64,000 nt of DNA from a virus. Below are positions 1 to 64,000 of this stretch, piece by piece. A model generated the notes under the pieces. It worked only from the letters and a program-made list of their open reading frames with translations. It was not told the DNA's origin and ran no database searches. The stretch is from the IMG/VR virus record IMGVR_UViG_3300005466_000026, positions 21,775 to 85,774 of that record; one strand, 5' to 3'. Within the stretch, counting starts at the first letter, position 1. Every line of letters starts with the position of its first letter. The translations under genes and the position numbers were made by a program.

Positions 1-109
1 CCAGAAGGCGGGCATCCAGAAGAAGGAGGTTCGGGTCAGCGCCGGATCCGGCACCGGAATGGGAATGATGGACGCCGACAGGATCAAGATCAAGAGGGAG
101 ATAGAGTGA
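1..109 (+). CDS. C-terminal end of an unidentified protein
   Basis: Thirty-five codons run open from the window edge to a TGA whose final A is the first base of the next ATG. The tail has a Gly/Met patch (SGTGMGMM) and then alternating basic and acidic residues (DRIKIKREIE). The rest of the gene is outside the window, so no family can be assigned. The one-base stop/start overlap points to coupled translation with the next gene. Confidence 0.6.
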   Translation, partial: QKAGIQKKEVRVSAGSGTGMGMMDADRIKIKREIE

Positions 110-384
110 TGCCGGACGTAGTCTTCAGACAGATAACGATGCAGCAGCAGCGTCTGCCGGACGGGACTCTCAGACTAGTAGTTCTGGGCAGATGGCCGTC
201 GCACGTCAGAGCAGCGCTGAGTTTTCTCAGCGGGAGCTACGTGACCGTCGAGGAAGACGGCTGCGTCAAGATCACCGTCGACAACGGATGGGCGAGGTAC
301 CGACCGATGAAGAGTCAGCCGAGCGACGCGTCCTACATGCAGCTCGAGAGAGTGGCGTACGAGAACAGAGGAGAGCAGAGATGA
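109..384 (+). CDS. Hypothetical 91-aa protein
   Basis: I do not recognise a family. The 91-residue product alternates short beta-like stretches (TLRLVVLGRW, YVTVEEDGCVKITV) and has no membrane segment or cysteine motif. I chose the ATG at 109, which overlaps the upstream stop, over the GTG one codon earlier. It ends inside the start of the Tat-signal gene (TGA overlapping ATG at 381), so it is part of the rightward operon. Confidence 0.65.
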   Translation: MPDVVFRQITMQQQRLPDGTLRLVVLGRWPSHVRAALSFLSGSYVTVEEDGCVKITVDNGWARYRPMKSQPSDASYMQLERVAYENRGEQR

Positions 385-839
385 CCGAAACTAGCAGAAG
401 AGAGTTCATCCAGTATCTGGCCTGCGTGGCCGCAGCGTCCTCGCCGCTTCCGGCGACGGCGGAGGCGTTCGCGCAGTACTACGAGGCCAACACTCCGCAC
501 GTCGACAGGCTGGTGGCCGTCGACGAGATCTTCCTGTCGGGGACTGCGAGCAGAGGATTCCCGCTGATATTCGATCTGTTCAAGAACGACAAGATGGTGG
601 TGCCCTACGCGATCAATCTGTTCGGCGGCATCATGAGAATATACTTCGGACCAGACCAGAAGATCGTGGCCGGAGAGAGCGACATATTCTGGCAGATGCG
701 CAGGATCGGCGGTCTGGAGTTCGACGACGACGAGTTCTCCTTCAGTCACGTCGTCGGACACGTGACCTACATCGGCATGGACAAGGTCAGACGCTACGCT
801 CAGTTCACCAAGCCGCAGGGCTCAATCATAGACCCGTAG
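381..839 (+). CDS. Protein with a twin-arginine (Tat) signal-like N-terminus
   Basis: The 152-residue product starts with SRREF at residues 5-9, a good match to the S/T-R-R-x-F Tat motif. An Ala-rich hydrophobic stretch follows (about 11-21), then an ATAEA-type cleavage region near residue 29. This suggests export of a folded protein by the host Tat pathway. The mature part has no cysteine motif or catalytic signature I recognise; it has acidic runs (FDDDEF) and a His pair near the C-terminus (SHVVGH). A cytoplasmic protein with a chance RR pair is the alternative. The ATG overlaps the preceding stop. Confidence 0.7.
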   Translation: MTETSRREFIQYLACVAAASSPLPATAEAFAQYYEANTPHVDRLVAVDEIFLSGTASRGFPLIFDLFKNDKMVVPYAINLFGGIMRIYFGPDQKIVAGESDIFWQMRRIGGLEFDDDEFSFSHVVGHVTYIGMDKVRRYAQFTKPQGSIIDP

Positions 840-849
840 GAGAAGCGCC

Positions 850-1275
850 GTGATACTCAGAACGTGCACGCTGCAGGACGCCCCTCTGCTGGAGGCCTGG
901 GATCCCGAGGGCGAGATGTGGGTCGGGGACAAGACGGAGTTTCTGGCTGACAGGGTCGGCGATCGTAATCTCTGCATGCTCGTCGGCGAGAACGCGGTCG
1001 GCAGATATCCTCTCGCGTGGGGAGCGATCAAGCTGGAGCCAGACTGCTTCGTCCTCGCGTGGTTCGTCGCGCCGCTGTTTCGTCGGTCTGGACGCGGTCT
1101 CAAGCTGGCCAGGATGCTGGTCGACATGGTAGAAGACAGCTACGGACCTATCAAGGCTAGGATCAACGCGAACCGTCCCTACTCCGAGCGGATAGCCGTT
1201 CGTCTCGGGATGGTGCCGGAGGGCGGACTGCTGGAGACCGGAGAGAAGTGGTGGGTGCTGAGAGGGAGGTCGTGA
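850..1275 (+). CDS. GNAT-family N-acetyltransferase-like protein
   Basis: The 141 residues follow the GNAT order: an N-terminal strand-helix, a central strand pair (CFVLAWFVAPLFRRSGRG) in which RRSGRG resembles the acetyl-CoA-binding R/Q-x-x-G-x-G/A loop, then an alpha helix and a C-terminal NRPYSERIAVRLGM segment typical of the last helix and strand. It would transfer an acetyl group from acetyl-CoA to an amine; the substrate is unknown. Start is GTG at 850, placed 5-9 bases after an AGGAGAAG ribosome-binding site. Phage GNAT proteins can modify host proteins or act late in DNA hypermodification; neither is shown here. Confidence 0.7.
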   Translation: MILRTCTLQDAPLLEAWDPEGEMWVGDKTEFLADRVGDRNLCMLVGENAVGRYPLAWGAIKLEPDCFVLAWFVAPLFRRSGRGLKLARMLVDMVEDSYGPIKARINANRPYSERIAVRLGMVPEGGLLETGEKWWVLRGRS

Positions 1276-1595
1276 TGGGACACCAGCCGAGACCCAGACT
1301 CAGCGAGTACGGAAACCTGATGCCGCAGCCTGCTCCAGGATCCGAGGAGGAGAGATGGCAGAAGATCTACCAGCGTAGAAGAGACGTTCTTGCTGCCGTC
1401 ATCGCCGTCGTGGTCCTGGTCGTGCTGGTGGGCATCCCGCTGACGATCCTGTTCGAGAAGCAGAGTGAGTACGACAAGTTCCGAGCTGAGAGAACGCTGA
1501 TCAAGATCTGCGCCGACGGCACGCGCATCTACGAGTGGAAGGGAGAGCCTATGCTGAGCGACTTCACGAGAGTCAAGAGGGAGGCGTGCCAGTGA
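1275..1595 (+). CDS. Small protein with one transmembrane segment
   Basis: The 106-residue protein has a basic stretch (KIYQRRRD), one strongly hydrophobic helix (about residues 38-60, VLAAVIAVVVLVVLVGIPL) and a C-terminal soluble tail with two cysteines around CADGTRIYEW. The topology is probably N-in, C-out. I recognise no family. The position and size are compatible with an i-spanin, but no partner lipoprotein lies nested in it, so I do not call it that. The ATG overlaps the GNAT gene stop. Confidence 0.65.
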   Translation: MGHQPRPRLSEYGNLMPQPAPGSEEERWQKIYQRRRDVLAAVIAVVVLVVLVGIPLTILFEKQSEYDKFRAERTLIKICADGTRIYEWKGEPMLSDFTRVKREACQ

Positions 1596-1912
1596 GACAT
1601 CTCAGACTTCTGCATCAGTTCAACAACGACTATCGCCGCAGAGAGTTCCGCGGCAGACAGTGCGTACTTATCTCGACTGCGGCGATCTGGATCGTGACAA
1701 CGCTGATCACCGGCATGGACGTCATGCTCGCGGTAGCCGCGCTGGAGCTGAGCTGCGCGGTCACAGAGGCGCAGCGGTTCCGCAGAACCGGCCAGTACAT
1801 ACAGACGAATGGTCACATCATGGTCGGAGCGTCCGAGCACGACGAGAGACAGAGGCATCTTCTCAGGAGGGGGTTTCAGGATGACTACACCAGAGCGCTC
1901 ACGCGACAGTAA
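1592..1912 (+). CDS. Hypothetical membrane protein, GTG start
   Basis: The GTG at 1592 overlaps the previous TGA (GTGA) and follows a GAGGGAGG ribosome-binding site. The 106 residues include a basic N-terminus (NDYRRREFRGR) and one or two hydrophobic segments (VLISTAAIWIVTTLITGM, then VMLAVAALELSCAV), so it is probably an inner-membrane hairpin protein. Its end overlaps the next gene by 32 bases in another frame. Function unknown. Confidence 0.6.
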   Translation: MRHLRLLHQFNNDYRRREFRGRQCVLISTAAIWIVTTLITGMDVMLAVAALELSCAVTEAQRFRRTGQYIQTNGHIMVGASEHDERQRHLLRRGFQDDYTRALTRQ

Positions 1913-2042
1913 CCTGCCGGCGAGAATCCTGACGATGGTCATGATCCTAGTGATAGTAGCCATCATGCTCCAGCTCAAGAGAGTCGAGACGCTGGTGCAC
2001 AAGATAGACGAGAGGCTGTTCAACGTGGAGATGGCCAGATGA
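1881..2042 (+). CDS. 53-aa single-pass membrane protein
   Basis: The ATG at 1881 lies behind an AGGAGGGGG ribosome-binding site embedded in the upstream gene. The product has one hydrophobic helix (ARILTMVMILVIVAIML, about residues 14-30) followed by an amphipathic stretch that could form a short coiled coil. No family recognised. Confidence 0.6.
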   Translation: MTTPERSRDSNLPARILTMVMILVIVAIMLQLKRVETLVHKIDERLFNVEMAR

Positions 2043-2257
2043 GCGCAGATCTTCTCACTAACCTAATTCTGATAGCCTCTATCTCGGTGGTCTCGTACTG
2101 CCTCGGTAGAAGAAAGATGCCGAGCGAGCGAACCATGATCGAGCATCTGGTCAAGCTCCGCGCCAGAAGGATGGTGGAGTTCGTGGCCAGATCCAGGATA
2201 GAAGACGAGATAAACGCCAAGGCGATGACTCTGGCAGGGAGGGCATTCAGGTCGTGA
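2039..2257 (+). CDS. 72-aa membrane-anchored protein
   Basis: An N-terminal hydrophobic helix (LLTNLILIASISVVSYCL) is followed by a highly charged helical tail rich in Arg. The ATG overlaps the upstream TGA. It is likely a membrane-anchored cytoplasmic protein of unknown role and belongs to a run of five consecutive tiny membrane proteins. Confidence 0.6.
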   Translation: MSADLLTNLILIASISVVSYCLGRRKMPSERTMIEHLVKLRARRMVEFVARSRIEDEINAKAMTLAGRAFRS

Positions 2258-2346
2258 TGCACGAGATCATGAGAAACCCCTGGATCTACCTCGTGGCAGC
2301 ATTTCTGCTGGGACTTCTGTCCGCGATCATGGGAGTACCGCTGTGA
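2257..2346 (+). CDS. 29-aa hydrophobic peptide
   Basis: A TGATG overlap places the ATG at 2257. The 29 residues are almost entirely one membrane helix (WIYLVAAFLLGLLSAIMGV). It is supported only by the coupled start, the clean reading frame and the similar neighbours; such tiny phage membrane peptides are often unannotated. Confidence 0.5.
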   Translation: MHEIMRNPWIYLVAAFLLGLLSAIMGVPL

Positions 2347-2348
2347 AT

Positions 2349-2453
2349 ATGTCAGATCCAACCGAGTGGCCAGCACTGGCGATAGCCGTAGTCTGCATGG
2401 GTACGGTCGCGATAGTGCTACTGCTCATACTCAAGTACGGAGCCGCAGGATGA
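2349..2453 (+). CDS. 34-aa single-pass membrane peptide
   Basis: The ATG lies two bases after the previous stop. The product is a short polar N-terminus (MSDPTEWP), a membrane helix (ALAIAVVCMGTVAIVLLLIL) and a KYGAAG tail. It ends in an ATGA overlap with the next gene. Function unknown. Confidence 0.5.
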   Translation: MSDPTEWPALAIAVVCMGTVAIVLLLILKYGAAG

Positions 2454-2722
2454 CGCTAGAAGAGGAGACTCTGCTCGAGAGAGTGATCGAGCGAATGACG
2501 TGGAAGGAGATACACGCCTATCAGGCCGAGATGCAGAAGGGACAGTCCATCTACGAGGACGCCGGAGGCTTCCTCATGCGCGGTCTGCGCAGGCTGTTCG
2601 GTCTCAAGGAGGTGCGCTACCCGGAGATCATCAACTACCAGAACGCCGCGCGAGCGATGGTGCGCAGCCTCAAGGACCGAGAGTCCCACAAGAAGCCCAA
2701 CAAGAGAAAGTCTAGGCGATGA
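2450..2722 (+). CDS. Hypothetical 90-aa basic helical protein
   Basis: A soluble, helix-rich protein beginning TLEEETLLERVIERMTWKEI and ending in a strongly basic tail (SHKKPNKRKSRR) that could bind nucleic acid. No family recognised. The ATG overlaps the preceding membrane-peptide stop, and its own stop overlaps the methyltransferase start at 2719. Confidence 0.65.
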   Translation: MTLEEETLLERVIERMTWKEIHAYQAEMQKGQSIYEDAGGFLMRGLRRLFGLKEVRYPEIINYQNAARAMVRSLKDRESHKKPNKRKSRR

Positions 2723-3489
2723 CTCATCAGGTCAAGAAGGCCGTCTGCTCCGTCTGCATGAAGGATCTAGACCGCAGCGTGCCGATAGACGCGGAGGAGA
2801 TTACGTGCTTCTTCTGCTGCCAGATACGCGGCGACCCGATAGAGATCGCGAAGAAGTACTCCAAGGGTGGTCGCGCTCGTCTCCAGTGCACGGTGGACGC
2901 AATTCGCAGCGCGAACCACCTCAAGCTGGACGGCGACTTCGTGGAGTGCGGAGTCTGGATGGGCGGTCACGTCATGCTGGCTAGGATGCTCAGCCCTGAT
3001 CGGCGATGCTGGCTCTACGACACGTTCGAGGGGATGCCTCCCCCGGGACCGCACGACATCAAGCACAACAAGCCGGGGGACAATCCGTACCGTGCGTCTG
3101 CGCACATGGCCCGCAAGAACGGACTGCCGATGTCGAGAGCTCCCATAGATCAGGTTATGGACGCGTTCCGGAGCGAGGGGCTGATGGACGACAAGAAGAT
3201 GAGATTCGTGCCCGGACTGGTGGAGGCGACGCTGCTGATGCCGGAGAACCTCCCGGACAAGATCTCGGTGCTTCGCCTGGACACGGACTGGCACGACAGC
3301 ACCAAGATGGAGCTGGAGGTTCTGTATCCTAGGCTGCAGCGCGGCGGCTATCTGATCATCGACGACTTCGGGCACTGGGAGGGCGCGAGGAAGGCGACGA
3401 AGGACTACTTCGCGGCGCACAAGATGGACTTCGGTCGCCTGCGTCACGTCGACTACACCTGCGTCTACTGGATCAAGGGAGAGACGTGA
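2719..3489 (+). CDS. TylF/macrocin-type O-methyltransferase with N-terminal zinc ribbon
   Basis: The middle and C-terminal part matches the TylF family (SAM-dependent sugar O-methyltransferases): DGDFVECGVWMGG is the SAM-binding motif I region, WLYDTFEGMP follows it, and LRLDTDWHDST with GGYLIIDDFGHW are the metal-binding and late motifs. Before this, residues 10-35 hold two cysteine pairs (CSVC and CFFCC), which resemble a zinc ribbon not usual for TylF proteins. The expected role is methylation of a sugar or small metabolite; a phage might use it on surface glycan or on modified DNA. The length of 256 is normal for the family. Start overlaps the upstream stop. Confidence 0.8.
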   Translation: MTHQVKKAVCSVCMKDLDRSVPIDAEEITCFFCCQIRGDPIEIAKKYSKGGRARLQCTVDAIRSANHLKLDGDFVECGVWMGGHVMLARMLSPDRRCWLYDTFEGMPPPGPHDIKHNKPGDNPYRASAHMARKNGLPMSRAPIDQVMDAFRSEGLMDDKKMRFVPGLVEATLLMPENLPDKISVLRLDTDWHDSTKMELEVLYPRLQRGGYLIIDDFGHWEGARKATKDYFAAHKMDFGRLRHVDYTCVYWIKGET

Positions 3490-3632
3490 TGAGCAGCACC
3501 TTCGTCTGGATCGCGACTGGAATGTACGTCGCGCAGGCTTTGGTGTATGCTCTGGAGGGCAGATATCCGCACGTCGCTATCATGGCCGGTTACGTTCTGG
3601 CCAACGTCGGGATAATCTGGAGCGTCAGCTAG
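3489..3632 (+). CDS. 47-aa membrane protein
   Basis: A TGATG overlap sets the ATG. The 47 residues are largely hydrophobic with two short helices (FVWIATGMYVAQALVYAL and VAIMAGYVLANVGIIW) joined by EGRYPH, suggesting a membrane hairpin. No family recognised. A strong AGGAGGAGA ribosome-binding site for the next gene starts directly at its stop. Confidence 0.55.
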   Translation: MSSTFVWIATGMYVAQALVYALEGRYPHVAIMAGYVLANVGIIWSVS

Positions 3633-3645
3633 GAGGAGAAGAGAG

Positions 3646-3852
3646 ATGGCGAAGCTGCAGGTAGAGGACCTAGAGGTCGGCGACCGCGTGACGCACGCCA
3701 GCGCGGGCGACGGCACCGTCAAGAGGAAGGAGCTCAACAGCGTCACGGTCGTGTACGACATGCTCGATAAAGACGGCATACCGTTCACCTCCAGATACGA
3801 GCGCGAGTGGCTCGCGGAGTACGACTTCCTGACCAAGAAGGAGGGTTTCTAA
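3646..3852 (+). CDS. Hypothetical 68-aa SH3-like/CarD-like small protein
   Basis: The sequence VGDRVTHASAGDGTVKR resembles the KOW/CarD-like beta-barrel start (a D-x-V-x-H-x-x-x-G-x-G-x-V pattern), followed by more beta strands and a YEREW segment. Related small barrels in RNA-polymerase-binding proteins exist, but the similarity is too short to assign function. The ribosome-binding site AGGAGGAGAAGAG is strong. Confidence 0.6.
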   Translation: MAKLQVEDLEVGDRVTHASAGDGTVKRKELNSVTVVYDMLDKDGIPFTSRYEREWLAEYDFLTKKEGF

Positions 3853-4373
3853 TGACCAAGAGAGTCTACATACTGTTCGGCGGCATCTGGAGCTGGGACG
3901 GCGTCGCCACGTCCGCGGGAATGAACATTCTGGCGTCGAAGCTGGCTGCGCTGCCGGACGTCGTCGTCAAGAGCTACTCGTGGGCGGACTACAAGCGATG
4001 CTTCGCCGACCAGAACACAGAGGTCAAGGCGAAGGACAAGATGATCGGGATCGGGTACTCCGGCGGCGGACCGCACATGACGATGATCGCGAACATGATG
4101 AGCCCCTACCGAGAAGTCATGGATCTCATGGTGCTGTACGATCCGTCGCCTCCGCAGTGGATGCAGCGAATTCACGGAAACGTGAAGCGAGCAGTCTGCT
4201 ACCAGAACGAGTCGCCGACTTGGTTCATCTATCCTCTCGGCGCGGCCAAGCTGGAGGCGGCCAGCGACGGACCGAAGATCGAGGTCGTGCCGCTGAACAT
4301 GAACCATCTGGCCGTGCAGTACGACACCGTCCTGCACGACAAGACGGTCGAGTACGTGAGGGCAGTCCGATGA
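3852..4373 (+). CDS. Alpha/beta-hydrolase-like (lipase/thioesterase-like) protein
   Basis: The 173-residue protein opens with a beta strand and loop typical of the fold (VYILFGGIWSWDGVATSAGM). It has a nucleophile-elbow-like GIGYSGGG near residue 73, LYDPSPP at the position of an acid residue, and a late His in NMNHLAVQYD. These give a plausible Ser-Asp-His triad. It is shorter than ordinary esterases (200-300 residues). Substrate unknown. It is coupled to both neighbours (TAATG at the start, ATGA at the end). Confidence 0.6.
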   Translation: MTKRVYILFGGIWSWDGVATSAGMNILASKLAALPDVVVKSYSWADYKRCFADQNTEVKAKDKMIGIGYSGGGPHMTMIANMMSPYREVMDLMVLYDPSPPQWMQRIHGNVKRAVCYQNESPTWFIYPLGAAKLEAASDGPKIEVVPLNMNHLAVQYDTVLHDKTVEYVRAVR

Positions 4374-5704
4374 GAAGCGATCCGTATCAGACGAGAGCTC
4401 GCGAGCTCTGCTTGGCAGCGGGCGTAGACCCGGACAGCCGCGTCGGCGAAGGCCGAGGAATGCCTGCGTGGTGCGCGTACAGAGACGCCGCGAGAAAGGA
4501 GCACGTCGCAGCGGAGGCGTCCAAGACGGCCGCGGAGATAGCCGTCAAGCCGCAGGATCCCAGGTACAGGGACAGTCCTCTGCGCGTCTTCGGAGAGCAC
4601 GACGACAACACCATCAACCAGATGAAGAACTGCATGAGCGTGGGCAACGCCGTCGCAGGAGTGATCTGCGCCGACGGACATCTGGGCTACGCTCAGCCCG
4701 TCGGCGGCGTGATAGCCTACGAGAAGCAGATCAGCATCAGCGGCGTCGGCTTCGACATCGGCTGCGGAAACATGGCGGCTCGTCTGGACGTTCCCTACTC
4801 GCAGATCAAGGACCGCGTCGGTCCACTGCTGAGGGATATCCAGAAGGTGATATCGTTCGGCGTCGGCAGAACCAACGACGAGCGTGTGGAGCACGCCCTC
4901 CTCGACGACTCCGAGGCGTGGAGAGAGGCCGACAGGGAGGACTACCGCCAGAAGGCGGCAGCTCAGCTCGGCACCGTCGGGTCGGGTAATCACTACGTGG
5001 ATCTCCTGCGAGACGAGGACGGCCTCGTGTGGATAGGAGTTCACTTCGGCAGCAGAGGCCTCGGTCACAGCAGCGCGACCAAGTATCTCAAGGCTGCAGG
5101 AGGCAAGGACGGCATGAACGTTCCGCCCGCAGTGATAGACGAGGACAGCGAGCTCGGTCGGCGCTACATAGCCGCGATGGAGCTGGCCGGACGCTACGCC
5201 TACGCAGGACGCGAGTGGGTCGTCGAGCGAGTTCGCCGAATGATCGGCGGGAACGTTCTCGACACGATCCACAATCACCACAACTACGCCTGGAGGGAGC
5301 GTCACGGAGACAGGGATCTCTGGGTCGTTCGCAAGGGCGCGACGCCAGCATTCCCCGGTCAGCGCGGCTTCGTCGGCGGATCCATGGGCGACGACGCGGT
5401 GATACTCGAGGGAGTCGACAGCCAGGAGGCCAAGGACTCTCTCTACTCCACCATCCACGGAGCTGGCAGGCTGTTCGGCCGCAAGGAGGCCAAGCGACGC
5501 TTCAGCAGGCAGGAGATGGACGCGTGGCTGACGGCGCGAGGCGTGACGCTGGTGGGAGCAGATCTCGACGAGAGTCCTATGGCCTATCGCAGACTGCCGG
5601 ACGTGCTCAAGCATCACTCGCAGTCGGTCAGAGTGCTGCACACGCTGCGACCATTCGCCGTCGCGATGGCGGGAGCGGGCGAGTTTGATCCGTTCAGGGA
5701 CTAG
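4370..5704 (+). CDS. rtcB: RtcB-type RNA-splicing ligase
   Basis: RtcB joins RNA 2',3'-cyclic-phosphate or 3'-phosphate ends to 5'-OH ends using GTP and Mn2+. The 444 residues carry the family motifs in order: ADGHLGYAQPVGG (101-113), GVGFDIGCGN with the metal-binding Cys (125-134), GTVGSGNHY (201-209), GVHFGSRGLGH (223-233), HNHHNYA (301-307), RKGATPA (321-327), GGSMG (336-340), and STIHGAGR with the guanylylated His at 363. All expected ligands seem present, so it is probably active. In phages it could repair tRNAs cut by host anticodon nucleases. No archease partner is visible nearby. The start overlaps the upstream stop. Confidence 0.95.
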   Translation: MRSDPYQTRARELCLAAGVDPDSRVGEGRGMPAWCAYRDAARKEHVAAEASKTAAEIAVKPQDPRYRDSPLRVFGEHDDNTINQMKNCMSVGNAVAGVICADGHLGYAQPVGGVIAYEKQISISGVGFDIGCGNMAARLDVPYSQIKDRVGPLLRDIQKVISFGVGRTNDERVEHALLDDSEAWREADREDYRQKAAAQLGTVGSGNHYVDLLRDEDGLVWIGVHFGSRGLGHSSATKYLKAAGGKDGMNVPPAVIDEDSELGRRYIAAMELAGRYAYAGREWVVERVRRMIGGNVLDTIHNHHNYAWRERHGDRDLWVVRKGATPAFPGQRGFVGGSMGDDAVILEGVDSQEAKDSLYSTIHGAGRLFGRKEAKRRFSRQEMDAWLTARGVTLVGADLDESPMAYRRLPDVLKHHSQSVRVLHTLRPFAVAMAGAGEFDPFRD

Positions 5705-5708
5705 AGAC

Positions 5709-5813
5709 ATGGACAAGGTAGACTTCGTCAACTCGTTCGCGTGGCTGTACGTCAGCGTCCTCGTCGCGGCGTCGGTCGGGTTCTTGTCCTGGATAGCGGG
5801 AGGACACAGATGA
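5709..5813 (+). CDS. 34-aa single-pass membrane peptide
   Basis: It starts four bases after the rtcB stop and ends in an ATGA overlap with the next gene. One hydrophobic helix (FAWLYVSVLVAASVGFLSWI) takes up most of the product. No function can be proposed. Confidence 0.5.
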   Translation: MDKVDFVNSFAWLYVSVLVAASVGFLSWIAGGHR

Positions 5814-6001
5814 TCCCAGGTATGGTCTTCAAGTTCAAGCGGTCCGCCGACGGCGGACCCATGACGATCAACGGCGTGACGGTGACGAGAGGCGAGACGC
5901 TGATCATTCGTCACCCAGACGGTCGGCCGGTGGTGGCCGGCGATCTGGAGGCGGGAGTCACGTACGAGGTGGAGAACGGCGTGCTGAGAAGGATAGGCTG
6001 A
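5810..6001 (+). CDS. Hypothetical 63-aa beta-rich protein
   Basis: A small beta-strand-rich protein (TINGVTVTRGETLIIRHPDG, then GVTYEVENGVLRRIG) with no cysteines or membrane segment. I chose the ATG at 5810 because it overlaps the previous stop. No family recognised. Confidence 0.6.
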   Translation: MIPGMVFKFKRSADGGPMTINGVTVTRGETLIIRHPDGRPVVAGDLEAGVTYEVENGVLRRIG

Positions 6002-6003
6002 GG

Positions 6004-6243
6004 ATGAGATGCGCTTGGTGCGGCACGCCGACTCTGACTGCCAAGTCTCACCGTCTTCACACGAAGAACTGCGAGGAGCGCAGATGGTGTCAGACGTGCG
6101 GCTGGTGCGACACTCGCCACACGGACGGTAGTCCGGTCGGTGTCATCTTCTCGGACGGTCCGTTTCAGATAGGACCAGTCTGCGACAGCTTCAAGCCGAA
6201 GCCGCGCCGCTACAGAGTACACGGAAGGAGAGTTAGACTATGA
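6004..6243 (+). CDS. 79-aa zinc-finger-like protein
   Basis: Several closely spaced cysteine pairs (MRCAWC, NCEERRWCQTCGWC, and a later VC) suggest one or two bound zinc ions. The C-terminus is strongly basic (KPKPRRYRVHGRRVRL), compatible with nucleic-acid binding. It is the first of four consecutive small Cys-rich or DNA-binding genes. Function not assigned. Confidence 0.6.
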   Translation: MRCAWCGTPTLTAKSHRLHTKNCEERRWCQTCGWCDTRHTDGSPVGVIFSDGPFQIGPVCDSFKPKPRRYRVHGRRVRL

Positions 6244-6404
6244 GCAAGCGCAAGAGAGGAGGCGCGAGCGTTCCCTGCATCTGCAGCAAGAGCGCTCCCT
6301 CCAGGGTTCTAGACACCAGACGCAGGCAGTCGTCGGTCATTCGGCTGAGAGTCTGCGTCGAGTGCGGCAAGCAGTTCAAGACCAGAGAGAAGAGGGTGTC
6401 GTGA
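6240..6404 (+). CDS. 54-aa NrdR-like zinc-ribbon protein
   Basis: The arrangement CIC...SRVLDTRRRQSSVIRLRVC..CGKQFKTRE closely matches the N-terminal zinc ribbon of the NrdR repressor (two cysteine pairs flanking a R-x-R-R-x-x-C-x-x-C-x-x-x-F-x-T-x-E segment). The ATP-cone domain of true NrdR is missing, so this is a stand-alone ribbon, perhaps a DNA-binding regulator. The CXC rather than CXXC first pair is atypical. The ATG at 6240 overlaps the upstream stop. Confidence 0.6.
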   Translation: MSKRKRGGASVPCICSKSAPSRVLDTRRRQSSVIRLRVCVECGKQFKTREKRVS

Positions 6405-6586
6405 GCGACAGAGTCAGGCTGCTGATCAGCTGCGAGAGGTGCGGCGGGATGAGACTCACCGACTGGAGAGTACTCGAGACGACTCTCGACTGGAGGTACG
6501 TCGAGACCAGCGAGCTCGGCGTCAGGCCTCACAGCCCGGAGACCATGTGCGGCCGATGCCGCAAGCTGGAGAGGAGAGAAGAATGA
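6401..6586 (+). CDS. 61-aa Cys-rich protein, GTG start
   Basis: The GTG overlaps the previous TGA (GTGA). Two cysteine pairs (SCERCGG near the N-terminus, MCGRCRKL near the C-terminus) about 40 residues apart indicate a zinc-binding module. No family recognised. Confidence 0.6.
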   Translation: MSDRVRLLISCERCGGMRLTDWRVLETTLDWRYVETSELGVRPHSPETMCGRCRKLERREE

Positions 6587-6882
6587 AGAAGCGCAACGTC
6601 GTGATCGACGGCTTCAGGACCGCGGTCTCCGTCGAGGACGAGTTCTGGAGAGAGCTAAAGAGAATGGCGGCCAGAGAAAATACCACTCTCGGCGAGCAGG
6701 TGAGACTTGCCAGCTGCGACCTTCCTACTCACAACCGAAGCAGCGCGGTTCGCTGCTACGTCCTCAAGAGAGTCAGGGAAAAGCATGACGATAGACGGCG
6801 GACTGCGGAAGGAGTTCAGGAGACGCATCAGGGACGTCCACTGGCAGACGATCGAGAGGCTCCTGGACAGGGGCGTCCCTGA
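6583..6882 (+). CDS. Ribbon-helix-helix DNA-binding protein (RHH_4-like)
   Basis: Residues 1-67 follow the RHH_4 pattern common in alphaproteobacteria: KKRNVVIDGFRTAVSVEDEF, then W-x-x-L-K-x-x-A and a final SSAVRCYVLKRVRE. Such proteins bind DNA as dimers and act as small repressors. The natural end of the domain is near residue 67. The frame stays open for 32 more residues of low-complexity charged sequence that overlap the next gene by 98 bases. Start is ATGA-coupled to the gene before. Confidence 0.7.
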   Translation: MKKRNVVIDGFRTAVSVEDEFWRELKRMAARENTTLGEQVRLASCDLPTHNRSSAVRCYVLKRVREKHDDRRRTAEGVQETHQGRPLADDREAPGQGRP

Positions 6883-7249
6883 CTCGAACGTCTGCTGCGA
6901 CGGCGTCGACACCTGGATCGAGTACAAGTTCACTCGCAAGTGGTACGTCAAGATCCGACCAGAGCAGATCGGCTGGCACCTGACCCGCGCCAGACACGGC
7001 GGTCGCAGCGTCATAGCCGTGCGGCAGACCATCGCCCCCGGCCCTCGCCGCGGAGACGCCGTGGACGCCCTGTGGTTGATACAGGGCAGCGCGGCTGCAG
7101 TGCTGGCGGAGCATGGTCTGCAGCCGTACCACAGGGTCTTATCGGGAGGTGCTAGGTGGCCTAGGGACGTCCTGGGACGCTGGTACGGCGGACCGGGGGT
7201 TTGGCCGTGGCAGGACGTCAGAGCTGTTCTGGCGGGTCGCCGCGCGTAG
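6785..7249 (+). CDS. PD-(D/E)XK nuclease-like protein
   Basis: The sequence GVPDSNVCCDGVDTWIEYK has the PD...E-x-K active-site pattern. It is followed by IRPEQIGWHLTRARHGGRS, a pattern I know from small phage nucleases of the VRR-NUC/Holliday-junction-resolvase kind. It would cut or process DNA, possibly recombination intermediates. 154 residues is a normal length. The first 98 bases overlap the tail of the RHH gene. Confidence 0.65.
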   Translation: MTIDGGLRKEFRRRIRDVHWQTIERLLDRGVPDSNVCCDGVDTWIEYKFTRKWYVKIRPEQIGWHLTRARHGGRSVIAVRQTIAPGPRRGDAVDALWLIQGSAAAVLAEHGLQPYHRVLSGGARWPRDVLGRWYGGPGVWPWQDVRAVLAGRRA

Positions 7250-7265
7250 CAGAAGGAGAGGCGAG

Positions 7266-7505
7266 ATGGAGAGCAGGCAGAACGGACCCGGACCAGAGAA
7301 GGTGATCATACCGGCGTCTCTGTACGAGAGACTGAGAAAAGAGGGTCACGACATGAGGCTGTATCAGCCGAGCGAGATGATACCCGCGTGGGAGCCGGAC
7401 GACAGAATGAGCTGGTGGCGCTGGCTACTCGTCGTTCTCATAGTCGCGTTCGTGGTTCTAACGGCGCGAGAGCTGTACGAGATCATCAATCATCCTGGAA
7501 GGTAG
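7266..7505 (+). CDS. 79-aa tail-anchored membrane protein
   Basis: A soluble N-terminal half (VIIPASLYERLRKEGHDMRL) is followed by a C-terminal membrane helix (WWRWLLVVLIVAFVVLTA) and a short polar tail. I chose the ATG at 7266, eight bases behind an AAGGAGAG ribosome-binding site. It lies immediately upstream of gcrA with one base between. Function unknown. Confidence 0.65.
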   Translation: MESRQNGPGPEKVIIPASLYERLRKEGHDMRLYQPSEMIPAWEPDDRMSWWRWLLVVLIVAFVVLTARELYEIINHPGR

Positions 7506-7506
7506 C

Positions 7507-8001
7507 ATGTGGACCGCAGAAGAAGAGGATCTGCTCAAGCAGATGATAGCCGAGGGATTGACGGGAGCTCAGTGCGCGGCTCAGCTGCCCGGGAAGAGTA
7601 GGAACGCCGTGATCGGCAAGGTGCACCGGATGGGGGACCGGATGCCGCGCACGAACAGGCCGCGCAGCAAGAAGACCAAGGTCAGCACGCACGCCAGAGA
7701 CGACGTTCCCTTCTGGCCGCAGTACCCCACGCTGACGACGAGAGGCAGGAAGGGGAGCGACATCCCGAAGCTCAGCAGCTCGGTCGAGGTCGCAGCGCCC
7801 GTCAGTCTTCTAGAGCTGGAGAAGCATCACTGTCGCTGGCCGGTGGACCACGACGGCAGAACGAAGTTCTGCGGCAGAAGTCGCTCCGAGCCTGATCCGT
7901 ACTGCGAGGATCACATGTCGCAGAGTCGTCGCGGAACGCAGAAAGATCCCCCTCCCGACCCTGGATACGGGCCGAGAGGGGGATCGTTTCGGTTTCGCTA
8001 G
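7507..8001 (+). CDS. gcrA: GcrA-family cell-cycle regulator homologue
   Basis: GcrA is an alphaproteobacterial sigma-70-associated transcription factor whose target promoters often carry the GANTC sites methylated by CcrM. Residues 1-43 match its helix-turn-helix domain (MWTAEEEDLLKQMIAEGL, then RNAVIGKVHRMG). The C-terminal Cys/His module is present: CRWPV (109-113), FCG (121-123) and YCEDH (132-136). At 164 residues it is about family length, with a basic linker. A phage copy could redirect host cell-cycle promoters to phage genes. The coding end overlaps a strong hairpin terminator. Confidence 0.9.
   Translation: MWTAEEEDLLKQMIAEGLTGAQCAAQLPGKSRNAVIGKVHRMGDRMPRTNRPRSKKTKVSTHARDDVPFWPQYPTLTTRGRKGSDIPKLSSSVEVAAPVSLLELEKHHCRWPVDHDGRTKFCGRSRSEPDPYCEDHMSQSRRGTQKDPPPDPGYGPRGGSFRFR
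7945..7985. terminator. Bidirectional terminator between convergent operons
   Basis: GATCCCCCTC (7945-7954) pairs perfectly with GAGGGGGATC (7976-7985). The stem is ten base pairs plus further C-G pairing inside, and GTTTCGGTTT follows on the plus strand. It lies inside the last codons of gcrA, just before the convergent minus-strand gene ending at 7998, so it can stop transcription from both sides. Confidence 0.8.
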
Positions 8002-8207
8002 CTCCTCATCTCTAGTCGGGGGTTGATGTTCACCGGCTCCTTCGGCCGCAGCGACATGGGACAGTCGCTCTTGGCGACGTCCGTCACTCGGTCCTGGATC
8101 TTGTGGCAGGTGCTCTCCAGTCCGAGTCCGTCCTTGAAGCTGCAGTAGTTCGCGACGAAGAAGTAGCCGAGGGCTGCTCCTATCGTTATGATCTTGATGG
8201 CTGTCAT
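7998..8207 (-). CDS. Small exported or membrane-anchored protein
   Basis: I start at the ATG at 8207, preceded by GAGGAT on the minus strand, rather than further upstream. The 69 residues begin with a hydrophobic segment (IKIITIGAALGYFFVANYC) that could be a signal peptide or anchor. The rest has three cysteines and no known motif. It is the last gene of the leftward small-gene operon and converges with gcrA. Confidence 0.6.
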   Translation of the reverse strand: MTAIKIITIGAALGYFFVANYCSFKDGLGLESTCHKIQDRVTDVAKSDCPMSLRPKEPVNINPRLEMRS

Positions 8208-8491
8208 TCGTCGTATCCTCTGAGTTCGTGTGGTTCCACCTTCAGCTTGACCTGCAGAACGCACACCCATCCAGAGGGACGGGGAAATCTGCGGGGGATC
8301 GGTCTACCGACCATGATCCACTCGTCGTACTCGCCGCAGAACTCCCTCACGCACCTCTCGATGCGAAGATAGTCCTGCGTCGTAACTATCATGTTCACCC
8401 ATCCGAGACGATGGGAGGGCGACACGGTCCAGGCCACGCCTGTTCGCTCGTTCCTGACCGTGATGCTTCCTAGTCTAGCCGCTGCCGTCAT
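8204..8491 (-). CDS. Hypothetical 95-aa protein
   Basis: A soluble mixed alpha/beta protein (SITVRNERTGVAWTVSPSHR at the N-terminus, WVCVLQVKLKVEP near the C-terminus). No family recognised. It overlaps its downstream neighbour by four bases, and the GAGGG ribosome-binding site lies at about 8502-8506 on the minus strand. Confidence 0.65.
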   Translation of the reverse strand: MTAAARLGSITVRNERTGVAWTVSPSHRLGWVNMIVTTQDYLRIERCVREFCGEYDEWIMVGRPIPRRFPRPSGWVCVLQVKLKVEPHELRGYDE

Positions 8492-8520
8492 GAGTCTAAC
8501 CCTCTAAGGTGTGGGAAGGA

Positions 8521-8537
8521 CGGTCCCTCGGGGACCG
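8521..8537 (-). terminator. Hairpin terminator downstream of the basic-protein gene
   Basis: CGGTCCC-TCG-GGGACCG forms a perfect seven-pair stem with a three-base loop. It lies 17 bases after the stop of the leftward gene 8554-9255 and before the next leftward gene, separating two transcription units. No long U-run follows, so termination may be partial. Confidence 0.6.
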
Positions 8538-8553
8538 CCCTCCTCTGTTCAGA

Positions 8554-9255
8554 TCAGGACGTCTTGACCAGACCCATGCGCAGTAGAGTGCGGATGGTGC
8601 CGGTCTTGACCTTCTTGCTCCTGAGCGTCTTGACGCTCTGGCCGCTGTTCGTGCGAACGCGCTCGGTGCGCTCCCACTTGCCGGTCTTCTCACGGAACGG
8701 ATTGGCCTTGCCTGCCCACGTGATCTTCGTGTCGTCCTCCATCTTGACGCGGGGACCAGAGGACTTCTTCGCTGCGGTCTTGGACTTCTTGGTGGCTTTC
8801 TTTGGCATGGTCTTGTCTTCCTTCTGCTTTGACTTGGTTGACTTGGATGGCTTCACGAGATCGCTGATGCGCTCGTGCAGTCGGGTGCACGCCTTCTTGC
8901 CGGTCGACAGATCAACGAACATGGTGACCGGCTTCACGTGCTGAAGCCCGACGTCGACTGCCGTCGGAACCATGTCGTTGTAGAGCTTGACTGCGGCGTC
9001 GACGGTGGTCAGCTCCTTGAGCATCGCGCCGAAGCCCTCTGCCTTCTCACCGTTTCGCTTTTCGTCCCTTGCCCGCCTTGCCTCCGGATCCGACTTTCGC
9101 TTCGCCTTGGGCGCGGCGCTTGGCTCGGGCTTCTCTGCCGCTGCTTCCGGCTTTGGAGTTAGCGGTACTTCGTTCTTCTTGGCCTCCTTCGGGTTCGGCT
9201 CGGCCTTGACCTGAGCCTCCTCCGTCTTCGCCTCCGTCTTCTGGTCCTGCGTCAT
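8554..9255 (-). CDS. Histone-H1-like lysine/alanine-rich basic protein
   Basis: The N-terminal 75 residues are a low-complexity Lys/Glu/Ala/Pro tract (EAKKNEVPLTPKPEAAAEKP). A more regular helical part follows (KELTTVDAAVKLYNDMVPTA), then a Lys/Ser/Thr-rich tract (KKATKKSKTAAKKSSG) as in H1 tails, and a basic C-terminal domain. It may bind phage DNA or a polyanion. An internal ATG (MPKKATKK, near 8808) has a usable AAGGAAG site and could give an 83-residue short form. Its first 209 bases overlap the upstream gene in another frame. Confidence 0.7.
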   Translation of the reverse strand: MTQDQKTEAKTEEAQVKAEPNPKEAKKNEVPLTPKPEAAAEKPEPSAAPKAKRKSDPEARRARDEKRNGEKAEGFGAMLKELTTVDAAVKLYNDMVPTAVDVGLQHVKPVTMFVDLSTGKKACTRLHERISDLVKPSKSTKSKQKEDKTMPKKATKKSKTAAKKSSGPRVKMEDDTKITWAGKANPFREKTGKWERTERVRTNSGQSVKTLRSKKVKTGTIRTLLRMGLVKTS

Positions 9256-9787
9256 TCTCGTGGCTTCCTTCTCTGAGTGTCGCGTAGCCCGATGCTATCG
9301 CGTTCTTCAGCGTGACCGGATTTCCTCCTGCTTCAAGAAACTCGGCCACGGTCTTCTCGTGGTGCTGCACGAGCAGCTCCCACCTCTTGTGAGGCGCGGT
9401 GCCCTCCTTCTTGGGGTTCTCACCCTCGAAGAGGATCACCGCGGTCTTCTGGTCAGCGGCTCCGTCTGCGGAGATCCGCTTCTCCTTCTTCTCCGGCTCC
9501 TTGATCCGAGCCTCGTACTTCTCGCGCTGGGAGCTGATCGACTCCTCGACGTCTCTGTCAAACCTACGAACGCCGTCCGGCACGAGCCAGTGAGACATGA
9601 ACTTGCCGCTCTTAATGCGCGCGGCGATGAACTGTCTCAGGCCCTCCGGCTCCACGCGATCGAGGGCGATCTCCCACTGCTCCCTAGCTGGAGCGGCGGG
9701 CGTCTCGCCCTCGGACTTCTCTGCGACTCGCGCTGGCCTGTTCTTGACCAGCAGAAAGTCGGGTATGCTCAGGTCATCGCTTCTCAT
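9047..9787 (-). CDS. Hypothetical 246-aa protein with long overlapping tail
   Basis: Residues 1-175 look like ordinary soluble protein (ALDRVEPEGLRQFIAARIKS; KRWELLVQHHEKTVAEFLEA). From about residue 177 the product turns into Gly/Glu/Arg low-complexity sequence exactly where the next gene begins in a different frame (9255 down to 9047). The tail is therefore probably a by-product of an open frame with few stops, or a true overlap. No family recognised. Confidence 0.6.
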   Translation of the reverse strand: MRSDDLSIPDFLLVKNRPARVAEKSEGETPAAPAREQWEIALDRVEPEGLRQFIAARIKSGKFMSHWLVPDGVRRFDRDVEESISSQREKYEARIKEPEKKEKRISADGAADQKTAVILFEGENPKKEGTAPHKRWELLVQHHEKTVAEFLEAGGNPVTLKNAIASGYATLREGSHENDAGPEDGGEDGGGSGQGRAEPEGGQEERSTANSKAGSSGREARAKRRAQGEAKVGSGGKAGKGRKAKR

Positions 9788-9971
9788 CGACGGCTCTCTT
9801 CAGTTGACTGGCGAGGTTGATGGCTATGCCAGCCATCACTCTGCCTCGCTCGTCGGCTCGAAGCCCACCGTCCTTGTCTGCGGCGTGCCGCAGACAGTAA
9901 GCGATGACGTTGGCGTCGTACGGCTCCATCGTCACCTGGATCTCGACGGGGCTCTTGCGCTCTACCTTCAT
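9774..9971 (-). CDS. Hypothetical 65-aa protein
   Basis: I take the ATG at 9971, which overlaps the upstream stop, in preference to the GTG one codon before. A short helical protein (PYDANVIAYCLRHAADKDGG; AGIAINLASQLKRAV). No family recognised. It overlaps the next gene by 14 bases. Confidence 0.6.
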   Translation of the reverse strand: MKVERKSPVEIQVTMEPYDANVIAYCLRHAADKDGGLRADERGRVMAGIAINLASQLKRAVDEKR

Positions 9972-10120
9972 CACTCGTCTCCCAGCTTGAGCTCGATGAC
10001 CTTCTCCTTCTCGTTGAAGGCCACCTTGCCTATGACGTGATGCACGTTGCCGTCGCTCACCACGACGTCGGTGTCCGCCGGCATGTTGACCAGCGACTTT
10101 ATCAGCTCGACTACCTTCAC
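9971..10120 (-). CDS. 49-aa protein, GTG start
   Basis: A short frame with a GTG start at 10120, placed behind GGAGAGCAGAC and overlapping the previous stop (GTGA). It encodes MKVVELIKSLVNMPADTDVV and then a beta-strand pair (VVSDGNVHHVIGKVAF; KVIELKLGDE). Small phage proteins with this N-terminal helix plus two strands are common but uncharacterised. Confidence 0.6.
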   Translation of the reverse strand: MKVVELIKSLVNMPADTDVVVSDGNVHHVIGKVAFNEKEKVIELKLGDE

Positions 10121-10320
10121 GTCTGCTCTCCTCTGGTTAAGTTGTAGTAGGCCCGAGACGCGCCGAGATCGTCTGTGACGTCGGCGGTTCCCAGATCCCT
10201 TCCGTTCTTGTCGAGCGAGATGCCGACGCCAATCACGTAGGTCGCCGTCACCTTGCCCTTGCTCACCGCCGACTTGTACGTCAGCGGCTCGCCGCTCAGG
10301 AACTCCTTGAGACTAGTCAT
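10117..10320 (-). CDS. Hypothetical 67-aa protein
   Basis: A soluble protein with the strand-rich centre KVTATYVIGVGISLDKNG and no cysteine or membrane segment. The upstream gene overlaps its start by eight bases. No family recognised. Confidence 0.6.
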   Translation of the reverse strand: MTSLKEFLSGEPLTYKSAVSKGKVTATYVIGVGISLDKNGRDLGTADVTDDLGASRAYYNLTRGEQT

Positions 10321-10636
10321 GCTCGTTCTCCAGTGACGCCAGTCCCTTCTCGGTCAGTGAGACCGCGCGATACATCATGCTGGTGCCTCTGGCGATGAAC
10401 ACCTGATGCTCGCCGGGACCGTGCACCTGCGCCAGACCCATGAGAATTAGACTGGTGAGATCAGGCCCGTGACACTCGCCGTACTGACTGAAGTCCTCCC
10501 TGCCTAGCCACTGCAGAAGATCGCGCTCCTTGTCGCTGAGGATCGGCGTCTCGGGATCAAGGTGATCACCGAACTGCTCCTCTATCATCCGGTTCGTGAC
10601 GCCCGGAGGAAGGTCCCATCCGAACTTACTTCTCAT
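10313..10636 (-). CDS. Hypothetical 107-aa protein, possibly winged-helix-like
   Basis: The middle and end (SDKERDLLQWLGREDFSQYG; LILMGLAQVHG; YRAVSLTEKGLASLE) resemble a winged-helix layout: helices, then a beta hairpin ending in LTEKG. That order is typical of MarR-like or phage replication regulators. The evidence is only the secondary-structure pattern, so the function stays open. Confidence 0.6.
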   Translation of the reverse strand: MRSKFGWDLPPGVTNRMIEEQFGDHLDPETPILSDKERDLLQWLGREDFSQYGECHGPDLTSLILMGLAQVHGPGEHQVFIARGTSMMYRAVSLTEKGLASLENEHD

Positions 10637-10871
10637 CCTCGCCTCCTATCAAGATGGACGCCATGAAGTTGCAGCCAGTAGCCCTCACGTCGGTGATCGT
10701 TCCGCAGTCCGTGCAGACGACGAGCGGCGTGAAGTGGTTCGGCGTGGCAGCAGTGCACCGACTTCGGCACTTCTGGCACGTCCACTTCTGGAAGATCGTC
10801 CAGCCCTCCTTCACCTTGCTGCTGGCGTTCTCCAGGACCTCCTCGTAGGGATGGTCAAGTACTGTAGTCAT
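10626..10871 (-). CDS. 81-aa zinc-ribbon protein
   Basis: Start chosen at ATG 10871 behind GGGAG; the longer frame would begin inside the terminator hairpin. CQKCRSRC and CTDCG form a C-x-x-C...C-x-x-C zinc ribbon around residues 32-57. Such ribbons bind nucleic acid or mediate protein contacts. It is the first gene after the hairpin at 10896-10918, so it may have its own promoter. Confidence 0.6.
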   Translation of the reverse strand: MTTVLDHPYEEVLENASSKVKEGWTIFQKWTCQKCRSRCTAATPNHFTPLVVCTDCGTITDVRATGCNFMASILIGGEDEK

Positions 10872-10895
10872 GTCGTAGTACTCCCTTGAGAGTTG

Positions 10896-10918
10896 CCCCC
10901 GGTCAGCGCGACCGGGGG
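10896..10918 (-). terminator. Strong hairpin terminator
   Basis: CCCCCGGTC (10896-10904) pairs perfectly with GACCGGGGG (10910-10918) around a five-base loop. It lies just beyond the stop of the leftward gene at 10931-11089 and ahead of the gene starting at 10871. The minus strand continues AACTCTCAAGG, without a clear U-run. Confidence 0.65.
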
Positions 10919-10930
10919 TGTGAGGATGGC

Positions 10931-11089
10931 TCACTCTGCTGACTTCGTCTCCAGCTTGATGAGACGCTGCTCGAGCTCTCTGACGCAGTTCTCCAGACGA
11001 GCAATCGCGTCCCAGGCATCTTCTGGGTCACTCATGCGACATCCGTTTCCCAGCTCAGTCCACTTCTTGGCTCGATCGACTATGCTCAT
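10931..11089 (-). CDS. 52-aa coiled-coil protein
   Basis: ATG at 11089. The C-terminal half (AIARLENCVRELEQRLIKLE) has a clear heptad pattern and should form a coiled coil. It is the last gene of its unit, followed by the hairpin at 10896-10918. Function unknown. Confidence 0.55.
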   Translation of the reverse strand: MSIVDRAKKWTELGNGCRMSDPEDAWDAIARLENCVRELEQRLIKLETKSAE

Positions 11090-11092
11090 GAT

Positions 11093-11341
11093 CTAGTCCT
11101 TGCGCTTGAGCTCTTCGGCGTGGTCGACCAGGAATTGCCTGATCTCGTCAGTCATGGTCAGCAGCTTCTCCCACTGCTCCACGTAGAGAGTGGTGGGGAA
11201 GCGTCCCAGTCCGTACAGACTGACGCCACCCTTGCCGCTGACCTTCAGCCTGAGAGGCTGTCCGCCGGACTTCTGCGCCTTGAGACGGGCGTTCTCTTCT
11301 TCGAGCTCCTGGATACGCGACTTCGCTGCAGCTTGGTTCAT
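11093..11341 (-). CDS. 82-aa protein with N-terminal coiled coil
   Basis: Residues 5-24 form a short leucine-rich coiled coil (RIQELEEENARLKAQ). Then comes KVSGKGGVSLYGLGRFPTTL, a conserved-looking strand-turn motif seen in small phage proteins, followed by a helix (QWEKLLTMTDEIRQFLVDH). No biochemical role is known to me. The ribosome-binding site CTAGGAGGGT is near-consensus. Confidence 0.65.
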   Translation of the reverse strand: MNQAAAKSRIQELEEENARLKAQKSGGQPLRLKVSGKGGVSLYGLGRFPTTLYVEQWEKLLTMTDEIRQFLVDHAEELKRKD

Positions 11342-11652
11342 GTGACCCTCCTAGGTCTGTAGTAGTGTCTAGAGTAGTGTCTAGTCTCTGGTAGTCTTGA
11401 GTACGAGTTGAGGTTGGGACGCACGTCCCAGATCGATGCTCTGTATCTGTCGGGATCTAGTCTCCTTCTCCTGAGGGCTCTCACGATTATGATCGAGCCG
11501 ATGTCTGGTGGATTGCTCTCCTCGTACGCGCCGATCGGTATAGAGCAGACGGCCGACGCGTCTACGCCGTAGAACACGAACTCGAACACTATGAGTCCGT
11601 CACGGTGCGTGTCCATGATCGGGACCACGCACGACTTCAAAGTCTGTCCCAT
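11338..11652 (-). CDS. Hypothetical 104-aa protein
   Basis: The N-terminal two-thirds is beta-rich (DGLIVFEFVFYGVDASAVCS). The C-terminus is basic, with a repeated Arg-His-Tyr motif (RHYSRHYYRPRR) encoded by a direct DNA repeat (GTAGTGTCTA twice near 11360). The ribosome-binding site GGAGGCGAG is strong. No family recognised. Confidence 0.65.
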   Translation of the reverse strand: MGQTLKSCVVPIMDTHRDGLIVFEFVFYGVDASAVCSIPIGAYEESNPPDIGSIIIVRALRRRRLDPDRYRASIWDVRPNLNSYSRLPETRHYSRHYYRPRRVT

Positions 11653-11857
11653 CTCGCCTCCTTCTTCTAGCGTAGCTGCACTTGGGCGACGTCCTCTTGT
11701 AGACGTCCCACAGCTTGTTTCGCTCCTGAGTGCAGATCCTGCACTGACGAAAGACGCCGGGCTTGCGTCCGGCGTAGCTCTTGCGCTTCTTCCAGTACGT
11801 GTTCTCGACAGAGAACTCGTGGCCGTAGGGACAGTGAGTGGCTGATCTCTGTCCCAT
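11600..11857 (-). CDS. HNH-like/zinc-binding small protein
   Basis: THCPYGHEFSVENTY and FRQCRICTQERNKLW give a C-x-x-G-H...C-x-x-C arrangement like the zinc module that opens many small phage HNH-type proteins. The final catalytic HNH histidines are not visible, so it may be only a zinc-binding protein. The last 53 bases overlap the next gene. Confidence 0.5.
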   Translation of the reverse strand: MGQRSATHCPYGHEFSVENTYWKKRKSYAGRKPGVFRQCRICTQERNKLWDVYKRTSPKCSYARRRRRDGTDFEVVRGPDHGHAP

Positions 11858-12028
11858 CTAGTCGTTCTCCACCGACTTGAGGACGAGCGACAGGCACAGA
11901 TAGAAGGTGCCTGTCGCCGCGTCGTGAAGGAGCCAGAAGTTAGCCATGCCGATTATGACGCTGAGAAACATCGACGTCTGCGTCGCTGCCCACCAGAGCC
12001 ACGCCAGTCTGTCCTTGACTCTGTTCAT
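11858..12028 (-). CDS. 56-aa two-helix membrane protein
   Basis: ATG at 12028. The product is mostly hydrophobic, with a first helix LAWLWWAATQTSMFLSVIIG and a second around FYLCLSLVL, so probably a membrane hairpin. It lies between two soluble small proteins with two bases or less of spacing. Function unknown. Confidence 0.55.
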   Translation of the reverse strand: MNRVKDRLAWLWWAATQTSMFLSVIIGMANFWLLHDAATGTFYLCLSLVLKSVEND

Positions 12029-12030
12029 GG

Positions 12031-12231
12031 TCAGTCCCTCCTCTCGGGAGCTCGCACGCTCAGCGTGCTGAACACCTCTGTGATCTCGTAGACCCGATAG
12101 TGCCTGCCGGGTCCCCTCTTGCCGTATTCGGCGTGCATCTGCTCGGCCTCTCTTATCGCAGACTCCTTGTCGTCGTGGTAGCCGCAGACCATGCCGCTGG
12201 GAAACGACCTCACCTGATAGTTGATTGACAT
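12031..12231 (-). CDS. Hypothetical 66-aa protein
   Basis: The start at 12231 follows GAGGGACTG and overlaps the upstream stop by one base; the long upstream extension of this frame is out-of-frame sequence of the neighbouring gene. SGMVCGYHDDKESAIREAEQ and HYRVYEITEVF suggest a compact alpha/beta fold. No family recognised. Confidence 0.65.
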   Translation of the reverse strand: MSINYQVRSFPSGMVCGYHDDKESAIREAEQMHAEYGKRGPGRHYRVYEITEVFSTLSVRAPERRD

Positions 12232-12683
12232 CAGTCCCTCCCGAAGCCGACTGGAAGGTCGGCGCTCTCGGCCTCGTCGGCCGCCTGCTTCGCGCTCTCT
12301 ATGTCGATGCCGCACACGTCCTCCAGCTTCTGGCCGAGGGCCGACTGCTGCAGGTTCTCCGGCAGATTGTCCTTCCAGTCGCTGTACTCCTGCTGCACCT
12401 CGAGCAGTCTGTCCAGCGCGGCTGCTGCGTCGCTGGCCGCGTCCGCCCACCGCCTGGAGCGGCTGGCCTCCTTCACTCTCTTGGGCTTGGCGCGACCTAC
12501 GCGACCCAGGAGCGCGTTGATCTTGGCTATGGTGGTGAGCGGCACGGCGGGAGCCGTGGGACTGTCCACGACCTCCGCCAGCAGCAGCATGAGGTCTCGT
12601 CGCTTGGGCATCTTGGACTTGCCCATGTCCTGCGGCACGCTGGCCTTGACGTCGGCGTCCGTCAGCTTGGTGGTGGCTGTCAT
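12231..12683 (-). CDS. Hypothetical 150-aa helical protein
   Basis: Predominantly helical (KRRDLMLLLAEVVDS; ASDAAAALDRLLEVQQEYSD; AKQAADEAES) with a short basic patch (RAKPKRVKEASRSRR). The N-terminal half looks like a tightly packed helical domain, but I do not recognise the family. It may act in the DNA metabolism of the adjoining genes. Confidence 0.65.
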   Translation of the reverse strand: MTATTKLTDADVKASVPQDMGKSKMPKRRDLMLLLAEVVDSPTAPAVPLTTIAKINALLGRVGRAKPKRVKEASRSRRWADAASDAAAALDRLLEVQQEYSDWKDNLPENLQQSALGQKLEDVCGIDIESAKQAADEAESADLPVGFGRD

Positions 12684-12686
12684 GGC

Positions 12687-12914
12687 TTAGATCTCCTTCA
12701 AGAGTGTGTCGCGCTGCTGCAGCTTGAAGCGCCGCTCGTCGCGGCGCTGTCGTCCTTGATCTCGCTTGTTGAATGGCTCCTCGTGCTTGACGTACGACGG
12801 AAGGCTGTTCGCCTTCAGCGGGTTCCAGCTGAAGAAGTCGCCGATCCACGTCAGGCGCTTCCTCTTCTTGAGGATGAACCTGCGACGTCCACTTCTAAAG
12901 ATGTTGCTCTTCAC
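12687..12914 (-). CDS. 75-aa very basic protein, GTG start
   Basis: I choose GTG 12914, which follows AGAGGTGAGACC and begins five bases after the upstream stop, over an ATG lying within the upstream gene. The product is strongly basic (RSGRRRFILKKRKRL; QRRDERRFKLQQR) and may bind nucleic acid. No family recognised. Confidence 0.55.
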   Translation of the reverse strand: MKSNIFRSGRRRFILKKRKRLTWIGDFFSWNPLKANSLPSYVKHEEPFNKRDQGRQRRDERRFKLQQRDTLLKEI

Positions 12915-12918
12915 GGTC

Positions 12919-13671
12919 TCACCTCTTTCCCAGAAGGAACCCGCCGCCGCTGCCTCCGCGCGAGGCACCGCCGACCTGCCGGTTGAGGCTGACGCTGCCG
13001 CCAGCCGCGTAGCCGTGCGACGCCGCTGCTCCCATGTGGACGGTCGAGCGCCGACCCTTGCCCAAGTTCGGGAAGAACACCGCGACCTGCCGGTCGACCA
13101 GCGACTTCTCCTGCTGGTAGAGAGCGGGCAGGTTCTCTGGATTGCCCTTCGCGTTGAACTTCGGCTGAGCCGCCTGCTCCTGCTGCTTTCGCAGCTCGCC
13201 GATGCGCTCGGTCAGACGAACGAAGCAGCCGCGCTTGAAGTCCGTCCGCTGGCCCTCGGTCGCGCCGTTCTCGCGCTTCCACTGGCTGGACAGACGCTGC
13301 GTCGTGTTCACCAGATACTCCATCATCTCGCGGCACATGACGATGTTGTGCTTCCGCCCGACCAGCGTCCAGTTCTTGTTGCCCATGAGGATGGGACGCA
13401 CCATGTACAGACGACAGACAGCCGACGCGAGATGCTTGCGAGCGGGCGAGATGGACCAGCCGTCGTTGAACTCGTCCTTCTCGATGCCGCTCTGCTCCTC
13501 GACGCTGAGCTGCGCCTCTTCCAGTCCGTACTGAGCCATCATCTCCGCGGCCTTGGCCGCGAACGCTGCGGCCTCCGCTTCGTTGTTCGTGCCCTCGGCC
13601 TTTGCCTTCAGGGCGCGGATCACGCGAAGGACCTTGTCCAGCCGTGACTGCTGCTCTTGACTTGTCGTCAT
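12919..13671 (-). CDS. DUF2786-like protein
   Basis: Residues 10-55 match the DUF2786 layout (LDKVLRVIRALKAKAEGTNN then EAAAFAAKAAEMMAQYGLEE), a helical domain in many phage and bacterial proteins of unknown function. The middle (MGNKNWTLVGRKHNIVMCRE) is typical of the downstream region of these proteins, and the C-terminus is a Gly-rich tail (GGASRGGSGGGFLLG). Length 250 is normal. Upstream, 40 non-coding bases carry a TATCAT-like -10 element at about 13700. Confidence 0.7.
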   Translation of the reverse strand: MTTSQEQQSRLDKVLRVIRALKAKAEGTNNEAEAAAFAAKAAEMMAQYGLEEAQLSVEEQSGIEKDEFNDGWSISPARKHLASAVCRLYMVRPILMGNKNWTLVGRKHNIVMCREMMEYLVNTTQRLSSQWKRENGATEGQRTDFKRGCFVRLTERIGELRKQQEQAAQPKFNAKGNPENLPALYQQEKSLVDRQVAVFFPNLGKGRRSTVHMGAAASHGYAAGGSVSLNRQVGGASRGGSGGGFLLGKR

Positions 13672-13710
13672 GGTAGTCTCCTAGGTTTGATGCTTCAATG
13701 ATAGCACGGC

Positions 13711-13953
13711 TCAGCGACGACGGATACGCTCCATCCAGTCCTCGTGGGCCAGCTCTGGGTCGGTGTAGTAGTGGCCGGTGTGAAAGCCACCGTCCTCCTT
13801 GTTGAACCAGTGAGTGACGTACTCACCGCGCTCCGTGCGGCACAGAGTCACTGCCCCCGGTGACGTGGCGGCAGCGGCGCCGAAGTGACATACGTTCACC
13901 AGCGTCCAGCCCTTGCTGAACGCTGCTTGGTTAGGACAGTAGAGTGTTGGCAT
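13711..13953 (-). CDS. Hypothetical 80-aa protein
   Basis: A soluble protein opening MPTLYCPNQAAFSKGWT and ending in HYYTDPELAHEDWMERIRRR. It carries three cysteines but no regular zinc pattern. No family recognised. Confidence 0.6.
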   Translation of the reverse strand: MPTLYCPNQAAFSKGWTLVNVCHFGAAAATSPGAVTLCRTERGEYVTHWFNKEDGGFHTGHYYTDPELAHEDWMERIRRR

Positions 13954-13955
13954 GG

Positions 13956-14189
13956 TCAGTCCTCCAGATCTTCGTCGGCGAACGGAATGTTACCCTTGTA
14001 GAGCTCCTCGCGTCCCTCGGTGGTCATCTGCGGCCAGCCGCCGCCGTTCATGAAGCTGCAGAAGCTGTACGCGTCCCACGGTCTGCCGAACGCGGCGATG
14101 GTCTCGCGAGTCGCGCGGTAGCCGGGTTCCGCCCCCGGCTCCACGAGTTGAACGCGCCACGTGTTGCCGATGCGTCGCACGGTGTGCAT
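13956..14189 (-). CDS. Hypothetical 77-aa protein
   Basis: The N-terminal strand pair (TVRRIGNTWRVQLVEPG) and an acidic C-terminus (ADEDLED) are the only clear features. It is separated by two bases from the next gene. No family recognised. Confidence 0.6.
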   Translation of the reverse strand: MHTVRRIGNTWRVQLVEPGAEPGYRATRETIAAFGRPWDAYSFCSFMNGGGWPQMTTEGREELYKGNIPFADEDLED

Positions 14190-14200
14190 GTCGGATGCTC

Positions 14201-14290
14201 CTACAGGTAAGAGTTGAAGACGAACGCGAGTATGATCAGCATCGACACGAAGAAGCCGATGCCGGGGGCGACTGTCTCGAGTGTTCTCAC
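14201..14290 (-). CDS. 29-aa membrane peptide, GTG start
   Basis: The GTG at 14290 overlaps the previous TGA (GTGA) behind an AGGAG. The product is a short polar N-terminus followed by one membrane helix (IGFFVSMLIILAFVFNSYL). Supported by translational coupling and hydrophobicity only. Confidence 0.5.
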   Translation of the reverse strand: MRTLETVAPGIGFFVSMLIILAFVFNSYL

Positions 14291-14592
14291 TTGCGTAGGC
14301 TCCTCTGTGTTGCGGCCACCGTGATGGCGGCAGCGTGATTGGCGACCATGTCCAGGCGCAGATTGCGCTGGACGTTCATGACGGTGTTGACGGTCCAGCT
14401 GAGGATCGTCACCGGAGTGTTGCCCTTGTCGCTCTCTGCGCAGGCCTCGAGATATCTCTCGCGCTGACGCTTCAGCTCCTCGACGCCCTCCTCGTGGCGC
14501 TTGATCAGGACGTCGATCCACTCGAGACCGCCGTCGTGGGCCATCTTCAGGAGTGCGTTGTCCCAGTCTCTTCGTGCGCTGCTATTAGTCAC
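14287..14592 (-). CDS. Hypothetical 101-aa helical protein
   Basis: GTG start at 14592 with a CTAGGAGGGT ribosome-binding site upstream. A long charged helix (IKRHEEGVEELKRQRERYLE) suggests coiled-coil interactions. The second half contains ILSWTVNTVMNVQRNLRLDM. No family recognised. Confidence 0.6.
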   Translation of the reverse strand: MTNSSARRDWDNALLKMAHDGGLEWIDVLIKRHEEGVEELKRQRERYLEACAESDKGNTPVTILSWTVNTVMNVQRNLRLDMVANHAAAITVAATQRSLRK

Positions 14593-14620
14593 TGTACCCT
14601 CCTAGGGTGTCTGTGTTGAA

Positions 14621-14893
14621 CTAGAGTGTCGCTGCGGCGCGAACGTCGCGCCAGTCGTAGCTCACCGTCTTCTTGCCGACGAGAGGCCGGATGAACCGGC
14701 CATTCGGCAGCATCACGCCGAACATGTCGCCTCGCTGAAACATCAGCACCGTGCAGCCCTCGCGGGTCTCGGTGCGGTAGACGTTCCAGTGCGCGTCTAG
14801 GTACTGACGCGCGGCTGCAGCCTGCTTCGGGTGCTGGCTCTGCAGCGCCAGCTCGTTGAGCTGCTCCTGAGTGTAGTGTCGACGGCGCGTCAT
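14621..14893 (-). CDS. Hypothetical 90-aa protein
   Basis: A basic N-terminus (MTRRRHYTQEQLNELALQSQ) precedes a beta-rich part (GCTVLMFQRGDMFGVMLPNG). No family recognised. ATGA overlap with the upstream gene. Confidence 0.6.
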   Translation of the reverse strand: MTRRRHYTQEQLNELALQSQHPKQAAAARQYLDAHWNVYRTETREGCTVLMFQRGDMFGVMLPNGRFIRPLVGKKTVSYDWRDVRAAATL

Positions 14894-15285
14894 ATTAGTC
14901 CCTCCACCTTCATCTGCTTGCGGCGCTCCTCGAAGTCCATGCAGAACGCGCAGGACTTCTTCGCCTCATCCTCGGTGCGCTCGCGACCGTCGTGGTCGCG
15001 GCCCATGTACGTCTGCCAGTGCGGACGGTTCATGTCCTGGAGATCCCAGTAAGTCGGCATGTCGCCGTCCTTCTCGGGTACGATCTGGAACTGATCGTTG
15101 GATAGTGTCTTCTTGCCGTAGGCCTCAGCCTCCTGTGGCGTGGCGAACCGCTGGAAGCGGTCGCAGCGACTCCAGTAGGCTCGGCCGCGATGACCCTCGG
15201 CCAGCAGGTAGATGTGATACGGCACTGGATACTGACCCCACTGCGGAGCGTAGTCGGTGGTCGACATTGAGCGAATGAGATACAT
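14890..15285 (-). CDS. Hypothetical 131-aa protein
   Basis: I choose ATG 15285 behind AAGGAGAAG rather than the later ATG at 15267. The product is aromatic- and charge-rich with a Cys pair late (KKSCAFCMDF). Segments such as TPQEAEAYGKKTLSNDQFQI suggest a small alpha/beta fold. No family recognised. Confidence 0.6.
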   Translation of the reverse strand: MYLIRSMSTTDYAPQWGQYPVPYHIYLLAEGHRGRAYWSRCDRFQRFATPQEAEAYGKKTLSNDQFQIVPEKDGDMPTYWDLQDMNRPHWQTYMGRDHDGRERTEDEAKKSCAFCMDFEERRKQMKVEGLI

Positions 15286-15296
15286 TGTGCTTCTCC

Positions 15297-15476
15297 TTAT
15301 TCTGCGTAGCAGATCAGTTGACCGGAACGGTAGAAGACGCCTACCTTGTAGGCCTCGTCTACCACGATTATCTTCCACTCGTCGCACGGTCGGCAGTTGT
15401 CTCGGCCGTGCACCATCGCCCAGCGATGGGCCTCGTCGACTGTCTTGAACGACGGGCTCACGTCCTTGGTAGTCAT
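15297..15476 (-). CDS. 59-aa protein
   Basis: ATG at 15476 with AGGAGAAG upstream. MTTKDVSPSFKTVDEAHRWA is followed by a CRPC cysteine pair and a beta hairpin (WKIIVVDEAYKVGVFYRSG). It could bind a metal through the Cys residues. No family recognised. Confidence 0.55.
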   Translation of the reverse strand: MTTKDVSPSFKTVDEAHRWAMVHGRDNCRPCDEWKIIVVDEAYKVGVFYRSGQLICYAE

Positions 15477-15499
15477 GTGGCTTCTCCTGTTTGAGTTGA

Positions 15500-15679
15500 C
15501 TAGATGTAGCCGTAGAGCATGGCTTCGATGTGTGACTTCTGCTCCTCGCGAGTGCTGAGCTTCATCAGCTCTCGCGCCTCTTTCTCGGTGCAGCCGAACT
15601 CATCGGCTAGGTTCTCAATTACGATCTTGCGCTTCTTCAGCGACAGCTTGTTGTACGGCATCTTTTTTCTCTTGTTCAT
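15500..15679 (-). CDS. 59-aa basic helical protein
   Basis: ATG at 15679 behind CTAGGAGAAG. The basic N-terminus (MNKRKKMPYNKLSLKKRK) and a helix-turn-helix-like stretch (ENLADEFGCTEKEARELMKL) could form a small DNA-binding protein. The similarity is structural only. Confidence 0.55.
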   Translation of the reverse strand: MNKRKKMPYNKLSLKKRKIVIENLADEFGCTEKEARELMKLSTREEQKSHIEAMLYGYI

Positions 15680-15690
15680 CTTGGCTTCTC

Positions 15691-16149
15691 CTAGATGCGA
15701 ACGGCCATGATCTTGGCGTTCTCGATTAAGCTCTTCAGCGTCTTGTAGTCCTCGATGTTGCAGTGCGGAGGGCGCGTCTGGATGATCTCCTCCAGCAGCA
15801 CCATCTGCGACGACGACAGACGAACGCGCTTCGTCTTGCCCTTCTTCTGCTTCTTCGGCGCTGGCGCGGCTGCGACAGGACCGTCGGGAAACAGTACCTC
15901 GAACTGCGAGTAGAACTTCTTCATGTTGCCGCCGCGCTTCTCGATCTCGGCTACGTATCCGGCGATCTGCTTCTGCACCGTCGCTAGATCCTCGCCGTCC
16001 TGCACGGCGTTCTCGTATCCCGCGCACTCGAAGCACTCGTAGCAAAGCGGCGACGAGCGATCCTGGTGAGTGATGCGCGTGCTGCGGTCGCAGGTCGCGC
16101 ACTTGAACACACCGCGACCGTCGCGCTGAAAGTGATTTGCTTTTCTCAT
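15691..16149 (-). CDS. 152-aa zinc-binding protein
   Basis: ATG 16149 follows GGAGAACC. Near the N-terminus FKCATCDRS and LCYECFECAG give four to five cysteines in zinc-finger spacing. A linker rich in Ala/Pro/Lys follows (AAAPAPKKQKKGKTKR), then a helical C-terminal part (QMVLLEEIIQTRPPHCNIED). It is the promoter-proximal gene of the leftward small-gene operon and lies next to the long intergenic region. No family recognised. Confidence 0.65.
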   Translation of the reverse strand: MRKANHFQRDGRGVFKCATCDRSTRITHQDRSSPLCYECFECAGYENAVQDGEDLATVQKQIAGYVAEIEKRGGNMKKFYSQFEVLFPDGPVAAAPAPKKQKKGKTKRVRLSSSQMVLLEEIIQTRPPHCNIEDYKTLKSLIENAKIMAVRI

Positions 16150-16213
16150 GGTGGTTCTCCGTTTGCTTGTGCATGTATAATGTGTGATAGCCTGAAAATT
16201 GACTAACGCAGAA

Positions 16214-16235
16214 GGCGGAGGCTCTCGCCTCCGCC
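16214..16235 (-). terminator. GC-rich inverted repeat, possible terminator of the polymerase operon
   Basis: GGCGGAGGC (16214-16222) pairs perfectly with GCCTCCGCC (16227-16235) around TCTC. Being upstream of the leftward promoter candidate at about 16175, it could stop polymerase-operon transcripts. A TTTT tract follows further along the minus strand, but not immediately. Confidence 0.45.
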
Positions 16236-16562
16236 CGCTGCAATCTCTTTGTCGTTGCTCTCCTCGCCTTCCTCCGCTCGTGCCGCCACTCATCTCGCTA
16301 CTGCGGATGCGGTGGTCATCTGGTGTGAGATGCGGATTTCGGTTCCTTCGTGAGCGCCTCGTCTGGATCCTGCCAGGGATCCTCTGCGCTTCTAATGTTC
16401 TTGGCTCGTGGGCTGGATACTTCCGCCCTGCGACGACGACCCTCGGTCTGCGTTCTGGTGTTCGTCTACGAGTTTCCTGCCGGTTCAAAATTCTGCCAAA
16501 AAATTTTGCTGGCCAGCAGCAGCAACGGGTCCGCCCCGTTGTATTCGCGGTGTCCTAAACCA

Positions 16563-16602
16563 CGGTAGCTTTTTTCGGCCGCTGAAGGGCGCTCGCTACC
16601 GT
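16563..16602. repeat. Inverted repeat ACGGTAGC / GCTACCGT
   Basis: ACGGTAGC at 16563-16570 is exactly complementary to GCTACCGT at 16595-16602, separated by 24 bases that begin with a T6 run. A second, smaller hairpin, CAACGGG/CCCGTTG at 16523-16541, lies 21 bases to the left. They may be protein-binding arms or parts of a structured RNA. Confidence 0.45.
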
Positions 16603-16749
16603 AAGGAGTCTTCCCTGTTTTTGCCCTTTTCGCCCCGGGACCGAAGCCGCTGTGGGGGAGGGGAATTGGCGGGACTTGACTCTTTTCGCCGGTGCCAGTT
16701 AGGGGATGGGGTTGGAGGCCACCGCTTGCTAACCAGCACCCTCATAATA

Positions 16750-16769
16750 GCCTACCCCTAGGGGTAGGC
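16750..16769. repeat. Perfect 20-base palindrome
   Basis: GCCTACCCCTAGGGGTAGGC is an uninterrupted palindrome with no loop, so a dimeric protein-binding site is more likely than an RNA hairpin. A partial copy of its centre (CCTAGGGGTT) recurs at 16813-16822, close to the polymerase stop. Flanking DNA is A/T-rich. Confidence 0.6.
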
Positions 16770-16845
16770 CAAGCGATATTCTTAGGCTTTTATACCTATT
16801 CATAGATTGGTTCCTAGGGGTTAATGAGACGTTAATTTTTCGTCG

Positions 16846-18849
16846 CTATTTTGGAAGGTCAGCCCACGTGCCGGTCGCGGTTCCCCACGTCCGGCCGTAC
16901 TCGGCGTCCACCATCATGGGAACCTCGAGAGAAACTATCTCGCGCATGATCTGCGTTATCTCGTTCCCTGTCTTCTCACTGGCCTGACTGAAGCCGAGCT
17001 CGTCGTGCATCTGGATGAGCGGTACGTGGCCAGCATCGTAGCACGCTCGCATGGCCATCTTGGTCTGCCGCGCCGCGCTGCCCTGAATGAGACCATTCAT
17101 GGCCTTTCGACACTCGGCCCGCCGCAGTCTCTTGCCGTACCACGGATGGTCCTTGTCCCTCACCCGCTCGCGAGCCTCCTCGATCCGGCAGTAGCCCATC
17201 TTGATCTGGCCGCCGCTGCCCCATCCTCTGCGCCGCTCGTCCTCTGAGAGCCAAGTCGGCTCCCACATGTCGAAGTGAATTCGGGCTCCGTCTATCAGCC
17301 GTATGAACCCGGTGCGACTGGCCTTCTCCTGACACAGAGTGTTCAGCTGCTTGACGAACGGCATCTGCTCGTCGTACTGCGTCATTATCTTCTCGGCCTC
17401 CTCCATGCTCTTGTTGATCATGGAGGCGAACTTCTTCACGCCAGCGCCGTACGACTTCGCGAAATTCGTGTCCTTCGCTGGCTTGCGCGGCAGACCAGTC
17501 ATGTCGGCGACCATGCTGTGAAAGTCGGTGCGCGGATCTGTTCTGTAGCGAGTCGCGGCCTCCAGCGCCTTCTTCAGCTTGTTGCGAACCGCGAAGTGCA
17601 CTATCAGCCGGTACTCCTGCTGAGAGTAGTCCGCCGACATCCACGCCTCGCCCTCCTCGGGCAGGAACAGCCCCCGGATGAGCGTCGCCAGCTCCTCGTT
17701 CCGATGCGGCATCTGCTGCAGCGGGGGGTCGGAGTAGCTGAAGCGATAAGTGCGAGTGCCGCCCTCCTCGGACTTGAACTGATTGATGGAGGCGTGAAGC
17801 CTGCCGAGATGGGCGTAGTCTATGATGTACGACTGAACGAACTTGTGCGCGGCCTCGTGATACTCCTTCGCCTTGACCAGCATGGGAGGGAGCCAGTGCG
17901 GCGAGTCCTTCATCCACTTCTTCTCGAAGCTGCCGCGTCCAGTACCGTCGCGCGGGAACTTGATCTTCAGCTTGGTGAATACGTCCGTCATCCAGCCGTT
18001 GGATCGCAGGTCGTCGATGTCGACGCCGTGTCCCAGCTTGGAGCTGATGTCGCGGAAGGTCTCCCTAGACGTCTCGATGCAGTGTGCCTTCACCTGCTCG
18101 GCGGCCTCTAGATCTACGCGAATGCCGCGCCTGCGCATGGCGTGGACCACCGGCAGGAGATCCATCTCGAGCTGGTACGCGTCTACTGTCTTCTCCTTCT
18201 CCATCAGCGGTCGCAGCTTGTGCGCCAGCTGGAGCGTGCGAACCGCGTCGGTCTCCGCGTACTCTCCCACGAACTTGGCCGGGAGCCGCCACATGTCCGT
18301 CTTCGGATCGATGCCGTAGGACGCCGCTGCGTCTCTGAGAACTCGCTCCTCCTTGCCCGGTAGTCCTTGCCACTCGCAGAGCGCGTCGAGATTGAACTCG
18401 AAGCGGTTCTCGTCTATCATGTTGGCCATGCACGTCGTGTCGTCCACCTGGGATGGACACCCGACGCCGAGATCTACGTCGCCCCATCCCACGTCGAACG
18501 GCGCGTTCTGCATCACGAAGCGGACGCCAGCCCTCTGATGGTCCTTCTCCCATCTGGCGATCTGGTCGGGCTGGAAGCACTCGGTGTCCGGATGCCTGAT
18601 CGGCGCGTAGAAGGACTCGAAGACCTCACCCTTCTTCCACGCTGCGCTGACGCCTATCACGTAGCCAGCCTTCATCGCCCATCCTGGACCGCGCTCGGCC
18701 GCGAGGCCGTCGTCCTTGCACTCGCGGTCGAAGCCTATCTCCTTGCACCTGCGGAGATCAGGCAGCTCAGTCGGCGGCTCCCAGTCGCTGGTCGGCGTGA
18801 ACAGCGGGTCCTGAAAGCCGCCGACGTGATAGTTCTTGCGCTTCTTCAA
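16846..18849 (-). CDS. Family A DNA polymerase with 3'-5' exonuclease domain
   Basis: Replicative polymerase of the PolA/T7 type. I start at TTG 18849, which overlaps the upstream TGA and follows GGAGGCGGAGAC, giving 667 residues. Proofreading domain: FDREC with D41/E43 (Exo I), NAPFD 115-119 (Exo II), YAETD 198-202 (Exo III). Polymerase domain: motif A DYSQQEYR (407-414), motif B KDTNFAKSYG (459-468), motif C MHDEL (614-618). No 5'-nuclease domain is present. All key catalytic residues are there. It leads the cluster of DNA synthesis and modification genes. Confidence 0.95.
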   Translation of the reverse strand: MKKRKNYHVGGFQDPLFTPTSDWEPPTELPDLRRCKEIGFDRECKDDGLAAERGPGWAMKAGYVIGVSAAWKKGEVFESFYAPIRHPDTECFQPDQIARWEKDHQRAGVRFVMQNAPFDVGWGDVDLGVGCPSQVDDTTCMANMIDENRFEFNLDALCEWQGLPGKEERVLRDAAASYGIDPKTDMWRLPAKFVGEYAETDAVRTLQLAHKLRPLMEKEKTVDAYQLEMDLLPVVHAMRRRGIRVDLEAAEQVKAHCIETSRETFRDISSKLGHGVDIDDLRSNGWMTDVFTKLKIKFPRDGTGRGSFEKKWMKDSPHWLPPMLVKAKEYHEAAHKFVQSYIIDYAHLGRLHASINQFKSEEGGTRTYRFSYSDPPLQQMPHRNEELATLIRGLFLPEEGEAWMSADYSQQEYRLIVHFAVRNKLKKALEAATRYRTDPRTDFHSMVADMTGLPRKPAKDTNFAKSYGAGVKKFASMINKSMEEAEKIMTQYDEQMPFVKQLNTLCQEKASRTGFIRLIDGARIHFDMWEPTWLSEDERRRGWGSGGQIKMGYCRIEEARERVRDKDHPWYGKRLRRAECRKAMNGLIQGSAARQTKMAMRACYDAGHVPLIQMHDELGFSQASEKTGNEITQIMREIVSLEVPMMVDAEYGRTWGTATGTWADLPK

Positions 18850-19808
18850 GTCTCCGCCTCCCACGCGCGGTCTATCAGGTGATGCTTCTCGTCGCTCGGG
18901 TTCCACTCGTAGAGTGTAGCGACCCACTCCTGCATCTTCTCCCACTCGTGACGATTGGCTTCTTCCTGAAACTTCGGGAAGTACTCTCTGGCGCCGAGAG
19001 GACACAGAGCGATCTTGACGACGTACAAGTTACCCTGCGTCGGCTTGAAGTCGTACAGACTGCGGATGAGCGCGGGCGGCTCTCCGAACTTCGGATCGCA
19101 CACGCTGGCCTCTAGAACCCACAGAGGACCGACTCTTCTGAACCACGTCTCGATGTGCATCTGCGTGAATACGTTGTTGATCACGTCGTCGGTCATCACC
19201 CACGGAGCCAGCGACTCGTGCTGCCCGCCGTCCTCAGGAGTACCGATGACTCTCTTGTCGTCGAACGGTGGTTTAGAGTACGCGTCCACCGACTCTACGC
19301 TGGTGTCGCTGTTCCAGACCTCGCTCATCCTGCGAGCCTCCTCCGCAGTCAGCCGAGGCGCGACGATGATCTTCTTCTCTCGCTCCGGCAGCACCGCGCC
19401 GCGCGAGATCATCTCGGCCTCGATCAGCGTGGCGTAGCGCCGCAGGTCCCGGAGGCAGGCTAGAACGCTGCCGTCCTTGCCGCTCGGGTCGTCGTGTATC
19501 TTCTCGAAGACGTCCTCCTCGCTCAGCTTCTGCACCATCCACTCGGCCAGCTCGTGAGACAGCGTGTACTCCTTGTCCGGGTCCGTAGCTACGTCCTGAA
19601 GGTCCTCTCGGCTGAAGCTCTCCGGCCACGGCACGGAGGCCATCATGTTCAGCAGTCGGTCCATGTTCCTGCGAAACATGAACCACGCGCTTCGTCCACC
19701 GGCCATCTTCCAGCTTCCCTGATAGGTGGCCTCCTTCTCCCTGAGCAGCATGACGTCGCTGTCGGCGACGCGCTGCAGATGCTCCAGATGCTTCATGTCG
19801 TGGCTCAT
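18846..19808 (-). CDS. Protein with Nmad1-like (DUF1599-like) N-terminal domain
   Basis: ATG 19808 overlaps the upstream stop. The N-terminal 90 residues (REKEATYQGSWKMAGGRSAW, then FRRNMDRLLNM) resemble nucleotide modification associated domain 1, found next to thymidylate-synthase-like enzymes in phages with modified bases. The later part is beta-rich (WVLEASVCDPKFGEPPALIR; YVVKIALCPLGAREYF) and not recognised. Nmad1 proteins have no established biochemistry that I know. Its position between the polymerase and the HD/thymidylate-synthase-like genes supports a nucleotide role. Confidence 0.6.
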   Translation of the reverse strand: MSHDMKHLEHLQRVADSDVMLLREKEATYQGSWKMAGGRSAWFMFRRNMDRLLNMMASVPWPESFSREDLQDVATDPDKEYTLSHELAEWMVQKLSEEDVFEKIHDDPSGKDGSVLACLRDLRRYATLIEAEMISRGAVLPEREKKIIVAPRLTAEEARRMSEVWNSDTSVESVDAYSKPPFDDKRVIGTPEDGGQHESLAPWVMTDDVINNVFTQMHIETWFRRVGPLWVLEASVCDPKFGEPPALIRSLYDFKPTQGNLYVVKIALCPLGAREYFPKFQEEANRHEWEKMQEWVATLYEWNPSDEKHHLIDRAWEAET

Positions 19809-20311
19809 GATATCTTCACTCCCTTCATCCACTCGTCGACCTTGACGTACTGATACAGCTCGTCCGCCATCTTGAGTGCGATCTCTCTGGTGTCGCGCAT
19901 GGGTATTGCGGCGTACTGATTACCCATCATGAACTCGTGAAAGCAGAACTCGTACATCTCCAGCAGGTCGCAGATCTTGAACCGCTTCCACTCGTCCTCT
20001 CGCATCTGCGGCAGCTCGATCTGCTGATGACCCAGACCCAGTCTCTCGGCCTCGTTGACAGCCGCGCCGTAGCCCTCGACTCGGTGCTTGCCGCCGAACG
20101 GAACGTCGCCGGCGAACTGCTCTCCCATGTCGTGATGCAGGCAGTAGTAGAGAACCTCCGCGCGAGGAATACCGAACACCTCGCAGTAGATCTGCGCGAC
20201 GCGACCCTGATGCTCGATCACGTTCGGCTTTCGCAGAGTCGGCCAAGTGTGCCATCGCGCCACCTGACCGGCTAGATGCCTTGATCTGTAGACTTGATCT
20301 CTAGTAACCAT
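19805..20311 (-). CDS. HD-domain hydrolase (YfbR-like 5'-nucleotidase type)
   Basis: The 168 residues show the HD order: early RSRHLAGQVARWHTWP and EHQGRVA (first His), YYCLHHDMGEQFAGDVPFG (the HD pair and ligand region) and KICDLLEMYEF (late Asp). YfbR-like enzymes dephosphorylate deoxynucleoside monophosphates; in phages they often sit next to dNMP-modifying enzymes, removing the unmodified nucleotide. Substrate is inferred from context. It is tightly coupled to both neighbours. Confidence 0.8.
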   Translation of the reverse strand: MVTRDQVYRSRHLAGQVARWHTWPTLRKPNVIEHQGRVAQIYCEVFGIPRAEVLYYCLHHDMGEQFAGDVPFGGKHRVEGYGAAVNEAERLGLGHQQIELPQMREDEWKRFKICDLLEMYEFCFHEFMMGNQYAAIPMRDTREIALKMADELYQYVKVDEWMKGVKIS

Positions 20312-21463
20312 TCACATCCTCCTCGTCATCCACTCGGTGCACGCCACGCGCCAGTCCTCTGACTGGATCTCGTTGGCTGCAGCCACCGCTCTTATCTTCT
20401 GGCCGTCTCTCCACAGACGGTGCGACCGAACAACCGGCTGAGCAACCTCGCAGAACCAGTCGTTCTCGCAATGTCTCAGAGGTACGTCGCTCTCTGTTCG
20501 GTAGCACTCGTCGTGCCACGACATGAACTCGATGACGTCCTCGTCGGCCTTCTCTCCGACCGTGAATACCGGGCGCGTCTTCAGCCGAAGAGAGAAGTAC
20601 CTGTCGTCGTGCAGGGCGCCGACTATGCTGCTCTCCTCCTTGGCCATTCGCTTGGTCATAACGCCGAGCATCGTCTCGTACATGTGAAAGTTGTTCGAGA
20701 GAACGTACAGATCACCCATCGCCACGCCGACGCGAGCAGCCAGATACTCCTGCAGAAAGCTGAAGTGCACCGAGTTCGCGCCGTAGAGTCCCCAGACGAT
20801 GTCGTTACTGCGGCAGCACACCGTCATGTCCAGAACTCTGTTCCCCTTAGATATGACCACGCCGTCCGGCCAGTGATCTGGACCGTCTCCGCGCACTCTG
20901 AGATAGATGTGCGTGTTGCACGGTCTGTCCTTCCACTCGCCGGTGAGGTCCAGAGCGCCGACCTCCTGCTCGCCGACGTTGCCGTTACCCAGACTAACGG
21001 GCAGCGTGACGCTGGAGCAGTCCCACATCTGGATGACGCACTGACGCGTCCCCGGGTCCTTGATCAGCCGATCCACGACCGCTCCCAGCTGATCAAGTCC
21101 GAAGCGGAAGCGCCATCGGTGTCCGTACGCTCCGTGGATCTGACCCCCGGCCTCCCAGTTCGCGCTCCCGCTGGCGCTCTCGGCGAACCGCTGGCCGAAG
21201 TCCGTCACGTAGTGGTTCAGCGTCTCGGCGTCGTCCCTGCCAGCCAGCATCCAGATGGCCTCCACGACGTGAAAGAATGGATTGGCATCTCTCACCTTGC
21301 TGAAGACCACGCGCTCCCACGGTCTCTTGAGGCGCGTGACGACGGGACCGGGGGCGACTAGGCAGGGACCCGCCCGAGTCTTCTCGAGCAGGCCGGAGTT
21401 GATTAGCAGGTGCACTCCCTTCGGGAGTGCCGCCGCTGAGTTCGTGGTGTCGATGACGTGCAT
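20312..21463 (-). CDS. Thymidylate synthase / dNMP hydroxymethylase family enzyme
   Basis: The family uses 5,10-methylene-tetrahydrofolate to methylate or hydroxymethylate position 5 of dUMP or dCMP. Motifs: YGHRWR (113-118), PC with the catalytic Cys182, CRSNDIVWGLYGAN (217-230) and NNFHMY (257-262). The Asn in GAN sits about where Asn177 of E. coli ThyA contacts uracil; dCMP hydroxymethylases usually have Asp. This favours dUMP as substrate. At 383 residues it is longer than ThyA (264), with an insertion around 150-178 and a C-terminal extension. The HD, Nmad1-like and DNA-kinase-like neighbours favour hydroxymethylation over plain thymidylate synthesis. Confidence 0.85.
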   Translation of the reverse strand: MHVIDTTNSAAALPKGVHLLINSGLLEKTRAGPCLVAPGPVVTRLKRPWERVVFSKVRDANPFFHVVEAIWMLAGRDDAETLNHYVTDFGQRFAESASGSANWEAGGQIHGAYGHRWRFRFGLDQLGAVVDRLIKDPGTRQCVIQMWDCSSVTLPVSLGNGNVGEQEVGALDLTGEWKDRPCNTHIYLRVRGDGPDHWPDGVVISKGNRVLDMTVCCRSNDIVWGLYGANSVHFSFLQEYLAARVGVAMGDLYVLSNNFHMYETMLGVMTKRMAKEESSIVGALHDDRYFSLRLKTRPVFTVGEKADEDVIEFMSWHDECYRTESDVPLRHCENDWFCEVAQPVVRSHRLWRDGQKIRAVAAANEIQSEDWRVACTEWMTRRM

Positions 21464-21479
21464 CTGTGGCTCCTGTCGG

Positions 21480-21758
21480 TCAGAACGGTATCTCGTCGTC
21501 GTCCACCTCGGTGCGGCGTTTGCCGCCTCCGAAGGACGGCTTGTCGTCGCCGCTGCCGCTGCGCTCTGCGCGCTCCTTCGGCTCGAACAGCATGATAACT
21601 ATCTTGTTCTCCTTCTTGGGGTCCGGGACGGGGACGCTGTCCAGGTAGATAGTGATCTGTCCCTTGTCGTTCTGGTGAGCCTGTCCTACTCGGTGCCACC
21701 AGACACCGTCCTCGTTGTACTTAGGTCTCGGAGTCATCGCGTCGTATCTCTTCGGCAT
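21480..21758 (-). CDS. 92-aa protein with SSB-like acidic tip
   Basis: The body (DGVWWHRVGQAHQNDKGQIT, then a strand LDSVPVPDP) resembles small plasmid and phage proteins of unknown function with the W-x-R-x-G-x-A-x-x-x-x-D-G pattern. The C-terminus EVDDDEIPF strongly resembles the DDDIPF tip by which bacterial SSB recruits replication proteins. It may bind ssDNA, or use the tip to recruit SSB partners. It overlaps the end of the upstream gene by 38 bases. Confidence 0.65.
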   Translation of the reverse strand: MPKRYDAMTPRPKYNEDGVWWHRVGQAHQNDKGQITIYLDSVPVPDPKKENKIVIMLFEPKERAERSGSGDDKPSFGGGKRRTEVDDDEIPF

Positions 21759-22200
21759 GTGGCTGTCCCTTGAGATAGAGTTCTTCCAGCAGTATCGCCG
21801 CCAGACCCGCGCACTCTGGATCGTTGTACCAGCGGCACAATCCAGAGGGATGAGGTAGCTGCCGCCATGTGCATCCGTTCATCTGAACAGGGTGAATAAG
21901 TATCTTGGGGAGCTCCAGTGCACTGCGCACCTGCTCCCCGAACACGACAATGGTACGTCCGGCGTAGAGCGAAGGAAAACGCTCCGCCGCTGCCTTGGCC
22001 ACCGGCCTGCTCCACGTTCTGGAGTTGATCAGGTTGAGCCGCTCGAAGCCGTCCATGTATCCCTTTCGCGTGACCTGCGGCTGGCGCGTCTGCAGAAGCC
22101 TCCAGAGACGGTAGCCGCTGCTCCCGGACGGGAACGGAGCGAGCGCGTACCTGGGATCCGCCGACAGCGGATTGTTCATTCCCAGCAGTACGGCCCTCAC
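21721..22200 (-). CDS. Uracil-DNA-glycosylase-superfamily-like protein
   Basis: GTG 22200 overlaps the kinase stop (GTGA). Of the 159 residues, LLGMNNPLSADPRYALAPFP occupies the place of UDG motif I, FERLNLI and TIVVFGEQV fit the core strands, and LPHPSGLCRWYNDPE resembles the HPS-containing leucine-loop motif of families such as MUG/TDG. It could recognise or process a modified base, or be a fold relative without glycosylase activity. The motif I residues are not canonical, so this is a fold-level call. Confidence 0.55.
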   Translation of the reverse strand: MRAVLLGMNNPLSADPRYALAPFPSGSSGYRLWRLLQTRQPQVTRKGYMDGFERLNLINSRTWSRPVAKAAAERFPSLYAGRTIVVFGEQVRSALELPKILIHPVQMNGCTWRQLPHPSGLCRWYNDPECAGLAAILLEELYLKGQPHAEEIRRDDSET

Positions 22201-22745
22201 ACCAGATTGAGCCACCGAAACACCTTCGCGAACACCTGCTCGCGGGATCCTAAAAAGCATTCCACCTTCTCCTCTTGAAAGTCGTAGTAGTGTCTGCGAC
22301 TCTTTCTGTGCAGCGCCTCGATAGTCTTCTCCTGGATCTTGTGACCGCGCTCACGAACGGCCTTGACGCAGTCCTCCAGAGGCTCGTCTATCAGGGCGAC
22401 CGCTATCGGTAGTCCGGCGTCCCGAAGATCGAGCAGGTTCTGTGGCTTGTCGGTGAAGTTCTTTCCCTCGTAGAGCACGTTGCATCCGAGCTCCAGAGCG
22501 TGGATCCTCATCAGTTCGTACGCCAGCGGTAGACTAGGCAGCGTGTCCAGTCCGCCGTTCGCTATCTCGTAGTGTCCGGGAACGTACAGATGCTTCTCGT
22601 TGATGTTGTTGTGAGTCAGGATGTATCCGGCAGGCTTCTGTCTGCCGGGATACTCCAGCTTGCGGCTCACCGGATAGAAGGACATGATCCTGCGGACCAG
22701 ATGCGACTTGCCCGCGCCGTTCGTTCCCAGGAGACTGATTATCAT
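22197..22745 (-). CDS. P-loop kinase resembling phage 5-hydroxymethyl-dU DNA kinase
   Basis: Walker A is LGTNGAGKSHL at residues 6-16. The rest fits a nucleotide-kinase fold: YEGKNF after a long helix, DEPLEDCVKAVRERG as the lid and late helices with a KSRRHYYDF stretch. Phages with hypermodified thymine encode P-loop kinases of this size (about 180 residues) that phosphorylate 5-hmdU in DNA. The context (thymidylate-synthase-like, HD, AADT-like and radical SAM genes) supports that, but a free-nucleotide or RNA kinase cannot be excluded. ATG 22745 overlaps the upstream stop. Confidence 0.6.
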   Translation of the reverse strand: MIISLLGTNGAGKSHLVRRIMSFYPVSRKLEYPGRQKPAGYILTHNNINEKHLYVPGHYEIANGGLDTLPSLPLAYELMRIHALELGCNVLYEGKNFTDKPQNLLDLRDAGLPIAVALIDEPLEDCVKAVRERGHKIQEKTIEALHRKSRRHYYDFQEEKVECFLGSREQVFAKVFRWLNLV

Positions 22746-23119
22746 GAGTGCTGATCCAGCTGACTGATCTCGTGCATGTTCGCCAGCGCGAACTCTCGAC
22801 GGTCCTTCTTGTCCATGTCGTAGCACATCAGCAGCCACTGAGGAGTCTCGTACCACTCGCTGGTTCCCCACCGCACGCTGATGGGATTAACTGTTCGCCA
22901 GCTGAACGAGCCGCGATAGTTGACGTAGCTGAAGCGAAGAGTCTGCGTCGGCCGAGCCTCGTCCTGATGCATCTCCAGTATGCGAGCCAGCGCGGACAGA
23001 TGATTGGTCGCCGAGGTGATCACCTCTCGAGCTCCCGTGTAGGACCATGCCGGATGCTCGCGACATAGCCTCTCGATGCTGGCGGCTAGATCTCTCAGGC
23101 TATGCTTCTGCGCTGGCAT
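22742..23119 (-). CDS. WYL-domain-like protein
   Basis: ATG 23119 follows GGAGGCGAC. After a helical N-terminus, residues 68-120 (LRFSYVNYRGSFSWRTVNPI, then PQWLLMCYDMDKKDRREFAL) follow the WYL pattern: Y-x-N-x-x-G, R-x-V-x-P, W-x-L-x-x-Y-D, R-x-F-x-L. WYL domains sense ligands or nucleic acids, often in defence and DNA-repair regulators. Here there is no HTH, so it may be an effector-binding subunit. Confidence 0.6.
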   Translation of the reverse strand: MPAQKHSLRDLAASIERLCREHPAWSYTGAREVITSATNHLSALARILEMHQDEARPTQTLRFSYVNYRGSFSWRTVNPISVRWGTSEWYETPQWLLMCYDMDKKDRREFALANMHEISQLDQHS

Positions 23120-24179
23120 CGTCGCCTCCTCTGGGTCCCTGATAGGCTGGCACCGGCTCGCGATCCTTCCACGGCAGACGCACCACCTTGTCGCGCTGAC
23201 CATGCGAGAGAGCCTCCTGGATGTCTGCCGCCGTCTGCGCGTCGGGCTTGTGCAGCTTGCCCTGACCCATCAGGTCCGGAAGCAGGCCGACGCGATAGCT
23301 GCGATGATTGCACCCTCGGCACGGCGTGAAGTCGCGCTCGCCGCGTATCAGCTTCTCCCTGGCGGCTCCCATCGCGTCGCCCTGCCACAGCTCACCGATG
23401 TTGGTCTCGTTCGTGTTGCCCACGAAGTACGGACTGTCCCACGTGTTGCAGCACAGAGGAACGTTGCCGTCCCAGTGAATGGCGATCTGCCTGAACGGAT
23501 GATGACACCGCTTGCCTGCCATACTGTCGTCGGGCGCGAAGGCGAGGCCAGCGTAGTTGAACACCTTGCCGTGATTGCCAATCTTCTTGTCGGCCGCCTG
23601 CGACGCGAGATCCCGTATCTTCACCAGCGTCCTCGTGCCCGGTCTTCGGCGCTTGTGCGGGTTCCCGCGAATGTCCCGCGGATAGTCGTAGTAGGTGAAG
23701 CCAAGAGGATGCTTGACGCCCGATCGCAGCTTGCCCTTCTCCTCGATGGCCGCGATGACCTTCTCCACGAACTTCACGTTCTCGTAGTCGTCCAGCCCGA
23801 GGACGCTGACGCCAGCGTCGAACAGCGCTGTCACGTTCACCACCGGACCCGGCTTCCTGAGTAGTCCCCCGGCGTTGGTCAGCATCGTGATGTGCGCCTT
23901 CGGCAGACACTCGCGAGTGGCCGCCATCATCCCCACGTAGTCCGGATGCATGGTGGGCTCACCGCGCATGGCGAAGCCGACGCGACAGTTCCAGCCGAGA
24001 GCTCTCACGTCCGTGAGCGCCTTGACCAGCGTCTCCTTCTTCATGAACTCGTATCCCTTGCCCTGCTTCTCCTGTATCGCGGAGACCGCGCAGAAAGGAC
24101 AGTTTAGATTACAGCCGCGCGTCAGCTCCAGCGTGACGTTGAACGGGGGTTCCTGAGTACGGTATCTTCGGCGCGTCAT
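23100..24179 (-). CDS. Radical SAM enzyme with SPASM-like C-terminal cysteines
   Basis: The 4Fe-4S motif is CNLNCPFC (Cys23, 27, 30), preceded by a strand LELTRG. AMRGEPTMHP is the GGEP-like SAM-binding motif. Near residue 240 a second Cys set begins (RCHHPF, CCNTW, then CRGCNHR), as in SPASM auxiliary cluster domains, which act on peptides or carbohydrates. In hypermodified-thymine phages a radical SAM enzyme can rearrange the amino acid attached to DNA; here the substrate is inferred from neighbours. 359 residues, ATGA-coupled to the glycosyltransferase-like gene. Confidence 0.8.
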   Translation of the reverse strand: MTRRRYRTQEPPFNVTLELTRGCNLNCPFCAVSAIQEKQGKGYEFMKKETLVKALTDVRALGWNCRVGFAMRGEPTMHPDYVGMMAATRECLPKAHITMLTNAGGLLRKPGPVVNVTALFDAGVSVLGLDDYENVKFVEKVIAAIEEKGKLRSGVKHPLGFTYYDYPRDIRGNPHKRRRPGTRTLVKIRDLASQAADKKIGNHGKVFNYAGLAFAPDDSMAGKRCHHPFRQIAIHWDGNVPLCCNTWDSPYFVGNTNETNIGELWQGDAMGAAREKLIRGERDFTPCRGCNHRSYRVGLLPDLMGQGKLHKPDAQTAADIQEALSHGQRDKVVRLPWKDREPVPAYQGPRGGDDASAEA

Positions 24180-25126
24180 AGGTTCTTCTCCAGTCTGTTG
24201 TAGGCCTCTAGGACCTTGTCCTTCAGATCTCGCTTCTCGCGAGCAGCCTTCAGCCACCATCGGTCCTGCTGCTCCTTCAGTATCTCTGCCCGTCTGGACA
24301 TCCTGCGCTGAACGGAGGCCGCGTTGCTGACCAGGAAGTCTCCTGGGTCATAGCCTGCCTTGCGCAGCGTGTAGCCCGCCTCCTCCTGGAACACCATAGG
24401 AAGTCCGCCGCTGAGCATCTCGTAGAAGCGGTTGGGAGGCGAGTGGAAGTTGCTGTGCGACTTGGCGTCCTCGAGATAGAGGCCGAGGCCGTGCCGTCCC
24501 AGCTCGGAGTGCAGATCCTCTATCTTCTTGACGTGTCGCACGTTGGGTCCGTTGTACTTCTGCTCGAACCGACTTGTCGGCGAGGAGATGGTTATGGGCA
24601 GCGACGGACTGTTGAAGAACTTGTCGAACGCCTTGGTTCGGCCGGCTCGGAAGCTTCCGTAGTAGAAGAGGTCTCCGGCGTCCTTCTTATTCAGAGGCGG
24701 CTTCTCCTCCTCGAACCCCAGAGCGTTCCAGTTTATCAGCGAGCTGAGAGTCGTGAGCTTGCTCTCCCTCTCGCAGGTCGTCCAGAACTCCAGGTGCGAC
24801 TTACCCGCCTTGCGTCGGTCGACGAACGCCTTGCGGAACGGCGACGTAGCGTCGCCGTCGTTGATGGGCGGAACTATGGTGTAGTCCTGCTGTATCCAGA
24901 CGATGCGCCTGACGCCGCGTATGGCGTGCGACAGCGGCTCTAGATGCTTGCAGAAGGCGTATGCCCCGTTCACTATGAAGAGGACGTCCGCCGTCTTGTA
25001 GAGCTCAATGGTCTCGTCGTCCACCAGCGGCAGGTCCAGCGTCTTGCTGAGAAAGAACGCCGCCTTGACCGACGCGACCATCGACTTCTCGCTGCACGCT
25101 ATGAAGCTGAATATGGCTGCCTTCAC
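24176..25126 (-). CDS. GT-B-like glycosyltransferase
   Basis: The 316-residue product has a two-domain layout. The C-terminal half begins DLFYYGSFRAGRTKAF and contains GLGLYLEDAKSHSNFHSP with PNRFYEMLSGGLPMVFQEEA, the E-x-x-x-x-G-x-P signature of nucleotide-sugar-binding GT-B domains. GTG 25126 follows AGAGGTGAGAC. It would transfer a sugar to an unknown acceptor; in this island modified DNA is an attractive candidate, as in T4-type hmC or kinetoplastid base J systems. LPS or protein glycosylation are alternatives. Confidence 0.7.
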   Translation of the reverse strand: MKAAIFSFIACSEKSMVASVKAAFFLSKTLDLPLVDDETIELYKTADVLFIVNGAYAFCKHLEPLSHAIRGVRRIVWIQQDYTIVPPINDGDATSPFRKAFVDRRKAGKSHLEFWTTCERESKLTTLSSLINWNALGFEEEKPPLNKKDAGDLFYYGSFRAGRTKAFDKFFNSPSLPITISSPTSRFEQKYNGPNVRHVKKIEDLHSELGRHGLGLYLEDAKSHSNFHSPPNRFYEMLSGGLPMVFQEEAGYTLRKAGYDPGDFLVSNAASVQRRMSRRAEILKEQQDRWWLKAAREKRDLKDKVLEAYNRLEKNL

Positions 25127-25332
25127 GTCTCACCTCTCTGCTTCTGGAAGTCCCTGACTTGGTTAATTATCCTCTGCTTCGCGCCCGAAGCCAAGTTCTG
25201 AATGGCTCTCTGCTGCCAGCACGTGGGATCTCGCGGCGGCAGATGCGAGACGTAGTCTGCGTAGCTGAGAACGTCTCCGTAGTCGGAGTCCGTGTCCCGA
25301 GCGATCTTGAGAAGCGGATAGCTGGTGCTCAT
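25123..25332 (-). CDS. Hypothetical 69-aa protein
   Basis: A small soluble protein (MSTSYPLLKIARDTDSDYGD; CWQQRAIQNLASGAKQRIIN) coupled by ATGA-type overlaps to the methyltransferase and glycosyltransferase genes. It could be an accessory subunit; no family recognised. Confidence 0.6.
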   Translation of the reverse strand: MSTSYPLLKIARDTDSDYGDVLSYADYVSHLPPRDPTCWQQRAIQNLASGAKQRIINQVRDFQKQRGET

Positions 25333-25943
25333 CTTCGGTCCATTCTCAGGACGTGCCAGCCTGCCTCGAAGATCGGCACGTCACCCGTGATCTTGAAGCC
25401 GCCGCGACTGATCATGGCCAGGAACTTCTTCCTGTCGTGCTCTGCCGTGTTGCTCTTCAGCACGTACTTGTCGCCGAAGCGTATCGTGCAGATGATGGAC
25501 CTCTTCGCGAGCTTCATGAAGCCCCTCATGGCCGCCTGCATGGAGGGCTCGTCGATGAGGTCCAGGAACCGCACCGCCACGATCACGTCGGAGGGTGGCA
25601 AGCCCTCCAGCTTTCTGGCGTCGCCGACCTGCAGGACGTAGGACGGCGGCACCTTCTTGTTCTTCAGCTTCCCCTTAGCTATGGCGAGCATCTGCTCCGA
25701 GGAGTCTACGCCCGTAACGGTGGCCACGCTCAGCTGATGATACAGATAGAAGAACCTGCCGGTTCCCACCGGGCAATCGATCACGGTCTGCGGCCTCAGC
25801 TCGGTGAGCATGTCCTCGACCGCCGCGTTCTCCTCGCCCCATCGTATCTGCTTCTTGCGCTTGGCCTCGTAGCCGCTCGCCATCTTACCGCGATACTTTC
25901 TCGCGGTCCTGTCTCCCAGATTGAATGCCGCAGATGGTCTCAT
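25329..25943 (-). CDS. Class I SAM-dependent methyltransferase
   Basis: Motif I is TVIDCPVGTGRFFYLYHQ (about residues 53-70), followed by the acidic end of strand 2 (VTGVDSSEQMLAIAKGKL) and VGDARKLEGLP as motif III. No DNA-MTase DPPY/PC motif is visible, so a small-molecule, lipid or sugar substrate (UbiE/COQ5-like) is more likely than direct base methylation. In this island it may methylate an added group. It could also serve the glycosyltransferase product. Confidence 0.75.
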   Translation of the reverse strand: MRPSAAFNLGDRTARKYRGKMASGYEAKRKKQIRWGEENAAVEDMLTELRPQTVIDCPVGTGRFFYLYHQLSVATVTGVDSSEQMLAIAKGKLKNKKVPPSYVLQVGDARKLEGLPPSDVIVAVRFLDLIDEPSMQAAMRGFMKLAKRSIICTIRFGDKYVLKSNTAEHDRKKFLAMISRGGFKITGDVPIFEAGWHVLRMDRR

Positions 25944-26138
25944 CTATCTCCTCCCCTTGCTGTCGAAGACTACTCTTCCGGTTGATCTCTCGAAGCACGT
26001 GACCGCCGCGCTGCTGTTTCTAGCCATCGCGCCCACGAACTCCTTGCAGGCTTCCTTGCTGTCGAACTTGACCTGCTTCGGCTCCTCGCATCCGAGGAAG
26101 CTGCAGAACGTTATGAGTACGAAGAATGGACTTTCCAT
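25944..26138 (-). CDS. 64-aa protein with N-terminal hydrophobic segment
   Basis: The start MESPFFVLITFCSFLGCEEP looks like a very short signal sequence; LGC followed by acidic residues could even be a lipobox. The rest contains VKFDSKEACKEFVGAM. It lies just downstream of the homing endonuclease, overlapping its end by 28 bases. Function unknown. Confidence 0.55.
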   Translation of the reverse strand: MESPFFVLITFCSFLGCEEPKQVKFDSKEACKEFVGAMARNSSAAVTCFERSTGRVVFDSKGRR

Positions 26139-26917
26139 GTCACTTCTCCTAATTGCTGCTTCATCTTCATGCCTTTATTCCACGGTTCTCGTCCTTTCAT
26201 TGCGGCACTCATTTTTGCACGAGACTCAAGAGTGTGCTTCTTACCTTTTCTCTTCGACGGTTTTCCTTTCTGTGCTGCGCTCATCTTAGCTCGAGACTCA
26301 GCTGTATGTTTCCGACCTGCTATCCAGGGAATTTGACCCTTATGAACATCACTCATCTTTTTTCGGTGCTCAGGATTTTCCCACGCCTTCTTGATTAAAT
26401 CTTTCAATATGATTGAGCCTCTCTCACGATAATCAGGATCTTTCCATCTTTCTTTTGACTCTCTTCTCATTTTATTCGCTTGGCGCTCTCGATACTCTGG
26501 ATCTTTCCACTGCTCTTTTAATTGCCTTGTCATAGAAGCACTCCTACGCTCACGAAATTCAGAGGACTCCCATAGCTTCACGACTGCTAGTCTCATTGCT
26601 TCACGTGAAGCTTCTCTGGAGATAGCGTATTGCCAGCTAGAGCATGGTCTGCCTTGAGTCATTCTACTGAGTGCACTCACCATCTGATGATGTGCTCTGC
26701 CATCAAGAATAAATTTAGTCAAGAGCCAGTGTGCCAGAAAATGTTCTCGATAGGTCAGTGAGACCAAGTTCTCTGAGCTGTTATACCAGCTCGGATCTCC
26801 GCCGAAACTTCTAGGGTTTCGGTGATGTCTCTCGTAACGTACTCCTGGTTCGCGCTCGCGGCTCGCGGCGCGATCCATGATCTGCGTGTACCAGAGACGA
26901 TACTTCTCAGTGCTCAC
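26111..26917 (-). CDS. HNH homing endonuclease with NUMOD3 repeats
   Basis: ERHHRNPRSFGGDPSWYNSS then ENLV and HFLAHWLLTKF give the HNH catalytic arrangement. Repeats of EF/YRER..S..M..E.WKDPEYRER type follow, and the C-terminal repeats RKHTAESRAKMSAAQKG and KKHTLESRAKMSAAMKG are NUMOD3 DNA-binding motifs. GTG 26917 overlaps the AADT-like gene stop. It is visibly more A/T-rich than its neighbours, as expected for a recent mobile insert. Flanking genes look complete, so it appears free-standing rather than intron-encoded. Confidence 0.85.
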   Translation of the reverse strand: MSTEKYRLWYTQIMDRAASREREPGVRYERHHRNPRSFGGDPSWYNSSENLVSLTYREHFLAHWLLTKFILDGRAHHQMVSALSRMTQGRPCSSWQYAISREASREAMRLAVVKLWESSEFRERRSASMTRQLKEQWKDPEYRERQANKMRRESKERWKDPDYRERGSIILKDLIKKAWENPEHRKKMSDVHKGQIPWIAGRKHTAESRAKMSAAQKGKPSKRKGKKHTLESRAKMSAAMKGREPWNKGMKMKQQLGEVTWKVHSSYS

Positions 26918-27789
26918 GCGAACACTCCTCTTGGTCTGCCCTCGCCGTTCCTGACTCTCTCGTACTTGTCGAACTCGCAGAGCGTGTGCTCGACGTCTCG
27001 CATCTCCCACTTGGGCCACTGCCTCGGCCAGTTGCCCGGACTGCAACTGGCCGCGAGGATCAGCTGCATCTCCTCCAGCATCTTGGGCACCCTGACGCTC
27101 TTATCCTTCTTGTTCCTGCCGTGTATCCGGTTCAGTCCGCGCCTCGCCCCCGGTCCCACGTTGCACCAGCTCATGATGTCGTTCGCGTCGCAGAGAAGGT
27201 TGGTGTGCCGCAGGTCCGTGACTATCTCGTACGAGTGAAATGTGCCGAGCCACGGCTGCATCTTGAACCAGAGCCAAGCCGTCTGCAGAGACATCTTCTC
27301 CTTAATCATCTGCTTGGCAGCGTCCCTCCATCCGCTCTCCTCTCTGAAGTTCTTCAGGATCTCCAGGATCCCGTCCAGCTTGGTGAAGCCGGGGGGAGAG
27401 GTTATGATGTACGCTCCGGTGACGTAGGGGCCGTCACCGCAGATCGCCTTGACGTCCTTCTTCATGCGTCGCAGGTCTCCGGTCTGCAGGAACACCGCGA
27501 AGGCGTTGTTCTTGTCGAAGTCCAGGTGATTGAAGATGGCCTCTCCCGTGCTGATCCTGTTGAACATGCGGAACACGACCGTGGCCAGTAGCACGTCCGG
27601 CGAGTCTCTCATCTCCTCCCTCACGTTGCGTCGGAACCAGTCAGTGGTCTTGTCCAGCTCCCGGAAGACGTTCGTGAACCTGTACTTCTGCAGGATCGGG
27701 TCCCTCGTCAGGGACGACTTCCCCTCCAGACGGTTCAGGTACACCTGATGTCGCTGCCTCGCGTAGTTGAAGAAGGACTGCATCGTCAT
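26914..27789 (-). CDS. Amino acid:DNA transferase-like protein (aGPT-pyrophosphorylase / HMUDK helical family)
   Basis: Residues 5-60 (YARQRHQVYLNRLEGK, DPILQKYRFTNVFRELDKTT) match the helical family predicted as alpha-glutamyl/putrescinyl-thymine pyrophosphorylase, later shown in phages such as ViI and M6 to attach amino acids to pyrophosphorylated 5-hmdU in DNA (AADT). Also typical are GAYIITSPPG (about 146-155) and SYEIVTDLRHTNLLCDANDI plus a late basic GARRGLNRIHG. 291 residues is the expected size. It is one of the clearest markers of thymine hypermodification here. ATG 27789 lies within the end of the exonuclease frame. Confidence 0.75.
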   Translation of the reverse strand: MTMQSFFNYARQRHQVYLNRLEGKSSLTRDPILQKYRFTNVFRELDKTTDWFRRNVREEMRDSPDVLLATVVFRMFNRISTGEAIFNHLDFDKNNAFAVFLQTGDLRRMKKDVKAICGDGPYVTGAYIITSPPGFTKLDGILEILKNFREESGWRDAAKQMIKEKMSLQTAWLWFKMQPWLGTFHSYEIVTDLRHTNLLCDANDIMSWCNVGPGARRGLNRIHGRNKKDKSVRVPKMLEEMQLILAASCSPGNWPRQWPKWEMRDVEHTLCEFDKYERVRNGEGRPRGVFA

Positions 27790-28528
27790 GGCTCATCTCC
27801 AGTACATCTTTGAGTGGCTTAGAGTTCCAGAACTCGGCTACGTAGCGCTCCTCCTCGCCGAAGTCCTCCTGCCGCAGGATCCAGGACAGGTAGCTCCGGT
27901 CTATCTCCCTGACGTGCCTCCACTCCATGCCCTTGTACTTGCCGAAGCCGATGATCCTCTGCAGATACGGAGTGTTGGTCAGCTGCACCAGCTCGTCCGC
28001 CGTCTTGAGCGTGAGCATTCGCAGGACCAGCGTGGCGGTCGTCAGCGCGTCGGGCATCGCTCGGTGGGGAGGCCTGATGCAGTAGGGCACCGCGAGGTCC
28101 AGCCAGTATCGCAGCACCTGATTGGAGTGCCTCGGCGCGTCCGGCCACAGATGACGCGACGCCCTCCAGGTGCAGATCACCTTGACGCCCGGAGCCTCCT
28201 GCGTCAGCTTGTAGCCCGACTGCTCCAGCATCCGCAGATCGAAGTCCGCGTAGTGCATCGCCACGTACTGCGATGTCTTGATCTCCGTGAGGATGGACTT
28301 GTTGCGAGCCATCAGCTTGGCCATCGTGGGCGCGTGCTTCAGCTGATCGTCCGTGATGTGATGCACGGCTCTAGCTATCACGTTCATCGAACAGGTCGGC
28401 TTCACCAGCTGATCCCTTCCGAGTATCATCTGCTGAGTCTCTGCGTCGACGGTCGCCACGGCCAGCTCGCACACCTGATCCTGCTCGCTGTCTCCCGTGG
28501 TCTCCGTGTCGACTACCGCTATCCGCAT
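27641..28528 (-). CDS. DEDDh 3'-5' exonuclease (ExoX/DnaQ-like) with DUF3820-like domain
   Basis: VVDTETTG (residues 5-12) is Exo I; HYADFDLRMLE is Exo II; the late HRAMPDALTTA is the H-x-x-x-x-D Exo III. These are the catalytic residues of DnaQ-type nucleases. IGFGKYKGMEWRHVREIDRS, then YLSWIL (about 195-220), is the small domain often fused to phage ExoX. It would degrade ssDNA or 3' ends in repair and recombination. After EMSHDDAVL the product reads a Pro/Gly-rich tail that overlaps the next gene by 149 bases and may be non-functional. Confidence 0.8.
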   Translation of the reverse strand: MRIAVVDTETTGDSEQDQVCELAVATVDAETQQMILGRDQLVKPTCSMNVIARAVHHITDDQLKHAPTMAKLMARNKSILTEIKTSQYVAMHYADFDLRMLEQSGYKLTQEAPGVKVICTWRASRHLWPDAPRHSNQVLRYWLDLAVPYCIRPPHRAMPDALTTATLVLRMLTLKTADELVQLTNTPYLQRIIGFGKYKGMEWRHVREIDRSYLSWILRQEDFGEEERYVAEFWNSKPLKDVLEMSHDDAVLLQLREAATSGVPEPSGGEVVPDEGPDPAEVQVHERLPGAGQDH

Positions 28529-28673
28529 TCTTCATCTCCTCTGCGACGGATGAGAGCTGCGCTGACCACTTGGCCAGCGCAGCCCGACTCACTCCGCCGC
28601 GCTCCAGAGTGAGGGACAGCTGTCCCGCAACTCTGGCAACGTGACGGTGCCACTGCTGTATCTTCTCACGCAT
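28371..28673 (-). CDS. Hypothetical 100-aa helical protein
   Basis: Only the first about 50 residues (MREKIQQWHRHVARVAGQLS, LAKWSAQLSSVAEEM) look like ordinary protein. After that the frame runs 158 bases inside the exonuclease gene with Arg/Gly/Asp low-complexity sequence. The true functional part may be the N-terminal helical hairpin. No family recognised. Confidence 0.5.
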   Translation of the reverse strand: MREKIQQWHRHVARVAGQLSLTLERGGVSRAALAKWSAQLSSVAEEMKNADSGSRHGDHGRQRAGSGVRAGRGDRRRRDSADDTRKGSAGEADLFDERDS

Positions 28674-28977
28674 CGTCCATCTGCTTGACCAGCGACCGAC
28701 AGTACGCGTCGCAGATCATCTTCATCAGATTTCTGCGCGGAAGCGACAGATCCGACCACAAGCTCACCTCTACGGACACGTTACGCAGGAAGTCTCGCAC
28801 CTCGTCGGCAGGCTTGATCATCAGTCCCTTGGGATCTCGGGCATCCCATCCGCTGTCCAGCAGTGCGACCGCGACTTCGTCCACCGTCAGTTGACCGAGC
28901 ATCGTCTGTCTGATCTTGGCTCGGACGTCTCGGAAGCGGAACGCTGTTACGTTACCTGACTTTGACTTGCCCATCAT
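28666..28977 (-). CDS. Hypothetical 103-aa protein
   Basis: I choose ATG 28977, directly behind GGAGAGAAG, over the upstream start inside the helicase gene. The centre (DVRAKIRQTMLGQLTVDEVA) is helical and the C-terminus has two Cys. It may assist the adjacent helicase. No family recognised. Confidence 0.55.
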   Translation of the reverse strand: MMGKSKSGNVTAFRFRDVRAKIRQTMLGQLTVDEVAVALLDSGWDARDPKGLMIKPADEVRDFLRNVSVEVSLWSDLSLPRRNLMKMICDAYCRSLVKQMDDA

Positions 28978-28985
28978 CTTCTCTC

Positions 28986-30503
28986 CTATAGCCACTGACA
29001 ACGTCTAGCTGAGTCTCGCTGTGGCTCCACGATGGTCAGCTTCTCCCGAGCGCGAGTGGCGGCCACGTACCAGACGCGCATCTCGTCCTCGGGGTTCTTC
29101 TGCATCTCCGCGAACGTGCGGGACGCCATCTCCTTCAGCAGGATCACGTGGTCGGCCTCGCCGCCCTTCGCTCCGTGTATCGTGCTGAGCGTCACTCGCG
29201 GAACGGCGGAGAGCTTCTCGCCTCGCTGCCGCGCCGCGCGAATGTGGTTCTTGTCTCCGGCCGGGATGAGGTCCAGCGCCTCGTGCCACGGATCCTCCCT
29301 GAGAAGCCCGCCGCTCTTCCTGAGCCACTTGAGATCGACCACCGCGTCGTCCTCGGCCTTCGGCAGCGTCTTGAAGCCGCGCTTCACGCCGCGCTCCAGC
29401 GTCATCAGGCCGTAGATCCTGCGCACCGCCTCCACGTCCACCGTCTGTCCCTTGCGCAGCCGCTCCCAGTTCTGGATGGCGTCCAGAGTCTTTCTGCTGA
29501 TGGACCAGTGCTCGTGCGGCAGTCGGCGATAGACGATACCCTGCCGCTTGAGCGTCGGCTCTATCTGCTCGTTGAGAACGTATGCGTTTCGCGCGAGTAT
29601 CAGGATCTGCCCGCTGCCGCAGTCCACGCGGTCGAAGGACAGCGCTCGCTCGATCACGCCGTCTGCTCCTCGCCGCGGCGACCACGCCTTCTCTCGTCGA
29701 TGCTTCACCCTGGATATGATCTTGTTGGCCACCTCCTGCACGGTGATAGGCACGCGATAGCTCTGTCCCAGAACCTCCACGTCGCCCCTCATGTCTATGA
29801 GGTGATCGACGTCGGCGCCAGCCCACCGATAGATGGCCTGATCGTCGTCGCCGGCTACCGCCACTCTGTCGCATCCCTCCGCCAGACTCTCGACGACGCG
29901 CCACTGCAGATGGCTGAGATCCTGGCTCTCGTCTACGAACAGCTCCTTGAGATTAAGCCGGATGCCGCTGCGCACGAACTCCATCAGCATGTCCGTGAAG
30001 TCCATCAGGTGATAGGCCTCCTTGAACTCCTGCAGCTTCTTGCTGAACAGAAGCAGCTGAGACTTGTTCAAGTTGTCGTCGTCGATGTTGTGCAGCCTGT
30101 TCAGCGGGATCTCGCGGATGCGCGACAGGTTCTCCATGAACATGAGCCGGTCGCCCAGACTGTATCCGGTGTAGAGTCCGTCCTCTGACATCCCTCGGCC
30201 GGTGATCTCCACTCCGGCGTACTTGGCGAACTCCTGCATTCTCGCGCCAGCCAGAACGTCGCTGCGCTTCATGCCGAGCTGCTTGAAGCACATCGAGTGA
30301 AGCGTGCTGAAGAACGGGAAGTCCTTCCTCGTCAGGTTGAACTTCTTGCAGGCACGCTCCATCGCCTCGCTCGCGGCCTTGACCGTGAAGCTGAAGTATC
30401 CCAGACGATCTGGCGGCACGCCGCGAGCCAGCGCGTCCTCGACGAAGCTGATCAGCTTGGTGGTCTTGCCGGTTCCCGGTGGTCCCAGAACAATGTCTGT
30501 CAT
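28986..30503 (-). CDS. UvrD/Rep-type superfamily 1 DNA helicase
   Basis: The 505 residues hold motif I GPPGTGKTT (7-15), Ia FSFTVKAASEAM, II VDESQDLSHLQW, III GDDDQAIYRWAGAD, IV QSYRVP, V TLSTIHGAKGGEAD and VI YVAATRAREKL, the full UvrD set. It unwinds DNA 3'-5' in replication restart or repair. It is shorter than UvrD (about 720) because the 1B/2B domains are reduced. ATG 30503 overlaps the MazG-like gene; the longer upstream frame is a shadow. Confidence 0.9.
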   Translation of the reverse strand: MTDIVLGPPGTGKTTKLISFVEDALARGVPPDRLGYFSFTVKAASEAMERACKKFNLTRKDFPFFSTLHSMCFKQLGMKRSDVLAGARMQEFAKYAGVEITGRGMSEDGLYTGYSLGDRLMFMENLSRIREIPLNRLHNIDDDNLNKSQLLLFSKKLQEFKEAYHLMDFTDMLMEFVRSGIRLNLKELFVDESQDLSHLQWRVVESLAEGCDRVAVAGDDDQAIYRWAGADVDHLIDMRGDVEVLGQSYRVPITVQEVANKIISRVKHRREKAWSPRRGADGVIERALSFDRVDCGSGQILILARNAYVLNEQIEPTLKRQGIVYRRLPHEHWSISRKTLDAIQNWERLRKGQTVDVEAVRRIYGLMTLERGVKRGFKTLPKAEDDAVVDLKWLRKSGGLLREDPWHEALDLIPAGDKNHIRAARQRGEKLSAVPRVTLSTIHGAKGGEADHVILLKEMASRTFAEMQKNPEDEMRVWYVAATRAREKLTIVEPQRDSARRCQWL

Positions 30504-30868
30504 GTGTTCAGCCCCAGATGTATCTTCTCTAGATTTCGCTTCGCGAAGTGCTCCGGACTCTTGGCCAGCACGCGACGAACCTCCGTCTCGAAGCACTCCT
30601 CGATCCTGTAGTTCAGCAGATGACACAGCACCGACAGCGTCACCAGACAGCCGCCGACCTCCTGCTTCGGACTGCCGGTCGGTCGCTCGTACACGGTCTT
30701 GATCACCAGATGAAGAGTCTTCTCGTCGACTCCGGCGCACTGGCACAGCTCCACCGCCTCCTCTGCGAAGCGAAGCGAGCGAACAGAAAGGTTGGTCATG
30801 TGCTGCTCGCCGAAGCAGCGAACACCCCACTCGTACGATATCCTCTGCAGCGCGTCCACTATGCTCAT
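30500..30868 (-). CDS. MazG-like nucleotide pyrophosphohydrolase
   Basis: RSLRFAEEAVELCQCAGVDE has the E-x-x-E-L metal-binding helix of all-alpha NTP pyrophosphatases. KQEVGGCLVTLSVLCHLLNY supplies the second acidic helix, although the usual E-x-x-D becomes a single E. The 122 residues fit MazG-like enzymes, which hydrolyse (d)NTPs to monophosphates and could clear unmodified or harmful nucleotides. ATG 30868 overlaps the upstream stop. Confidence 0.65.
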   Translation of the reverse strand: MSIVDALQRISYEWGVRCFGEQHMTNLSVRSLRFAEEAVELCQCAGVDEKTLHLVIKTVYERPTGSPKQEVGGCLVTLSVLCHLLNYRIEECFETEVRRVLAKSPEHFAKRNLEKIHLGLNT

Positions 30869-31071
30869 GTTCTCATCCTTCCTGACTTGAAGCACTCCAG
30901 ACATCTGTGCTTCCACTGCTCCTCACCGAGTTCCTTGTAGAACGCCCATCCAGCGCCGCGAAGCTTCAGGATGGCCTCGTCGAACGTGCTGACTCCTGTG
31001 TCTAAGGAATCCGGACAAGTGTCGCAGTGAAACACTACGTGCTCCTTTACCTGATCTATCGTCACGATCAC
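30865..31071 (-). CDS. 68-aa zinc-finger-like protein
   Basis: HCDTCPDS near the N-terminus and HRCLECFKSG near the C-terminus make two cysteine pairs bracketing a helical STFDEAILKLRGAGWAF. A similar build is common in phage small proteins with zinc-stabilised folds. Role unknown. Confidence 0.6.
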   Translation of the reverse strand: MIVTIDQVKEHVVFHCDTCPDSLDTGVSTFDEAILKLRGAGWAFYKELGEEQWKHRCLECFKSGRMRT

Positions 31072-31074
31072 CTC

Positions 31075-31338
31075 CTACGGCCAGTTCTTGTGAACGCAGC
31101 GTCCGCAGCCGTCCTCGCGACTAACTATCTCCACCGAGTTGACGGCCTCGTAGTCGCAGAGATCTACGATTATTCTCTCCAGCTCCTCCGGCTCCAGCTT
31201 CGCGAATAGCTGCTGCATGGCCAAGTCCCTCAGTCCCTCGTTTGAGGTGTACGGCTGGTCGCCTCCAGACTGTCGCCAGATGCGACAGACGTAGTACGGC
31301 GTCTGCACTCGTATCATGTCCTCGAACAGCATCGTCAT
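31075..31338 (-). CDS. Hypothetical 87-aa protein
   Basis: An N-terminal strand pair (YYVCRIWRQSGG), a central acidic helix (LEPEELERIIVDLCDYEAVN) and a C-terminal DGCGRCVHK cysteine pair. The ATG overlaps the primase stop, so it is translated with the primase. No family recognised. Confidence 0.6.
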   Translation of the reverse strand: MTMLFEDMIRVQTPYYVCRIWRQSGGDQPYTSNEGLRDLAMQQLFAKLEPEELERIIVDLCDYEAVNSVEIVSREDGCGRCVHKNWP

Positions 31339-32933
31339 ATGTCCTGCTCCTCCCTGTCTATCTTCGGTGCGGTCAGCTCCATCAGTCCCTCTATCTTATC
31401 CGACGGAACGTACCAAGTCCTGATCCCGCGCTCGTTGTTGATATTGATGAAGTGCGCTCCGCCGCCCATCGCTCTTATCTTGGTGAGTATCTGGCCGCGC
31501 TTCAGGTCTCGAACACCCTCCTGCTGCAGATACTTCTCGAACGCCTTGATAGTGAAGTAGTATCGCTGCTCCTTTATCGACTCCCACGGTCTGCCCTCCA
31601 TCAGGTCCTCTACCCGCTCCGCTCTGGCGCGGTTCGTGAGGAACTCCTCCAGATGCTCCTGAAACTTCCCCCCGGTTCCCGCGTCCGGGGGTGCCTCTAT
31701 GAGGACGAGGCGGTCCATCGCCTCGGACAGCACCGACAGCCAAGCGTCCTGCTTCATCGTCTTGAACGACTTGTTCACGCGGTTCATGCAGGCGCGATGG
31801 AAGCGCTGATACATCTGCAGGTCCTCGGTCGTGAGCTCGAGACGCTCCCCGAGGACGTCCGCGAACCATATCGGCGGGTCCGTGTCCAGCTTGCTGAGGC
31901 CGGTTATCACCGGGAACTCTCCGCCCTTGCCTATGCCGAACTTGCGCGTGCGACACAGCACGGAGTCGCAGAAGGAGCGCATCGGCTCCTCCTTGCAGGT
32001 GTACTCGTAGTCCTTCTTGCTGACGGACCTGATGATGCCGCTCACCTCGTCGGTGGGCAGCGGAGGCTTGAAGAACATCTGGTTCGCTCGCTCCAGCCGC
32101 GCCTTCCAGTTCTCCGGATCTGCTCGCTTGTAGTACAGCGCCATCATGAACAGAGTGCGCTTGCGACCGTCCTTCTGGATCCCGGCGGAGGTGAGATGCT
32201 GCAGGCACGGCGGTCCGTTGGCGAAGTCGTCCTGAGCCTCGTTCTTGCCGCTGGCCTTGCCCTTGCCGGTTCCGTTGTAGGTCTTTCGCCTGGAGCGGCA
32301 CAGCTCCGCGAACTCGGCGACGGTCGTCTGCTTCTTCTCCGCGAACGACACGAACTCGGCCATAGTCATCTCGGACCCGGTCTTCTTGAGGCCGTGCTGG
32401 TTCTGCAGCTTGCCTCCGAACGTGTCCCCGAAGTAGGGCATCACCATCCAGCTTCCGAGATCATTGCGCTCCACCAGGACGCGGGTCTGCTTGGGAAATA
32501 TCTCGCAGTCGGCCATGCCCAGAGAAGCCGCAGCGTCTCTCAGCACGCCCTGAACGTCCGCAGCAGGCTCCGGCTCCTTGAGAAACAGGAACAGATGCAG
32601 ACCACCGGACTTGGACCTGCAAGGAACGAGGGGATACTTGGCTGTCTCGACGCGCTTGATCATCTCTATCAGGTCCACGTCGTACTCGTCGAAGTCTATG
32701 CTGCCCCACGAGCAGGAGTTGTCCTCGCGTATCGGTATCACGCCGAGAGGCCGCTTGCCCGCGACGTGCTGCTCCCACAGCTCGGGAGTCACCGGCTGGC
32801 GGAGCGTCTTGGCCGTTCGCTTGATGTTCCACTTCAGCCCCTCTGGATCCTTCTCCGGGACGCCGTGCGTGCCAGACGCACCGGCGAACCCAGCGAACAG
32901 ATCCATCAGTCGCTGCGTCGCGTCTCTTGACAT
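31335..32933 (-). CDS. Archaeo-eukaryotic-type (AEP) primase-like protein
   Basis: The N-terminal domain has the AEP motifs: GSIDFDEYD (77-85, the hhhDhD metal site), CRSKSGGLHLFLF (105-117, the s-x-H motif) and GSWMVMPYFGDT (motif III, typical of TOTE-type primases). Then comes a PriCT-like helical region (GIQKDGRKRTLFMMALYYKR) and a Cys segment (YTCKEEPMRSFCDSVLC). It would make primers for the family A polymerase. 532 residues, strong CTAGGAGGGT ribosome-binding site. The C-terminal 200 residues are not recognised. Confidence 0.75.
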   Translation of the reverse strand: MSRDATQRLMDLFAGFAGASGTHGVPEKDPEGLKWNIKRTAKTLRQPVTPELWEQHVAGKRPLGVIPIREDNSCSWGSIDFDEYDVDLIEMIKRVETAKYPLVPCRSKSGGLHLFLFLKEPEPAADVQGVLRDAAASLGMADCEIFPKQTRVLVERNDLGSWMVMPYFGDTFGGKLQNQHGLKKTGSEMTMAEFVSFAEKKQTTVAEFAELCRSRRKTYNGTGKGKASGKNEAQDDFANGPPCLQHLTSAGIQKDGRKRTLFMMALYYKRADPENWKARLERANQMFFKPPLPTDEVSGIIRSVSKKDYEYTCKEEPMRSFCDSVLCRTRKFGIGKGGEFPVITGLSKLDTDPPIWFADVLGERLELTTEDLQMYQRFHRACMNRVNKSFKTMKQDAWLSVLSEAMDRLVLIEAPPDAGTGGKFQEHLEEFLTNRARAERVEDLMEGRPWESIKEQRYYFTIKAFEKYLQQEGVRDLKRGQILTKIRAMGGGAHFININNERGIRTWYVPSDKIEGLMELTAPKIDREEQDI

Positions 32934-33070
32934 TGACCCTCCTAGAGAAGAAGAGAGTACGGCTCGGCCAGCGCAACCGACTTTCCCCGAAGCAGATCAC
33001 CTAGGAGGGGTGATGGCAGTGCCCGCTGATTTAAGGCTGCCGATCTGCTCCAGACCGTACTCGGCCGGAA

Positions 33071-33904
33071 CTATGCTGCGTCGTCCACCTCACTGCCCGA
33101 CGCAGGGGCTCCGGAACCGTCAGTGTCCTCCATCTTGTCGCTGACCTTCTCGCCAGACGCGAACGCGTCGTGCAGGGCCTCGGCGAGCTTGATCTCTTCC
33201 ATTGTCTTGATCATGCCCTCCTTGGTGATCTCGAACTGATACCAGGAGTTCTCGCCGACAGTCCGCAGCTTGGTCTTCAAGCGCCAGTAGTACGCCCAGA
33301 TCGGCGCTTCCTTGCCGCTGGGAGTTCTGAGATTGCCTAGCGCCGTCATCCAGTTGCGGCCGACCATGTGTCCGCTGCCGCTCAGCGGGATAGTATACGG
33401 AAGTAGCTTGCCGTCCTTCTTGACGAAGCCAGAGAACTCCCTGGACTCGTTGACGGTGTTGCCGTTCGGCATCTTCCACGCCTTGCGAATGCGACCATCG
33501 TCGCCCTCCACGTCCTCCAGCGTAGCCGTAGCCGGTCGGTCGACGTGACGCGCGACGAAGCCGCCGCGATCAGGCATCCACTCGATCCAGCACTTGGTGA
33601 AGTAGCACGGCAGAAACTCCATGCCCTGATCACCGTCGATGAGGGACTCGGAGGCCTCAGCGTTGCGCAGCCAGATCGAGCCGCCCTCCGCTCCCTCCAC
33701 GTACTTGTCGTGTCCCTTCAGCGCGACCTTGCTGTTGGCCTGCAGCAGATAGACGAGAGGTACGACGTTGTCCTCCATCTTCCTGCTGACGCCCTCTCCG
33801 GCGCGCTGATCCAGCGCGTCGAGAACTCCTGCCTCAACTGGCAACTGATCCTTGACCTCAGTCAGTGCGGTCTTCTTTCCTTCGTCCTTATTTGGCTTTG
33901 CCAT
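33071..33904 (-). CDS. Phage DNA-metabolism protein, possible ssDNA-binding protein
   Basis: The 277 residues have a beta-rich middle (MEFLPCYFTKCWIEWMPDRG; YTIPLSGSGHMVGRNWMTAL; YYWRLKTKLRTVGENSWYQF) and an acidic disordered C-terminus (DGSGAPASGSEVDDAA), as in phage ssDNA-binding proteins encoded beside primases. I do not recognise the exact family. A short intergenic stretch of 137 bases separates it from the primase. Confidence 0.6.
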   Translation of the reverse strand: MAKPNKDEGKKTALTEVKDQLPVEAGVLDALDQRAGEGVSRKMEDNVVPLVYLLQANSKVALKGHDKYVEGAEGGSIWLRNAEASESLIDGDQGMEFLPCYFTKCWIEWMPDRGGFVARHVDRPATATLEDVEGDDGRIRKAWKMPNGNTVNESREFSGFVKKDGKLLPYTIPLSGSGHMVGRNWMTALGNLRTPSGKEAPIWAYYWRLKTKLRTVGENSWYQFEITKEGMIKTMEEIKLAEALHDAFASGEKVSDKMEDTDGSGAPASGSEVDDAA

Positions 33905-34523
33905 TCTTCACTTCCTCTTGTTTCTTGAGTTCTACTACTGGATAGACCGCTGCTCCCAAGAGATCCATGTCTGCAGGGGTCAGCGGCAGTCCGTCGGCGA
34001 ATCGCCGACGGATCTCGGCGGTGAGCGTGCTGGCGTGCACTCCCACCTTGACTTCATAGTCCTTGATCTTCTGCTTCTTCAGCAGCGCGGAGAACTTCTT
34101 GGCCAGCTTGTCCTGACCCTTGCCGAACTCCACCTTGAATGACGTCTTGGCCAGTCCGTGCAGCCATCTGAACTGCTTGAACGCCTTGGCGCGACGCTCG
34201 TCGTCCGGCAGCTTGGCCGAGTACAGCGTAACCAGCTTCGCGTCGTACGGCGGAAGATTGCCCTCCGCGCCTATGGACAGGCTCTTGACTCCCATGCTCT
34301 GAAACATGGACACCAGCTCACCGGAGATCCTGAAGCTGCCCACGATGCTGGATCGCTTGTCTCTCAGCTCCTGCAGCCGCTCCTCAACCCCCGCTATCTC
34401 CAGATCAAGACCGCGAACCTCGGCGATCTTGGTTCTCAGCTTCTTGAGACTGTCCTCGCTAACAGACCCGCCGCGCCTCTCGAGCGCGGCCTCGACGCCC
34501 GCGTCAATCTTCTGTGGCTTCAT
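33888..34523 (-). CDS. Hypothetical 211-aa coiled-coil protein
   Basis: The N-terminal third is a long coiled coil (EDSLKKLRTKIAEVRGLDLE; GVEERLQELRDKRSSI). The rest is a compact alpha/beta region with many Lys (FKVEFGKGQDKLAKKFSALL; KQKIKDYEVKVGVHAS). It is the first gene of the leftward replication unit and diverges from the helicase gene. Probably a replication or recombination accessory; no family recognised. Confidence 0.6.
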   Translation of the reverse strand: MKPQKIDAGVEAALERRGGSVSEDSLKKLRTKIAEVRGLDLEIAGVEERLQELRDKRSSIVGSFRISGELVSMFQSMGVKSLSIGAEGNLPPYDAKLVTLYSAKLPDDERRAKAFKQFRWLHGLAKTSFKVEFGKGQDKLAKKFSALLKKQKIKDYEVKVGVHASTLTAEIRRRFADGLPLTPADMDLLGAAVYPVVELKKQEEVKNGKAK

Positions 34524-34616
34524 GAGATCCTCCTAAGTCCCCCAGTCTGCGCCAAGCCGGGGGCGAAGGCAAGAAGCCCTCTGGGCTTCGCTGCAGCCTT
34601 GGCGTAGGCTACCGGC
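34524..34616. promoter_or_regulatory. Divergent intergenic region with nested inverted repeats
   Basis: Between two divergent starts lies the hairpin GAAGCCC-TCT-GGGCTTC (34573-34589), nested inside a second pair of arms, CGCCAAG (34550-34556) and CTTGGCG (34598-34604). Both promoters must be here or upstream in coding DNA. The nested repeats could be an operator controlling both units or an RNA leader structure. I see no convincing -35/-10 pair. Confidence 0.45.
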
Positions 34617-36227
34617 ATGTTCAAGTCGAAGACAGAGCAGATGAGCCACCAGCGCGAGGCGCTGTCCGTTCGTCTAACCAAGCGACCCAAGCGTCCGTCC
34701 TCGGAGGACGTGATGGCTTGGCTCATGGACAAGGGAACCGGCAAGACGAAGGTGATCCTCGACGAGTGGCAGGATCGCGTCGGCAGAGACGACCTGGAGG
34801 TGCTGGTCGTGGTCGCGCCGAAGGGAGCCTATCGCAACTGGTTCGAGGACAAGAGCGACATCCAGCGAGCCGAGATCAAGGTACATCTGGACGACGCGCT
34901 GCTCAAGAAGATGAGCTGGGCAGCGTGGACCTCCGGCGCAGAGAGCAGACGAAAGAGGGAGTTCCTGCTGAAGCAGAGGGGACCTCGCGCATTCTTCATC
35001 AACATCGAGGCGTTCAGCGGCGGCAGCAAGAAGGCGAAGGGAAAGGCGGAGGTCTACGTCGAGACGCTTCTTCGGTCGGTCCCGAAGGAGAGAGCCATGC
35101 TGGCTGTGGACGAGTCCACCAAGATGAGGGGCGACACGAACAGAACTGCCGCCCTGCAGCGACTGAGAGAGTTCGCGGGAACGCGGCGCATAATGTCCGG
35201 CCTCGTCACCCCCAAGTCGCCGCTGGACTTGTTCAGGCAGTTCTCGTTTCTAGACTGGCGCATCCTCGGCATCGAGTCGCCGATAGAGTTCCGCAACCGA
35301 TACGCCGTCATCGAGAAGCAGTGCTTCGTGCCGAACGCGATGCTTCGCGGCAAGCTGGCTCGCGTGTATCGCGGCGCACCGACTGACGTGCAGCGCATGA
35401 CGCGCACCATGCTTCTGGACGAGCTGGAGAAGTATCGCGTCTACGTGCAGATGGTGCCGATCATCAAGAGCTACAAGAACCTTGACGAGCTGCACGCCAA
35501 GATCGCGCCGTACTCCTATCGCGTCCTGAAGGAGGAGTGTCTAGACCTGGAGCCGAAGGTGTTCATGACTCGAGACGTCGAGCTGACAGAGGAGCAGACG
35601 GAGCTCTACGAGTCCCTGCGCAAGACGGCCACCGCCGAGCTGGACGGAGAGTTTGTGGTGGCCAAGGCCGTCGTCTCTCGGATGGTGAGGATGCATCAGA
35701 TACTGTGCGGTCACGTGGGGGCTGAGACTGGGAGGGTGCTGCCCGTCAAGTCTAACAGGGTCAGCGAGCTGCTGGAGGTTCTGGAGGATCACCGAGGCAA
35801 GGCCATCATCTGGTCGTGCTGGAGACCAGAGATCGACAGCATCGTGCAGGCCATACGCAAGGAGTACGACGACGAGGACATCGTCGCGCAGTTTCACGGC
35901 GGGAACCCCAAGGAGCGAGTCGAGGAGGAGAAGCGGTTCTTGTCCGATCCCAGGTGCCGGTTCATGGTCAGCTCGCAGGCGACCGGGGGCTTCGGGAACA
36001 CCTGGACGGTTGCTGATCTGGTTGTCTACTCGTCGAACAGCTACGATCTGGAGCTTCGCGACCAGTCCGAGGATCGGGCGCATCGCAAGGGACAGACGAA
36101 GAGAGTGACCTACGTGGACCTCGTGGCTCGCGGCACCGTGGACGAGAAGATAATATCCTGCCTCCGCCGCAAGATAGATCTAGCGGCGCAGATCACAGGC
36201 GACAACTACAGGGAGTGGCTCGTGTGA
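34617..36227 (+). CDS. SNF2/DEAD-type superfamily 2 helicase
   Basis: Motif I DKGTGKTK (38-45), Ia VVVAPKGAYRNW, II AVDEST (a DEx box), III MSGLV, then the second RecA domain: SNRVSELLEVLEDHRGKAII, ATGGFGNTW (motif V) and DRAHRKGQTK (motif VI, 486-495), with the Q-x-x-x-x-x-R-x-G-Q pattern of SNF2 enzymes. It is an ATP-driven DNA translocase or helicase; with no DnaB-like helicase in the window it may serve replication. 536 residues. It and the next gene are the only plus-strand genes right of 8 kb. Confidence 0.9.
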   Translation: MFKSKTEQMSHQREALSVRLTKRPKRPSSEDVMAWLMDKGTGKTKVILDEWQDRVGRDDLEVLVVVAPKGAYRNWFEDKSDIQRAEIKVHLDDALLKKMSWAAWTSGAESRRKREFLLKQRGPRAFFINIEAFSGGSKKAKGKAEVYVETLLRSVPKERAMLAVDESTKMRGDTNRTAALQRLREFAGTRRIMSGLVTPKSPLDLFRQFSFLDWRILGIESPIEFRNRYAVIEKQCFVPNAMLRGKLARVYRGAPTDVQRMTRTMLLDELEKYRVYVQMVPIIKSYKNLDELHAKIAPYSYRVLKEECLDLEPKVFMTRDVELTEEQTELYESLRKTATAELDGEFVVAKAVVSRMVRMHQILCGHVGAETGRVLPVKSNRVSELLEVLEDHRGKAIIWSCWRPEIDSIVQAIRKEYDDEDIVAQFHGGNPKERVEEEKRFLSDPRCRFMVSSQATGGFGNTWTVADLVVYSSNSYDLELRDQSEDRAHRKGQTKRVTYVDLVARGTVDEKIISCLRRKIDLAAQITGDNYREWLV

Positions 36228-36424
36228 TGGTGACCAAGGAGAGATACGAGGGGGTCTGTCTCGACGGTCCACTGCAGGGCAAGATACTCGACTGCAAGTG
36301 GACGCGGTTCACCGTTAGCAAGCCGGTTGAGGAGAGTCCTAGATTTAGAACCTTCAGTAATCAGATAATTGGCGCGTATCAGTGGAACGATCTAACGCGC
36401 AAGTGGGAGTGGCAGCCACCGTGA
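36227..36424 (+). CDS. Hypothetical 65-aa protein
   Basis: The ATG at 36227 forms a TGATG overlap with the helicase stop. A beta-rich small protein (GVCLDGPLQGKILDCKWTRF; NQIIGAYQWNDLTRKWEWQ). No family recognised. The terminator at 36440 follows. Confidence 0.6.
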   Translation: MVTKERYEGVCLDGPLQGKILDCKWTRFTVSKPVEESPRFRTFSNQIIGAYQWNDLTRKWEWQPP

Positions 36425-36439
36425 TCGCAGACAAAAAGA

Positions 36440-36474
36440 GACCCACCTAGCCCCGGGACAGGGACTGGTGGGTC
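36440..36474. terminator. Hairpin terminator between convergent units
   Basis: GACCCACC (36440-36447) pairs with GGTGGGTC (36467-36474), with partial internal pairing. It lies after the helicase operon and before the end of the leftward lysis operon, so it can serve both. On the plus strand AAAAAG precedes it, giving a U-run in the leftward transcript. Confidence 0.65.
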
Positions 36475-36523
36475 GGACCGGCGAGCATCCAGACGGCCAC
36501 TGAGTTTTCCGAGCAGGGAGGCG

Positions 36524-36652
36524 TCACTCTAGGGGATAGCTCGGAGTATCCCTTTCTCGGTCGGCGCCGAACAGCGCGTCCGGGTTCCCAGCCAGCAGCG
36601 AAGCAAGAAACGCCACCAGCAGAGAGCCGACTATGACGAACTCGTAGATCAT
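36524..36652 (-). CDS. 42-aa membrane peptide
   Basis: ATG 36652 overlaps the M15 peptidase stop. One hydrophobic helix (IYEFVIVGSLLVAFLASLLA) is followed by a charged tail (ADRERDTPSYPLE). As the last gene of the lysis operon it could be a holin or lysis accessory, but this is position-based only. Confidence 0.5.
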   Translation of the reverse strand: MIYEFVIVGSLLVAFLASLLAGNPDALFGADRERDTPSYPLE

Positions 36653-37305
36653 GGCTGATAGTTCGCAGTGCTCTGCATGCTCTTGAACTTCTCTAGCGAC
36701 GCCACAAGTGGCGGAGGCCTATTATGTGTTCCGCGTACCGCCTCCACGTGACCGCAGTCAGGTCGGTCCCACTCGCATCCGCTGTAGAGACCAGCTTGTC
36801 TGATCCACTTGTCACCTCTGCCGTAGGCGAGCTCAGGAATTGTTTTATTCCATCCCGTCTGGATGTCGCAGGCGAGACCCTTGTAGTGGTTACTCCCCGA
36901 GACGTGTCCTCTGCTGGCGTAGCATCCGACGAGCTCTTTCGGGATCCGTACATGGTTCTGCTCCAGTATCTCGAAGAACCTGAGGAACTTGTGAGCATAG
37001 GCCGGATGCACCGTCAGCTTGAAGCCCTGCACGGTGACGACCTGTACCATGTTCCACGGCGGAGTCTTTCCGCGAGCGCGATTGCCGTTCGCGTCCACGC
37101 GATGCTTCCGCGCCTTCTTCCAGGCGTGTCTGTTCTTCTTGTACTTCTTGCGATACTGCTGCCTCTCTTCTCCGTACGAGAAGCCGGAGGCCAGTGTGCA
37201 TCTTCCGTTGTTGTCGCACGAAGTGCCGTGGTGCCTAGTCGCACCAGCCGACTGAGGAAGAACTAGAACCGCGATAGTCAGCAGCACCAGTAGAACGAGT
37301 CTCAT
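36649..37305 (-). CDS. Secreted M15-type peptidoglycan peptidase
   Basis: Residues 1-22 form a cleavable signal peptide (MRLVLLVLLTIAVLVLPQSA). The catalytic part shows SGSNHYKGLACD (136-147), equivalent to the S-x-H-x-x-G-x-A-x-D zinc motif, and CGHVEA (184-189) with the last His ligand and Glu. This is the VanY/endolysin M15 fold, cutting peptide cross-links. Four cysteines suggest disulphides, fitting a periplasmic enzyme. The signal peptide would make it holin-independent. I prefer ATG 37305 to the GTG just before it. Confidence 0.75.
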   Translation of the reverse strand: MRLVLLVLLTIAVLVLPQSAGATRHHGTSCDNNGRCTLASGFSYGEERQQYRKKYKKNRHAWKKARKHRVDANGNRARGKTPPWNMVQVVTVQGFKLTVHPAYAHKFLRFFEILEQNHVRIPKELVGCYASRGHVSGSNHYKGLACDIQTGWNKTIPELAYGRGDKWIRQAGLYSGCEWDRPDCGHVEAVRGTHNRPPPLVASLEKFKSMQSTANYQP

Positions 37306-37367
37306 CACTCTCTCCCATCGGGCACCATGCCCCGAATTCTAATCATGGCACGTAACGGAGGCGAAGC

Positions 37368-37817
37368 CTAAAAGAAAATGCGCATCCCCACTCCGAACGC
37401 CAGAGAAGTCCATATCATGACTACCCAGAGCACTCCGGCCCAGAACCCCTTGTACGGCGAGATGACGCGGATCCAGCAGGCGATGCCTACTATCATGATC
37501 ACCGTCAGGACTATGAGAACTTGCGAGTCCCACTCGTCCACCACGAGCATCCCCTTCACGCCGTGATTACGAGTCCATCTTGTGTACCACAGCACGAGAG
37601 TCCGAAGGAAGAACGCGCCTATCATCGTGGCCAGCGCGATCTCCGGCTTATTCGTGTGGTACATCTTGAGAACGGCCTTCCATCCTCCCCAGTGAGTGGC
37701 CAGTACTCTCCAGGAGTGATGCAGATGAACAACTATGAAGAAGAGCATCCACAGCAGCACCACAGAGAGAACACCGTTCAGGACCTCCACTACCTGGAAG
37801 GGAAATTCGTCGCTCAT
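37368..37817 (-). CDS. Four-helix membrane protein, possible holin/antiholin
   Basis: Hydrophobic stretches at about 12-32 (VLNGVLSVVLLWMLFFIVVH), 58-77, 97-117 (VLIVLTVIMIVGIACWI) and 122-145 (GFWAGVLWVVMIWTSLAFGV) suggest four membrane helices. Neighbouring endolysin and lipoprotein genes make a lysis role possible. Most holins are smaller and have one to three helices, so this is uncertain. Confidence 0.6.
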   Translation of the reverse strand: MSDEFPFQVVEVLNGVLSVVLLWMLFFIVVHLHHSWRVLATHWGGWKAVLKMYHTNKPEIALATMIGAFFLRTLVLWYTRWTRNHGVKGMLVVDEWDSQVLIVLTVIMIVGIACWIRVISPYKGFWAGVLWVVMIWTSLAFGVGMRIFF

Positions 37818-37999
37818 CTTGACTTGCCCTCCTTGCGCTTCATTCTTCTTATCATCTTGGACAACTCGTCGACCTCTGTCTCGAGCTGGTCACCCCTCTC
37901 GGTGAGTCTGTCCTTGGCCGCATCCATCTGGACCTTGTCCAGAGGAGTAGGCTCGTCCCTGTGGAGCCCGATGAACTTCAGTATGGCTGTCATATTCAT
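37814..37999 (-). CDS. 61-aa charged helical protein
   Basis: ATG 37999 overlaps the upstream stop. After a short hydrophobic start (MNMTAILKFIGLH) the protein is one charged helix (DRLTERGDQLETEVDELSKM, then a KRKEGKSR tail), likely coiled-coil. Between two membrane proteins of the lysis region; role unknown. Confidence 0.55.
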   Translation of the reverse strand: MNMTAILKFIGLHRDEPTPLDKVQMDAAKDRLTERGDQLETEVDELSKMIRRMKRKEGKSR

Positions 38000-38337
38000 C
38001 TTCGCCTTCTGCTCCCCGTCGTCAGCAGAGAGCTGAGCTGCTTGATGGCCTCCACCATCTTCTCGCGAGCACTCGACTGCTCGTTCATGGCTTCTACGAA
38101 GCTGATCGTCCTGGACATCAGCTCCTGCTGAGCCTTGTTTCTGTCGCGCCTCTCCCACAGCCAAGCGAGAACGGCGAACATCGCTGCGAAGGGCGACGCA
38201 GTCTGCGCCGCCCTCCACAGATCCTTGAAGGTCCCTCCGTCCTGCCCGGTCTCTCCCATGTAGGCGAAGAGACCAAGAGCACCGACGGCGAAGATGCTCT
38301 TCAGAAAGGCGAATAGTCTTTCCCAGTCCATCTTCAT
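37996..38337 (-). CDS. Holin candidate with two membrane helices
   Basis: Helix 1 (LFAFLKSIFAVGALGLFAYM) and helix 2 (SPFAAMFAVLAWLWE) are followed by a charged coiled-coil-like domain and a basic tail (TTGSRRRR). Two membrane helices, small size (113) and the lysis neighbourhood fit a class II holin. No family motif is available, so the call is by topology and position. Confidence 0.55.
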   Translation of the reverse strand: MKMDWERLFAFLKSIFAVGALGLFAYMGETGQDGGTFKDLWRAAQTASPFAAMFAVLAWLWERRDRNKAQQELMSRTISFVEAMNEQSSAREKMVEAIKQLSSLLTTGSRRRR

Positions 38338-38585
38338 CTCTGCGTGTTGTCCGGATAGTTAGAACCCGGATCAGGGCCGTCTGACATCACTGCTTCCAGC
38401 GTGGCGACGGCGTCGTCTAGAAGCCCGTCTCCGTTGACCTCCGGCCAGTGCTTCTTGATCACTGGAGCGTTGGCCTTCACGAAGTCGAGCACGACACTGC
38501 TCTTCCCGGCGCTGCCCTTAGAGAGCAGCGCCTGGATCTGAGCGTGTCGCCGATAGTAGAAGCCTACCAGCGGGAGCCAGTTCAT
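38334..38585 (-). CDS. Hypothetical 83-aa protein
   Basis: A soluble protein with a helix (RRHAQIQALLSKGSAGK) and an acidic, EF-hand-reminiscent stretch (EVNGDGLLDDAVATLE). The Asp spacing D-G-x-L-x-D-D is suggestive but too short to claim calcium binding. It lies between the lipoprotein and holin candidates, coupled by overlaps. Confidence 0.6.
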   Translation of the reverse strand: MNWLPLVGFYYRRHAQIQALLSKGSAGKSSVVLDFVKANAPVIKKHWPEVNGDGLLDDAVATLEAVMSDGPDPGSNYPDNTQR

Positions 38586-38911
38586 CGGACGAAGTATCCC
38601 GTCACGACGAAGCTCTCACCAGCGACAGAGACTTTAGCCGTGACTGGTGCCGCCGACTTGAGCCGAGCCGATCTCTTGCGAGCCGACAGCGGGTTCTGCG
38701 TGACGACAGCCGAGCAGATCGCCTGAGCCACCGTGGCGGCAGGCACCGTGTACGGGTTCGGAAAGAAGTTGGCAACGACGACCGCGGTCGGAATGAATCC
38801 GCAGATCTGCTGCGTGATCCTCTGGATCTCAGAGACGTCCGGAGTACAGGACGTCAAGAACGCCGTCGGCAGCATCGCCGCCGCGACAAGTAAACTTCTA
38901 AGACTCTTCAT
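38582..38911 (-). CDS. Small lipoprotein
   Basis: The signal peptide MKSLRSLLVAAAMLPTAFLT ends in the lipobox LTSC with acylated Cys22, so signal peptidase II should process it. The mature part has two more Cys and a hydrophobic stretch (FIPTAVVVANFFP). As an outer-membrane lipoprotein beside lysis genes it could be a spanin subunit or block superinfection; neither is shown. Confidence 0.7.
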   Translation of the reverse strand: MKSLRSLLVAAAMLPTAFLTSCTPDVSEIQRITQQICGFIPTAVVVANFFPNPYTVPAATVAQAICSAVVTQNPLSARKRSARLKSAAPVTAKVSVAGESFVVTGYFVR

Positions 38912-38927
38912 GGCTTCTCCTCTCGGG

Positions 38928-39680
38928 TTAAGATCTAAGTGACGCTAGGTCTCTCTTCAGCGCATCAAGGTCGTAGCCCCGCGGACTGATCAGACGATTG
39001 TCCAGCCACTCCGCGCTGATGTAGGCTACGGCCTCGTCACAGTAGGTGCTGAAGAACGCTGGCGTCATGGCGTGAGTTCTACCCCAAGTGACGCACAGAA
39101 TATGTCCAGCACTGTTTCTTCCGACGACTGGAACGTAGTGTCCTCCGTCGACCCGTGATCCGGTGACTACGTCCCACGGCTGCTGATCATCGAACTGCTT
39201 CTCAGCAGAGACTGGAAAGCGAATTCCCACGCCAGCGGCGCCGAAGAGATACGTGGCCAGCATCAGCGTGTCCACGTCCCCCGGCTCTATCGCGGCGTAG
39301 GCGTCTATCTTATGACGAACTCCGAGAGCATCCAGAACACCGGTCTTCTGGCGATAGGACGCTGCCTCCTGCATGTCGGTTCCGTTGTCAGACAGCGGAT
39401 CCCGGGGGTCGAAGCCCGTGATGGCGGAGTAGTCGCTGAGAACAACTCTGTCGGTGAACTGAACCGGCCTGCCCCGGTCAGTCGACCACAGCATCGTCTC
39501 GTGCGCCGCACCGGCCAGCACGCAGTCTCCCCAGTCGGCGTTACCCAGAACACCCCAGTCGCCGACCCTTGAGAACCTGCCGAACACCCTGGGAGGCGTG
39601 GGCAGGGCTGCTCTGTCGAAGTACCGCGCGAAGCGGAACTTGATGGAGCCGTCTCTAGCTGGCTTCTTTCCTAGCTTCAT
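38928..39680 (-). CDS. Papain-like cysteine peptidase-like protein
   Basis: The sequence GNADWGDCVLAGAAHETMLW (45-64) resembles the helix start with catalytic Cys53; GGHYVPVVG places a His at 181 on a strand, and LCVTWGRTHAMTPAFFSTYC follows. This Cys-His order and spacing fit papain-like or C39-like folds. No Asn is evident in the usual third position, so activity is uncertain. No signal peptide. It may process virion proteins, or cleave cell-wall peptides. 250 residues. Confidence 0.55.
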   Translation of the reverse strand: MKLGKKPARDGSIKFRFARYFDRAALPTPPRVFGRFSRVGDWGVLGNADWGDCVLAGAAHETMLWSTDRGRPVQFTDRVVLSDYSAITGFDPRDPLSDNGTDMQEAASYRQKTGVLDALGVRHKIDAYAAIEPGDVDTLMLATYLFGAAGVGIRFPVSAEKQFDDQQPWDVVTGSRVDGGHYVPVVGRNSAGHILCVTWGRTHAMTPAFFSTYCDEAVAYISAEWLDNRLISPRGYDLDALKRDLASLRS

Positions 39681-39687
39681 GGCTAAC

Positions 39688-40254
39688 CTACACTATCGGA
39701 GGAGATGCTGAGGTGAGTACGTCCACGCGCTCCTTCGTGAGGAGACCCGCGGACACGAGATAGTCTAGATCTGCCCTAGTGGCCTTTCCGGCCTGCAGAG
39801 CGGCGAAGACCTCCTGCGACTTGGCGTTGCCGCTGTTGGAGCTGCTGCGAATAGCCTCCTTCTCGGCGTCGGTCATGAGACTCCACCACGACACGACGAC
39901 TGTCGGCGCGGCCGGAGCAGGCGGAGCAGGAGGCTGCGGATTGATGAGACGCTCCACGACCTTCTGCTGACCAGCGTCCGCCAGAGTCTTGGACAAGTTA
40001 GATCCGAAGAAGAACCCGAGAGCGATCAGCACCATGTTGACCAGCGCGGCCAGCACGGTCTTCACCACCTCGTTGATGGTCTGAACGTCCGCCGACCACG
40101 TCAGTCGAAGCGTCATGGAGATGACGCCGATAGCAAACGTTCCGATTAGTATGAGTGCGATTGCTCTCTGCACATCTGACATCCACCCTGACGGGTCGGA
40201 CGGAGGGTTCGTGGTTATCTTCGGCGTGGTGCCGTTCGTGTCTGTGTTAGTCAT
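39688..40254 (-). CDS. 188-aa membrane protein with proline-rich linker
   Basis: Two membrane helices (AIALILIGTFAIGVISMTL; TVLAALVNMVLIALGFFFGS) are followed by a Pro/Ala linker (NPQPPAPPAPAAPTVVV) and a soluble helical C-terminus (ATRADLDYLVSAGLLTKERV). The topology would put the C-terminus in the cytoplasm. Next to the GH19 enzyme it could be a holin-like or tail-associated membrane protein; unassigned. Confidence 0.6.
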   Translation of the reverse strand: MTNTDTNGTTPKITTNPPSDPSGWMSDVQRAIALILIGTFAIGVISMTLRLTWSADVQTINEVVKTVLAALVNMVLIALGFFFGSNLSKTLADAGQQKVVERLINPQPPAPPAPAAPTVVVSWWSLMTDAEKEAIRSSSNSGNAKSQEVFAALQAGKATRADLDYLVSAGLLTKERVDVLTSASPPIV

Positions 40255-40261
40255 CGTGGCT

Positions 40262-41155
40262 TCATCCCTTCTTGGCTAGTGCCGCTACGAGTGCGGCCTC
40301 CGTCTTCGGTCCAGGTATTCCGTCGATGGCGTCCAGACCTGCCGCCCTCTGAAACTCCTTGATGGCTTCCCGAGTCATGCTCCCGATCCTGCCGTCCTCG
40401 TCCAGTGGTCCATATCCCAGCTTATTGAGAGACTTCTGCAGCCAGAACGCGTCGTGCACGTCCACCGGATCTGACGTCCCGCCGAGCTCTATCGACGACA
40501 CGTTGTTCTTGAGAACGCGGAGCCAGGACATCTGATCCTGATATCCGTTCGGAGTGCGCGTGGACCGGGGGTTGCCGAGGTTGATGCCGCGACCGACAGC
40601 GAGAGCGTCGTCGGCGTCTGCGTACTTGTTGAGGCCTAGATCCGTCCACTCCTGCAGCGCGGGCTTGAGAGCGTGCTCTGCCGAGATCACCAGATCCGGA
40701 TGGTTGTACAGATCCACGCCGATCTTCTTGCCGATCTCTCTGTAGTTGTATCCGCCGGTGGTCTGCAGTATTCCGCCGCCTCGGAACAGCCAGCCGTCGC
40801 CAGGACGCGTGTTGCCGAGCTCCTTGGCCTTCGCGGGGTTTCCCAGACCGTACACGCGCTCGAACAGCGCGGGACCGTTGCCCACGAGCTTCCTAGCCTC
40901 GGCCATAGTCACGTTAGCCGAGTGGTGGCCCACGCCGAATATCTCGAAGATGCGCTCGGCCGACCTGTAGTTGCCGCTCTCCCACTCGATGGTGAGATCT
41001 CCCGTCTCCTGAAACGCGCGAGCTGCGAAGTGACAGAAGCGCAGCTTCGTGGTGATGCCCGCCTTCTGAAACAGCGCGTCGCCTCTCTCGAAGGCGGCGA
41101 CGTAGTTGGGCTTCGCGTGCGGACAGAGCTTTCGTACGACGTCTACTGGTCTCAT
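40262..41155 (-). CDS. GH19 lysozyme/chitinase-like endolysin with peptidoglycan-binding domain
   Basis: Residues 1-215 follow the GH19 muramidase layout of phage endolysins: FCHFAARAFQETGDLTIEWE with a catalytic Glu, RIFEIFG, YGLGNPAKAKELGN and WLFRGGGILQTTGGYNY. Residues about 230-297 (WLQKSLNKLGYGPLDEDGRI then EFQRAAGLDAIDGIPGPKTE) are a PG_binding_1 domain. It cuts the glycan backbone. No signal peptide is present, so it would need a holin. 297 residues, ATG 41155. Confidence 0.85.
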   Translation of the reverse strand: MRPVDVVRKLCPHAKPNYVAAFERGDALFQKAGITTKLRFCHFAARAFQETGDLTIEWESGNYRSAERIFEIFGVGHHSANVTMAEARKLVGNGPALFERVYGLGNPAKAKELGNTRPGDGWLFRGGGILQTTGGYNYREIGKKIGVDLYNHPDLVISAEHALKPALQEWTDLGLNKYADADDALAVGRGINLGNPRSTRTPNGYQDQMSWLRVLKNNVSSIELGGTSDPVDVHDAFWLQKSLNKLGYGPLDEDGRIGSMTREAIKEFQRAAGLDAIDGIPGPKTEAALVAALAKKG

Positions 41156-41160
41156 GAGTC

Positions 41161-41325
41161 CTACTCCTTGTCGCCCGACGCCAGCTTCTCGGCCAGCGCC
41201 TGGAGAGCCCACTCGATCTCGTCTGTCTTTCTTCGGAGATCGATCTTCAGTGTGTCGAAGTCGCCCGCGTCGACGGGCATACCGCGATGCCGAGTGATGC
41301 CTTCTAAGATCTCTTGATACGTCAT
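41161..41325 (-). CDS. 54-aa helical protein
   Basis: ATG 41325 overlaps the preceding stop. The sequence (MTYQEILEGITRHRGMPVDA; KTDEIEWALQALAEKLASG) is a helical hairpin without Cys. It may be a small chaperone or tail-fibre accessory; unassigned. Confidence 0.55.
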   Translation of the reverse strand: MTYQEILEGITRHRGMPVDAGDFDTLKIDLRRKTDEIEWALQALAEKLASGDKE

Positions 41326-42299
41326 GACTTCGTCTTTCCGTAGAGGCAGGCTACCCCGCCAGTGTTGATGTTGCCGCTCTCGAACTGAAAGCGGATCGCC
41401 GTAATGGCGACAGCCGTGTTGTATCCTCCTGAGAAGAGCGTCGACGCGAACATGCTAGCTCCGCCGACTGCCGCACCGTAGACACACTGACCGTACATGC
41501 GAAAGAAGTTGGTAGCGCCGCTAGGATCAGCGAACTTGATTGTCGCGTCGAAGTCCTCGCCGCTGGCGTTACCGACGTCGAGTGTTCCAGACGAGCGCGT
41601 CATGTTCATCTGGCCGAGGTTCGTGTTGATGGCGGTCGCCTCTGTCGCGCTGGCCTGTGCGCGAACATAGGAACTGTAGCCCGCAGTCTGGTAGGTCGGA
41701 CCGCCACCCGTGCCGATGCGCAGCCAAGCCTCGACGTCGTCGGTGGCAGGCTGACATCCGGAGATTACTAGCTCGTAGGTGTCGTAGGTGCTGTCGAGAA
41801 CGACTTGTCCCACGCCGTCGGTCGGAGTCGCGCCGTGGACGAAGTCGATAGATCCCCGAGCCGCCGTGAGCTGCACTCGGCTGATGAGCTTGGATCCCAC
41901 GGCCACGACCGCCGCAGGAGTGTATCCGACTACGACGTACTTCGCTATCCCGCTGTCGTAGTGCAGCAGATAGTTCGCGTTGATGCGGAGAGCGCCAGCG
42001 GTGAGCGCGGTGCCCTCGGCGTCCACCACAGCCACCGCGCCGGACGCGTTGATGTTCAGAGTGACGGCTCCGGAGTTGGTGGCGGCTGGCTTCAGTATGA
42101 AGTTCATGTTGCCGTCCAGAGCGCCCGTCAGCGCCGGAGCAGCAGTCGCCGTGACAGTGTTCGTGCCAGAGACAGCCGTGAGAGTTATGGTCGCCCGATT
42201 CCAGAGACCAGTGATCTCCTCCAGAACCTGATCCATGTAGTCGTCGCCGTCGACGGCCCCGGGAGTCGTGCTGGACGGTGTGAGGCGATCAAGCGCCAT
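41322..42299 (-). CDS. Tail-fibre-like structural protein
   Basis: A Thr/Ala/Gly/Asn-rich beta protein of 325 residues (RATITLTAVSGTNTVTATAA; NINASGAVAVVDAEGT) with the composition of phage fibres or baseplate decorations. The C-terminal half is a globular beta domain (TYDTYELVISGCQPATDDVE). It lies directly downstream of the J-like gene as in many siphophages. Confidence 0.7.
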   Translation of the reverse strand: MALDRLTPSSTTPGAVDGDDYMDQVLEEITGLWNRATITLTAVSGTNTVTATAAPALTGALDGNMNFILKPAATNSGAVTLNINASGAVAVVDAEGTALTAGALRINANYLLHYDSGIAKYVVVGYTPAAVVAVGSKLISRVQLTAARGSIDFVHGATPTDGVGQVVLDSTYDTYELVISGCQPATDDVEAWLRIGTGGGPTYQTAGYSSYVRAQASATEATAINTNLGQMNMTRSSGTLDVGNASGEDFDATIKFADPSGATNFFRMYGQCVYGAAVGGASMFASTLFSGGYNTAVAITAIRFQFESGNINTGGVACLYGKTKS

Positions 42300-42447
42300 C
42301 TGTGTTCCCCTTCTCGAATTTCGCAGCTAGCTGAACGGTGAGTTCTTCTATCTTCGTCGCGGCGATCTCGAGCTGCGACTGCAGCTCGCAGATCTGGATG
42401 GCCTGAGCTCCGATCAGTAGCTGTACGCGCTGCTCAGTGCTGGTCAT
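42289..42447 (-). CDS. 52-aa coiled-coil protein
   Basis: ATG 42447 overlaps the upstream stop. The product is one amphipathic helix (AIQICELQSQLEIAATKIEE; LTVQLAAKFEKG). It may be a trimeric or dimeric accessory of the neighbouring fibre proteins. Confidence 0.55.
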   Translation of the reverse strand: MTSTEQRVQLLIGAQAIQICELQSQLEIAATKIEELTVQLAAKFEKGNTDGA

Positions 42448-43118
42448 GAGTTGACGGCCTTGATGACCGCGAACTGAATGACGGGAGCCTCGGTCAAGTT
42501 GCCTCCAGTCATGTTTCTGATGTTGACGGTCGCCGAGCCTGCAGCCGCCTGAGCATTCATGAAGTACGCTCCGATCGTTCCGCCGGAGATGTGATTGAAT
42601 ATCAGCACGTCGGTGGCAGCTATCGACGTGTTCGTGAAGGTGAACGAGACGACTGTCTGAGCGTTGAGCGTCGCGCCGTTCAGCGTGATCGCGCCGCACA
42701 GCGCGTTGAAGGCGACCGTCGTAGACTTGCTCGACAGCTGCGTCACCGTGTTTCCTGCTCCCGTCGAGTAGCCGACGCCACCCGACGGACTCGCCGCCTT
42801 GAACGAGCCCCCGGTCACGGCGCACGCTGCTCCTAGAGTCAGCGTCGTCAGTCCGGTGAACGTGAGAGTGGCAGCAGAGTGCGTCGCTACGACGTTCCCG
42901 CTATTCCAGTCGATGACTGCACCGGAGGCCAGATAGAGATCCGACCACCTGAGAGGACCAGTAAGAGAGCCGAGCGCCATGCCGTCGTCCGTCGGTGGAT
43001 TGGCGAAGCTCGCTCTGGTGTACTTTCTGTCTGATCCAGCTCCGCCCGCTGCCAAGTGACCCGCGATGTAGTCACCAGCAGCCGGAGTAACGATAGCGAA
43101 GTCTGCGAACGTAGTCAT
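42444..43118 (-). CDS. Tail-fibre-like beta-rich protein
   Basis: 224 residues rich in Thr, Ala, Ser and Gly with repeating strands (TLTFTGLTTLTLGAACAVTG; VSFTFTNTSIAATDVLIF). The opening SDRKYTRASFANPPTDDGMA and SLTGPLRWSDLYLASG resemble the start of phage proteins that carry short beta-helical or knitted-fibre domains. It follows the J-like gene with three bases between. Confidence 0.65.
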   Translation of the reverse strand: MTTFADFAIVTPAAGDYIAGHLAAGGAGSDRKYTRASFANPPTDDGMALGSLTGPLRWSDLYLASGAVIDWNSGNVVATHSAATLTFTGLTTLTLGAACAVTGGSFKAASPSGGVGYSTGAGNTVTQLSSKSTTVAFNALCGAITLNGATLNAQTVVSFTFTNTSIAATDVLIFNHISGGTIGAYFMNAQAAAGSATVNIRNMTGGNLTEAPVIQFAVIKAVNS

Positions 43119-43121
43119 CTA

Positions 43122-45953
43122 CTACCCCATAGTTGAGAGTCGACTTGTTCCGTCCATCGCGTATAGAGCACTGAGTTCTCCCATCGTGAACAGAGGATTG
43201 CTGCCGTATCGCAGCAGAGACGGAGCCTCGTCCACGAGAGTCACGGAGGCCTTCAAGTCGGCCTGAGGCGTCACGGAGAACACCAGCATCCGACGATACT
43301 CGCTGTGCAGATCCCCGGCCGTGACCATGCAGCCGTACTCGTAGTTCGTGTCCGAGAAGCCCACGATCGTGCCGGGATCAGAGAACGGCACGGCCAGAGT
43401 AACCGTGTTGGTCTCCCCGGTGGAGTTGCTGAGAAGATGCGTCGAGAGAGTTCCGTCGTTTCTTCGAATGGCTATGCCGGTGGTCACGCCTACCAAGTGC
43501 ATGTCCGTCACGGAGTGCATGTCCGTCACGGAGTGCATGTCCGGCTCGTTCGTCACCGGTATCGTGGAGTCCAGTATCAGTCCGGTTATCTGCAGAGGAC
43601 TGTTACCCTTCGTCACAGTCTTGATGCGAGCGTCGCCCGACCGGGAGGTCAGGATGTCGTGCTGCAGCCCGACTAGGGAGCCGCGTCTGCAGACTATTGA
43701 CTCTATGTCCGTGTCGAACGTGTAGAACGTAGATCTGAGATTAGCCTGATCGAGATCGAACTGAGCGCGAGCCCGAACCTTCGCCAAGTCCACCAGTCCC
43801 TCGTACGCGATGGACTCCAGAAGACCTGTGGTGGCTATGGACGGATCTCGCTGATAGACGAAGGTCTGTGCTCTGTCGTCGTCAGAGAGATTGTCCCGAT
43901 AGGTGACGACGAAGCCCTCCGGAGGCCTGACGAACGCGCGGTCGAAGTGCATGTTGCTAGTGTTGATGCGAGAGAACACCTGAACAGGCACGTCCTCGCT
44001 GCGATCGTTGTCGACCGTCACCCCGTACTGATCCGACTGATACGGCTTGGCATACGCGCAGGCCGCCAGCGTGGCGAGAACGTCCTGCGTTCTCATGTCG
44101 TCTACTATGGTATCGCACGTCCACTCGTTGTCTGTGCAGAGCGTGCGCCAAGCCAGTATTCCCGTGTCGTCGCGAAGATCCGAAGGAAGAGGATCCAGGT
44201 TCTGCGCGCCCGACAAGACGTCGACGTAGTGCGGCGCAGGATTAGAGGTCGTGGTCCACGTGTTCCACCCCGAGCCGTCCCAGTCCTTGACGTAGCCAGA
44301 CGCCTCAGTCGAGATCCTCTGAATGTTTCTGTTGACAGCCCTCAGCGCCACCAGTGCGAAGCCGGACTTCTTGACTGGATAGTCGTTCCAGACCGATATG
44401 ACTCTGATGAACGACAGTCGATCCGACACGTTGGTCTGATTGGTGACCTGCGGAGACGACACGTTCTGATACCAGAAGAAGTCCACCTGCTGCGCAGCGT
44501 AGGTATAGTTGGTCTCGTTGAACGCGCTGTCCTGAAAGGACACTCCGCGCTTGACCTCGAACTCGTATATCCCCTTCGGGAAGGAGGCCTCGCTGAGATA
44601 GATCTCGGCTCGATTGTCGAACAGGTTTATGTTCTGTATTCGAGAGGCGTCCTCGTTGCCGTTGTTGTAGTAGTGGAGGCCTCCTCCCTTGTTGAAGTAA
44701 GAGTCTGCCGTCCAGCTGCGATCGGCAGGAGTCGGCGGTGCCACTGTCTGATCTATCGGATCGAAGAACGCGTAGACGAAGCCGTTGTTCGCTGGCACCG
44801 TCTCGACAGGATCAGCTACGTCCTGCCACTTGAACAGGACTGCGAAGCGGAGCTGCCTGATGGTGTCGTTCGCGTAGTGCAGCTCCGGCAGATTTATCCA
44901 GGTGCTGGAGCCCCGCAGACGCATTCGTATTCTCAGAGGAATACGCCATCTGGAGTTGCCTGCGATGGCCAGACCACCGGGAAGCAAGAAGTGAAACCAG
45001 ATCTCGTCGGGAGAGTTTCTCGCCGCGACTCCGTGCCACACGGACAGATCCGTCTCTGGCAAACTCTGGTGCACCAAGCTGATGTTGTCCGACTTCAGGG
45101 TCGGCTGCGACATGGTGATCTGAGGAGCAGAGGTCTTTCCCTGCCTCGTCGCCAAGGTTACAGGTGTGTCGCTCTCCCATCCCTCGCGAGTCTCGAACTC
45201 TACGTCCTCGGCATCCGTTATGGACACACCGTCGACCCGAAGATCCTCCAGCAGATGAGGACCATTCAGAGCCATCAAGGCCTCTACGTACTCGTCGTCG
45301 TCTACGAGCTCCACCAGAGGCTCAGTGACGAAGGGAGGATACACCTTTCTGGTCCCTATGACGCGAGGTATCGCGCCTCCCGGATTGATCAGGTTGGCCT
45401 GCGCCGACGCAGACTCTCTGTTGTCAGCGGAACTCTCTCCCGCGCCGGATGCGATGTCCTGCGTCGGTGGCGCGGTGAGAGCCGAGATCGCCAGAGCACC
45501 AGCGACGCTGACAGCACTGGCCAGCAGGGTCGCACTCGTGGAGCCAGCCGCGAACAGACCAGCCTCTCCGAACCCTGTGAAGACGGCAGCGGCACCGCCA
45601 GTGATAGCGGTCGCGACGGCTATCAGCGCTATCGCGGCGACGAGCGCTATGATGGACTTGCCTGAGTTGCTGCCTCCGAGATTTCCCAGAGGCCAGTGCA
45701 GCGTCACCGCTATCGGCAGCTCGCCCGTGGACACCTTCGGCCGAACGCGACCCCACATCTCGCGCGGGACCTCCTGATTGTTGACGCAGACGACGCCTCG
45801 AGACTCGAACATGTCCGGAAGCCGAGGAACACTGCGCACGATCTCCGCTATCGTCTCGCCGCCGACTCGCAGATCGCGATACGGCGTGCTCCCGAACGCG
45901 AACGGCTCGCGATAGGCGACCGCCACCTTGTTCTTATCGAGCCGATTCGACAC
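43122..45953 (-). CDS. Host-specificity protein J / tip attachment protein
   Basis: 943 residues. The N-terminal part has the hydrophobic Ala/Gly segment (IIALVAAIALIAVATAITGG) typical of lambda J and GTA homologues. The middle holds SVWHGVAARNSPDEIWFHFL and DTPVTLATRQG-like beta domains, and the C-terminus has fibronectin-like strands. It forms the tail tip hub that contacts the host receptor. A short tandem repeat (MHSVTD) lies near residue 807. The position after NlpC/P60 and before the fibres is the lambda order. Confidence 0.85.
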   Translation of the reverse strand: MSNRLDKNKVAVAYREPFAFGSTPYRDLRVGGETIAEIVRSVPRLPDMFESRGVVCVNNQEVPREMWGRVRPKVSTGELPIAVTLHWPLGNLGGSNSGKSIIALVAAIALIAVATAITGGAAAVFTGFGEAGLFAAGSTSATLLASAVSVAGALAISALTAPPTQDIASGAGESSADNRESASAQANLINPGGAIPRVIGTRKVYPPFVTEPLVELVDDDEYVEALMALNGPHLLEDLRVDGVSITDAEDVEFETREGWESDTPVTLATRQGKTSAPQITMSQPTLKSDNISLVHQSLPETDLSVWHGVAARNSPDEIWFHFLLPGGLAIAGNSRWRIPLRIRMRLRGSSTWINLPELHYANDTIRQLRFAVLFKWQDVADPVETVPANNGFVYAFFDPIDQTVAPPTPADRSWTADSYFNKGGGLHYYNNGNEDASRIQNINLFDNRAEIYLSEASFPKGIYEFEVKRGVSFQDSAFNETNYTYAAQQVDFFWYQNVSSPQVTNQTNVSDRLSFIRVISVWNDYPVKKSGFALVALRAVNRNIQRISTEASGYVKDWDGSGWNTWTTTSNPAPHYVDVLSGAQNLDPLPSDLRDDTGILAWRTLCTDNEWTCDTIVDDMRTQDVLATLAACAYAKPYQSDQYGVTVDNDRSEDVPVQVFSRINTSNMHFDRAFVRPPEGFVVTYRDNLSDDDRAQTFVYQRDPSIATTGLLESIAYEGLVDLAKVRARAQFDLDQANLRSTFYTFDTDIESIVCRRGSLVGLQHDILTSRSGDARIKTVTKGNSPLQITGLILDSTIPVTNEPDMHSVTDMHSVTDMHLVGVTTGIAIRRNDGTLSTHLLSNSTGETNTVTLAVPFSDPGTIVGFSDTNYEYGCMVTAGDLHSEYRRMLVFSVTPQADLKASVTLVDEAPSLLRYGSNPLFTMGELSALYAMDGTSRLSTMG
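43498..43545 (-). repeat. 18-base tandem repeat inside the J-like gene
   Basis: TGCATGTCCGTCACGGAG occurs twice in tandem (43498-43515, 43516-43533) and a third, diverging copy follows. On the coding strand it gives MHSVTD repeated, in frame. Slippage here would change the protein by six residues at a time. Confidence 0.85.
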
Positions 45954-46353
45954 TCATCATCTCCGTGTGACGAAAGAACTTCAAGTTGCGAAACAGAACA
46001 GTCTGATGACTCATGGGCACCAGAACAGCAGAGGTCGCCCGCTCGATGTGCAGAACTCTGTGATCCACCATGAGACCAACGTGAATGGGAGCATGCTTTC
46101 GATACATGACAGCCATGTCGAACATCTGCGGCTTGTCCACAGGGTGCCACGGCTCCTTCGCAGTCTCCTCCGCGACCTTGTAGGCTATGCGTATCAGCTC
46201 AGACGCAGGAATATCTCCGTACGTCGGAAGCTCTATCTTGTGCTCGGTCTTGAACGCGAGTCGCACGAGACCCCAGCAGTCCACCCCCGGCCAGTCGCGT
46301 CCTCCGTCCACGAACGGAAGACCGACGTACTTCTCGAACCACGGTCTACTCAT
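45934..46353 (-). CDS. NlpC/P60-type tail peptidase
   Basis: VDCWGLVRLAF contains the catalytic Cys24 and HVGLMVDHRVLHIE the catalytic His, the hallmark of NlpC/P60 cell-wall peptidases in phage tails (lambda gpK-like). It cuts peptidoglycan stem peptides during DNA entry. I choose ATG 46353, coupled to the upstream stop, over the ATG at 46401. 139 residues. Confidence 0.85.
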   Translation of the reverse strand: MSRPWFEKYVGLPFVDGGRDWPGVDCWGLVRLAFKTEHKIELPTYGDIPASELIRIAYKVAEETAKEPWHPVDKPQMFDMAVMYRKHAPIHVGLMVDHRVLHIERATSAVLVPMSHQTVLFRNLKFFRHTEMMSVESAR

Positions 46354-46865
46354 CTGAAGAGCCCTGGAAAAGTAGACTGCAGCGCTCGCTGACCCGGCCA
46401 TACTCTCTGCAGATAGTCCCAGCCTACTATCGTCGCAGAGATGGCCAGCACGTCCACCTGGATGTTAGTGAGGAACAGCTTGTCCGCCATGTAGACGACT
46501 GTCGGCACTGGAGATCCCACCTCTGTTCGCGGATCGTTAGTCAGCACGAAATCTGTGGAGGACAGCAGCTCCATCTTGAGACGAGGCGGCGACTGCAGAA
46601 GACGCACCGTGTCGCCGATGCGCGGATCTACGTTCTGTATCGTCAGCTTCGCTGTGGGAGGCTGCTCGTCGTCCGACAGCAGCGTGATGTCGAACGGGAA
46701 CCCGATGAACGTGTTGCCCCCGTAGACGAAGTCCTTCGTGTCCCACACTACGCGAATTGGATCTATCAGCGTAGGGTGCGATATCGTGAGAAAGCAGAGA
46801 TCTACGTCGTCCGAGAAGTTGGCCTCGGCCGACTGACGAAACGACATCGATATGTTGCGAGGCAT
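46350..46865 (-). CDS. DUF1833-like minor tail protein
   Basis: The pattern CFLTISHPTLIDPIRVVWDT, GFPFDITLLSDDEQPPTAKL, TIQNVDPRIGDTVRLLQSP fits the DUF1833 family located between tape measure and NlpC genes of siphophages, functionally like lambda gpL. It forms part of the tail tip. 171 residues. Confidence 0.7.
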   Translation of the reverse strand: MPRNISMSFRQSAEANFSDDVDLCFLTISHPTLIDPIRVVWDTKDFVYGGNTFIGFPFDITLLSDDEQPPTAKLTIQNVDPRIGDTVRLLQSPPRLKMELLSSTDFVLTNDPRTEVGSPVPTVVYMADKLFLTNIQVDVLAISATIVGWDYLQRVWPGQRALQSTFPGLFR

Positions 46866-47225
46866 CTATGGAAGTCTCAGTAGGTTGAAGCTGACCCGGA
46901 AGGTGCCGGGGGTCATGCGGTCTATCTTGGGAACCTCTTCCGGCCTGAAGATCCACGTGTAGTTGACCTTCGTTATGGGATGCAGCCACTCGAACGGCAG
47001 CGTCCCGTCCGCCAGCGTAGTCTCGAAGAACGTGTTGAACGTGAGCCGCTGCGCGCTCGTAAGGCGAAACGCGACCGCGGTGAGGGTCGAGACTGCAGTG
47101 CTGCGACGACGCATCTTCGCCGTCCCCACGCTTCCCTGAAACGAGGCGACGTTGACCTGCCTCTCCTCGGAGAAGTTGTTGAGGAGAGGACACTGCGGAA
47201 GAGTAGAGGGCCAAGTGTTGGTCAT
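46866..47225 (-). CDS. Minor tail protein (lambda gpM-like position)
   Basis: 119 residues with AFRLTSAQRLTFNTFFETTL, GTLPFEWLHPITKVNYTWIF and a final beta strand (GTFRVSFNLLRLP). This matches the short tail proteins that sit directly after the tape measure in siphophages and seal the distal tail end. Family name not certain. Overlaps the tape measure stop. Confidence 0.7.
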   Translation of the reverse strand: MTNTWPSTLPQCPLLNNFSEERQVNVASFQGSVGTAKMRRRSTAVSTLTAVAFRLTSAQRLTFNTFFETTLADGTLPFEWLHPITKVNYTWIFRPEEVPKIDRMTPGTFRVSFNLLRLP

Positions 47226-49366
47226 CGCACCTTGGTCGGTCGAACGCCGAACCGTCCTCTGTTCACGTCGTCGAAGTCGCCTCTGGCCTGAGCCTTGCGA
47301 ACTATGTCTACGATCATGCGCTCTCCGCCTGCTGGATCCTGCCGTCTCTGCGTGCGAGTCTCCGTGTCGGCGGACACGTAGTTGTTTATCTCCACCGTCT
47401 GACCGCCTCCTCTTCCCGCGGACATCGCGTTGGGTATGATGTTCCCCGAGGCGTTCGGCTTGAACAGCTCTGGTCCGTTCTCTCCGACAAGATACGCTCC
47501 GCCGGCGGACACGCTGCCACCGCTCGCTCTGGCTCCACTGAAGAAGGACGAGAAAATCGCGCCGAGACCTCCGGTTCCGCCTGGGACCGAGGTCGCTGTT
47601 CCCAGCAGTCCGGCCAGCGGTCCCTGACCCAGAAGAAGAGCCTGCTCCAGAGCGCGAATGAGATTGTTCGTCAGATTCTTCATGGCGTCTGCGGCGCTCA
47701 GGGTCTTATTGCGCAGACCATCCATGATGTCTATGAGCTGATTGCCTCCGAACTGCACGGCATTCTGGATGCCCTGAAAGGCGAGCTTGGTCTTGTCCGC
47801 GGCGTCGGCCGCCGTCAGCATTCGCTGCGACACGCTGGTGAACGAGTCCGCGTGCCGCTGATTCAGCTCGATGCCAGCCGCCGTCAGCGCCTCCTGCTGC
47901 GTCATGGACGCGCGAAGAACGGCGTAGCTGTCGATCTGCGCCTGAGTGACCTCGCCACCCTCTCGCTGAATGGCCTGCAGCAGCGACACCTCGGTGCGAA
48001 GCTGCTGATGCTCCGCAGCGGTCTTGCCGACCGCCGCCGCGTCCGCGTTGAGCGCCGCTATGTGCCGGTTGATGCTGTCCACCTGAGCCTGAAACGGATC
48101 AGCCTGACTACCGGCGGCTGGATTGAGAAGTGGCCTCGGCTTGAACGCACCTGGACCACCAGCGTGAGCACCCTTGTTCGGGTCGCCGCCGACCGTGACG
48201 TCCGACGCCTCGAACTCTGCTCTCGCCTGCTTCAGCTTGTCCAGCTGCGTCCTGAACTCGTCTATCTTCTCGCCGATGGCGATCAGCTTGTCGCGGTCCG
48301 TCGTGTCGTTCGCGGTGAGATTGAGAAGCTGTCCCAGCTTGGTGTTGAACGCCTGCTGAAACGATCCCTCCGCGCCTACGCCCTTCCCGTCTCCGGTAGC
48401 GATCCTCTCCTGGAGAGCCTCCAGATTAGTTATCTGAGTCTCTAGATCCTTGATGTTGGACTCCAGCGCCTTCGGACCCTGCTGCTCCGCTGGCTTGAGA
48501 GCGTCGAAGAAGTCCCTGACCGCCGCAGACATCTTGATGATGAGAGGTACTACAGAGGCCAGCGTCGGCACGAGAGCGCCGAGCGAGCTGCTCAGCTCGT
48601 CCCCGATGACTCTGGCGAGCAGCGACAAATTGGTTCGCGCCTCCTGAGCGCGCTTGACCGCAGCCTCATCGATGGCCAGTCCCAGCTCCCTCATCCTCTG
48701 TCCGGCCGCCGCGATGCCCTGCTCTCCGCCGGCCAGGATCGAGATGAACTGCTCGTTGTCCGTCTTGAAGGCCGTCTGCGCCAGCTGAGCTCTCTTGACC
48801 TCGTCGGTCGTCGACCTGAGAGCGTTGGCTATGACGTCCAGCCTCGCGGCCTGCGTGGGAGCCTTCTCGAACGCGTCCACAAAACCCTTGCCCACGTTGC
48901 TCAGCGCCTTGTAGAAGTCCTCCGCAGTATCCTTAGACGCCTTGCTGACCTCGGTGAACTTGTCTAGAGCCTTGTTCAGCTTCTCCTGCGGAACTCTCGC
49001 CTCGTCCGCGGCGACCGACAGCGCCTGAAGCAGATTGACCGGCAGACGCAGCTCGTCCGCGCGATCGCCGATCTTAGACAGACCGTCTATCAGAGTACCT
49101 ATCTTGGTGACTATCGCCGCGATGGCCACGCCGAACCCGGCCAGAAGGGCCACGCCGATGGTGTTGCCCGCGTCCTGAGCCGGACCCTTCGCGGCGTCTG
49201 CGAAGTTGCTCATGAACTTGGAGGCGTCGGGGTTCAGCTTGCTGAAGCTGTCCTCGATGCCCTTCACCGCGTTGCCGGCGATGGCAGACGCAGCGTCCAT
49301 GTCACTCTGAAACTTCGTCAGCTGCGCGGAGAGCGCTACGACTAGAGCTGCTGTCTCGTTTGCCAT
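47222..49366 (-). CDS. Tape measure protein
   Basis: 714 residues, long helical and Ala/Gln-rich, with a hydrophobic pair near residues 67-92 (TIGVALLAGFGVAIAAIV) and coiled-coil stretches (NIKDLETQITNLEALQERIA). The end ARASGGSVSAGGAYLVGENG plus PELFKP is the classic C-terminal signature of lambda-like tape measure proteins. It sets tail length and helps DNA pass the membrane. It directly follows the frameshifted chaperone gene. Confidence 0.9.
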   Translation of the reverse strand: MANETAALVVALSAQLTKFQSDMDAASAIAGNAVKGIEDSFSKLNPDASKFMSNFADAAKGPAQDAGNTIGVALLAGFGVAIAAIVTKIGTLIDGLSKIGDRADELRLPVNLLQALSVAADEARVPQEKLNKALDKFTEVSKASKDTAEDFYKALSNVGKGFVDAFEKAPTQAARLDVIANALRSTTDEVKRAQLAQTAFKTDNEQFISILAGGEQGIAAAGQRMRELGLAIDEAAVKRAQEARTNLSLLARVIGDELSSSLGALVPTLASVVPLIIKMSAAVRDFFDALKPAEQQGPKALESNIKDLETQITNLEALQERIATGDGKGVGAEGSFQQAFNTKLGQLLNLTANDTTDRDKLIAIGEKIDEFRTQLDKLKQARAEFEASDVTVGGDPNKGAHAGGPGAFKPRPLLNPAAGSQADPFQAQVDSINRHIAALNADAAAVGKTAAEHQQLRTEVSLLQAIQREGGEVTQAQIDSYAVLRASMTQQEALTAAGIELNQRHADSFTSVSQRMLTAADAADKTKLAFQGIQNAVQFGGNQLIDIMDGLRNKTLSAADAMKNLTNNLIRALEQALLLGQGPLAGLLGTATSVPGGTGGLGAIFSSFFSGARASGGSVSAGGAYLVGENGPELFKPNASGNIIPNAMSAGRGGGQTVEINNYVSADTETRTQRRQDPAGGERMIVDIVRKAQARGDFDDVNRGRFGVRPTKVR

Positions 49367-49367
49367 C

Positions 49368-49966
49368 TCACTGTATCGTCATGTTGGACTCGTGATAACT
49401 CATCACCATGGAGTCGAACTCCTCGTTGCTCGGTGGCTCCACTGGTGTATCTCCGCCCTGAGACTTGTTGTAGCCGTCTACGCTGGCGGTCAGCTCCCAC
49501 AAGGTCAGTTCGTCTGTCTGTCTTGGAGACCACCCGAGGGCTGCTCCGAGACCGTAGACTGCGGAGCGGCGAACTCTTCCGTCGTCGTGGTAGACTGGCG
49601 ACTTGGAGTCTCCTTGGCCGTCTCCGCCTTCTCTTTTTTTCCGACTTCGTCTCCAGGCACGCCCGTCAGTGCGGCCATGATGACGACCAACGCGATATAG
49701 ACGCTCTCTGTCAGAGGCCTCTCGTCTACGTACCGCTGAACCAGCACCAGAGCCTTGAGAGGCTCCTGACCAGCACCTATGAGTCCCAGACGAATGGTCT
49801 CCCTGATATCGTTCAGCTTCCACTTGCCATCGCGGATGCGGCTGAAGACCTCTGCTATGCCGCATCCGCACTTGTCCTCGAGCTCCAGTATCTGAGCTAC
49901 CTTCGCTATGTTGAACTTGTGCGTACCATCCGCCCAAGTCAACTCCACTTCTCCGTTCACTGCCAT
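49368..49966 (-). CDS. Tail assembly chaperone, -1 frameshift product (gpGT-like)
   Basis: A -1 shift at the A7 tract (49640-49634) joins 111 residues of the G frame to 88 residues of a second frame, giving 199 residues. The second part includes RRSAVYGLGAALGWSPRQTD and ELTLWELTASVDGYNKSQGG, which resembles the small GTA-type tail chaperone placed before tape measures. Without the shift this domain has no start codon of its own. Such GT proteins bring tape measure and tube subunits together. Confidence 0.8.
49505..49966 (-). CDS. Tail assembly chaperone, unshifted product (gpG-like)
   Basis: 153 residues from ATG 49966. The N-terminal domain (TWADGTHKFNIAKVAQILEL; KCGCGIAEVFSRIRDGKWKL; NDIRETIRLGLIGAG) resembles the GTA-family tail-tube chaperone. 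After residue 111 the sequence becomes Thr/Ser-rich (SRQSTTTTEEF) and probably disordered, as in other G proteins downstream of the slip site. Made in excess over the shifted form. Confidence 0.85.
   Translation of the reverse strand: MAVNGEVELTWADGTHKFNIAKVAQILELEDKCGCGIAEVFSRIRDGKWKLNDIRETIRLGLIGAGQEPLKALVLVQRYVDERPLTESVYIALVVIMAALTGVPGDEVGKKEKAETAKETPSRQSTTTTEEFAAPQSTVSEQPSGGLQDRQTN
49634..49640 (-). promoter_or_regulatory. Slippery heptamer for programmed -1 frameshifting
   Basis: In the G frame the codons read GGA AAA AAA GAG. The heptamer A AAA AAA fits the X XXY YYZ rule, letting both tRNAs re-pair one base back. The -1 frame then stays open to 49368 and encodes the second chaperone domain. 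Confidence 0.8.
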
Positions 49967-49996
49967 GATCCATATCTCCGTGGCTAGATGTGGAAC

Positions 49997-50461
49997 TCAC
50001 GCGGGAACGAACGTGAGTGCGCCGTTGTTCACCATAGTCAGGTCGAGAGTGACCTTCTGTCCACGAACACCACCGTACTTGAGGTCGGTGAGCAGGAACG
50101 ATCCCAGCCAGTAGCCGAGAGACAGCGGCAGAGTAGTCGGAGACACGAGCTGAATGCGAGCACTGCGCTCAGTCGCGCCCATGAACCAGTCCAGCCAAGT
50201 GTGAAACGACTCGCAGGCCATCACGCCAGAGCCAGACACCTCGGCCGACAAGGCGTTCACGTCCTTCGCCTCCCACGCGGGCAGAGAAGGATCGAGACAG
50301 TCCGGGATCAGCGTAGTATTAGTAGACGCCGACAGACTGAAGTTCTTGGTAGTCAACCCGCACGGCTCAGAGAAGACGTCCGGGCTCCCGGAGGGTGAGT
50401 CACCGCCGATGCCGATCAAGATCAGCAGCTTGGTGCCCGGGATAACGGTCGGTTGTGCCAT
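49997..50461 (-). CDS. Major tail tube protein
   Basis: 154 residues starting TVIPGTKLLILIGIGGDS, with GLTTKNFSLSASTNTTLIPD and a C-terminal YGGVRGQKVTLDLTMVNNGA. This is the TP901-1/GTA-type tube subunit pattern, which forms the hexameric rings of the tail. Position between tail terminator and chaperone is as expected. Confidence 0.85.
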   Translation of the reverse strand: MAQPTVIPGTKLLILIGIGGDSPSGSPDVFSEPCGLTTKNFSLSASTNTTLIPDCLDPSLPAWEAKDVNALSAEVSGSGVMACESFHTWLDWFMGATERSARIQLVSPTTLPLSLGYWLGSFLLTDLKYGGVRGQKVTLDLTMVNNGALTFVPA

Positions 50462-50478
50462 CTTAGTTTCTCCTTCGG

Positions 50479-50889
50479 TTAAGCTAGTTGTATCAACGCA
50501 CGAAAGTTCAGCGCGACGTGACGAGTCAGTCCGTCCGGATCACGCAGATAGTTGACGGTGTTCAGCTCGAACACTATCACAGAGTATCCAGAGACCGTGA
50601 GATCCTGGTCGTCCAGCGCGGCCACTACTGCCTTGCTGATCTTCTTCACCATCGGTATGCTCTTGTCTCGAGCCCATCCGTCTATGCTGAAGAAGATCTC
50701 TGTCCCGTCGATGCAGTCGGCCTTGTCTGGCAGAACCTGACTGTCACCTATGGAGATATATGGAAACGTAGGGCCGGGGGGAACCTCGTCGTACACCCGA
50801 GCAGGATCCCCGACGATGGCCTTGACGCCAGCGTCGGCCTTCAGCTTGGTGACTATCGCGGCCTGCAGCTCTAGTGATGGATCGCTCAT
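50479..50889 (-). CDS. Tail terminator / DUF3168 protein
   Basis: MSDPSLELQAAIVTKLKADA, RVYDEVPPGPTFPYISIGDS and FFSIDGWARDKS are typical of DUF3168, the tail-completion family (GTA gp8-like). It caps the tail tube and joins it to the head. 136 residues. Confidence 0.9.
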   Translation of the reverse strand: MSDPSLELQAAIVTKLKADAGVKAIVGDPARVYDEVPPGPTFPYISIGDSQVLPDKADCIDGTEIFFSIDGWARDKSIPMVKKISKAVVAALDDQDLTVSGYSVIVFELNTVNYLRDPDGLTRHVALNFRALIQLA

Positions 50890-51281
50890 GCTGAGTACTT
50901 CTTGATGTTGAGCGCTACCTTGGCCTTCATCTCTTCCTTGATCTGTCTCTTCATCCTGTTGTAGGTCGGAAAGAAGAACGGCTGCGCTGGCATGTTCACG
51001 GTGCCGAACTCGTCTGCTCTGGCGTAGTCGTACGGCTTAGAGGAGACGGACTCCCTGACGGTCTCGTGGCCACCCGCGACTATCCGCACGGTCGTGTCCT
51101 TCTTACCCGGCACCGTCTTGACTGTGGTTCGCAGAGTACCCTCGTGTACTGGAGCAGCGGCCGCGATAGCCTGTCTCAGCTTCTCGGCCTGCTTGTTCAG
51201 CTCCTCCACTGCGAGATCGTGCAGCTCCTTCGGGAGCTGTCTGGTCAGCAGCTGATCCAGCTTTCTGACTGAGTCGTTCAC
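50886..51281 (-). CDS. HK97 gp10-like tail/head-tail protein
   Basis: GTG 51281 overlaps the previous stop. KEGTLR-like motif appears as VHEGTLRTTVKT, followed by VRIVAGG, YDYARADEFGTVNMPAQPFF and a final helix. This is the HK97 gp10 family of head-tail joining proteins. 131 residues. Confidence 0.85.
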   Translation of the reverse strand: MNDSVRKLDQLLTRQLPKELHDLAVEELNKQAEKLRQAIAAAAPVHEGTLRTTVKTVPGKKDTTVRIVAGGHETVRESVSSKPYDYARADEFGTVNMPAQPFFFPTYNRMKRQIKEEMKAKVALNIKKYSA

Positions 51282-51652
51282 ACCGCTACTCCCTTCTCGC
51301 AGAGCATCTCGTACATGAACCCGTGACGTACTCGCCCGCCGTCCGGATCTACTATGGAGCGGATATTGTAGGTGTCGCCAGTCTCCTCGTTCTTGACCAT
51401 CCACTCGGTTGTGACCAGCGAGGTCATGGAGGACTGTCTGACTGTGATGTTCACGTAGTTCGTGCCCGTCAGCCGACTGGCGAGTATCTGCTCGCCTCCC
51501 AGCTTGGGCGAGATGTTGCCGCGCGTGACGAAGTTCGCGGTGCCCAAGAAGCCGTTCTCGGTGTCCCCGTAGTCAGGCTCGGGAGGCGAAGAGACCCCCA
51601 GAGCTTGTCTAGAGTAGAACCCGACCAAGTATCTCAGCTCACCTGACGACAT
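51278..51652 (-). CDS. Head-tail adaptor protein
   Basis: Start at ATG 51652 (MSSGELRYLVGFYSRQ) behind GGGAAAGAAG. YGDTENGFLGTANFVTRGNI, then the strand NYVNITVRQSSMTSLVTTEW and NEETGDTYNIRSIVDPD fit the phage head-tail adaptor family, which closes the head at the portal side. 124 residues. Confidence 0.75.
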   Translation of the reverse strand: MSSGELRYLVGFYSRQALGVSSPPEPDYGDTENGFLGTANFVTRGNISPKLGGEQILASRLTGTNYVNITVRQSSMTSLVTTEWMVKNEETGDTYNIRSIVDPDGGRVRHGFMYEMLCEKGVAV

Positions 51653-51818
51653 TCTTCTTTCCCTTGTTCTCTGGCCTCTCAACCACGACTGCGCACTCCT
51701 CGCGAACTGCCTTCTCGGCGCAAGCTCTCTTCACCAAGTAGGTCCCAGGCTTGTAAGACATCACGGACCTAGAAGACGGCCAGTAGTCGAACGGCTTCGT
51801 GACCTTTATCCACGGCAT
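51639..51818 (-). CDS. 59-aa hypothetical protein
   Basis: Start at ATG 51818, one base overlapping the glycosyltransferase-like stop. The sequence PWIKVTKPFDYWPSSRSVMS, YKPGTYLVKRACAEKAV is a common type of tiny protein in head-tail gene clusters of alphaproteobacterial phages. Role unknown. Confidence 0.65.
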   Translation of the reverse strand: MPWIKVTKPFDYWPSSRSVMSYKPGTYLVKRACAEKAVREECAVVVERPENKGKKNVVR

Positions 51819-52621
51819 CAGCGTATCATTCTCCACAGAGTTCCGTTGACCAGCTCGTCCTCGTTCCACTGATTGTACGCCAAGCTGTGAAGCCAAGGCA
51901 TTCGCTCCGGATAGACTGGCTTTTCTATTCTAGTGAAGTCTGTCTCGCCCACCAGCGCAGCAGCGCTCATCTTGTCGACGAACACCGGGCATCCCATCAC
52001 CACGGCCTCTACCGCGGCGATGCTACCGTGCGTGACTAGACAGTGAGCGTCAGCCAACTCCTTCTCGAGCGGCACCGGGCTCTCCTTGTGCCGCACGAAG
52101 ATCGGCCGATCAGTGTACTTCTTGAGCTCCTCGGCCACGTCCCTCGCCCAATAGACGTGAGCGAAGAGGTTCCAGTAGTCCGGCAGCGTGTCGGCTATCA
52201 CGATGCGCTTGCCGCTACTTCTCCACGGACGCAGCGACGACTCTAGTTTTAGAAACTTCCACCGATCCTCTGGTACGTCAGCGATGCTCTGCATCTGAAA
52301 GTGGTTGACATGCCATCTATAGTATCCTCCAGGAATTCCCATCTCACTGCCCTTGGGCAGATGCGTGGCAAACACGCGACGAAGATAGCCGCGATCCCAG
52401 TATATGAACTTTCTTCCGCTCTTTCTCCACTTGTCGTACCAAGGCTTGAGGAAGGGACTGCATCCGACGATGGGTATGACGTGCTCTGGCAGGTCATCAA
52501 GTCGCTGAGGATCGTCACGAACAACTCTCCCTATCTTCTGCCCTATGCGCTCGAACAAGTTCAACTTGAACTTCTTCAGTCCAGGAGGAATGAACAGAGC
52601 AACTGACTGCGGGTCTATCAT
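51818..52621 (-). CDS. Capsule/Kdo-transferase-like glycosyltransferase candidate
   Basis: TGATG overlap sets ATG 52621. AHCLVTHGSIAAVEAVVMGC, then PVFVDKMSAAALVG resembles the nucleotide-sugar-binding end of capsule polysaccharide export/transferase proteins (KpsC/KpsS type). The N-terminal half (SVALFIPPGLKKFKLNLFER) fits the first GT-B domain. The call rests on this one motif. It is the last of eight surface-glycan-type genes. Confidence 0.6.
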   Translation of the reverse strand: MIDPQSVALFIPPGLKKFKLNLFERIGQKIGRVVRDDPQRLDDLPEHVIPIVGCSPFLKPWYDKWRKSGRKFIYWDRGYLRRVFATHLPKGSEMGIPGGYYRWHVNHFQMQSIADVPEDRWKFLKLESSLRPWRSSGKRIVIADTLPDYWNLFAHVYWARDVAEELKKYTDRPIFVRHKESPVPLEKELADAHCLVTHGSIAAVEAVVMGCPVFVDKMSAAALVGETDFTRIEKPVYPERMPWLHSLAYNQWNEDELVNGTLWRMIR

Positions 52622-53292
52622 CACACCCTCCAGTGCTTCTGCACCCAGTCTAGATGCGTGAACTGCTCAGGCTTTCTCCAGCCGATGAACGCGACGATGC
52701 GACAGTTCAGCGGCAGAGCCGAGGAGTGCGGCGGCCATCCGGGCTTCTTGAAGCCGTAGATACCTGACGGATGTCCGCCCTTCCAGGTTCCGGCTTCAGG
52801 AAGCATGTGCCAGATCCAGCCCTGATCGTCAGGGAAGTCGTGATACTGTATCTTCTGCGCCTTATCCAGCGAGAAGTTTCTCCAGACCTCTGAATGACTA
52901 CCCGGTCTCAGCATGTAAATGCTGCAGTTGAACGGATTAGGATTAATCGCGTTGACACCCTTCAGTATGACGAAGGGCTCCTCCCGATCGAACAGCGGAT
53001 CCGTCCTGTCGACTATGACCAAGTCCAGATCAACTCCAACTATCCTGTCGGTGAGCTCGTGACGAGCCTGCCACTCCGGATCGAACGTGCGCAGCCTGCA
53101 GAAGCAGCCGCGCCCGATGAGCTCCTTGTCCTCCAGAGGAACCACGTCGTACCTGTCGCACGACTTGACGTCTCTGTCCGTTACCAAGACCAGTCTGTGC
53201 TTCTGCGCGTAGTGCCTGCGCAGGCCAGCGGCCAGCTTCTCCACGGACTCCAGGGGATACTTGCTGCCCCAGAGCCACGCCACGAAGTTCAC
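52621..53292 (-). CDS. GT-A-type glycosyltransferase-like protein
   Basis: GVDLDLVIVDRTDPLFDREE contains a D-x-D metal motif after a hydrophobic strand, as in GT8-like enzymes. HRLVLVTDRDVKSCD and NPNPFNCSIYMLRPGSHSEV fit the nucleotide-sugar and acceptor parts. The sugar is unknown. I prefer GTG 53292 (GTGA overlap) over the GTG six bases earlier. 223 residues. Confidence 0.7.
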   Translation of the reverse strand: MNFVAWLWGSKYPLESVEKLAAGLRRHYAQKHRLVLVTDRDVKSCDRYDVVPLEDKELIGRGCFCRLRTFDPEWQARHELTDRIVGVDLDLVIVDRTDPLFDREEPFVILKGVNAINPNPFNCSIYMLRPGSHSEVWRNFSLDKAQKIQYHDFPDDQGWIWHMLPEAGTWKGGHPSGIYGFKKPGWPPHSSALPLNCRIVAFIGWRKPEQFTHLDWVQKHWRV

Positions 53293-53858
53293 AGCCACAG
53301 CACACCGATCCCGTTGTCCTGACTGTCCATCCGTATCTCCTGGTGACGATGCCGGGCTTTTATCTCCCTCCAGAAGATGGGAACCTCTATCGGCTTCTTG
53401 TGCGGAGGCAGACCCTTCTTGCGATAGAATCCTATGTCGTGAAATGCTATCATCTTGGTGAGAGGACTGTAGTTCTCCCAGTCCTTCTTGACGTAGGGCA
53501 GCGTGTGATTAGCGTCTATGAACACAGCGTCAAAGGGACCTAGCGCGCGCACCTTGTCAATTATGTTCTTATCTGTGCTGTCTCCGAGTAGCAGATGCGC
53601 GTCATATCCGCGCTTCTTCAGCTCAGCTACGCACTCCTCTAGAGGCCCCTGACTCTTCTTGAATGACGCGTCACCGTGCGGCAGATCCACCGACACGATC
53701 CTAGATCCCCCCATTAGCTTGTTCGCGACGTACCAAAGAGATCCACCAAATTTGGATCCGACCTCCAGATACGACTTCACGTTATTGTCCACCAACAACT
53801 TGGTGAAGACCTCGATCTCAGTTCTATTCTGCAGTATCCCAGTCTCACACTTCATCAT
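53289..53858 (-). CDS. Class I methyltransferase (Methyltransf_24-like)
   Basis: VKSYLEVGSKFGGSLWYVAN is motif I, VSVDLP ends strand 2, and FDAVFIDANHTLPYVKKDWE plus MIAFHDIGF are the late motifs of SAM-dependent sugar or small-molecule methyltransferases. It is embedded between two glycosyltransferases, so a sugar substrate is likely. 189 residues. Confidence 0.75.
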   Translation of the reverse strand: MMKCETGILQNRTEIEVFTKLLVDNNVKSYLEVGSKFGGSLWYVANKLMGGSRIVSVDLPHGDASFKKSQGPLEECVAELKKRGYDAHLLLGDSTDKNIIDKVRALGPFDAVFIDANHTLPYVKKDWENYSPLTKMIAFHDIGFYRKKGLPPHKKPIEVPIFWREIKARHRHQEIRMDSQDNGIGVLWL

Positions 53859-54667
53859 GTGGCTATCATCCTCATTGCTGCGTCCTTAACCTCGTCTACT
53901 GAGATATTGGACATGGCTCTCTTGCAGTGATCGCACTTCTCGATGTGACCGCAGGCCTCTGCTCCCCCGGTCAGATTGACGTGTCCCTCGTACCCGGTAA
54001 CAGCCGGGGGGATGAACCCGCCGAACAGCACGACTGCGGGAACTCCGACGGCCGCAGACGCGTGATGCATCCCGCCCTCAGGACCGATGTACAGCGCAGC
54101 CTGCGACAGCGCGGAGATCACGTGACGAAACTTAGGCAGCTCCACGATAGCCGCCTGCTGAATTATGCGCCGCGAGTTCTTGTGCTTGAACTGAATGACG
54201 TCGACGCCCTGAAGTATCAGGCGACGCGCGACCTCCTCGTACTTCCCCTCGCCCCAGTCCTTGTTCGGCGCCACCGACTTGTGCCACGGCACGTTCGGCT
54301 CGATTACGACGAAACCCGGCTTGAAAGCCTTGGCGACGTTGGTCTCCTGCTCGTCGAAGAAGAACTCTCCCGGCGTAGGACGGAAGTCGAAGTTCCAGAC
54401 CCACCTGCCATTCACCAGCTTGTTGTACTTGCGACGTCCCTTATAGTGATCCACCCAGATGAGGTCTTGGTCCCTCTCACTGCCCGGAGGAGCCACGTTG
54501 GGATTATTGTAGTAGATCTCAGGACACCAGCTGGACCAGCTGATCCTCTGTCCGTCGCCGAAGGCCACTCGCTTGCCCTTGGCGTGCGCTCCTCGCGCCA
54601 TGCCAGAGCCCATGATCTCGTCGCCGAAGCCCACTCTGCTAACTCCATCCCATGCAGTGGTCGCCAT
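53855..54667 (-). CDS. GT9-like (heptosyltransferase-type) glycosyltransferase
   Basis: FVVIEPNVPWHKSVAPNKDW and YIGPEGGMHHASAAVGVP followed by AVVLFGG are the signature parts of the GT9 heptosyltransferase domain. The late CGHIEKCDHC cysteines recall the C-terminus of that family. The first domain is short (270 residues compared with about 350). Overlaps the FkbM gene end by 29 bases. Confidence 0.8.
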   Translation of the reverse strand: MATTAWDGVSRVGFGDEIMGSGMARGAHAKGKRVAFGDGQRISWSSWCPEIYYNNPNVAPPGSERDQDLIWVDHYKGRRKYNKLVNGRWVWNFDFRPTPGEFFFDEQETNVAKAFKPGFVVIEPNVPWHKSVAPNKDWGEGKYEEVARRLILQGVDVIQFKHKNSRRIIQQAAIVELPKFRHVISALSQAALYIGPEGGMHHASAAVGVPAVVLFGGFIPPAVTGYEGHVNLTGGAEACGHIEKCDHCKRAMSNISVDEVKDAAMRMIAT

Positions 54668-55295
54668 TCATCTCAAACAACTCTCTCGCACCCCACGACT
54701 CAAGCAGCAATTTTGCGTCGTGTCGCTCCTTGCCGTAGACAGACTTATGCTTCCTCGTCTTGTCGCCCTTCTGCTCGAGGATGATTATTGGTCTGTGTCT
54801 CTTGATGATGTTCTCGCCGCCCTCCACGACGAAATACTCATAATTTTCAACGTCGATCTTGATAAAGTCAACGTTCACGAAATCAAAATCATCCAGCTTT
54901 ACCATCGAGACACCAGTACCGCCCTCGATAACTTGCGTGCTCCCGGTACTACCGTGCATGAACTTCAAGCCGACTTCTGCGTGCTGATGTCCAACCGCGC
55001 AGTGATGTACCTCATAATTCTTGAGGCCAGACATATTTAGTCGGAGGCACTCGATGTGTTCTGTGACCGGCTCAAAACCGATCACCTTATCAAACTGCCT
55101 CGCGAGATGCATGGCCCATAGACCAATGTGCATCCCTACGTCTAGAGCACAGCGCCTCTTCTTTACTCTTCTCAGAGCAGCGTCAAGCTTATGATACTGA
55201 TAAGTACCTCTGCCGTCTACCTTTGGTCCTCTGGCGACCATCTCGACTAAGTGAGTCTCACTGTCGGGGAACCAAATTCCATCTGCGCACTTCAT
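54639..55295 (-). CDS. FkbM-family methyltransferase
   Basis: ALDVGMHIGLWAMHLARQ (motif I), VIGFEPVTEHIECLRLNM, then MVKLDDFDFVNVDFIKIDVE and NYEYFVVEGG are diagnostic of FkbM-type O-methyltransferases acting on glycans or polyketides. 218 residues. This stretch is visibly more A/T-rich than the genes around it, suggesting separate acquisition. Confidence 0.85.
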   Translation of the reverse strand: MKCADGIWFPDSETHLVEMVARGPKVDGRGTYQYHKLDAALRRVKKRRCALDVGMHIGLWAMHLARQFDKVIGFEPVTEHIECLRLNMSGLKNYEVHHCAVGHQHAEVGLKFMHGSTGSTQVIEGGTGVSMVKLDDFDFVNVDFIKIDVENYEYFVVEGGENIIKRHRPIIILEQKGDKTRKHKSVYGKERHDAKLLLESWGARELFEMNGDHCMGWS

Positions 55296-55921
55296 CGGTT
55301 CTTCCTAGCCATCTCGTAGTCAAATCTGATGCCTCGCGCCCAGATGGCCGCAGGCTGAGGAACAGGCTGCTCGAACTCCTCCAGCTCGATCTCGCATATC
55401 TCGGAGTAGTGAATACGCCGAAACCCCATCCCCTTTATCAGCTCGTCTACCTCGTTTCGCTCCTCCAGAGAGCCGCGCCACACGAAGAACTTCTTGCATC
55501 TATCCGCGAGCCACTTGACCAAGCTGTCCAGGTCTCTCTTCTCCATGACTCTGAACAGCTTGTGGTAGACAGCGAGCATGAGAACTATGTCATAGCTATC
55601 CCTCAGGTTCTTGCCGAAAGCCTTCTCTATGGCGGCACCACCTCCGGTGAGATCCACCACCTCGAACCTAGCGTCGACGCTGCGAATGTCGGCGAACCAC
55701 TCGTTCGCAACCTCCATTCCCTTCACATAGTTGTCGCATCCATGAACGACACTAGCACCAGCAAGAACAAGATCGTGGCACACAGCACCGCGATTGCAAC
55801 CAACGTCAAAGACACTCGCGCCCCGCGCGCGAGGAAGAATATCAGCGAGACCGTCAAGACGAAACCCGCTAAAATTAATGACGCGACGCTGAACACCCTT
55901 GTCCGTCCAAGTTGATGGCAT
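55292..55921 (-). CDS. Class I SAM-dependent methyltransferase
   Basis: ASVFDVGCNRGAVCHDLVLA is motif I; GCDNYVKGME ends strand 2; RFEVVDLTGGG and YDIVLMLAVYHKLFRV are the middle motifs. I begin at ATG 55921 rather than 55942, because the earlier ATG lies inside the upstream gene. Related enzymes act on sugars or lipids. 209 residues. Confidence 0.75.
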   Translation of the reverse strand: MPSTWTDKGVQRRVINFSGFRLDGLADILPRARGASVFDVGCNRGAVCHDLVLAGASVVHGCDNYVKGMEVANEWFADIRSVDARFEVVDLTGGGAAIEKAFGKNLRDSYDIVLMLAVYHKLFRVMEKRDLDSLVKWLADRCKKFFVWRGSLEERNEVDELIKGMGFRRIHYSEICEIELEEFEQPVPQPAAIWARGIRFDYEMARKNR

Positions 55922-55922
55922 C

Positions 55923-56741
55923 TTAGGCGGCTCTCTTTCCACCGCGAACGGCGTCGTAGCTGCCGAACATCTCGTCGACCGACGGCTCGTACCTGTCCGC
56001 CGTGTATCCCTCCGCCTGCGCCTCGTCCCACAGCCTGTCGACCATCTGCTGGACCTCAGGATGCGCGTGAGGCTGCGGCTTGTCGGCCCGAAGCGTGAAG
56101 GCGTTCCAGTGCTGCCTGCCGCTGGCCTTTAGACGCGGCATCGCCCACTTCAGGTGAGGCTGCGTCTCCACCTTCGTGAAGTGAATCAGCTTGATCTCCG
56201 GATCCGCGAGACTCTTGTACTTCTCGCCGTCCAGGCAGTTCCAGTTTCCCTGGAAGGGAGCTATCGCCCCGCCGATGTTGTTGCGAACCTGCCGGTACAG
56301 ACCCTCTCTGCTGCGCAGCTGATCGAACGGCACGATAAACTTCTTGGCTCGCTCGCAGTCGAACAGAAGAACGCAGTGTGTGTTCGGGCTCTTCGCGAGT
56401 ATCGCCTTGCCGTCCGGTATCTTCTGGTTCCAAAGCTCCGCGGGATCCGCGCAGTAGATCTGATCCACGTCGTTGTAGATGCCCTTGCCCCTGAACCCGC
56501 AGACGTGCGGTATCGCCCAGCGAAACGCGCTGAACGGAGTGGCCCATCCTCTGGTATTCCAACCCTCACCCTTCTTCGGATTGCTGTACCAAGGAGACGC
56601 TGGATCATTCGACAGCTTCATCCACGTGATGTCTACCGGCATGGACGAGAACTTGCGAACCGTGTACTCGAACATTCCCTGCGACTCGGCGTCCTCACCG
56701 TTCGCGCTGCATCCCACGAATATGCGTATGGCTTCAGTCAT
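55923..56741 (-). CDS. GT-A-type glycosyltransferase-like protein
   Basis: ATG 56741 overlaps the upstream stop. IRIFVGCSANGEDAESQGMF opens a Rossmann-like domain, GIYNDVDQIYCADPAELW carries a D-x-D motif, and IKLIHFTKVETQPHLKWAMP matches the late H-x-x-x-x-x-K/H-P-W motif of GT8-like enzymes. 272 residues. The sugar and acceptor are unknown. Confidence 0.7.
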   Translation of the reverse strand: MTEAIRIFVGCSANGEDAESQGMFEYTVRKFSSMPVDITWMKLSNDPASPWYSNPKKGEGWNTRGWATPFSAFRWAIPHVCGFRGKGIYNDVDQIYCADPAELWNQKIPDGKAILAKSPNTHCVLLFDCERAKKFIVPFDQLRSREGLYRQVRNNIGGAIAPFQGNWNCLDGEKYKSLADPEIKLIHFTKVETQPHLKWAMPRLKASGRQHWNAFTLRADKPQPHAHPEVQQMVDRLWDEAQAEGYTADRYEPSVDEMFGSYDAVRGGKRAA

Positions 56742-57394
56742 AGACTCCATCTCCTGAGCATCTGTTCTATGGTCATCTTCGGAAAGCACTCGATGGTGCT
56801 GGTCTTGGAGCAGTTGACGACGTCTACCCCCATCTTCTTGAGTACGGGAGCAGCGGCGGTCATGTGTCGCCGCCACTCGTGAAAGCGACCGTTGTCCGGA
56901 TTGCGCAGCGGCGCTGGATGAGCACCGTGCCAGTGAACTCCGCCGTGCTCGCTGAAGTCGAAGCCCACCAGAGCGACACCAGTCGCGCCGAACTGCGTCA
57001 CCAGATTGAGAACCTGATACCCGGAGTTGCCGCCAGCGCCGACGACCCCCGGCTCGTCGTAGAGCATCTTGTGTATCAGGTTCTTGGCCTTGTCTCTGGC
57101 AACTACGACGTCATGGATGCCCTTCTCCTTAACGCCGTGCCCGAGTCTTACTCCCTCGAAGCCCTTAACCTTCTCGCGGCGAATGTGCCACCACACGTCG
57201 TCGCATCCGTAGAGAACTTCCGCCCAAGGACACAGTCGGTAGCTCTCGTTGATGGCGACAACGTGGATCCGGTCCCGCAGCATCTCAACGCCGACCTTGT
57301 TGGCGCTAGGACCCGCTGCGACTACGGCGACGCACTGACCTCTCCAGTCCTGCCACCACTTGAACCGGGTCGACCCTCTCTCCCAGAGATCCAT
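56738..57394 (-). CDS. DUF115/MptE-like protein
   Basis: CVAVVAAGPSANKVGVEMLR with HVVAINESYRLCPWAEVLYG is the N-terminal signature of DUF115-like proteins (motility accessory factor Maf or 6-hydroxymethylpterin pyrophosphokinase-like). GGNSGYQVLNLVTQFGATGV and ALVGFDFS continue the fold. Maf proteins help attach nonulosonic acids to flagellins, so this gene could act in protein glycosylation within the cluster. 218 residues. Confidence 0.7.
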   Translation of the reverse strand: MDLWERGSTRFKWWQDWRGQCVAVVAAGPSANKVGVEMLRDRIHVVAINESYRLCPWAEVLYGCDDVWWHIRREKVKGFEGVRLGHGVKEKGIHDVVVARDKAKNLIHKMLYDEPGVVGAGGNSGYQVLNLVTQFGATGVALVGFDFSEHGGVHWHGAHPAPLRNPDNGRFHEWRRHMTAAAPVLKKMGVDVVNCSKTSTIECFPKMTIEQMLRRWSL

Positions 57395-60300
57395 CACTGA
57401 CTATTATTCCTGGGACCAGAGGTCAATACTGGTGATCTAGGATCAGAGAAGTCTCTGGGTCTAGCCTCGAACGGTCTCCCTCGGCCGACGCCGGGGGTCG
57501 GTCTTCTGCGAGGCGGTGGGATCGGAGCTGGCACTATCGTAGGCGGACTGCGCAGGAACGAGCGAAGCTCGTTCGGATAGTGATAGCCGATCGGCGGCGG
57601 GAATACCGCCGTCGTGGGCGGCATGGCCTCCGGCCGACGAGCGAGGAACGGCGCGAAGAAGTAGCCGTATCCACTCGCCATTCGCTGAGCAGCAGACGGC
57701 AGAGGCCAGTCGTCCTGATTGACCGGCAGAGGTGGTGTGTGCAGCGCAGTCGTCTGCTGATCGAACCACGTCGGCAGCTGAGAGACGCGGCGCGGAAACG
57801 CTAGCAGATCAAAGTTGCTGACCGGCCTGATCTCAGGCGCGGCCTGCGGACGAGAGATCCAGGTGAGAACCTCTCGACGCTGCTGAGCCGGAACTGGCCA
57901 GTCGTACTGATTGACCGGACGAGCAGAAGCAGAGGCCTGGATGACGATGTTGCTCTGCTGAACCGCCTGAATGAAGGTCTGCGGGCGTATCGGTATCGAG
58001 CCGTCGAAGTTGTTGACCGGCCTCGGCTGAACCTGCTGCGCGAAGTTCGGCGATTGCGTCCAGGTTATCGCCTCTCGAGTTCTGCGAATCGGCAGCGGCC
58101 AGTCGTCCTGATTGACCGGCATCTGCTCTGGCGCGCCGAACTGCGGCGAGCGCGTGTAGGTGATCGCGTCCGGCGTGCGCCGGATCGGGAGCGGCCAGTC
58201 GTCTTGGTTGACCGGCATCCTGTCTGGCGCACGCGGAGCAAAGGTATAGCCGACAGCGTCGCGAGTACGAACGATCGGCAGCGGCCAGTTGTACTGATTG
58301 ACCGGCATCCTCTCGGGTGCACGCGGCGAGAACGTGTATCCGACTGCGTCTCTGGTCCGCAGAATCGGCAGCGGCCAGTCCGACTGATTGACTGGCTTCT
58401 GTGCCGCTGGCGTGCGGAGAGCAACCGCGAACGGCGCGAGATCATAGTTGAAGTACGGCTGCTTCCATCGCAGAGAGTAGTACGGAGCTCTGAATACGTA
58501 CTCGATCTGGATGCCAGCGTTGACCCAGGAGCGCAGACTGATCGGGTAGTCGACGCGAGCAGGAAGCGGCCAGTCGTACTGATTTCTCGGCAGCGTGACA
58601 GCCGCGACACTCTTGAGCTGCGCGTTGAAGTGAAACGCGACGTCTATAGATCGCTGAGGCTCCTGCGTTCCCCAGTCTACGACGCGAGACGGGATGTAGG
58701 TCACCGGCGTCGAGGCATTCGGCGACTGGATCCACGTCTTGACTTCCTCGTCAGCCCGACGCAGCGGTAGCGACCAGTCGGACTGATTGACCGGCTTGGC
58801 GCTCACGACTTGCGCAGGCTGCGGCGCTTGAGTCCAGGTGCGGACCGGCTGCGCCATCCTGATCGGGAGCGGCCAGTCAGCGACCAGAACAGGCTTCAGT
58901 CCAGTAGCAACTCGCGGACCCTGCAGCCAAGTTCTTATGACCTGCTGAGCCTGAATCGGCAATGGCCAGTCGAGCTGATTTGCCGGCCGAGAGACGGCCT
59001 GTGCCGTCAGCAGCGCGACGTTGAACGGCTGCTGCCAAGGCTGCGCGAATTCAACCGGTGCTGGCGTTCCCCAGTCGGAGACTCCGCCGGGCATGTAGCG
59101 TGCCGCGTCGCGAGCAATGGTGGCGAACGGGGGAGACGGCTCCGCCTGCCAAGTGCTGCCGCGCGGGAGCGGCCAGTCGTACTGATTGACTGGCAGCGAT
59201 ACCGCAACAGTCACCTGAGGCGCGCGAGTCCACGTCCGCAGGCTGATCGGATAGACCTGCGACACTGGGAGAGACCAGTCGATGCTCTGCCGCTGCGGAG
59301 GAGGATTTGGTGCCTGCGGCTTCGCAGACCACGTCCTCAGCTGAGACGGATAGACTGGAGCAGTCGGCAGGTCCCAGACGACCTGCTGCTGTGGTCTCGC
59401 GTCTGGAGCACGCGGCGCTCTCGCGAACGTCCGCAGGTCTACCGGATAGTCTTGACCAATCGGCAGCGTCCACTGCGACTGAACCGGCTTGTTGACGACT
59501 GTCGGAGACAGCAGCGCCGGATTAACAGCGATGTAGGTCTGCGCCTTGCGCGGATCCTCCCACGTGCCCCAATCGACGACGCGCGAGGGCATATAGTTGG
59601 GCGGAAGAAGCGGAAGAAAATCAACCGTCCACGTTCGCAGACTGATAGGAAATTCTCGCGCAATCGGCAGCGGCCAATCAAATTGGTTGGCTGGCCGTAG
59701 CAGCGCGCCTCTTAATCCTGTGCTGGCCTGTAGCCACGTGCGCAGGTCCATCAAGACCGGCGCGGGATAAGAGGTCGCTGGCGGCTTTTCCGTTAGACGG
59801 CTATTCCACTCATGCGCAGGACCGGAAAGCGACTCCGAGAAAACGACAATCGCCATCGCGCCGTCTTCAAGGTTCGTGCTTCCCGTGCAGACGCAGTTCG
59901 CCGTTCCCGAAGTCGTCTTGGTCGCGACCGTGTGACAAAAGTTAGTGACGTCGTCTTCCAAATCTTCGGTGAAGGAAGTCCACGTTTTCGACGCTGTGCT
60001 ATTCGTCGCGCAACCAGCGCAGGCGAGACCAAGACCATTGGTCGGAATAGTAACAGACGCCGTCAGCGGCGCAGTCGCGTCCATGTCGGTCGACGTATTC
60101 GACGCAGTTGACGCAACAGTGAAGCTCGCACCGAGAACGCGATAGACCGAAATCTTCGTCGTGTTGATCGACGGGTTGCCGCTGAATGTAACCTTGATGG
60201 TCGCTGTCGTTCCGATAGGAACGTGCAGCACCGCCCATGCAGCGCCGACCGTTGTAGAAAATCTTACGTTGACCGGAATCGCAGCGGTCGCATCGCCGCC

Positions 60301-60471
60301 GCCGGAGTCAATCGTCACGCCCAGAAGATTTAGATTTGCCTCCCATGTAATCGGGATGGCAATAACGCGATCAGCAGCAGCTACGCCGGTAGAAACACCG
60401 GAATAGGTAACGACGTTCGCAGTACCGGCAGCACTTGCCGGATCGGCTGTTCTGGTAACAGACGCAGCCAT
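57394..60471 (-). CDS. Large protein made of DWPLP repeats
   Basis: 1025 residues. The first 230 form a beta-rich domain (RVIAIPITWEANLNLLGVTI; SVYRVLGASFTVASTASNTS) like phage head-decoration or fibre domains. From about residue 255 to 950 there are roughly 16-20 units of 35-45 residues built around N-x-x-D-W-P-L-P-I and a following L-R-T-W or A-V-G-Y-T-F. A Pro/Arg tail follows (PAPIPPPRRRPTPGVGRGR). The Trp-Pro-rich repeat has no family I recognise. It may be an elongated virion protein or adhesin. Confidence 0.75.
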   Translation of the reverse strand: MAASVTRTADPASAAGTANVVTYSGVSTGVAAADRVIAIPITWEANLNLLGVTIDSGGGDATAAIPVNVRFSTTVGAAWAVLHVPIGTTATIKVTFSGNPSINTTKISVYRVLGASFTVASTASNTSTDMDATAPLTASVTIPTNGLGLACAGCATNSTASKTWTSFTEDLEDDVTNFCHTVATKTTSGTANCVCTGSTNLEDGAMAIVVFSESLSGPAHEWNSRLTEKPPATSYPAPVLMDLRTWLQASTGLRGALLRPANQFDWPLPIAREFPISLRTWTVDFLPLLPPNYMPSRVVDWGTWEDPRKAQTYIAVNPALLSPTVVNKPVQSQWTLPIGQDYPVDLRTFARAPRAPDARPQQQVVWDLPTAPVYPSQLRTWSAKPQAPNPPPQRQSIDWSLPVSQVYPISLRTWTRAPQVTVAVSLPVNQYDWPLPRGSTWQAEPSPPFATIARDAARYMPGGVSDWGTPAPVEFAQPWQQPFNVALLTAQAVSRPANQLDWPLPIQAQQVIRTWLQGPRVATGLKPVLVADWPLPIRMAQPVRTWTQAPQPAQVVSAKPVNQSDWSLPLRRADEEVKTWIQSPNASTPVTYIPSRVVDWGTQEPQRSIDVAFHFNAQLKSVAAVTLPRNQYDWPLPARVDYPISLRSWVNAGIQIEYVFRAPYYSLRWKQPYFNYDLAPFAVALRTPAAQKPVNQSDWPLPILRTRDAVGYTFSPRAPERMPVNQYNWPLPIVRTRDAVGYTFAPRAPDRMPVNQDDWPLPIRRTPDAITYTRSPQFGAPEQMPVNQDDWPLPIRRTREAITWTQSPNFAQQVQPRPVNNFDGSIPIRPQTFIQAVQQSNIVIQASASARPVNQYDWPVPAQQRREVLTWISRPQAAPEIRPVSNFDLLAFPRRVSQLPTWFDQQTTALHTPPLPVNQDDWPLPSAAQRMASGYGYFFAPFLARRPEAMPPTTAVFPPPIGYHYPNELRSFLRSPPTIVPAPIPPPRRRPTPGVGRGRPFEARPRDFSDPRSPVLTSGPRNNSQ
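57700..59705 (-). repeat. Tandem DWPLP-encoding repeat array
   Basis: On the plus strand the core GGCAGCGGCCAGTCG or close variants recur about every 105-140 bases (for example near 58089, 58191, 58272, 58371, 58569, 59169, 59669), each encoding the reverse of D-W-P-L-P. Units at 58.1-58.4 kb are the most alike, suggesting recent duplication there. Confidence 0.75.
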
Positions 60472-60474
60472 TGT

Positions 60475-60726
60475 TTACTTTCCATGCTTGACGGCGAACC
60501 TGCTCGCCCTGAACGAGCACTCCGCGACGCCCGTCTTGTAGGGCGCTGGTTGATTGATGATCTCGCGCAGCCGAACACACTTGCCAGAGCCGCCAGCGGG
60601 ATCGTTGATAATTTCGCGGATGGTATAAGTCCCATTCATCACTGGAATCGTCTCGTTGTAGAGACGCTCGATGTTGAGCGTGTCGACGCAGATGACTTTC
60701 GTTCCAACCCTCAGGGGAGACGACAT
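60475..60726 (-). CDS. Hypothetical 83-aa protein
   Basis: The product starting MSSPLRVGTKVICVDTLNIE has GTYTIREIINDPAGGSGKCV, a beta-rich small domain found in phages of unknown role. Start 60726 overlaps the upstream gene by 16 bases. Three bases separate it from the repeat-protein gene. Confidence 0.6.
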   Translation of the reverse strand: MSSPLRVGTKVICVDTLNIERLYNETIPVMNGTYTIREIINDPAGGSGKCVRLREIINQPAPYKTGVAECSFRASRFAVKHGK

Positions 60727-60911
60727 GTTATGCACCCGTCCGCGTCTGAGTAATCGATCTCGTCGAACGACCAGAGACAAGCCTGCCCGAGCAGAACCTG
60801 ATTACCGCCACCTCCACCGAGACAGGTGACGTCGCCGTCCGCGTCCACGATGCAGTTTCCGTCTGCGTCGAGGATGTTGTTGTTGTCGGCGTCTAGGATT
60901 TGAATCGGCAT
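60711..60911 (-). CDS. 66-aa DADG-repeat protein
   Basis: Three imperfect eight-residue units at the N-terminus (ILDADNNN, ILDADGNC, IVDADGDV) are followed by a poly-Gly stretch (LGGGGG) and a C-terminal acidic part (FDEIDYSDADGC). The Asp/Asn/Gly repeats look like parallel beta-roll or calcium-binding turns. It is placed between tailspike and repeat-protein genes. No family recognised. Confidence 0.6.
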   Translation of the reverse strand: MPIQILDADNNNILDADGNCIVDADGDVTCLGGGGGNQVLLGQACLWSFDEIDYSDADGCITCRLP

Positions 60912-60912
60912 G

Positions 60913-63228
60913 TCACATGATTATCCAGTTTGTGCCGTCGCAGTAGACCATGACCTTGTTCGCGCCGCCGCCCGCCGCAGTCGCTCCTCTGGTAGAAGAG
61001 TTGCAGTCCGTGATGAACGTCGTGTGTCCGGCCCAGTGAGAAGCAGCGGCAGGTAGATCAGCGAACACGGACTTAGTGAATATGATATCTGGAACCGTGT
61101 AGGACCGCCACTGACCTACCTTGTCACCGACGAACTTCATCGTCCCGCTGTCGTTGGCCATGATGCCTCGACCGTAGAACTGCCCGGTCGGATCGGCCAG
61201 CGAGAACGAGATGGTGGCGTCTCCCGTTCCGCTGGTCTTGGTTAGCGTGCCGCCCGACAACACCGGGGGTTGAGCATTGAAGGCGTTCGTCGTAGTCTTC
61301 AGAGTCGTCCCGCCGGTGATCGTCTGCCACACCGTGAACGTGTAGACGCCGTCCGTGTAGGTCGCGCCAGCCGTCGCGTTCGCAGCGGAGACTGCGAACC
61401 ACCAGTCGGCGCCCGCCTGAATGTTGGTTCGACCAGCCAGAACGCGATCGACGTAGACAGGAGCTCCAGATCCAGTGTCGTTCGTGACCCACGAGTTGTT
61501 CAGTCCGCTCTGACCGAAGTAAGAGTTGCGCACGCAGCCGCCGTGCCACGAGTTGATGACGCCAGACAGACTGTACGTGCTGGTGATGTCATAGGTAGAC
61601 TGCGAGTAGGCCAGCGAGCCCGGCCCCGCGCCGAGATGCAGACCCCCGATCATGCAGATGCTCTGGAAGTTCGAGTAGCAGACGTTGTAGCTCTCAGATC
61701 GACACGAGACCATCGTGATGGTGTCACCTGCAGAATTGCTGCAGAGATAATCCCAAGCGCCGCTGTTGCCGACGCCGCACTGAAATCCCATGCCGCTGAC
61801 GACCGGAACAGAGCCATAGGGAACGTAGATGCCTGCTCCAGTGAAGGCCTGACAGTTACCGCCGTTGATGGTCTGCTGCAGACAGTTGAAGTTGTTATTC
61901 AGCCCGTTGCGGATGCAGTAGGTGTGCCAGATGAAGTGGCAGTTATCGATCATGTTCTCCGACATCTGCGACGTGTTGCTCGGACCGATCTCGATGCCGA
62001 CCTCGACCTCGAAGAACGCGCAGTTCTCGACCTTGTTCCCCTGACTCCCGACGAACGGCACGGAGCTGTTGAGACCGCCGCGCATGTCGAGCAGCAGCCC
62101 CTTGCCGCCAGCCGTCGAGTGTCCTCCGTTCGGTCCGCCCATCGCCAAGTCGCGAATAGTCGAGTAGTAGAAACCGTCGGTAGCAAGAGCAATGCTGCCC
62201 GGAACCACGCCCTGAATGAAACTCCCGTACTTACTCATGCCGAAGATCAGGCCGCCCGTCACGCCCGTCACGCTCAGACACGGCGTGCGACCAACGCCGC
62301 CAGTGGTGAAGGACGAGTAGGAGATCGTCTCGTCGGCGGTCGCTCTGGCGCTGAACGTGATCGTCGCGTCGCCCGTACCGCTGGTCTTCGTCAGCGTCGA
62401 GCCGCTGGTCGTCGCTCCCGCGGTCGCCGTCGTCACCAGCGTCAGCCCGCCAGCGATCGTAGAGGTCACCGTGTAGGTGACGCCGTTGTTCGTGTACGTC
62501 GCTCCAGCCGTGGCGTTGGCTGCAGTGACCGTGAAGGTATAAGTCACCGTGCCAGTACGAGTGAGAGTCCCACTCGCTGCTGGCGCGTTGCCAGCCAAGC
62601 CATTGAAGCGCGTCAGTCTGCAAGAGGTGCCAGCGACGACGGTAGCCGTGACGTTGAAAGTCGTGCTGTTGGTGATGTAGTTCTCGCCAGCGACAACGTC
62701 GATGCCGCTGCCAGCGAAAGTGTAGCTCAGCGAGTTGATGTAATACTGCTCTGCAGTCGTGAAGGTCTTGTTGCCGGTGTTGATCGACGCGATGTGTCGC
62801 GTGCCGTTGCTGTAGCCGTCCTGGTCGATGCCCTCTACGTAGATCGCCTTGCCGACGACGAGATCGGTGACGACCTCCGCGCAGGTGAACGTCAGATGTC
62901 CGGTGGTCGCTCCGCCGGCTCCGTCAGATATGACGTTGGTTATTGTCTTATTCGTCGCGAACGGAGTGACGAGATAGGTTCCCGGGGGGAAGTAGACGCC
63001 CTTGTTCAGGTTCGAGCTGAGATAGTTGGGTGAGGCTGACGTTCCGAACGCGGCGTCGAACGCAGCCTGGATGGCCGCCGTGTCGTCTGCCACGCCGTTT
63101 CCCAGCGCTCCGTAGTTCTTGACGTTGATCACGTCGGTGATCGTCGCGAACTGCCCGAGAGTCTTGTGCGGCGACCCGGTGCTCAGCAGCGGAATTAGAG
63201 TAGCGTTCTCTAGTGATTTAGTCACCAT
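60913..63228 (-). CDS. Beta-helix tailspike/depolymerase-like protein
   Basis: 771 residues. DVINVKNYGALGNGVADDTA and IQAAFDAAF are the conserved start of Pectate_lyase_3-type right-handed beta helices in phage tailspikes. The middle contains successive N-rich strand turns (GNKVENCAFFEVEVGIEIGP; NMIDNCHFIWHTYCIRNGLN). Two copies of a Thr/Ala/Gly module lie at residues 227-293 and 606-675. It probably binds or cleaves a host surface polysaccharide. It begins a tail-fibre block, unusually far from the J-like gene. Confidence 0.75.
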   Translation of the reverse strand: MVTKSLENATLIPLLSTGSPHKTLGQFATITDVINVKNYGALGNGVADDTAAIQAAFDAAFGTSASPNYLSSNLNKGVYFPPGTYLVTPFATNKTITNVISDGAGGATTGHLTFTCAEVVTDLVVGKAIYVEGIDQDGYSNGTRHIASINTGNKTFTTAEQYYINSLSYTFAGSGIDVVAGENYITNSTTFNVTATVVAGTSCRLTRFNGLAGNAPAASGTLTRTGTVTYTFTVTAANATAGATYTNNGVTYTVTSTIAGGLTLVTTATAGATTSGSTLTKTSGTGDATITFSARATADETISYSSFTTGGVGRTPCLSVTGVTGGLIFGMSKYGSFIQGVVPGSIALATDGFYYSTIRDLAMGGPNGGHSTAGGKGLLLDMRGGLNSSVPFVGSQGNKVENCAFFEVEVGIEIGPSNTSQMSENMIDNCHFIWHTYCIRNGLNNNFNCLQQTINGGNCQAFTGAGIYVPYGSVPVVSGMGFQCGVGNSGAWDYLCSNSAGDTITMVSCRSESYNVCYSNFQSICMIGGLHLGAGPGSLAYSQSTYDITSTYSLSGVINSWHGGCVRNSYFGQSGLNNSWVTNDTGSGAPVYVDRVLAGRTNIQAGADWWFAVSAANATAGATYTDGVYTFTVWQTITGGTTLKTTTNAFNAQPPVLSGGTLTKTSGTGDATISFSLADPTGQFYGRGIMANDSGTMKFVGDKVGQWRSYTVPDIIFTKSVFADLPAAASHWAGHTTFITDCNSSTRGATAAGGGANKVMVYCDGTNWIIM

Positions 63229-63229
63229 G

Positions 63230-63970
63230 TCACGTATCCCAGTAGGAGAAGCCGGTCGGCGGAGCGAAGCGGCACGACGTCGCTGCGGTCCTCATGTGAC
63301 CGCTGTTATCGCCGTTGTCGATCATCTGAGTCGCGGCGAACCACGTACCTGACGGAGACCAAGTGAAGACGGGATTGTTACCCGTCGCAGGATTAGATGG
63401 TCCCCATATTGGGGCCGTAACGCCAGCACCAGAATGCCAGTAGCCATACCAAGCCTTGCCGGAATCAAAGTCGGCGGCGAAGCACAGCACGTCAGCAAGA
63501 CCTAAGAAGTTGTCGCCGGCCGGTTCATTACCGACATTGTAAGTGACGCTCGCTCCTACGTCGCCGTTACCAACTCCGCTGCCGAACTCATTGCGGATCA
63601 CCCAGTGCAGGGCACCAGTCATAAAACTGTTCTGGTTGCCATCATTAATCGTGGCTCCCCAACAGACTTTATCGAATAGCGAGGCGAGCAGCCTGATGTG
63701 GATTTCCCAATAAACTTTCCCAGAAGTCTTGCCTGTAGTGCTGAGAGATTGGTTCCACTGGAGACTTGTAAGACCCTGCGAGCGCACCTGCCAATTGCTG
63801 TTGCTCAGAATAAGCGACGTTCCTGTTTTTGCCGGATCGAACGTCGTCGTCTGCGTCTCAGGAAAATTTCCCCAGAATAATTTTCGATTAAGAAAAACCG
63901 CGTCGTGTACGTCGAAAGAATTCCGCTGTCCGCCGTTGCTGAAAGAAAACTCTTTCAGAAACATATTCAT
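63230..63970 (-). CDS. SPRY-like domain protein, possibly continuing past the window edge
   Basis: KLFWGNFPETQTTTFDPAKT, LILSNSNWQVRSQG, TGKTSGKVYWEIHIRLLASL and VCWGATINDG match the SPRY/B30.2 beta-sandwich pattern (Y/W-W-E, G-x-x). Phages use it in virion proteins that bind host surfaces. The ATG at 63970 has a weak ribosome-binding site, and the frame is open to the window end, so the true start may be outside. 246 residues as given. Confidence 0.65.
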   Translation of the reverse strand: MNMFLKEFSFSNGGQRNSFDVHDAVFLNRKLFWGNFPETQTTTFDPAKTGTSLILSNSNWQVRSQGLTSLQWNQSLSTTGKTSGKVYWEIHIRLLASLFDKVCWGATINDGNQNSFMTGALHWVIRNEFGSGVGNGDVGASVTYNVGNEPAGDNFLGLADVLCFAADFDSGKAWYGYWHSGAGVTAPIWGPSNPATGNNPVFTWSPSGTWFAATQMIDNGDNSGHMRTAATSCRFAPPTGFSYWDT

Positions 63971-64000
63971 GCCATTGACGTCCCACCCGATGCGAATTGG

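Follow-up and report, generated by a model that had tools for sequence, protein, structure and literature searches.

The eight overlapping enzyme genes described here probably form a cassette for the cytoplasmic O-glycosylation of a virion protein, in which a Maf-like protein would start the glycan, other transferases would elongate it and O-methylation would cap it, with nucleotide sugars supplied by the host. The cassette belongs to a soil phage and was analysed in a window of 64,000 nucleotides (positions 21,775 to 85,774 of the 85,774-bp IMG/VR record IMGVR_UViG_3300005466_000026), to which all coordinates refer unless the record is named.

Gene content of the cassette

The cassette comprises eight minus-strand ORFs (51818-57397), all of which are scored as coding by codon usage, and neighbouring genes overlap head to tail by 4-29 nt at their annotated starts. 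In order of transcription, these are:

56738-57397, minus: Maf-like/DUF115 (PF01973, MptE-like superfamily) single-domain glycosyltransferase, 219 aa, first cassette gene; phrog_4603, E 2.5e-41
55923-56741, minus: GTa, GT8-like GT-A glycosyltransferase with a D-x-D motif, 272 aa; relatives match PF01501; fold modelled
55292-55942, minus: MTa, class I SAM-dependent methyltransferase; Methyltransf_12, E 6e-4, below cut-off
54639-55295, minus: FkbM-family methyltransferase; PF05050, E 3.5e-16; phrog_8156, E 1.9e-23
53855-54667, minus: GT9 (ADP-heptose heptosyltransferase family) glycosyltransferase; PF01075, E 3.1e-9, above cut-off
53289-53858, minus: MT24, CmcI/rhamnosyl O-methyltransferase-like methyltransferase; PF13578, E 8.5e-8; PF04989, E 3.9e-6
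52621-53298, minus: GTb, GT-A glycosyltransferase with invariant DLD and DQ motifs; phrog_1962, E 8.4e-16; family includes P1 PmgQ
51818-52624, minus: Kps, putative GT-B-like glycosyltransferase, 268 aa, last cassette gene; weak DUF6716 (PF20471), E 0.006, below cut-off

An earlier note on this DNA had described eight genes of glycosyltransferase or methyltransferase type among structural genes, and the ORFs, their coordinates, strand and coding scores agree with that description. All eight proteins look soluble, and no membrane protein is encoded in the cassette. The methyltransferases are, as had been proposed, an FkbM enzyme (PF05050 at 60.2 bits, against a curated cut-off of 22.7) and two others, namely MT24 (PF13578 at 33.5 bits and PF04989 at 27.2 bits) and MTa, with its weak Methyltransf_12 match. 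The count of four glycosyltransferase-like enzymes holds for two of GT8 type and for the GT9 protein, which matches PF01075 at 37 bits (curated cut-off, 22), whereas for Kps the assignment comes from the weak DUF6716 match. GTb matches the glycosyltransferase profile phrog_1962. GTa has no clear match itself, but PF01501 (GT8) is matched by 15 of 28 members of its family, the D-x-D motif is invariant in the family alignment, and its model (pLDDT 92.3) aligns with the GT8 structure 3TZT at Z 16.8 and with LgtC at Z 14.9; having the GT-A fold, the motif and the family profile, GTa is a GT8 glycosyltransferase. Kps could tentatively be placed among GT-B-like glycosyltransferases, as 7 of 23 relatives also weakly match DUF6716, a 'putative glycosyltransferase' family. 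Searches of PDB sequences gave no match with the GT8-like family profile and nothing significant with the Kps family profile, and megablast of the cassette region found no match among named phages.

The cassette genes are under purifying selection. In a comparison with the near-identical L004, the seven genes present there have dN/dS of 0-0.15, values that for some of these genes rest on few differences.

The Maf-like protein

The Maf/DUF115 label that the first gene had received is confirmed by its family, in which 39 of 49 relatives match PF01973 (the Maf_flag10 catalytic domain); the window copy alone gives E 0.033, and the profile that it matches, phrog_4603, is labelled 'alpha-2,3-sialyltransferase'. 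Among the Foldseek matches, which were re-aligned for the structural comparison that yields the Z scores, the best for its AF2 model (pLDDT 96.8) is the central catalytic domain of Maf 5MU5 (Z 15.7, 181 residues). Maf enzymes O-glycosylate Ser/Thr of flagellin (PMC11339370). The phage protein has in common with these enzymes (5MU5, CbMaf) the central PF01973 domain, but it is a single domain of about 220 aa without their N- and C-terminal domains, and its gene lies with virion genes rather than flagellar ones. Its model aligns only with residues 265-513 of the 5MU5 chain. Since the three-domain architecture is absent, the protein is not classified as a Maf, although its mode of action may resemble that of the Maf catalytic core; the lack of the other two domains counts against the glycosylation reading. 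The fold is also similar to that of the GT42 sialyltransferases CstI/CstII (Z 12.6), at about 13% identity, while profile searches, including PDB sequences, found no significant sequence match between the Maf-like family and GT42, and the PDB sequence search with the Maf-like family profile gave no match.

Position in the genome

The cassette is flanked by genes for virion morphogenesis:

63230-63970, minus: probable structural protein, joining the head genes across the record ends; phrog_10080, E 4e-7; junction in L007
60913-63228, minus: pectate-lyase-like tailspike/fibre protein between head genes and cassette; PF12708, E 1.9e-8; phrog_2234 (tail spike), weak
57394-60471, minus: Pro/Thr/Ser-rich repeat protein, 1025 aa, immediately upstream of the cassette; presumed virion protein
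51278-51682, minus: head closure Hc1, first recognised neck gene downstream of the cassette; phrog_25, E 9.1e-6
47222-51404, minus: neck and tail genes (HK97-gp10-like, tail terminator, major tail protein, chaperone, tape measure); by tblastn/phmmer, in the same order in annotated phages

The repeat-protein gene and the Maf-like gene share 4 nt, the stop of the former overlapping the start of the latter; the repeat protein has no significant Pfam or PHROG match. The earlier note had placed the cassette where capsid genes would usually be, which does not hold: terminase, a protease-capsid fusion, portal and adaptor are encoded at 3092-11720 of the record, contiguous with the operon. A near-identical contig (L007/L021) joins that head-gene end to the right end of the record, so that the cassette lies between the head and the neck/tail modules within one late operon.

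Recurrence in other phages

IMG/VR holds at least 496 relatives of the Maf-like protein and at least 112 of the GT9 protein. Across about 140 related loci whose architecture was analysed, the cassette families keep a single conserved order and strand and are found mostly at the head-neck junction. Two or more cassette genes occur in 98 loci, always on one strand, and the Maf-like gene almost always leads (50:1 before GT9 and 53:1 before GTb). In a scan around Maf-like genes, 58 of 59 loci had a structural gene next to the cassette and on its strand; the glycosyltransferase genes are thus encoded together with virion genes, as would be expected of a virion-glycosylation system.

In cultured phages the homologues are placed similarly. 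The order is Hc1, Maf-like protein, a 275-aa protein, methyltransferase and gp13 in PAJU2, and capsid, Maf-like protein, a 277-aa protein, methyltransferase and connector in Psp6; the homologues form a block between capsid and Hc1 in S20, and directly follow a tail gene in CcrColossus. In three loci (L020, L025 and L035) the MTa homologue is placed elsewhere, yet still between TerL and capsid. Three others (L030, L032 and L036), with the same head type, carry no cassette, and their adaptor adjoins Hc1; this empty site in cassette-free relatives identifies the cassette as an accessory module.

Proposed function and alternatives

We infer the acceptor, the donor, the order of the enzymes and the benefit of the glycan as follows. 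The eight genes would be expressed alongside those for late morphogenesis. Glycosylation would begin in the cytoplasm, where the Maf-like protein would link a first sugar, whose donor is probably a CMP-activated keto-sugar of the host, to Ser/Thr of a phage structural protein. This sugar would be extended to a short oligosaccharide by the two GT8-type enzymes, the GT9 protein and the weakly assigned GT-B-like Kps, and the three methyltransferases would cap the chain by O-methylation. The glycan would be accessory, that is, dispensable for assembly, while altering the particle surface (adsorption, stability or recognition). A CMP-sugar synthetase (PF02348) was found in none of 37 cassette records, and the host would therefore have to supply the donor. 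The 1025-aa repeat protein is a possible acceptor in this phage; as a general acceptor it was rejected, since in most relatives the Maf-like gene directly follows an adaptor or capsid gene. The phage PBC2, which has only a putative methyltransferase, showed no virion glycoprotein by stain (PMC12894461), and this counts against virion glycosylation.

The main alternative, possible but rather unlikely, is that the cassette alters the LPS core or another surface glycan of the host late in infection, which would block superinfection or the binding of progeny to debris. GT9 is the family of heptosyltransferases, and LPS-core hexosyltransferases are among the GT8 enzymes; GT9, GT8 and FkbM enzymes are also typical of LPS or exopolysaccharide synthesis, which counts against a virion target, and LPS-modifying morons are common in phages. 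A prophage LPS glycosyltransferase, which may be unrelated to this cassette, is reported in Sinorhizobium (PMC5537653). Moreover, 23 of 36 cassette records have an integrase-family match, so that many of these phages are probably temperate. However, no tyrosine integrase was found in the present phage, in many lineages the cassette is part of the late head-neck operon, its first enzyme is Maf-like, and late expression would presumably change only newly made LPS. The gtrABC serotype-conversion clusters are similar in being phage-borne glycosyltransferase genes, but the cassette differs from them in its genomic position and in its lack of membrane proteins and of the GtrA flippase, which was found in 0 of 37 cassette records by a search that matched 7 of 14 control genomes; this absence rules against serotype conversion of the gtr type.

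A very improbable alternative is that hypermodified phage DNA (5-hydroxymethyluracil derivatives) is the substrate of the glycosyltransferases and methyltransferases. The genome encodes a 5-hmdU DNA kinase helical domain, a thymidylate synthase homologue and a radical SAM/SPASM protein, but these genes lie about 24-37 kb from the cassette, and the kinase family (PF18723) was found in 0 of 36 other cassette records by a search that matches the phage's own genome. DNA glycosylation was set aside because in those 36 records the cassette does not co-occur with this base-hypermodification family.

The earlier note had left virion glycosylation and a change of host glycan side by side. The evidence partly supports the former as the better reading, given that the cassette is a constant part of the morphogenesis operon in many phages, that its first protein has the Maf catalytic fold, and that it does not track lysogeny, GtrA or DNA hypermodification. 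A speculative and rather doubtful variant of virion glycosylation is that the Maf-like protein attaches Kdo, GT9 adds heptose and the GT8 enzymes add hexoses, building from host LPS precursors an O-methylated, LPS-core-like oligosaccharide on the virion protein. Nearly all Gram-negative hosts synthesise CMP-Kdo, and Kdo is accepted by one of the Maf enzymes (PMC11339370). If so, the particle would be cloaked in the host's own surface sugar, and the strategy would be a general one, extending from P1 to soil phages.

Relation to known systems

In the mycobacteriophages Che8, Corndog and Myrna, phage-encoded glycosyltransferases modify capsid or tail proteins, according to Freeman et al. (2023), as cited in PMC12363180. 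The putative system described here differs in its Maf-like first enzyme, its Gram-negative hosts and its up to eight enzymes ordered at the head-neck junction, and no mycobacteriophage is among the BLAST matches listed for the cassette proteins. In mycobacteriophages, virion glycans have been shown to affect antibody recognition; such glycans could also influence adsorption and stability.

In phage P1, phmmer clustering identifies PmgO and PmgP as Maf-like paralogues and PmgQ as a relative of GTb. Their genes resemble the cassette in two common families, in their late-region location and in being accessory, but P1 has only the Maf-like pair and one transferase, with a protein phosphatase gene between. 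The three genes, labelled 'putative morphogenetic', are non-essential (PMC10695390), and the P1 virion proteome table does not list their products (PMC9024508), which fits a role as modifying enzymes; the P1 papers examined mention no glycosylation role for them. They lie near, not inside, a run of virion genes, which counts against a virion target.

Maf-like homologues are annotated as 'structural protein' in PAJU2 and Eowyn, and as 'putative morphogenetic' in P1 (PmgO and PmgP). They might accordingly be regarded as chaperones or minor structural proteins with a degenerate enzyme fold, the neighbouring enzymes being unrelated cargo. This is improbable, as the GPS, N-S-G and H-W-H-G-x-H positions are conserved across 49 Maf-like sequences, the genes are constantly paired with transferases in a fixed order, and PmgO and PmgP are both dispensable and absent from the virion table.

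Recurrence in more than 100 other phage sequences, together with the two families in P1, suggests that many phages of Gram-negative bacteria may coat their own particles with sugar chains. If virion glycosylation is the function, it would be common in such phages rather than a mycobacteriophage oddity, and would be built around an enzyme of the flagellin O-glycosylation type. Families now labelled 'alpha-2,3-sialyltransferase' or 'structural protein' would gain a function, as would, in testable form, the uncharacterised PmgO, PmgP and PmgQ of a standard laboratory phage.

Organisation of the cassette and its place in the late operon

The eight ORFs of the sugar-transferase/methyltransferase cassette are present on the minus strand, at the coordinates where the earlier note had read them, and their codon usage matches that of the long genes of the phage. 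They overlap each other, and the first also overlaps the stop of the upstream gene, which encodes a 1025-aa repeat protein.

Cassette genes in transcription order (window positions, all minus strand), from the Maf-like to the DUF6716-type family
57397-56738, gene 1, Maf-like
56741-55923, gene 2, GT8-like
55942-55292, gene 3, SAM methyltransferase
55295-54639, gene 4, FkbM
54667-53855, gene 5, GT9
53858-53289, gene 6, CmcI/Methyltransf_24
53298-52621, gene 7, phrog_1962 glycosyltransferase (GTb)
52624-51818, gene 8, DUF6716-type putative transferase (weak match)

Synonymous changes exceed non-synonymous ones in all seven genes covered by L004, a contig near-identical to the window (few differences in some genes), and a hydropathy window detected no obvious membrane segment in any of the eight proteins.

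The cassette had been thought to occupy the usual place of the capsid genes. The virus record is 85,774 bp long, and the window covers its positions 21775-85774. When the capsid genes were sought beyond the window, as the earlier note proposed, they were found upstream, at the record's left end and on the same strand, among genes for the terminase, a protease-capsid fusion, the portal, a collagen-like portal-adjacent protein and the head-tail adaptor; the cassette does not replace them. Because a near-identical contig, IMGVR_UViG_3300026095_000052 (loci L007 and L021), spans the head genes, the lectin/tailspike/repeat-protein genes and the cassette, thus joining both ends, the late operon reads terminase, capsid, portal, adaptor, fibre-like genes, cassette, head closure (Hc1) and tail.

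Protein families

The Maf-like product belongs to PF01973, with the catalytic domain Maf_flag10 matched by 39 of 49 relatives. Its AlphaFold model (pLDDT 96.8) best matches the Magnetospirillum Maf flagellin glycosyltransferase in the central domain of the latter (chain 265-513; 181 residues, Z 15.7, rmsd 3.1). Next come CstI/CstII, sialyltransferases of family GT42 (Z 12.6), and archaeal HPPK of the MptE type (Z 11.3). Invariant or near-invariant positions in the family alignment include G29-P30-S31, N50, G126, D147, H155 and H160. Gene 2 encodes a GT8 enzyme, as judged by family (15 of 28 relatives match the GT8 profile), motif (an invariant D-x-D) and modelled fold (Z 16.8 to 3TZT, 14.9 to LgtC). 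In GTb, the DLD and DQ motifs are invariant across the family alignment; an F-H-G motif keeps its His in most other members but has Ile instead in the window protein and in two relatives close to it.

Recurrence across virus loci

At least 496 relatives of the Maf-like family and 112 of the GT9 family occur in IMG/VR. Genes were called in fetched loci and labelled by phmmer, with cassette proteins and annotated structural proteins as the reference. In this sample, to which alone the proportions apply since loci were centred on cassette genes, deduplicated by hand and labelled by similarity, all cassette genes share one strand in each of the 98 deduplicated loci that hold at least two, and their order is strongly conserved, with Maf-like ahead of GT9 (50:1) and of GTb (53:1), and GTb ahead of the DUF6716-like gene (41:2). 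The cassette is a recurrent module. Its usual arrangement is adaptor, Maf-like, GT8, (methyltransferase, FkbM), GT9, methyltransferase, GTb, glycosyltransferase and Hc1, and a short form consists of Maf-like and GTb, flanked by adaptor or capsid and by Hc1. Two loci carry the cassette between capsid and portal (L154, L169), and three a methyltransferase between terminase and capsid (L020, L025, L035). Cassette-free relatives with similar head genes (L030, L032, L036), in which the adaptor adjoins Hc1, represent empty cassette sites. One relative has a second Maf-like gene of divergent sequence, with about 30% identity to the window copy, placed after head closure and before the following tail gene (L008:4289-4933).

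Several named phages carry homologous blocks. In Tetraselmis viridis virus S20 the block separates capsid from head closure, in PAJU2 it stands between head closure and a gp10-like gene, and in Psp6 it is flanked by capsid and connector. DSL-LC06 has its block around the terminase genes, and in two Caulobacter phages, CcrColossus and CcrPW, it comes right behind a tail gene. In P1 (L043:4938-7496), PmgO and PmgP are adjacent Maf-like paralogues, separated by the Ppp phosphatase gene from PmgQ, a GTb relative. The three genes are classed as non-essential (PMC10695390), and their products are absent from the P1 virion protein list (PMC9024508); the open-licence P1 literature covered makes no mention of glycosylation. 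Because GT9-bearing loci were found in Bradyrhizobium, Phenylobacterium and Hyphomonadaceae genomes, the host of the window phage is likely a soil alphaproteobacterium.

Proposed function and alternatives

According to PMC11339370, Maf enzymes O-glycosylate flagellin Ser/Thr residues with nonulosonic acids, and one of them takes Neu5Ac and Kdo. By analogy, the cassette probably glycosylates a virion protein: the Maf-like enzyme would attach the initial sugar, GT8, GT9 and the other transferases would elongate it, and FkbM, the CmcI-like enzyme and the third methyltransferase would O-methylate the glycan. Donor sugars would come from the host, since no CMP-sugar synthetase was found in 37 cassette records. 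Candidate acceptors are the capsid, the tail tube, the portal-adjacent collagen-like protein with its putative carbohydrate-binding domain and, in the window phage, the Pro/Thr/Ser-rich repeat protein. The collagen-like protein of L002:3742-5298 (518 aa) matches a portal family at its C-terminus and, weakly, the carbohydrate-binding family CBM5/12; in many relatives, related genes sit behind the portal. Phage enzymes are already known to glycosylate virions in mycobacteriophages (Freeman 2023, as cited in PMC12363180 and PMC12894461); no description of a Maf-centred cassette was found in the open-licence literature searched.

Glycosylation of the phage DNA was a serious alternative, as the genome itself encodes DNA hypermodification genes (20312-28528):

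20312-21463, thymidylate synthase homologue
23100-24260, radical SAM/SPASM protein
25329-25943, methyltransferase
26914-27789, 5-hmdU DNA kinase helical domain

The kinase occurs in none of the 36 other cassette records, which makes the cassette independent of this pathway. Serotype conversion is disfavoured by the lack of GtrA in all 37 cassette records; moreover, no tyrosine integrase was detected in the window phage, and the cassette is found both with and without an integrase. It is also possible that the transferases, as soluble enzymes, act directly on the LPS core, for which families exist within both GT8 and GT9.

Elsewhere in the genome, 31335-32933 encodes PriCT-1 together with an AEP-TOTE domain, the archaeo-eukaryotic primase type of TOTE conflict systems. 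A TylF-type (macrocin) O-methyltransferase lies distant from the cassette (2719-3489, plus strand); its homologues adjoin the capsid gene in L020 and stand upstream of the terminase in L022, on the opposite strand.
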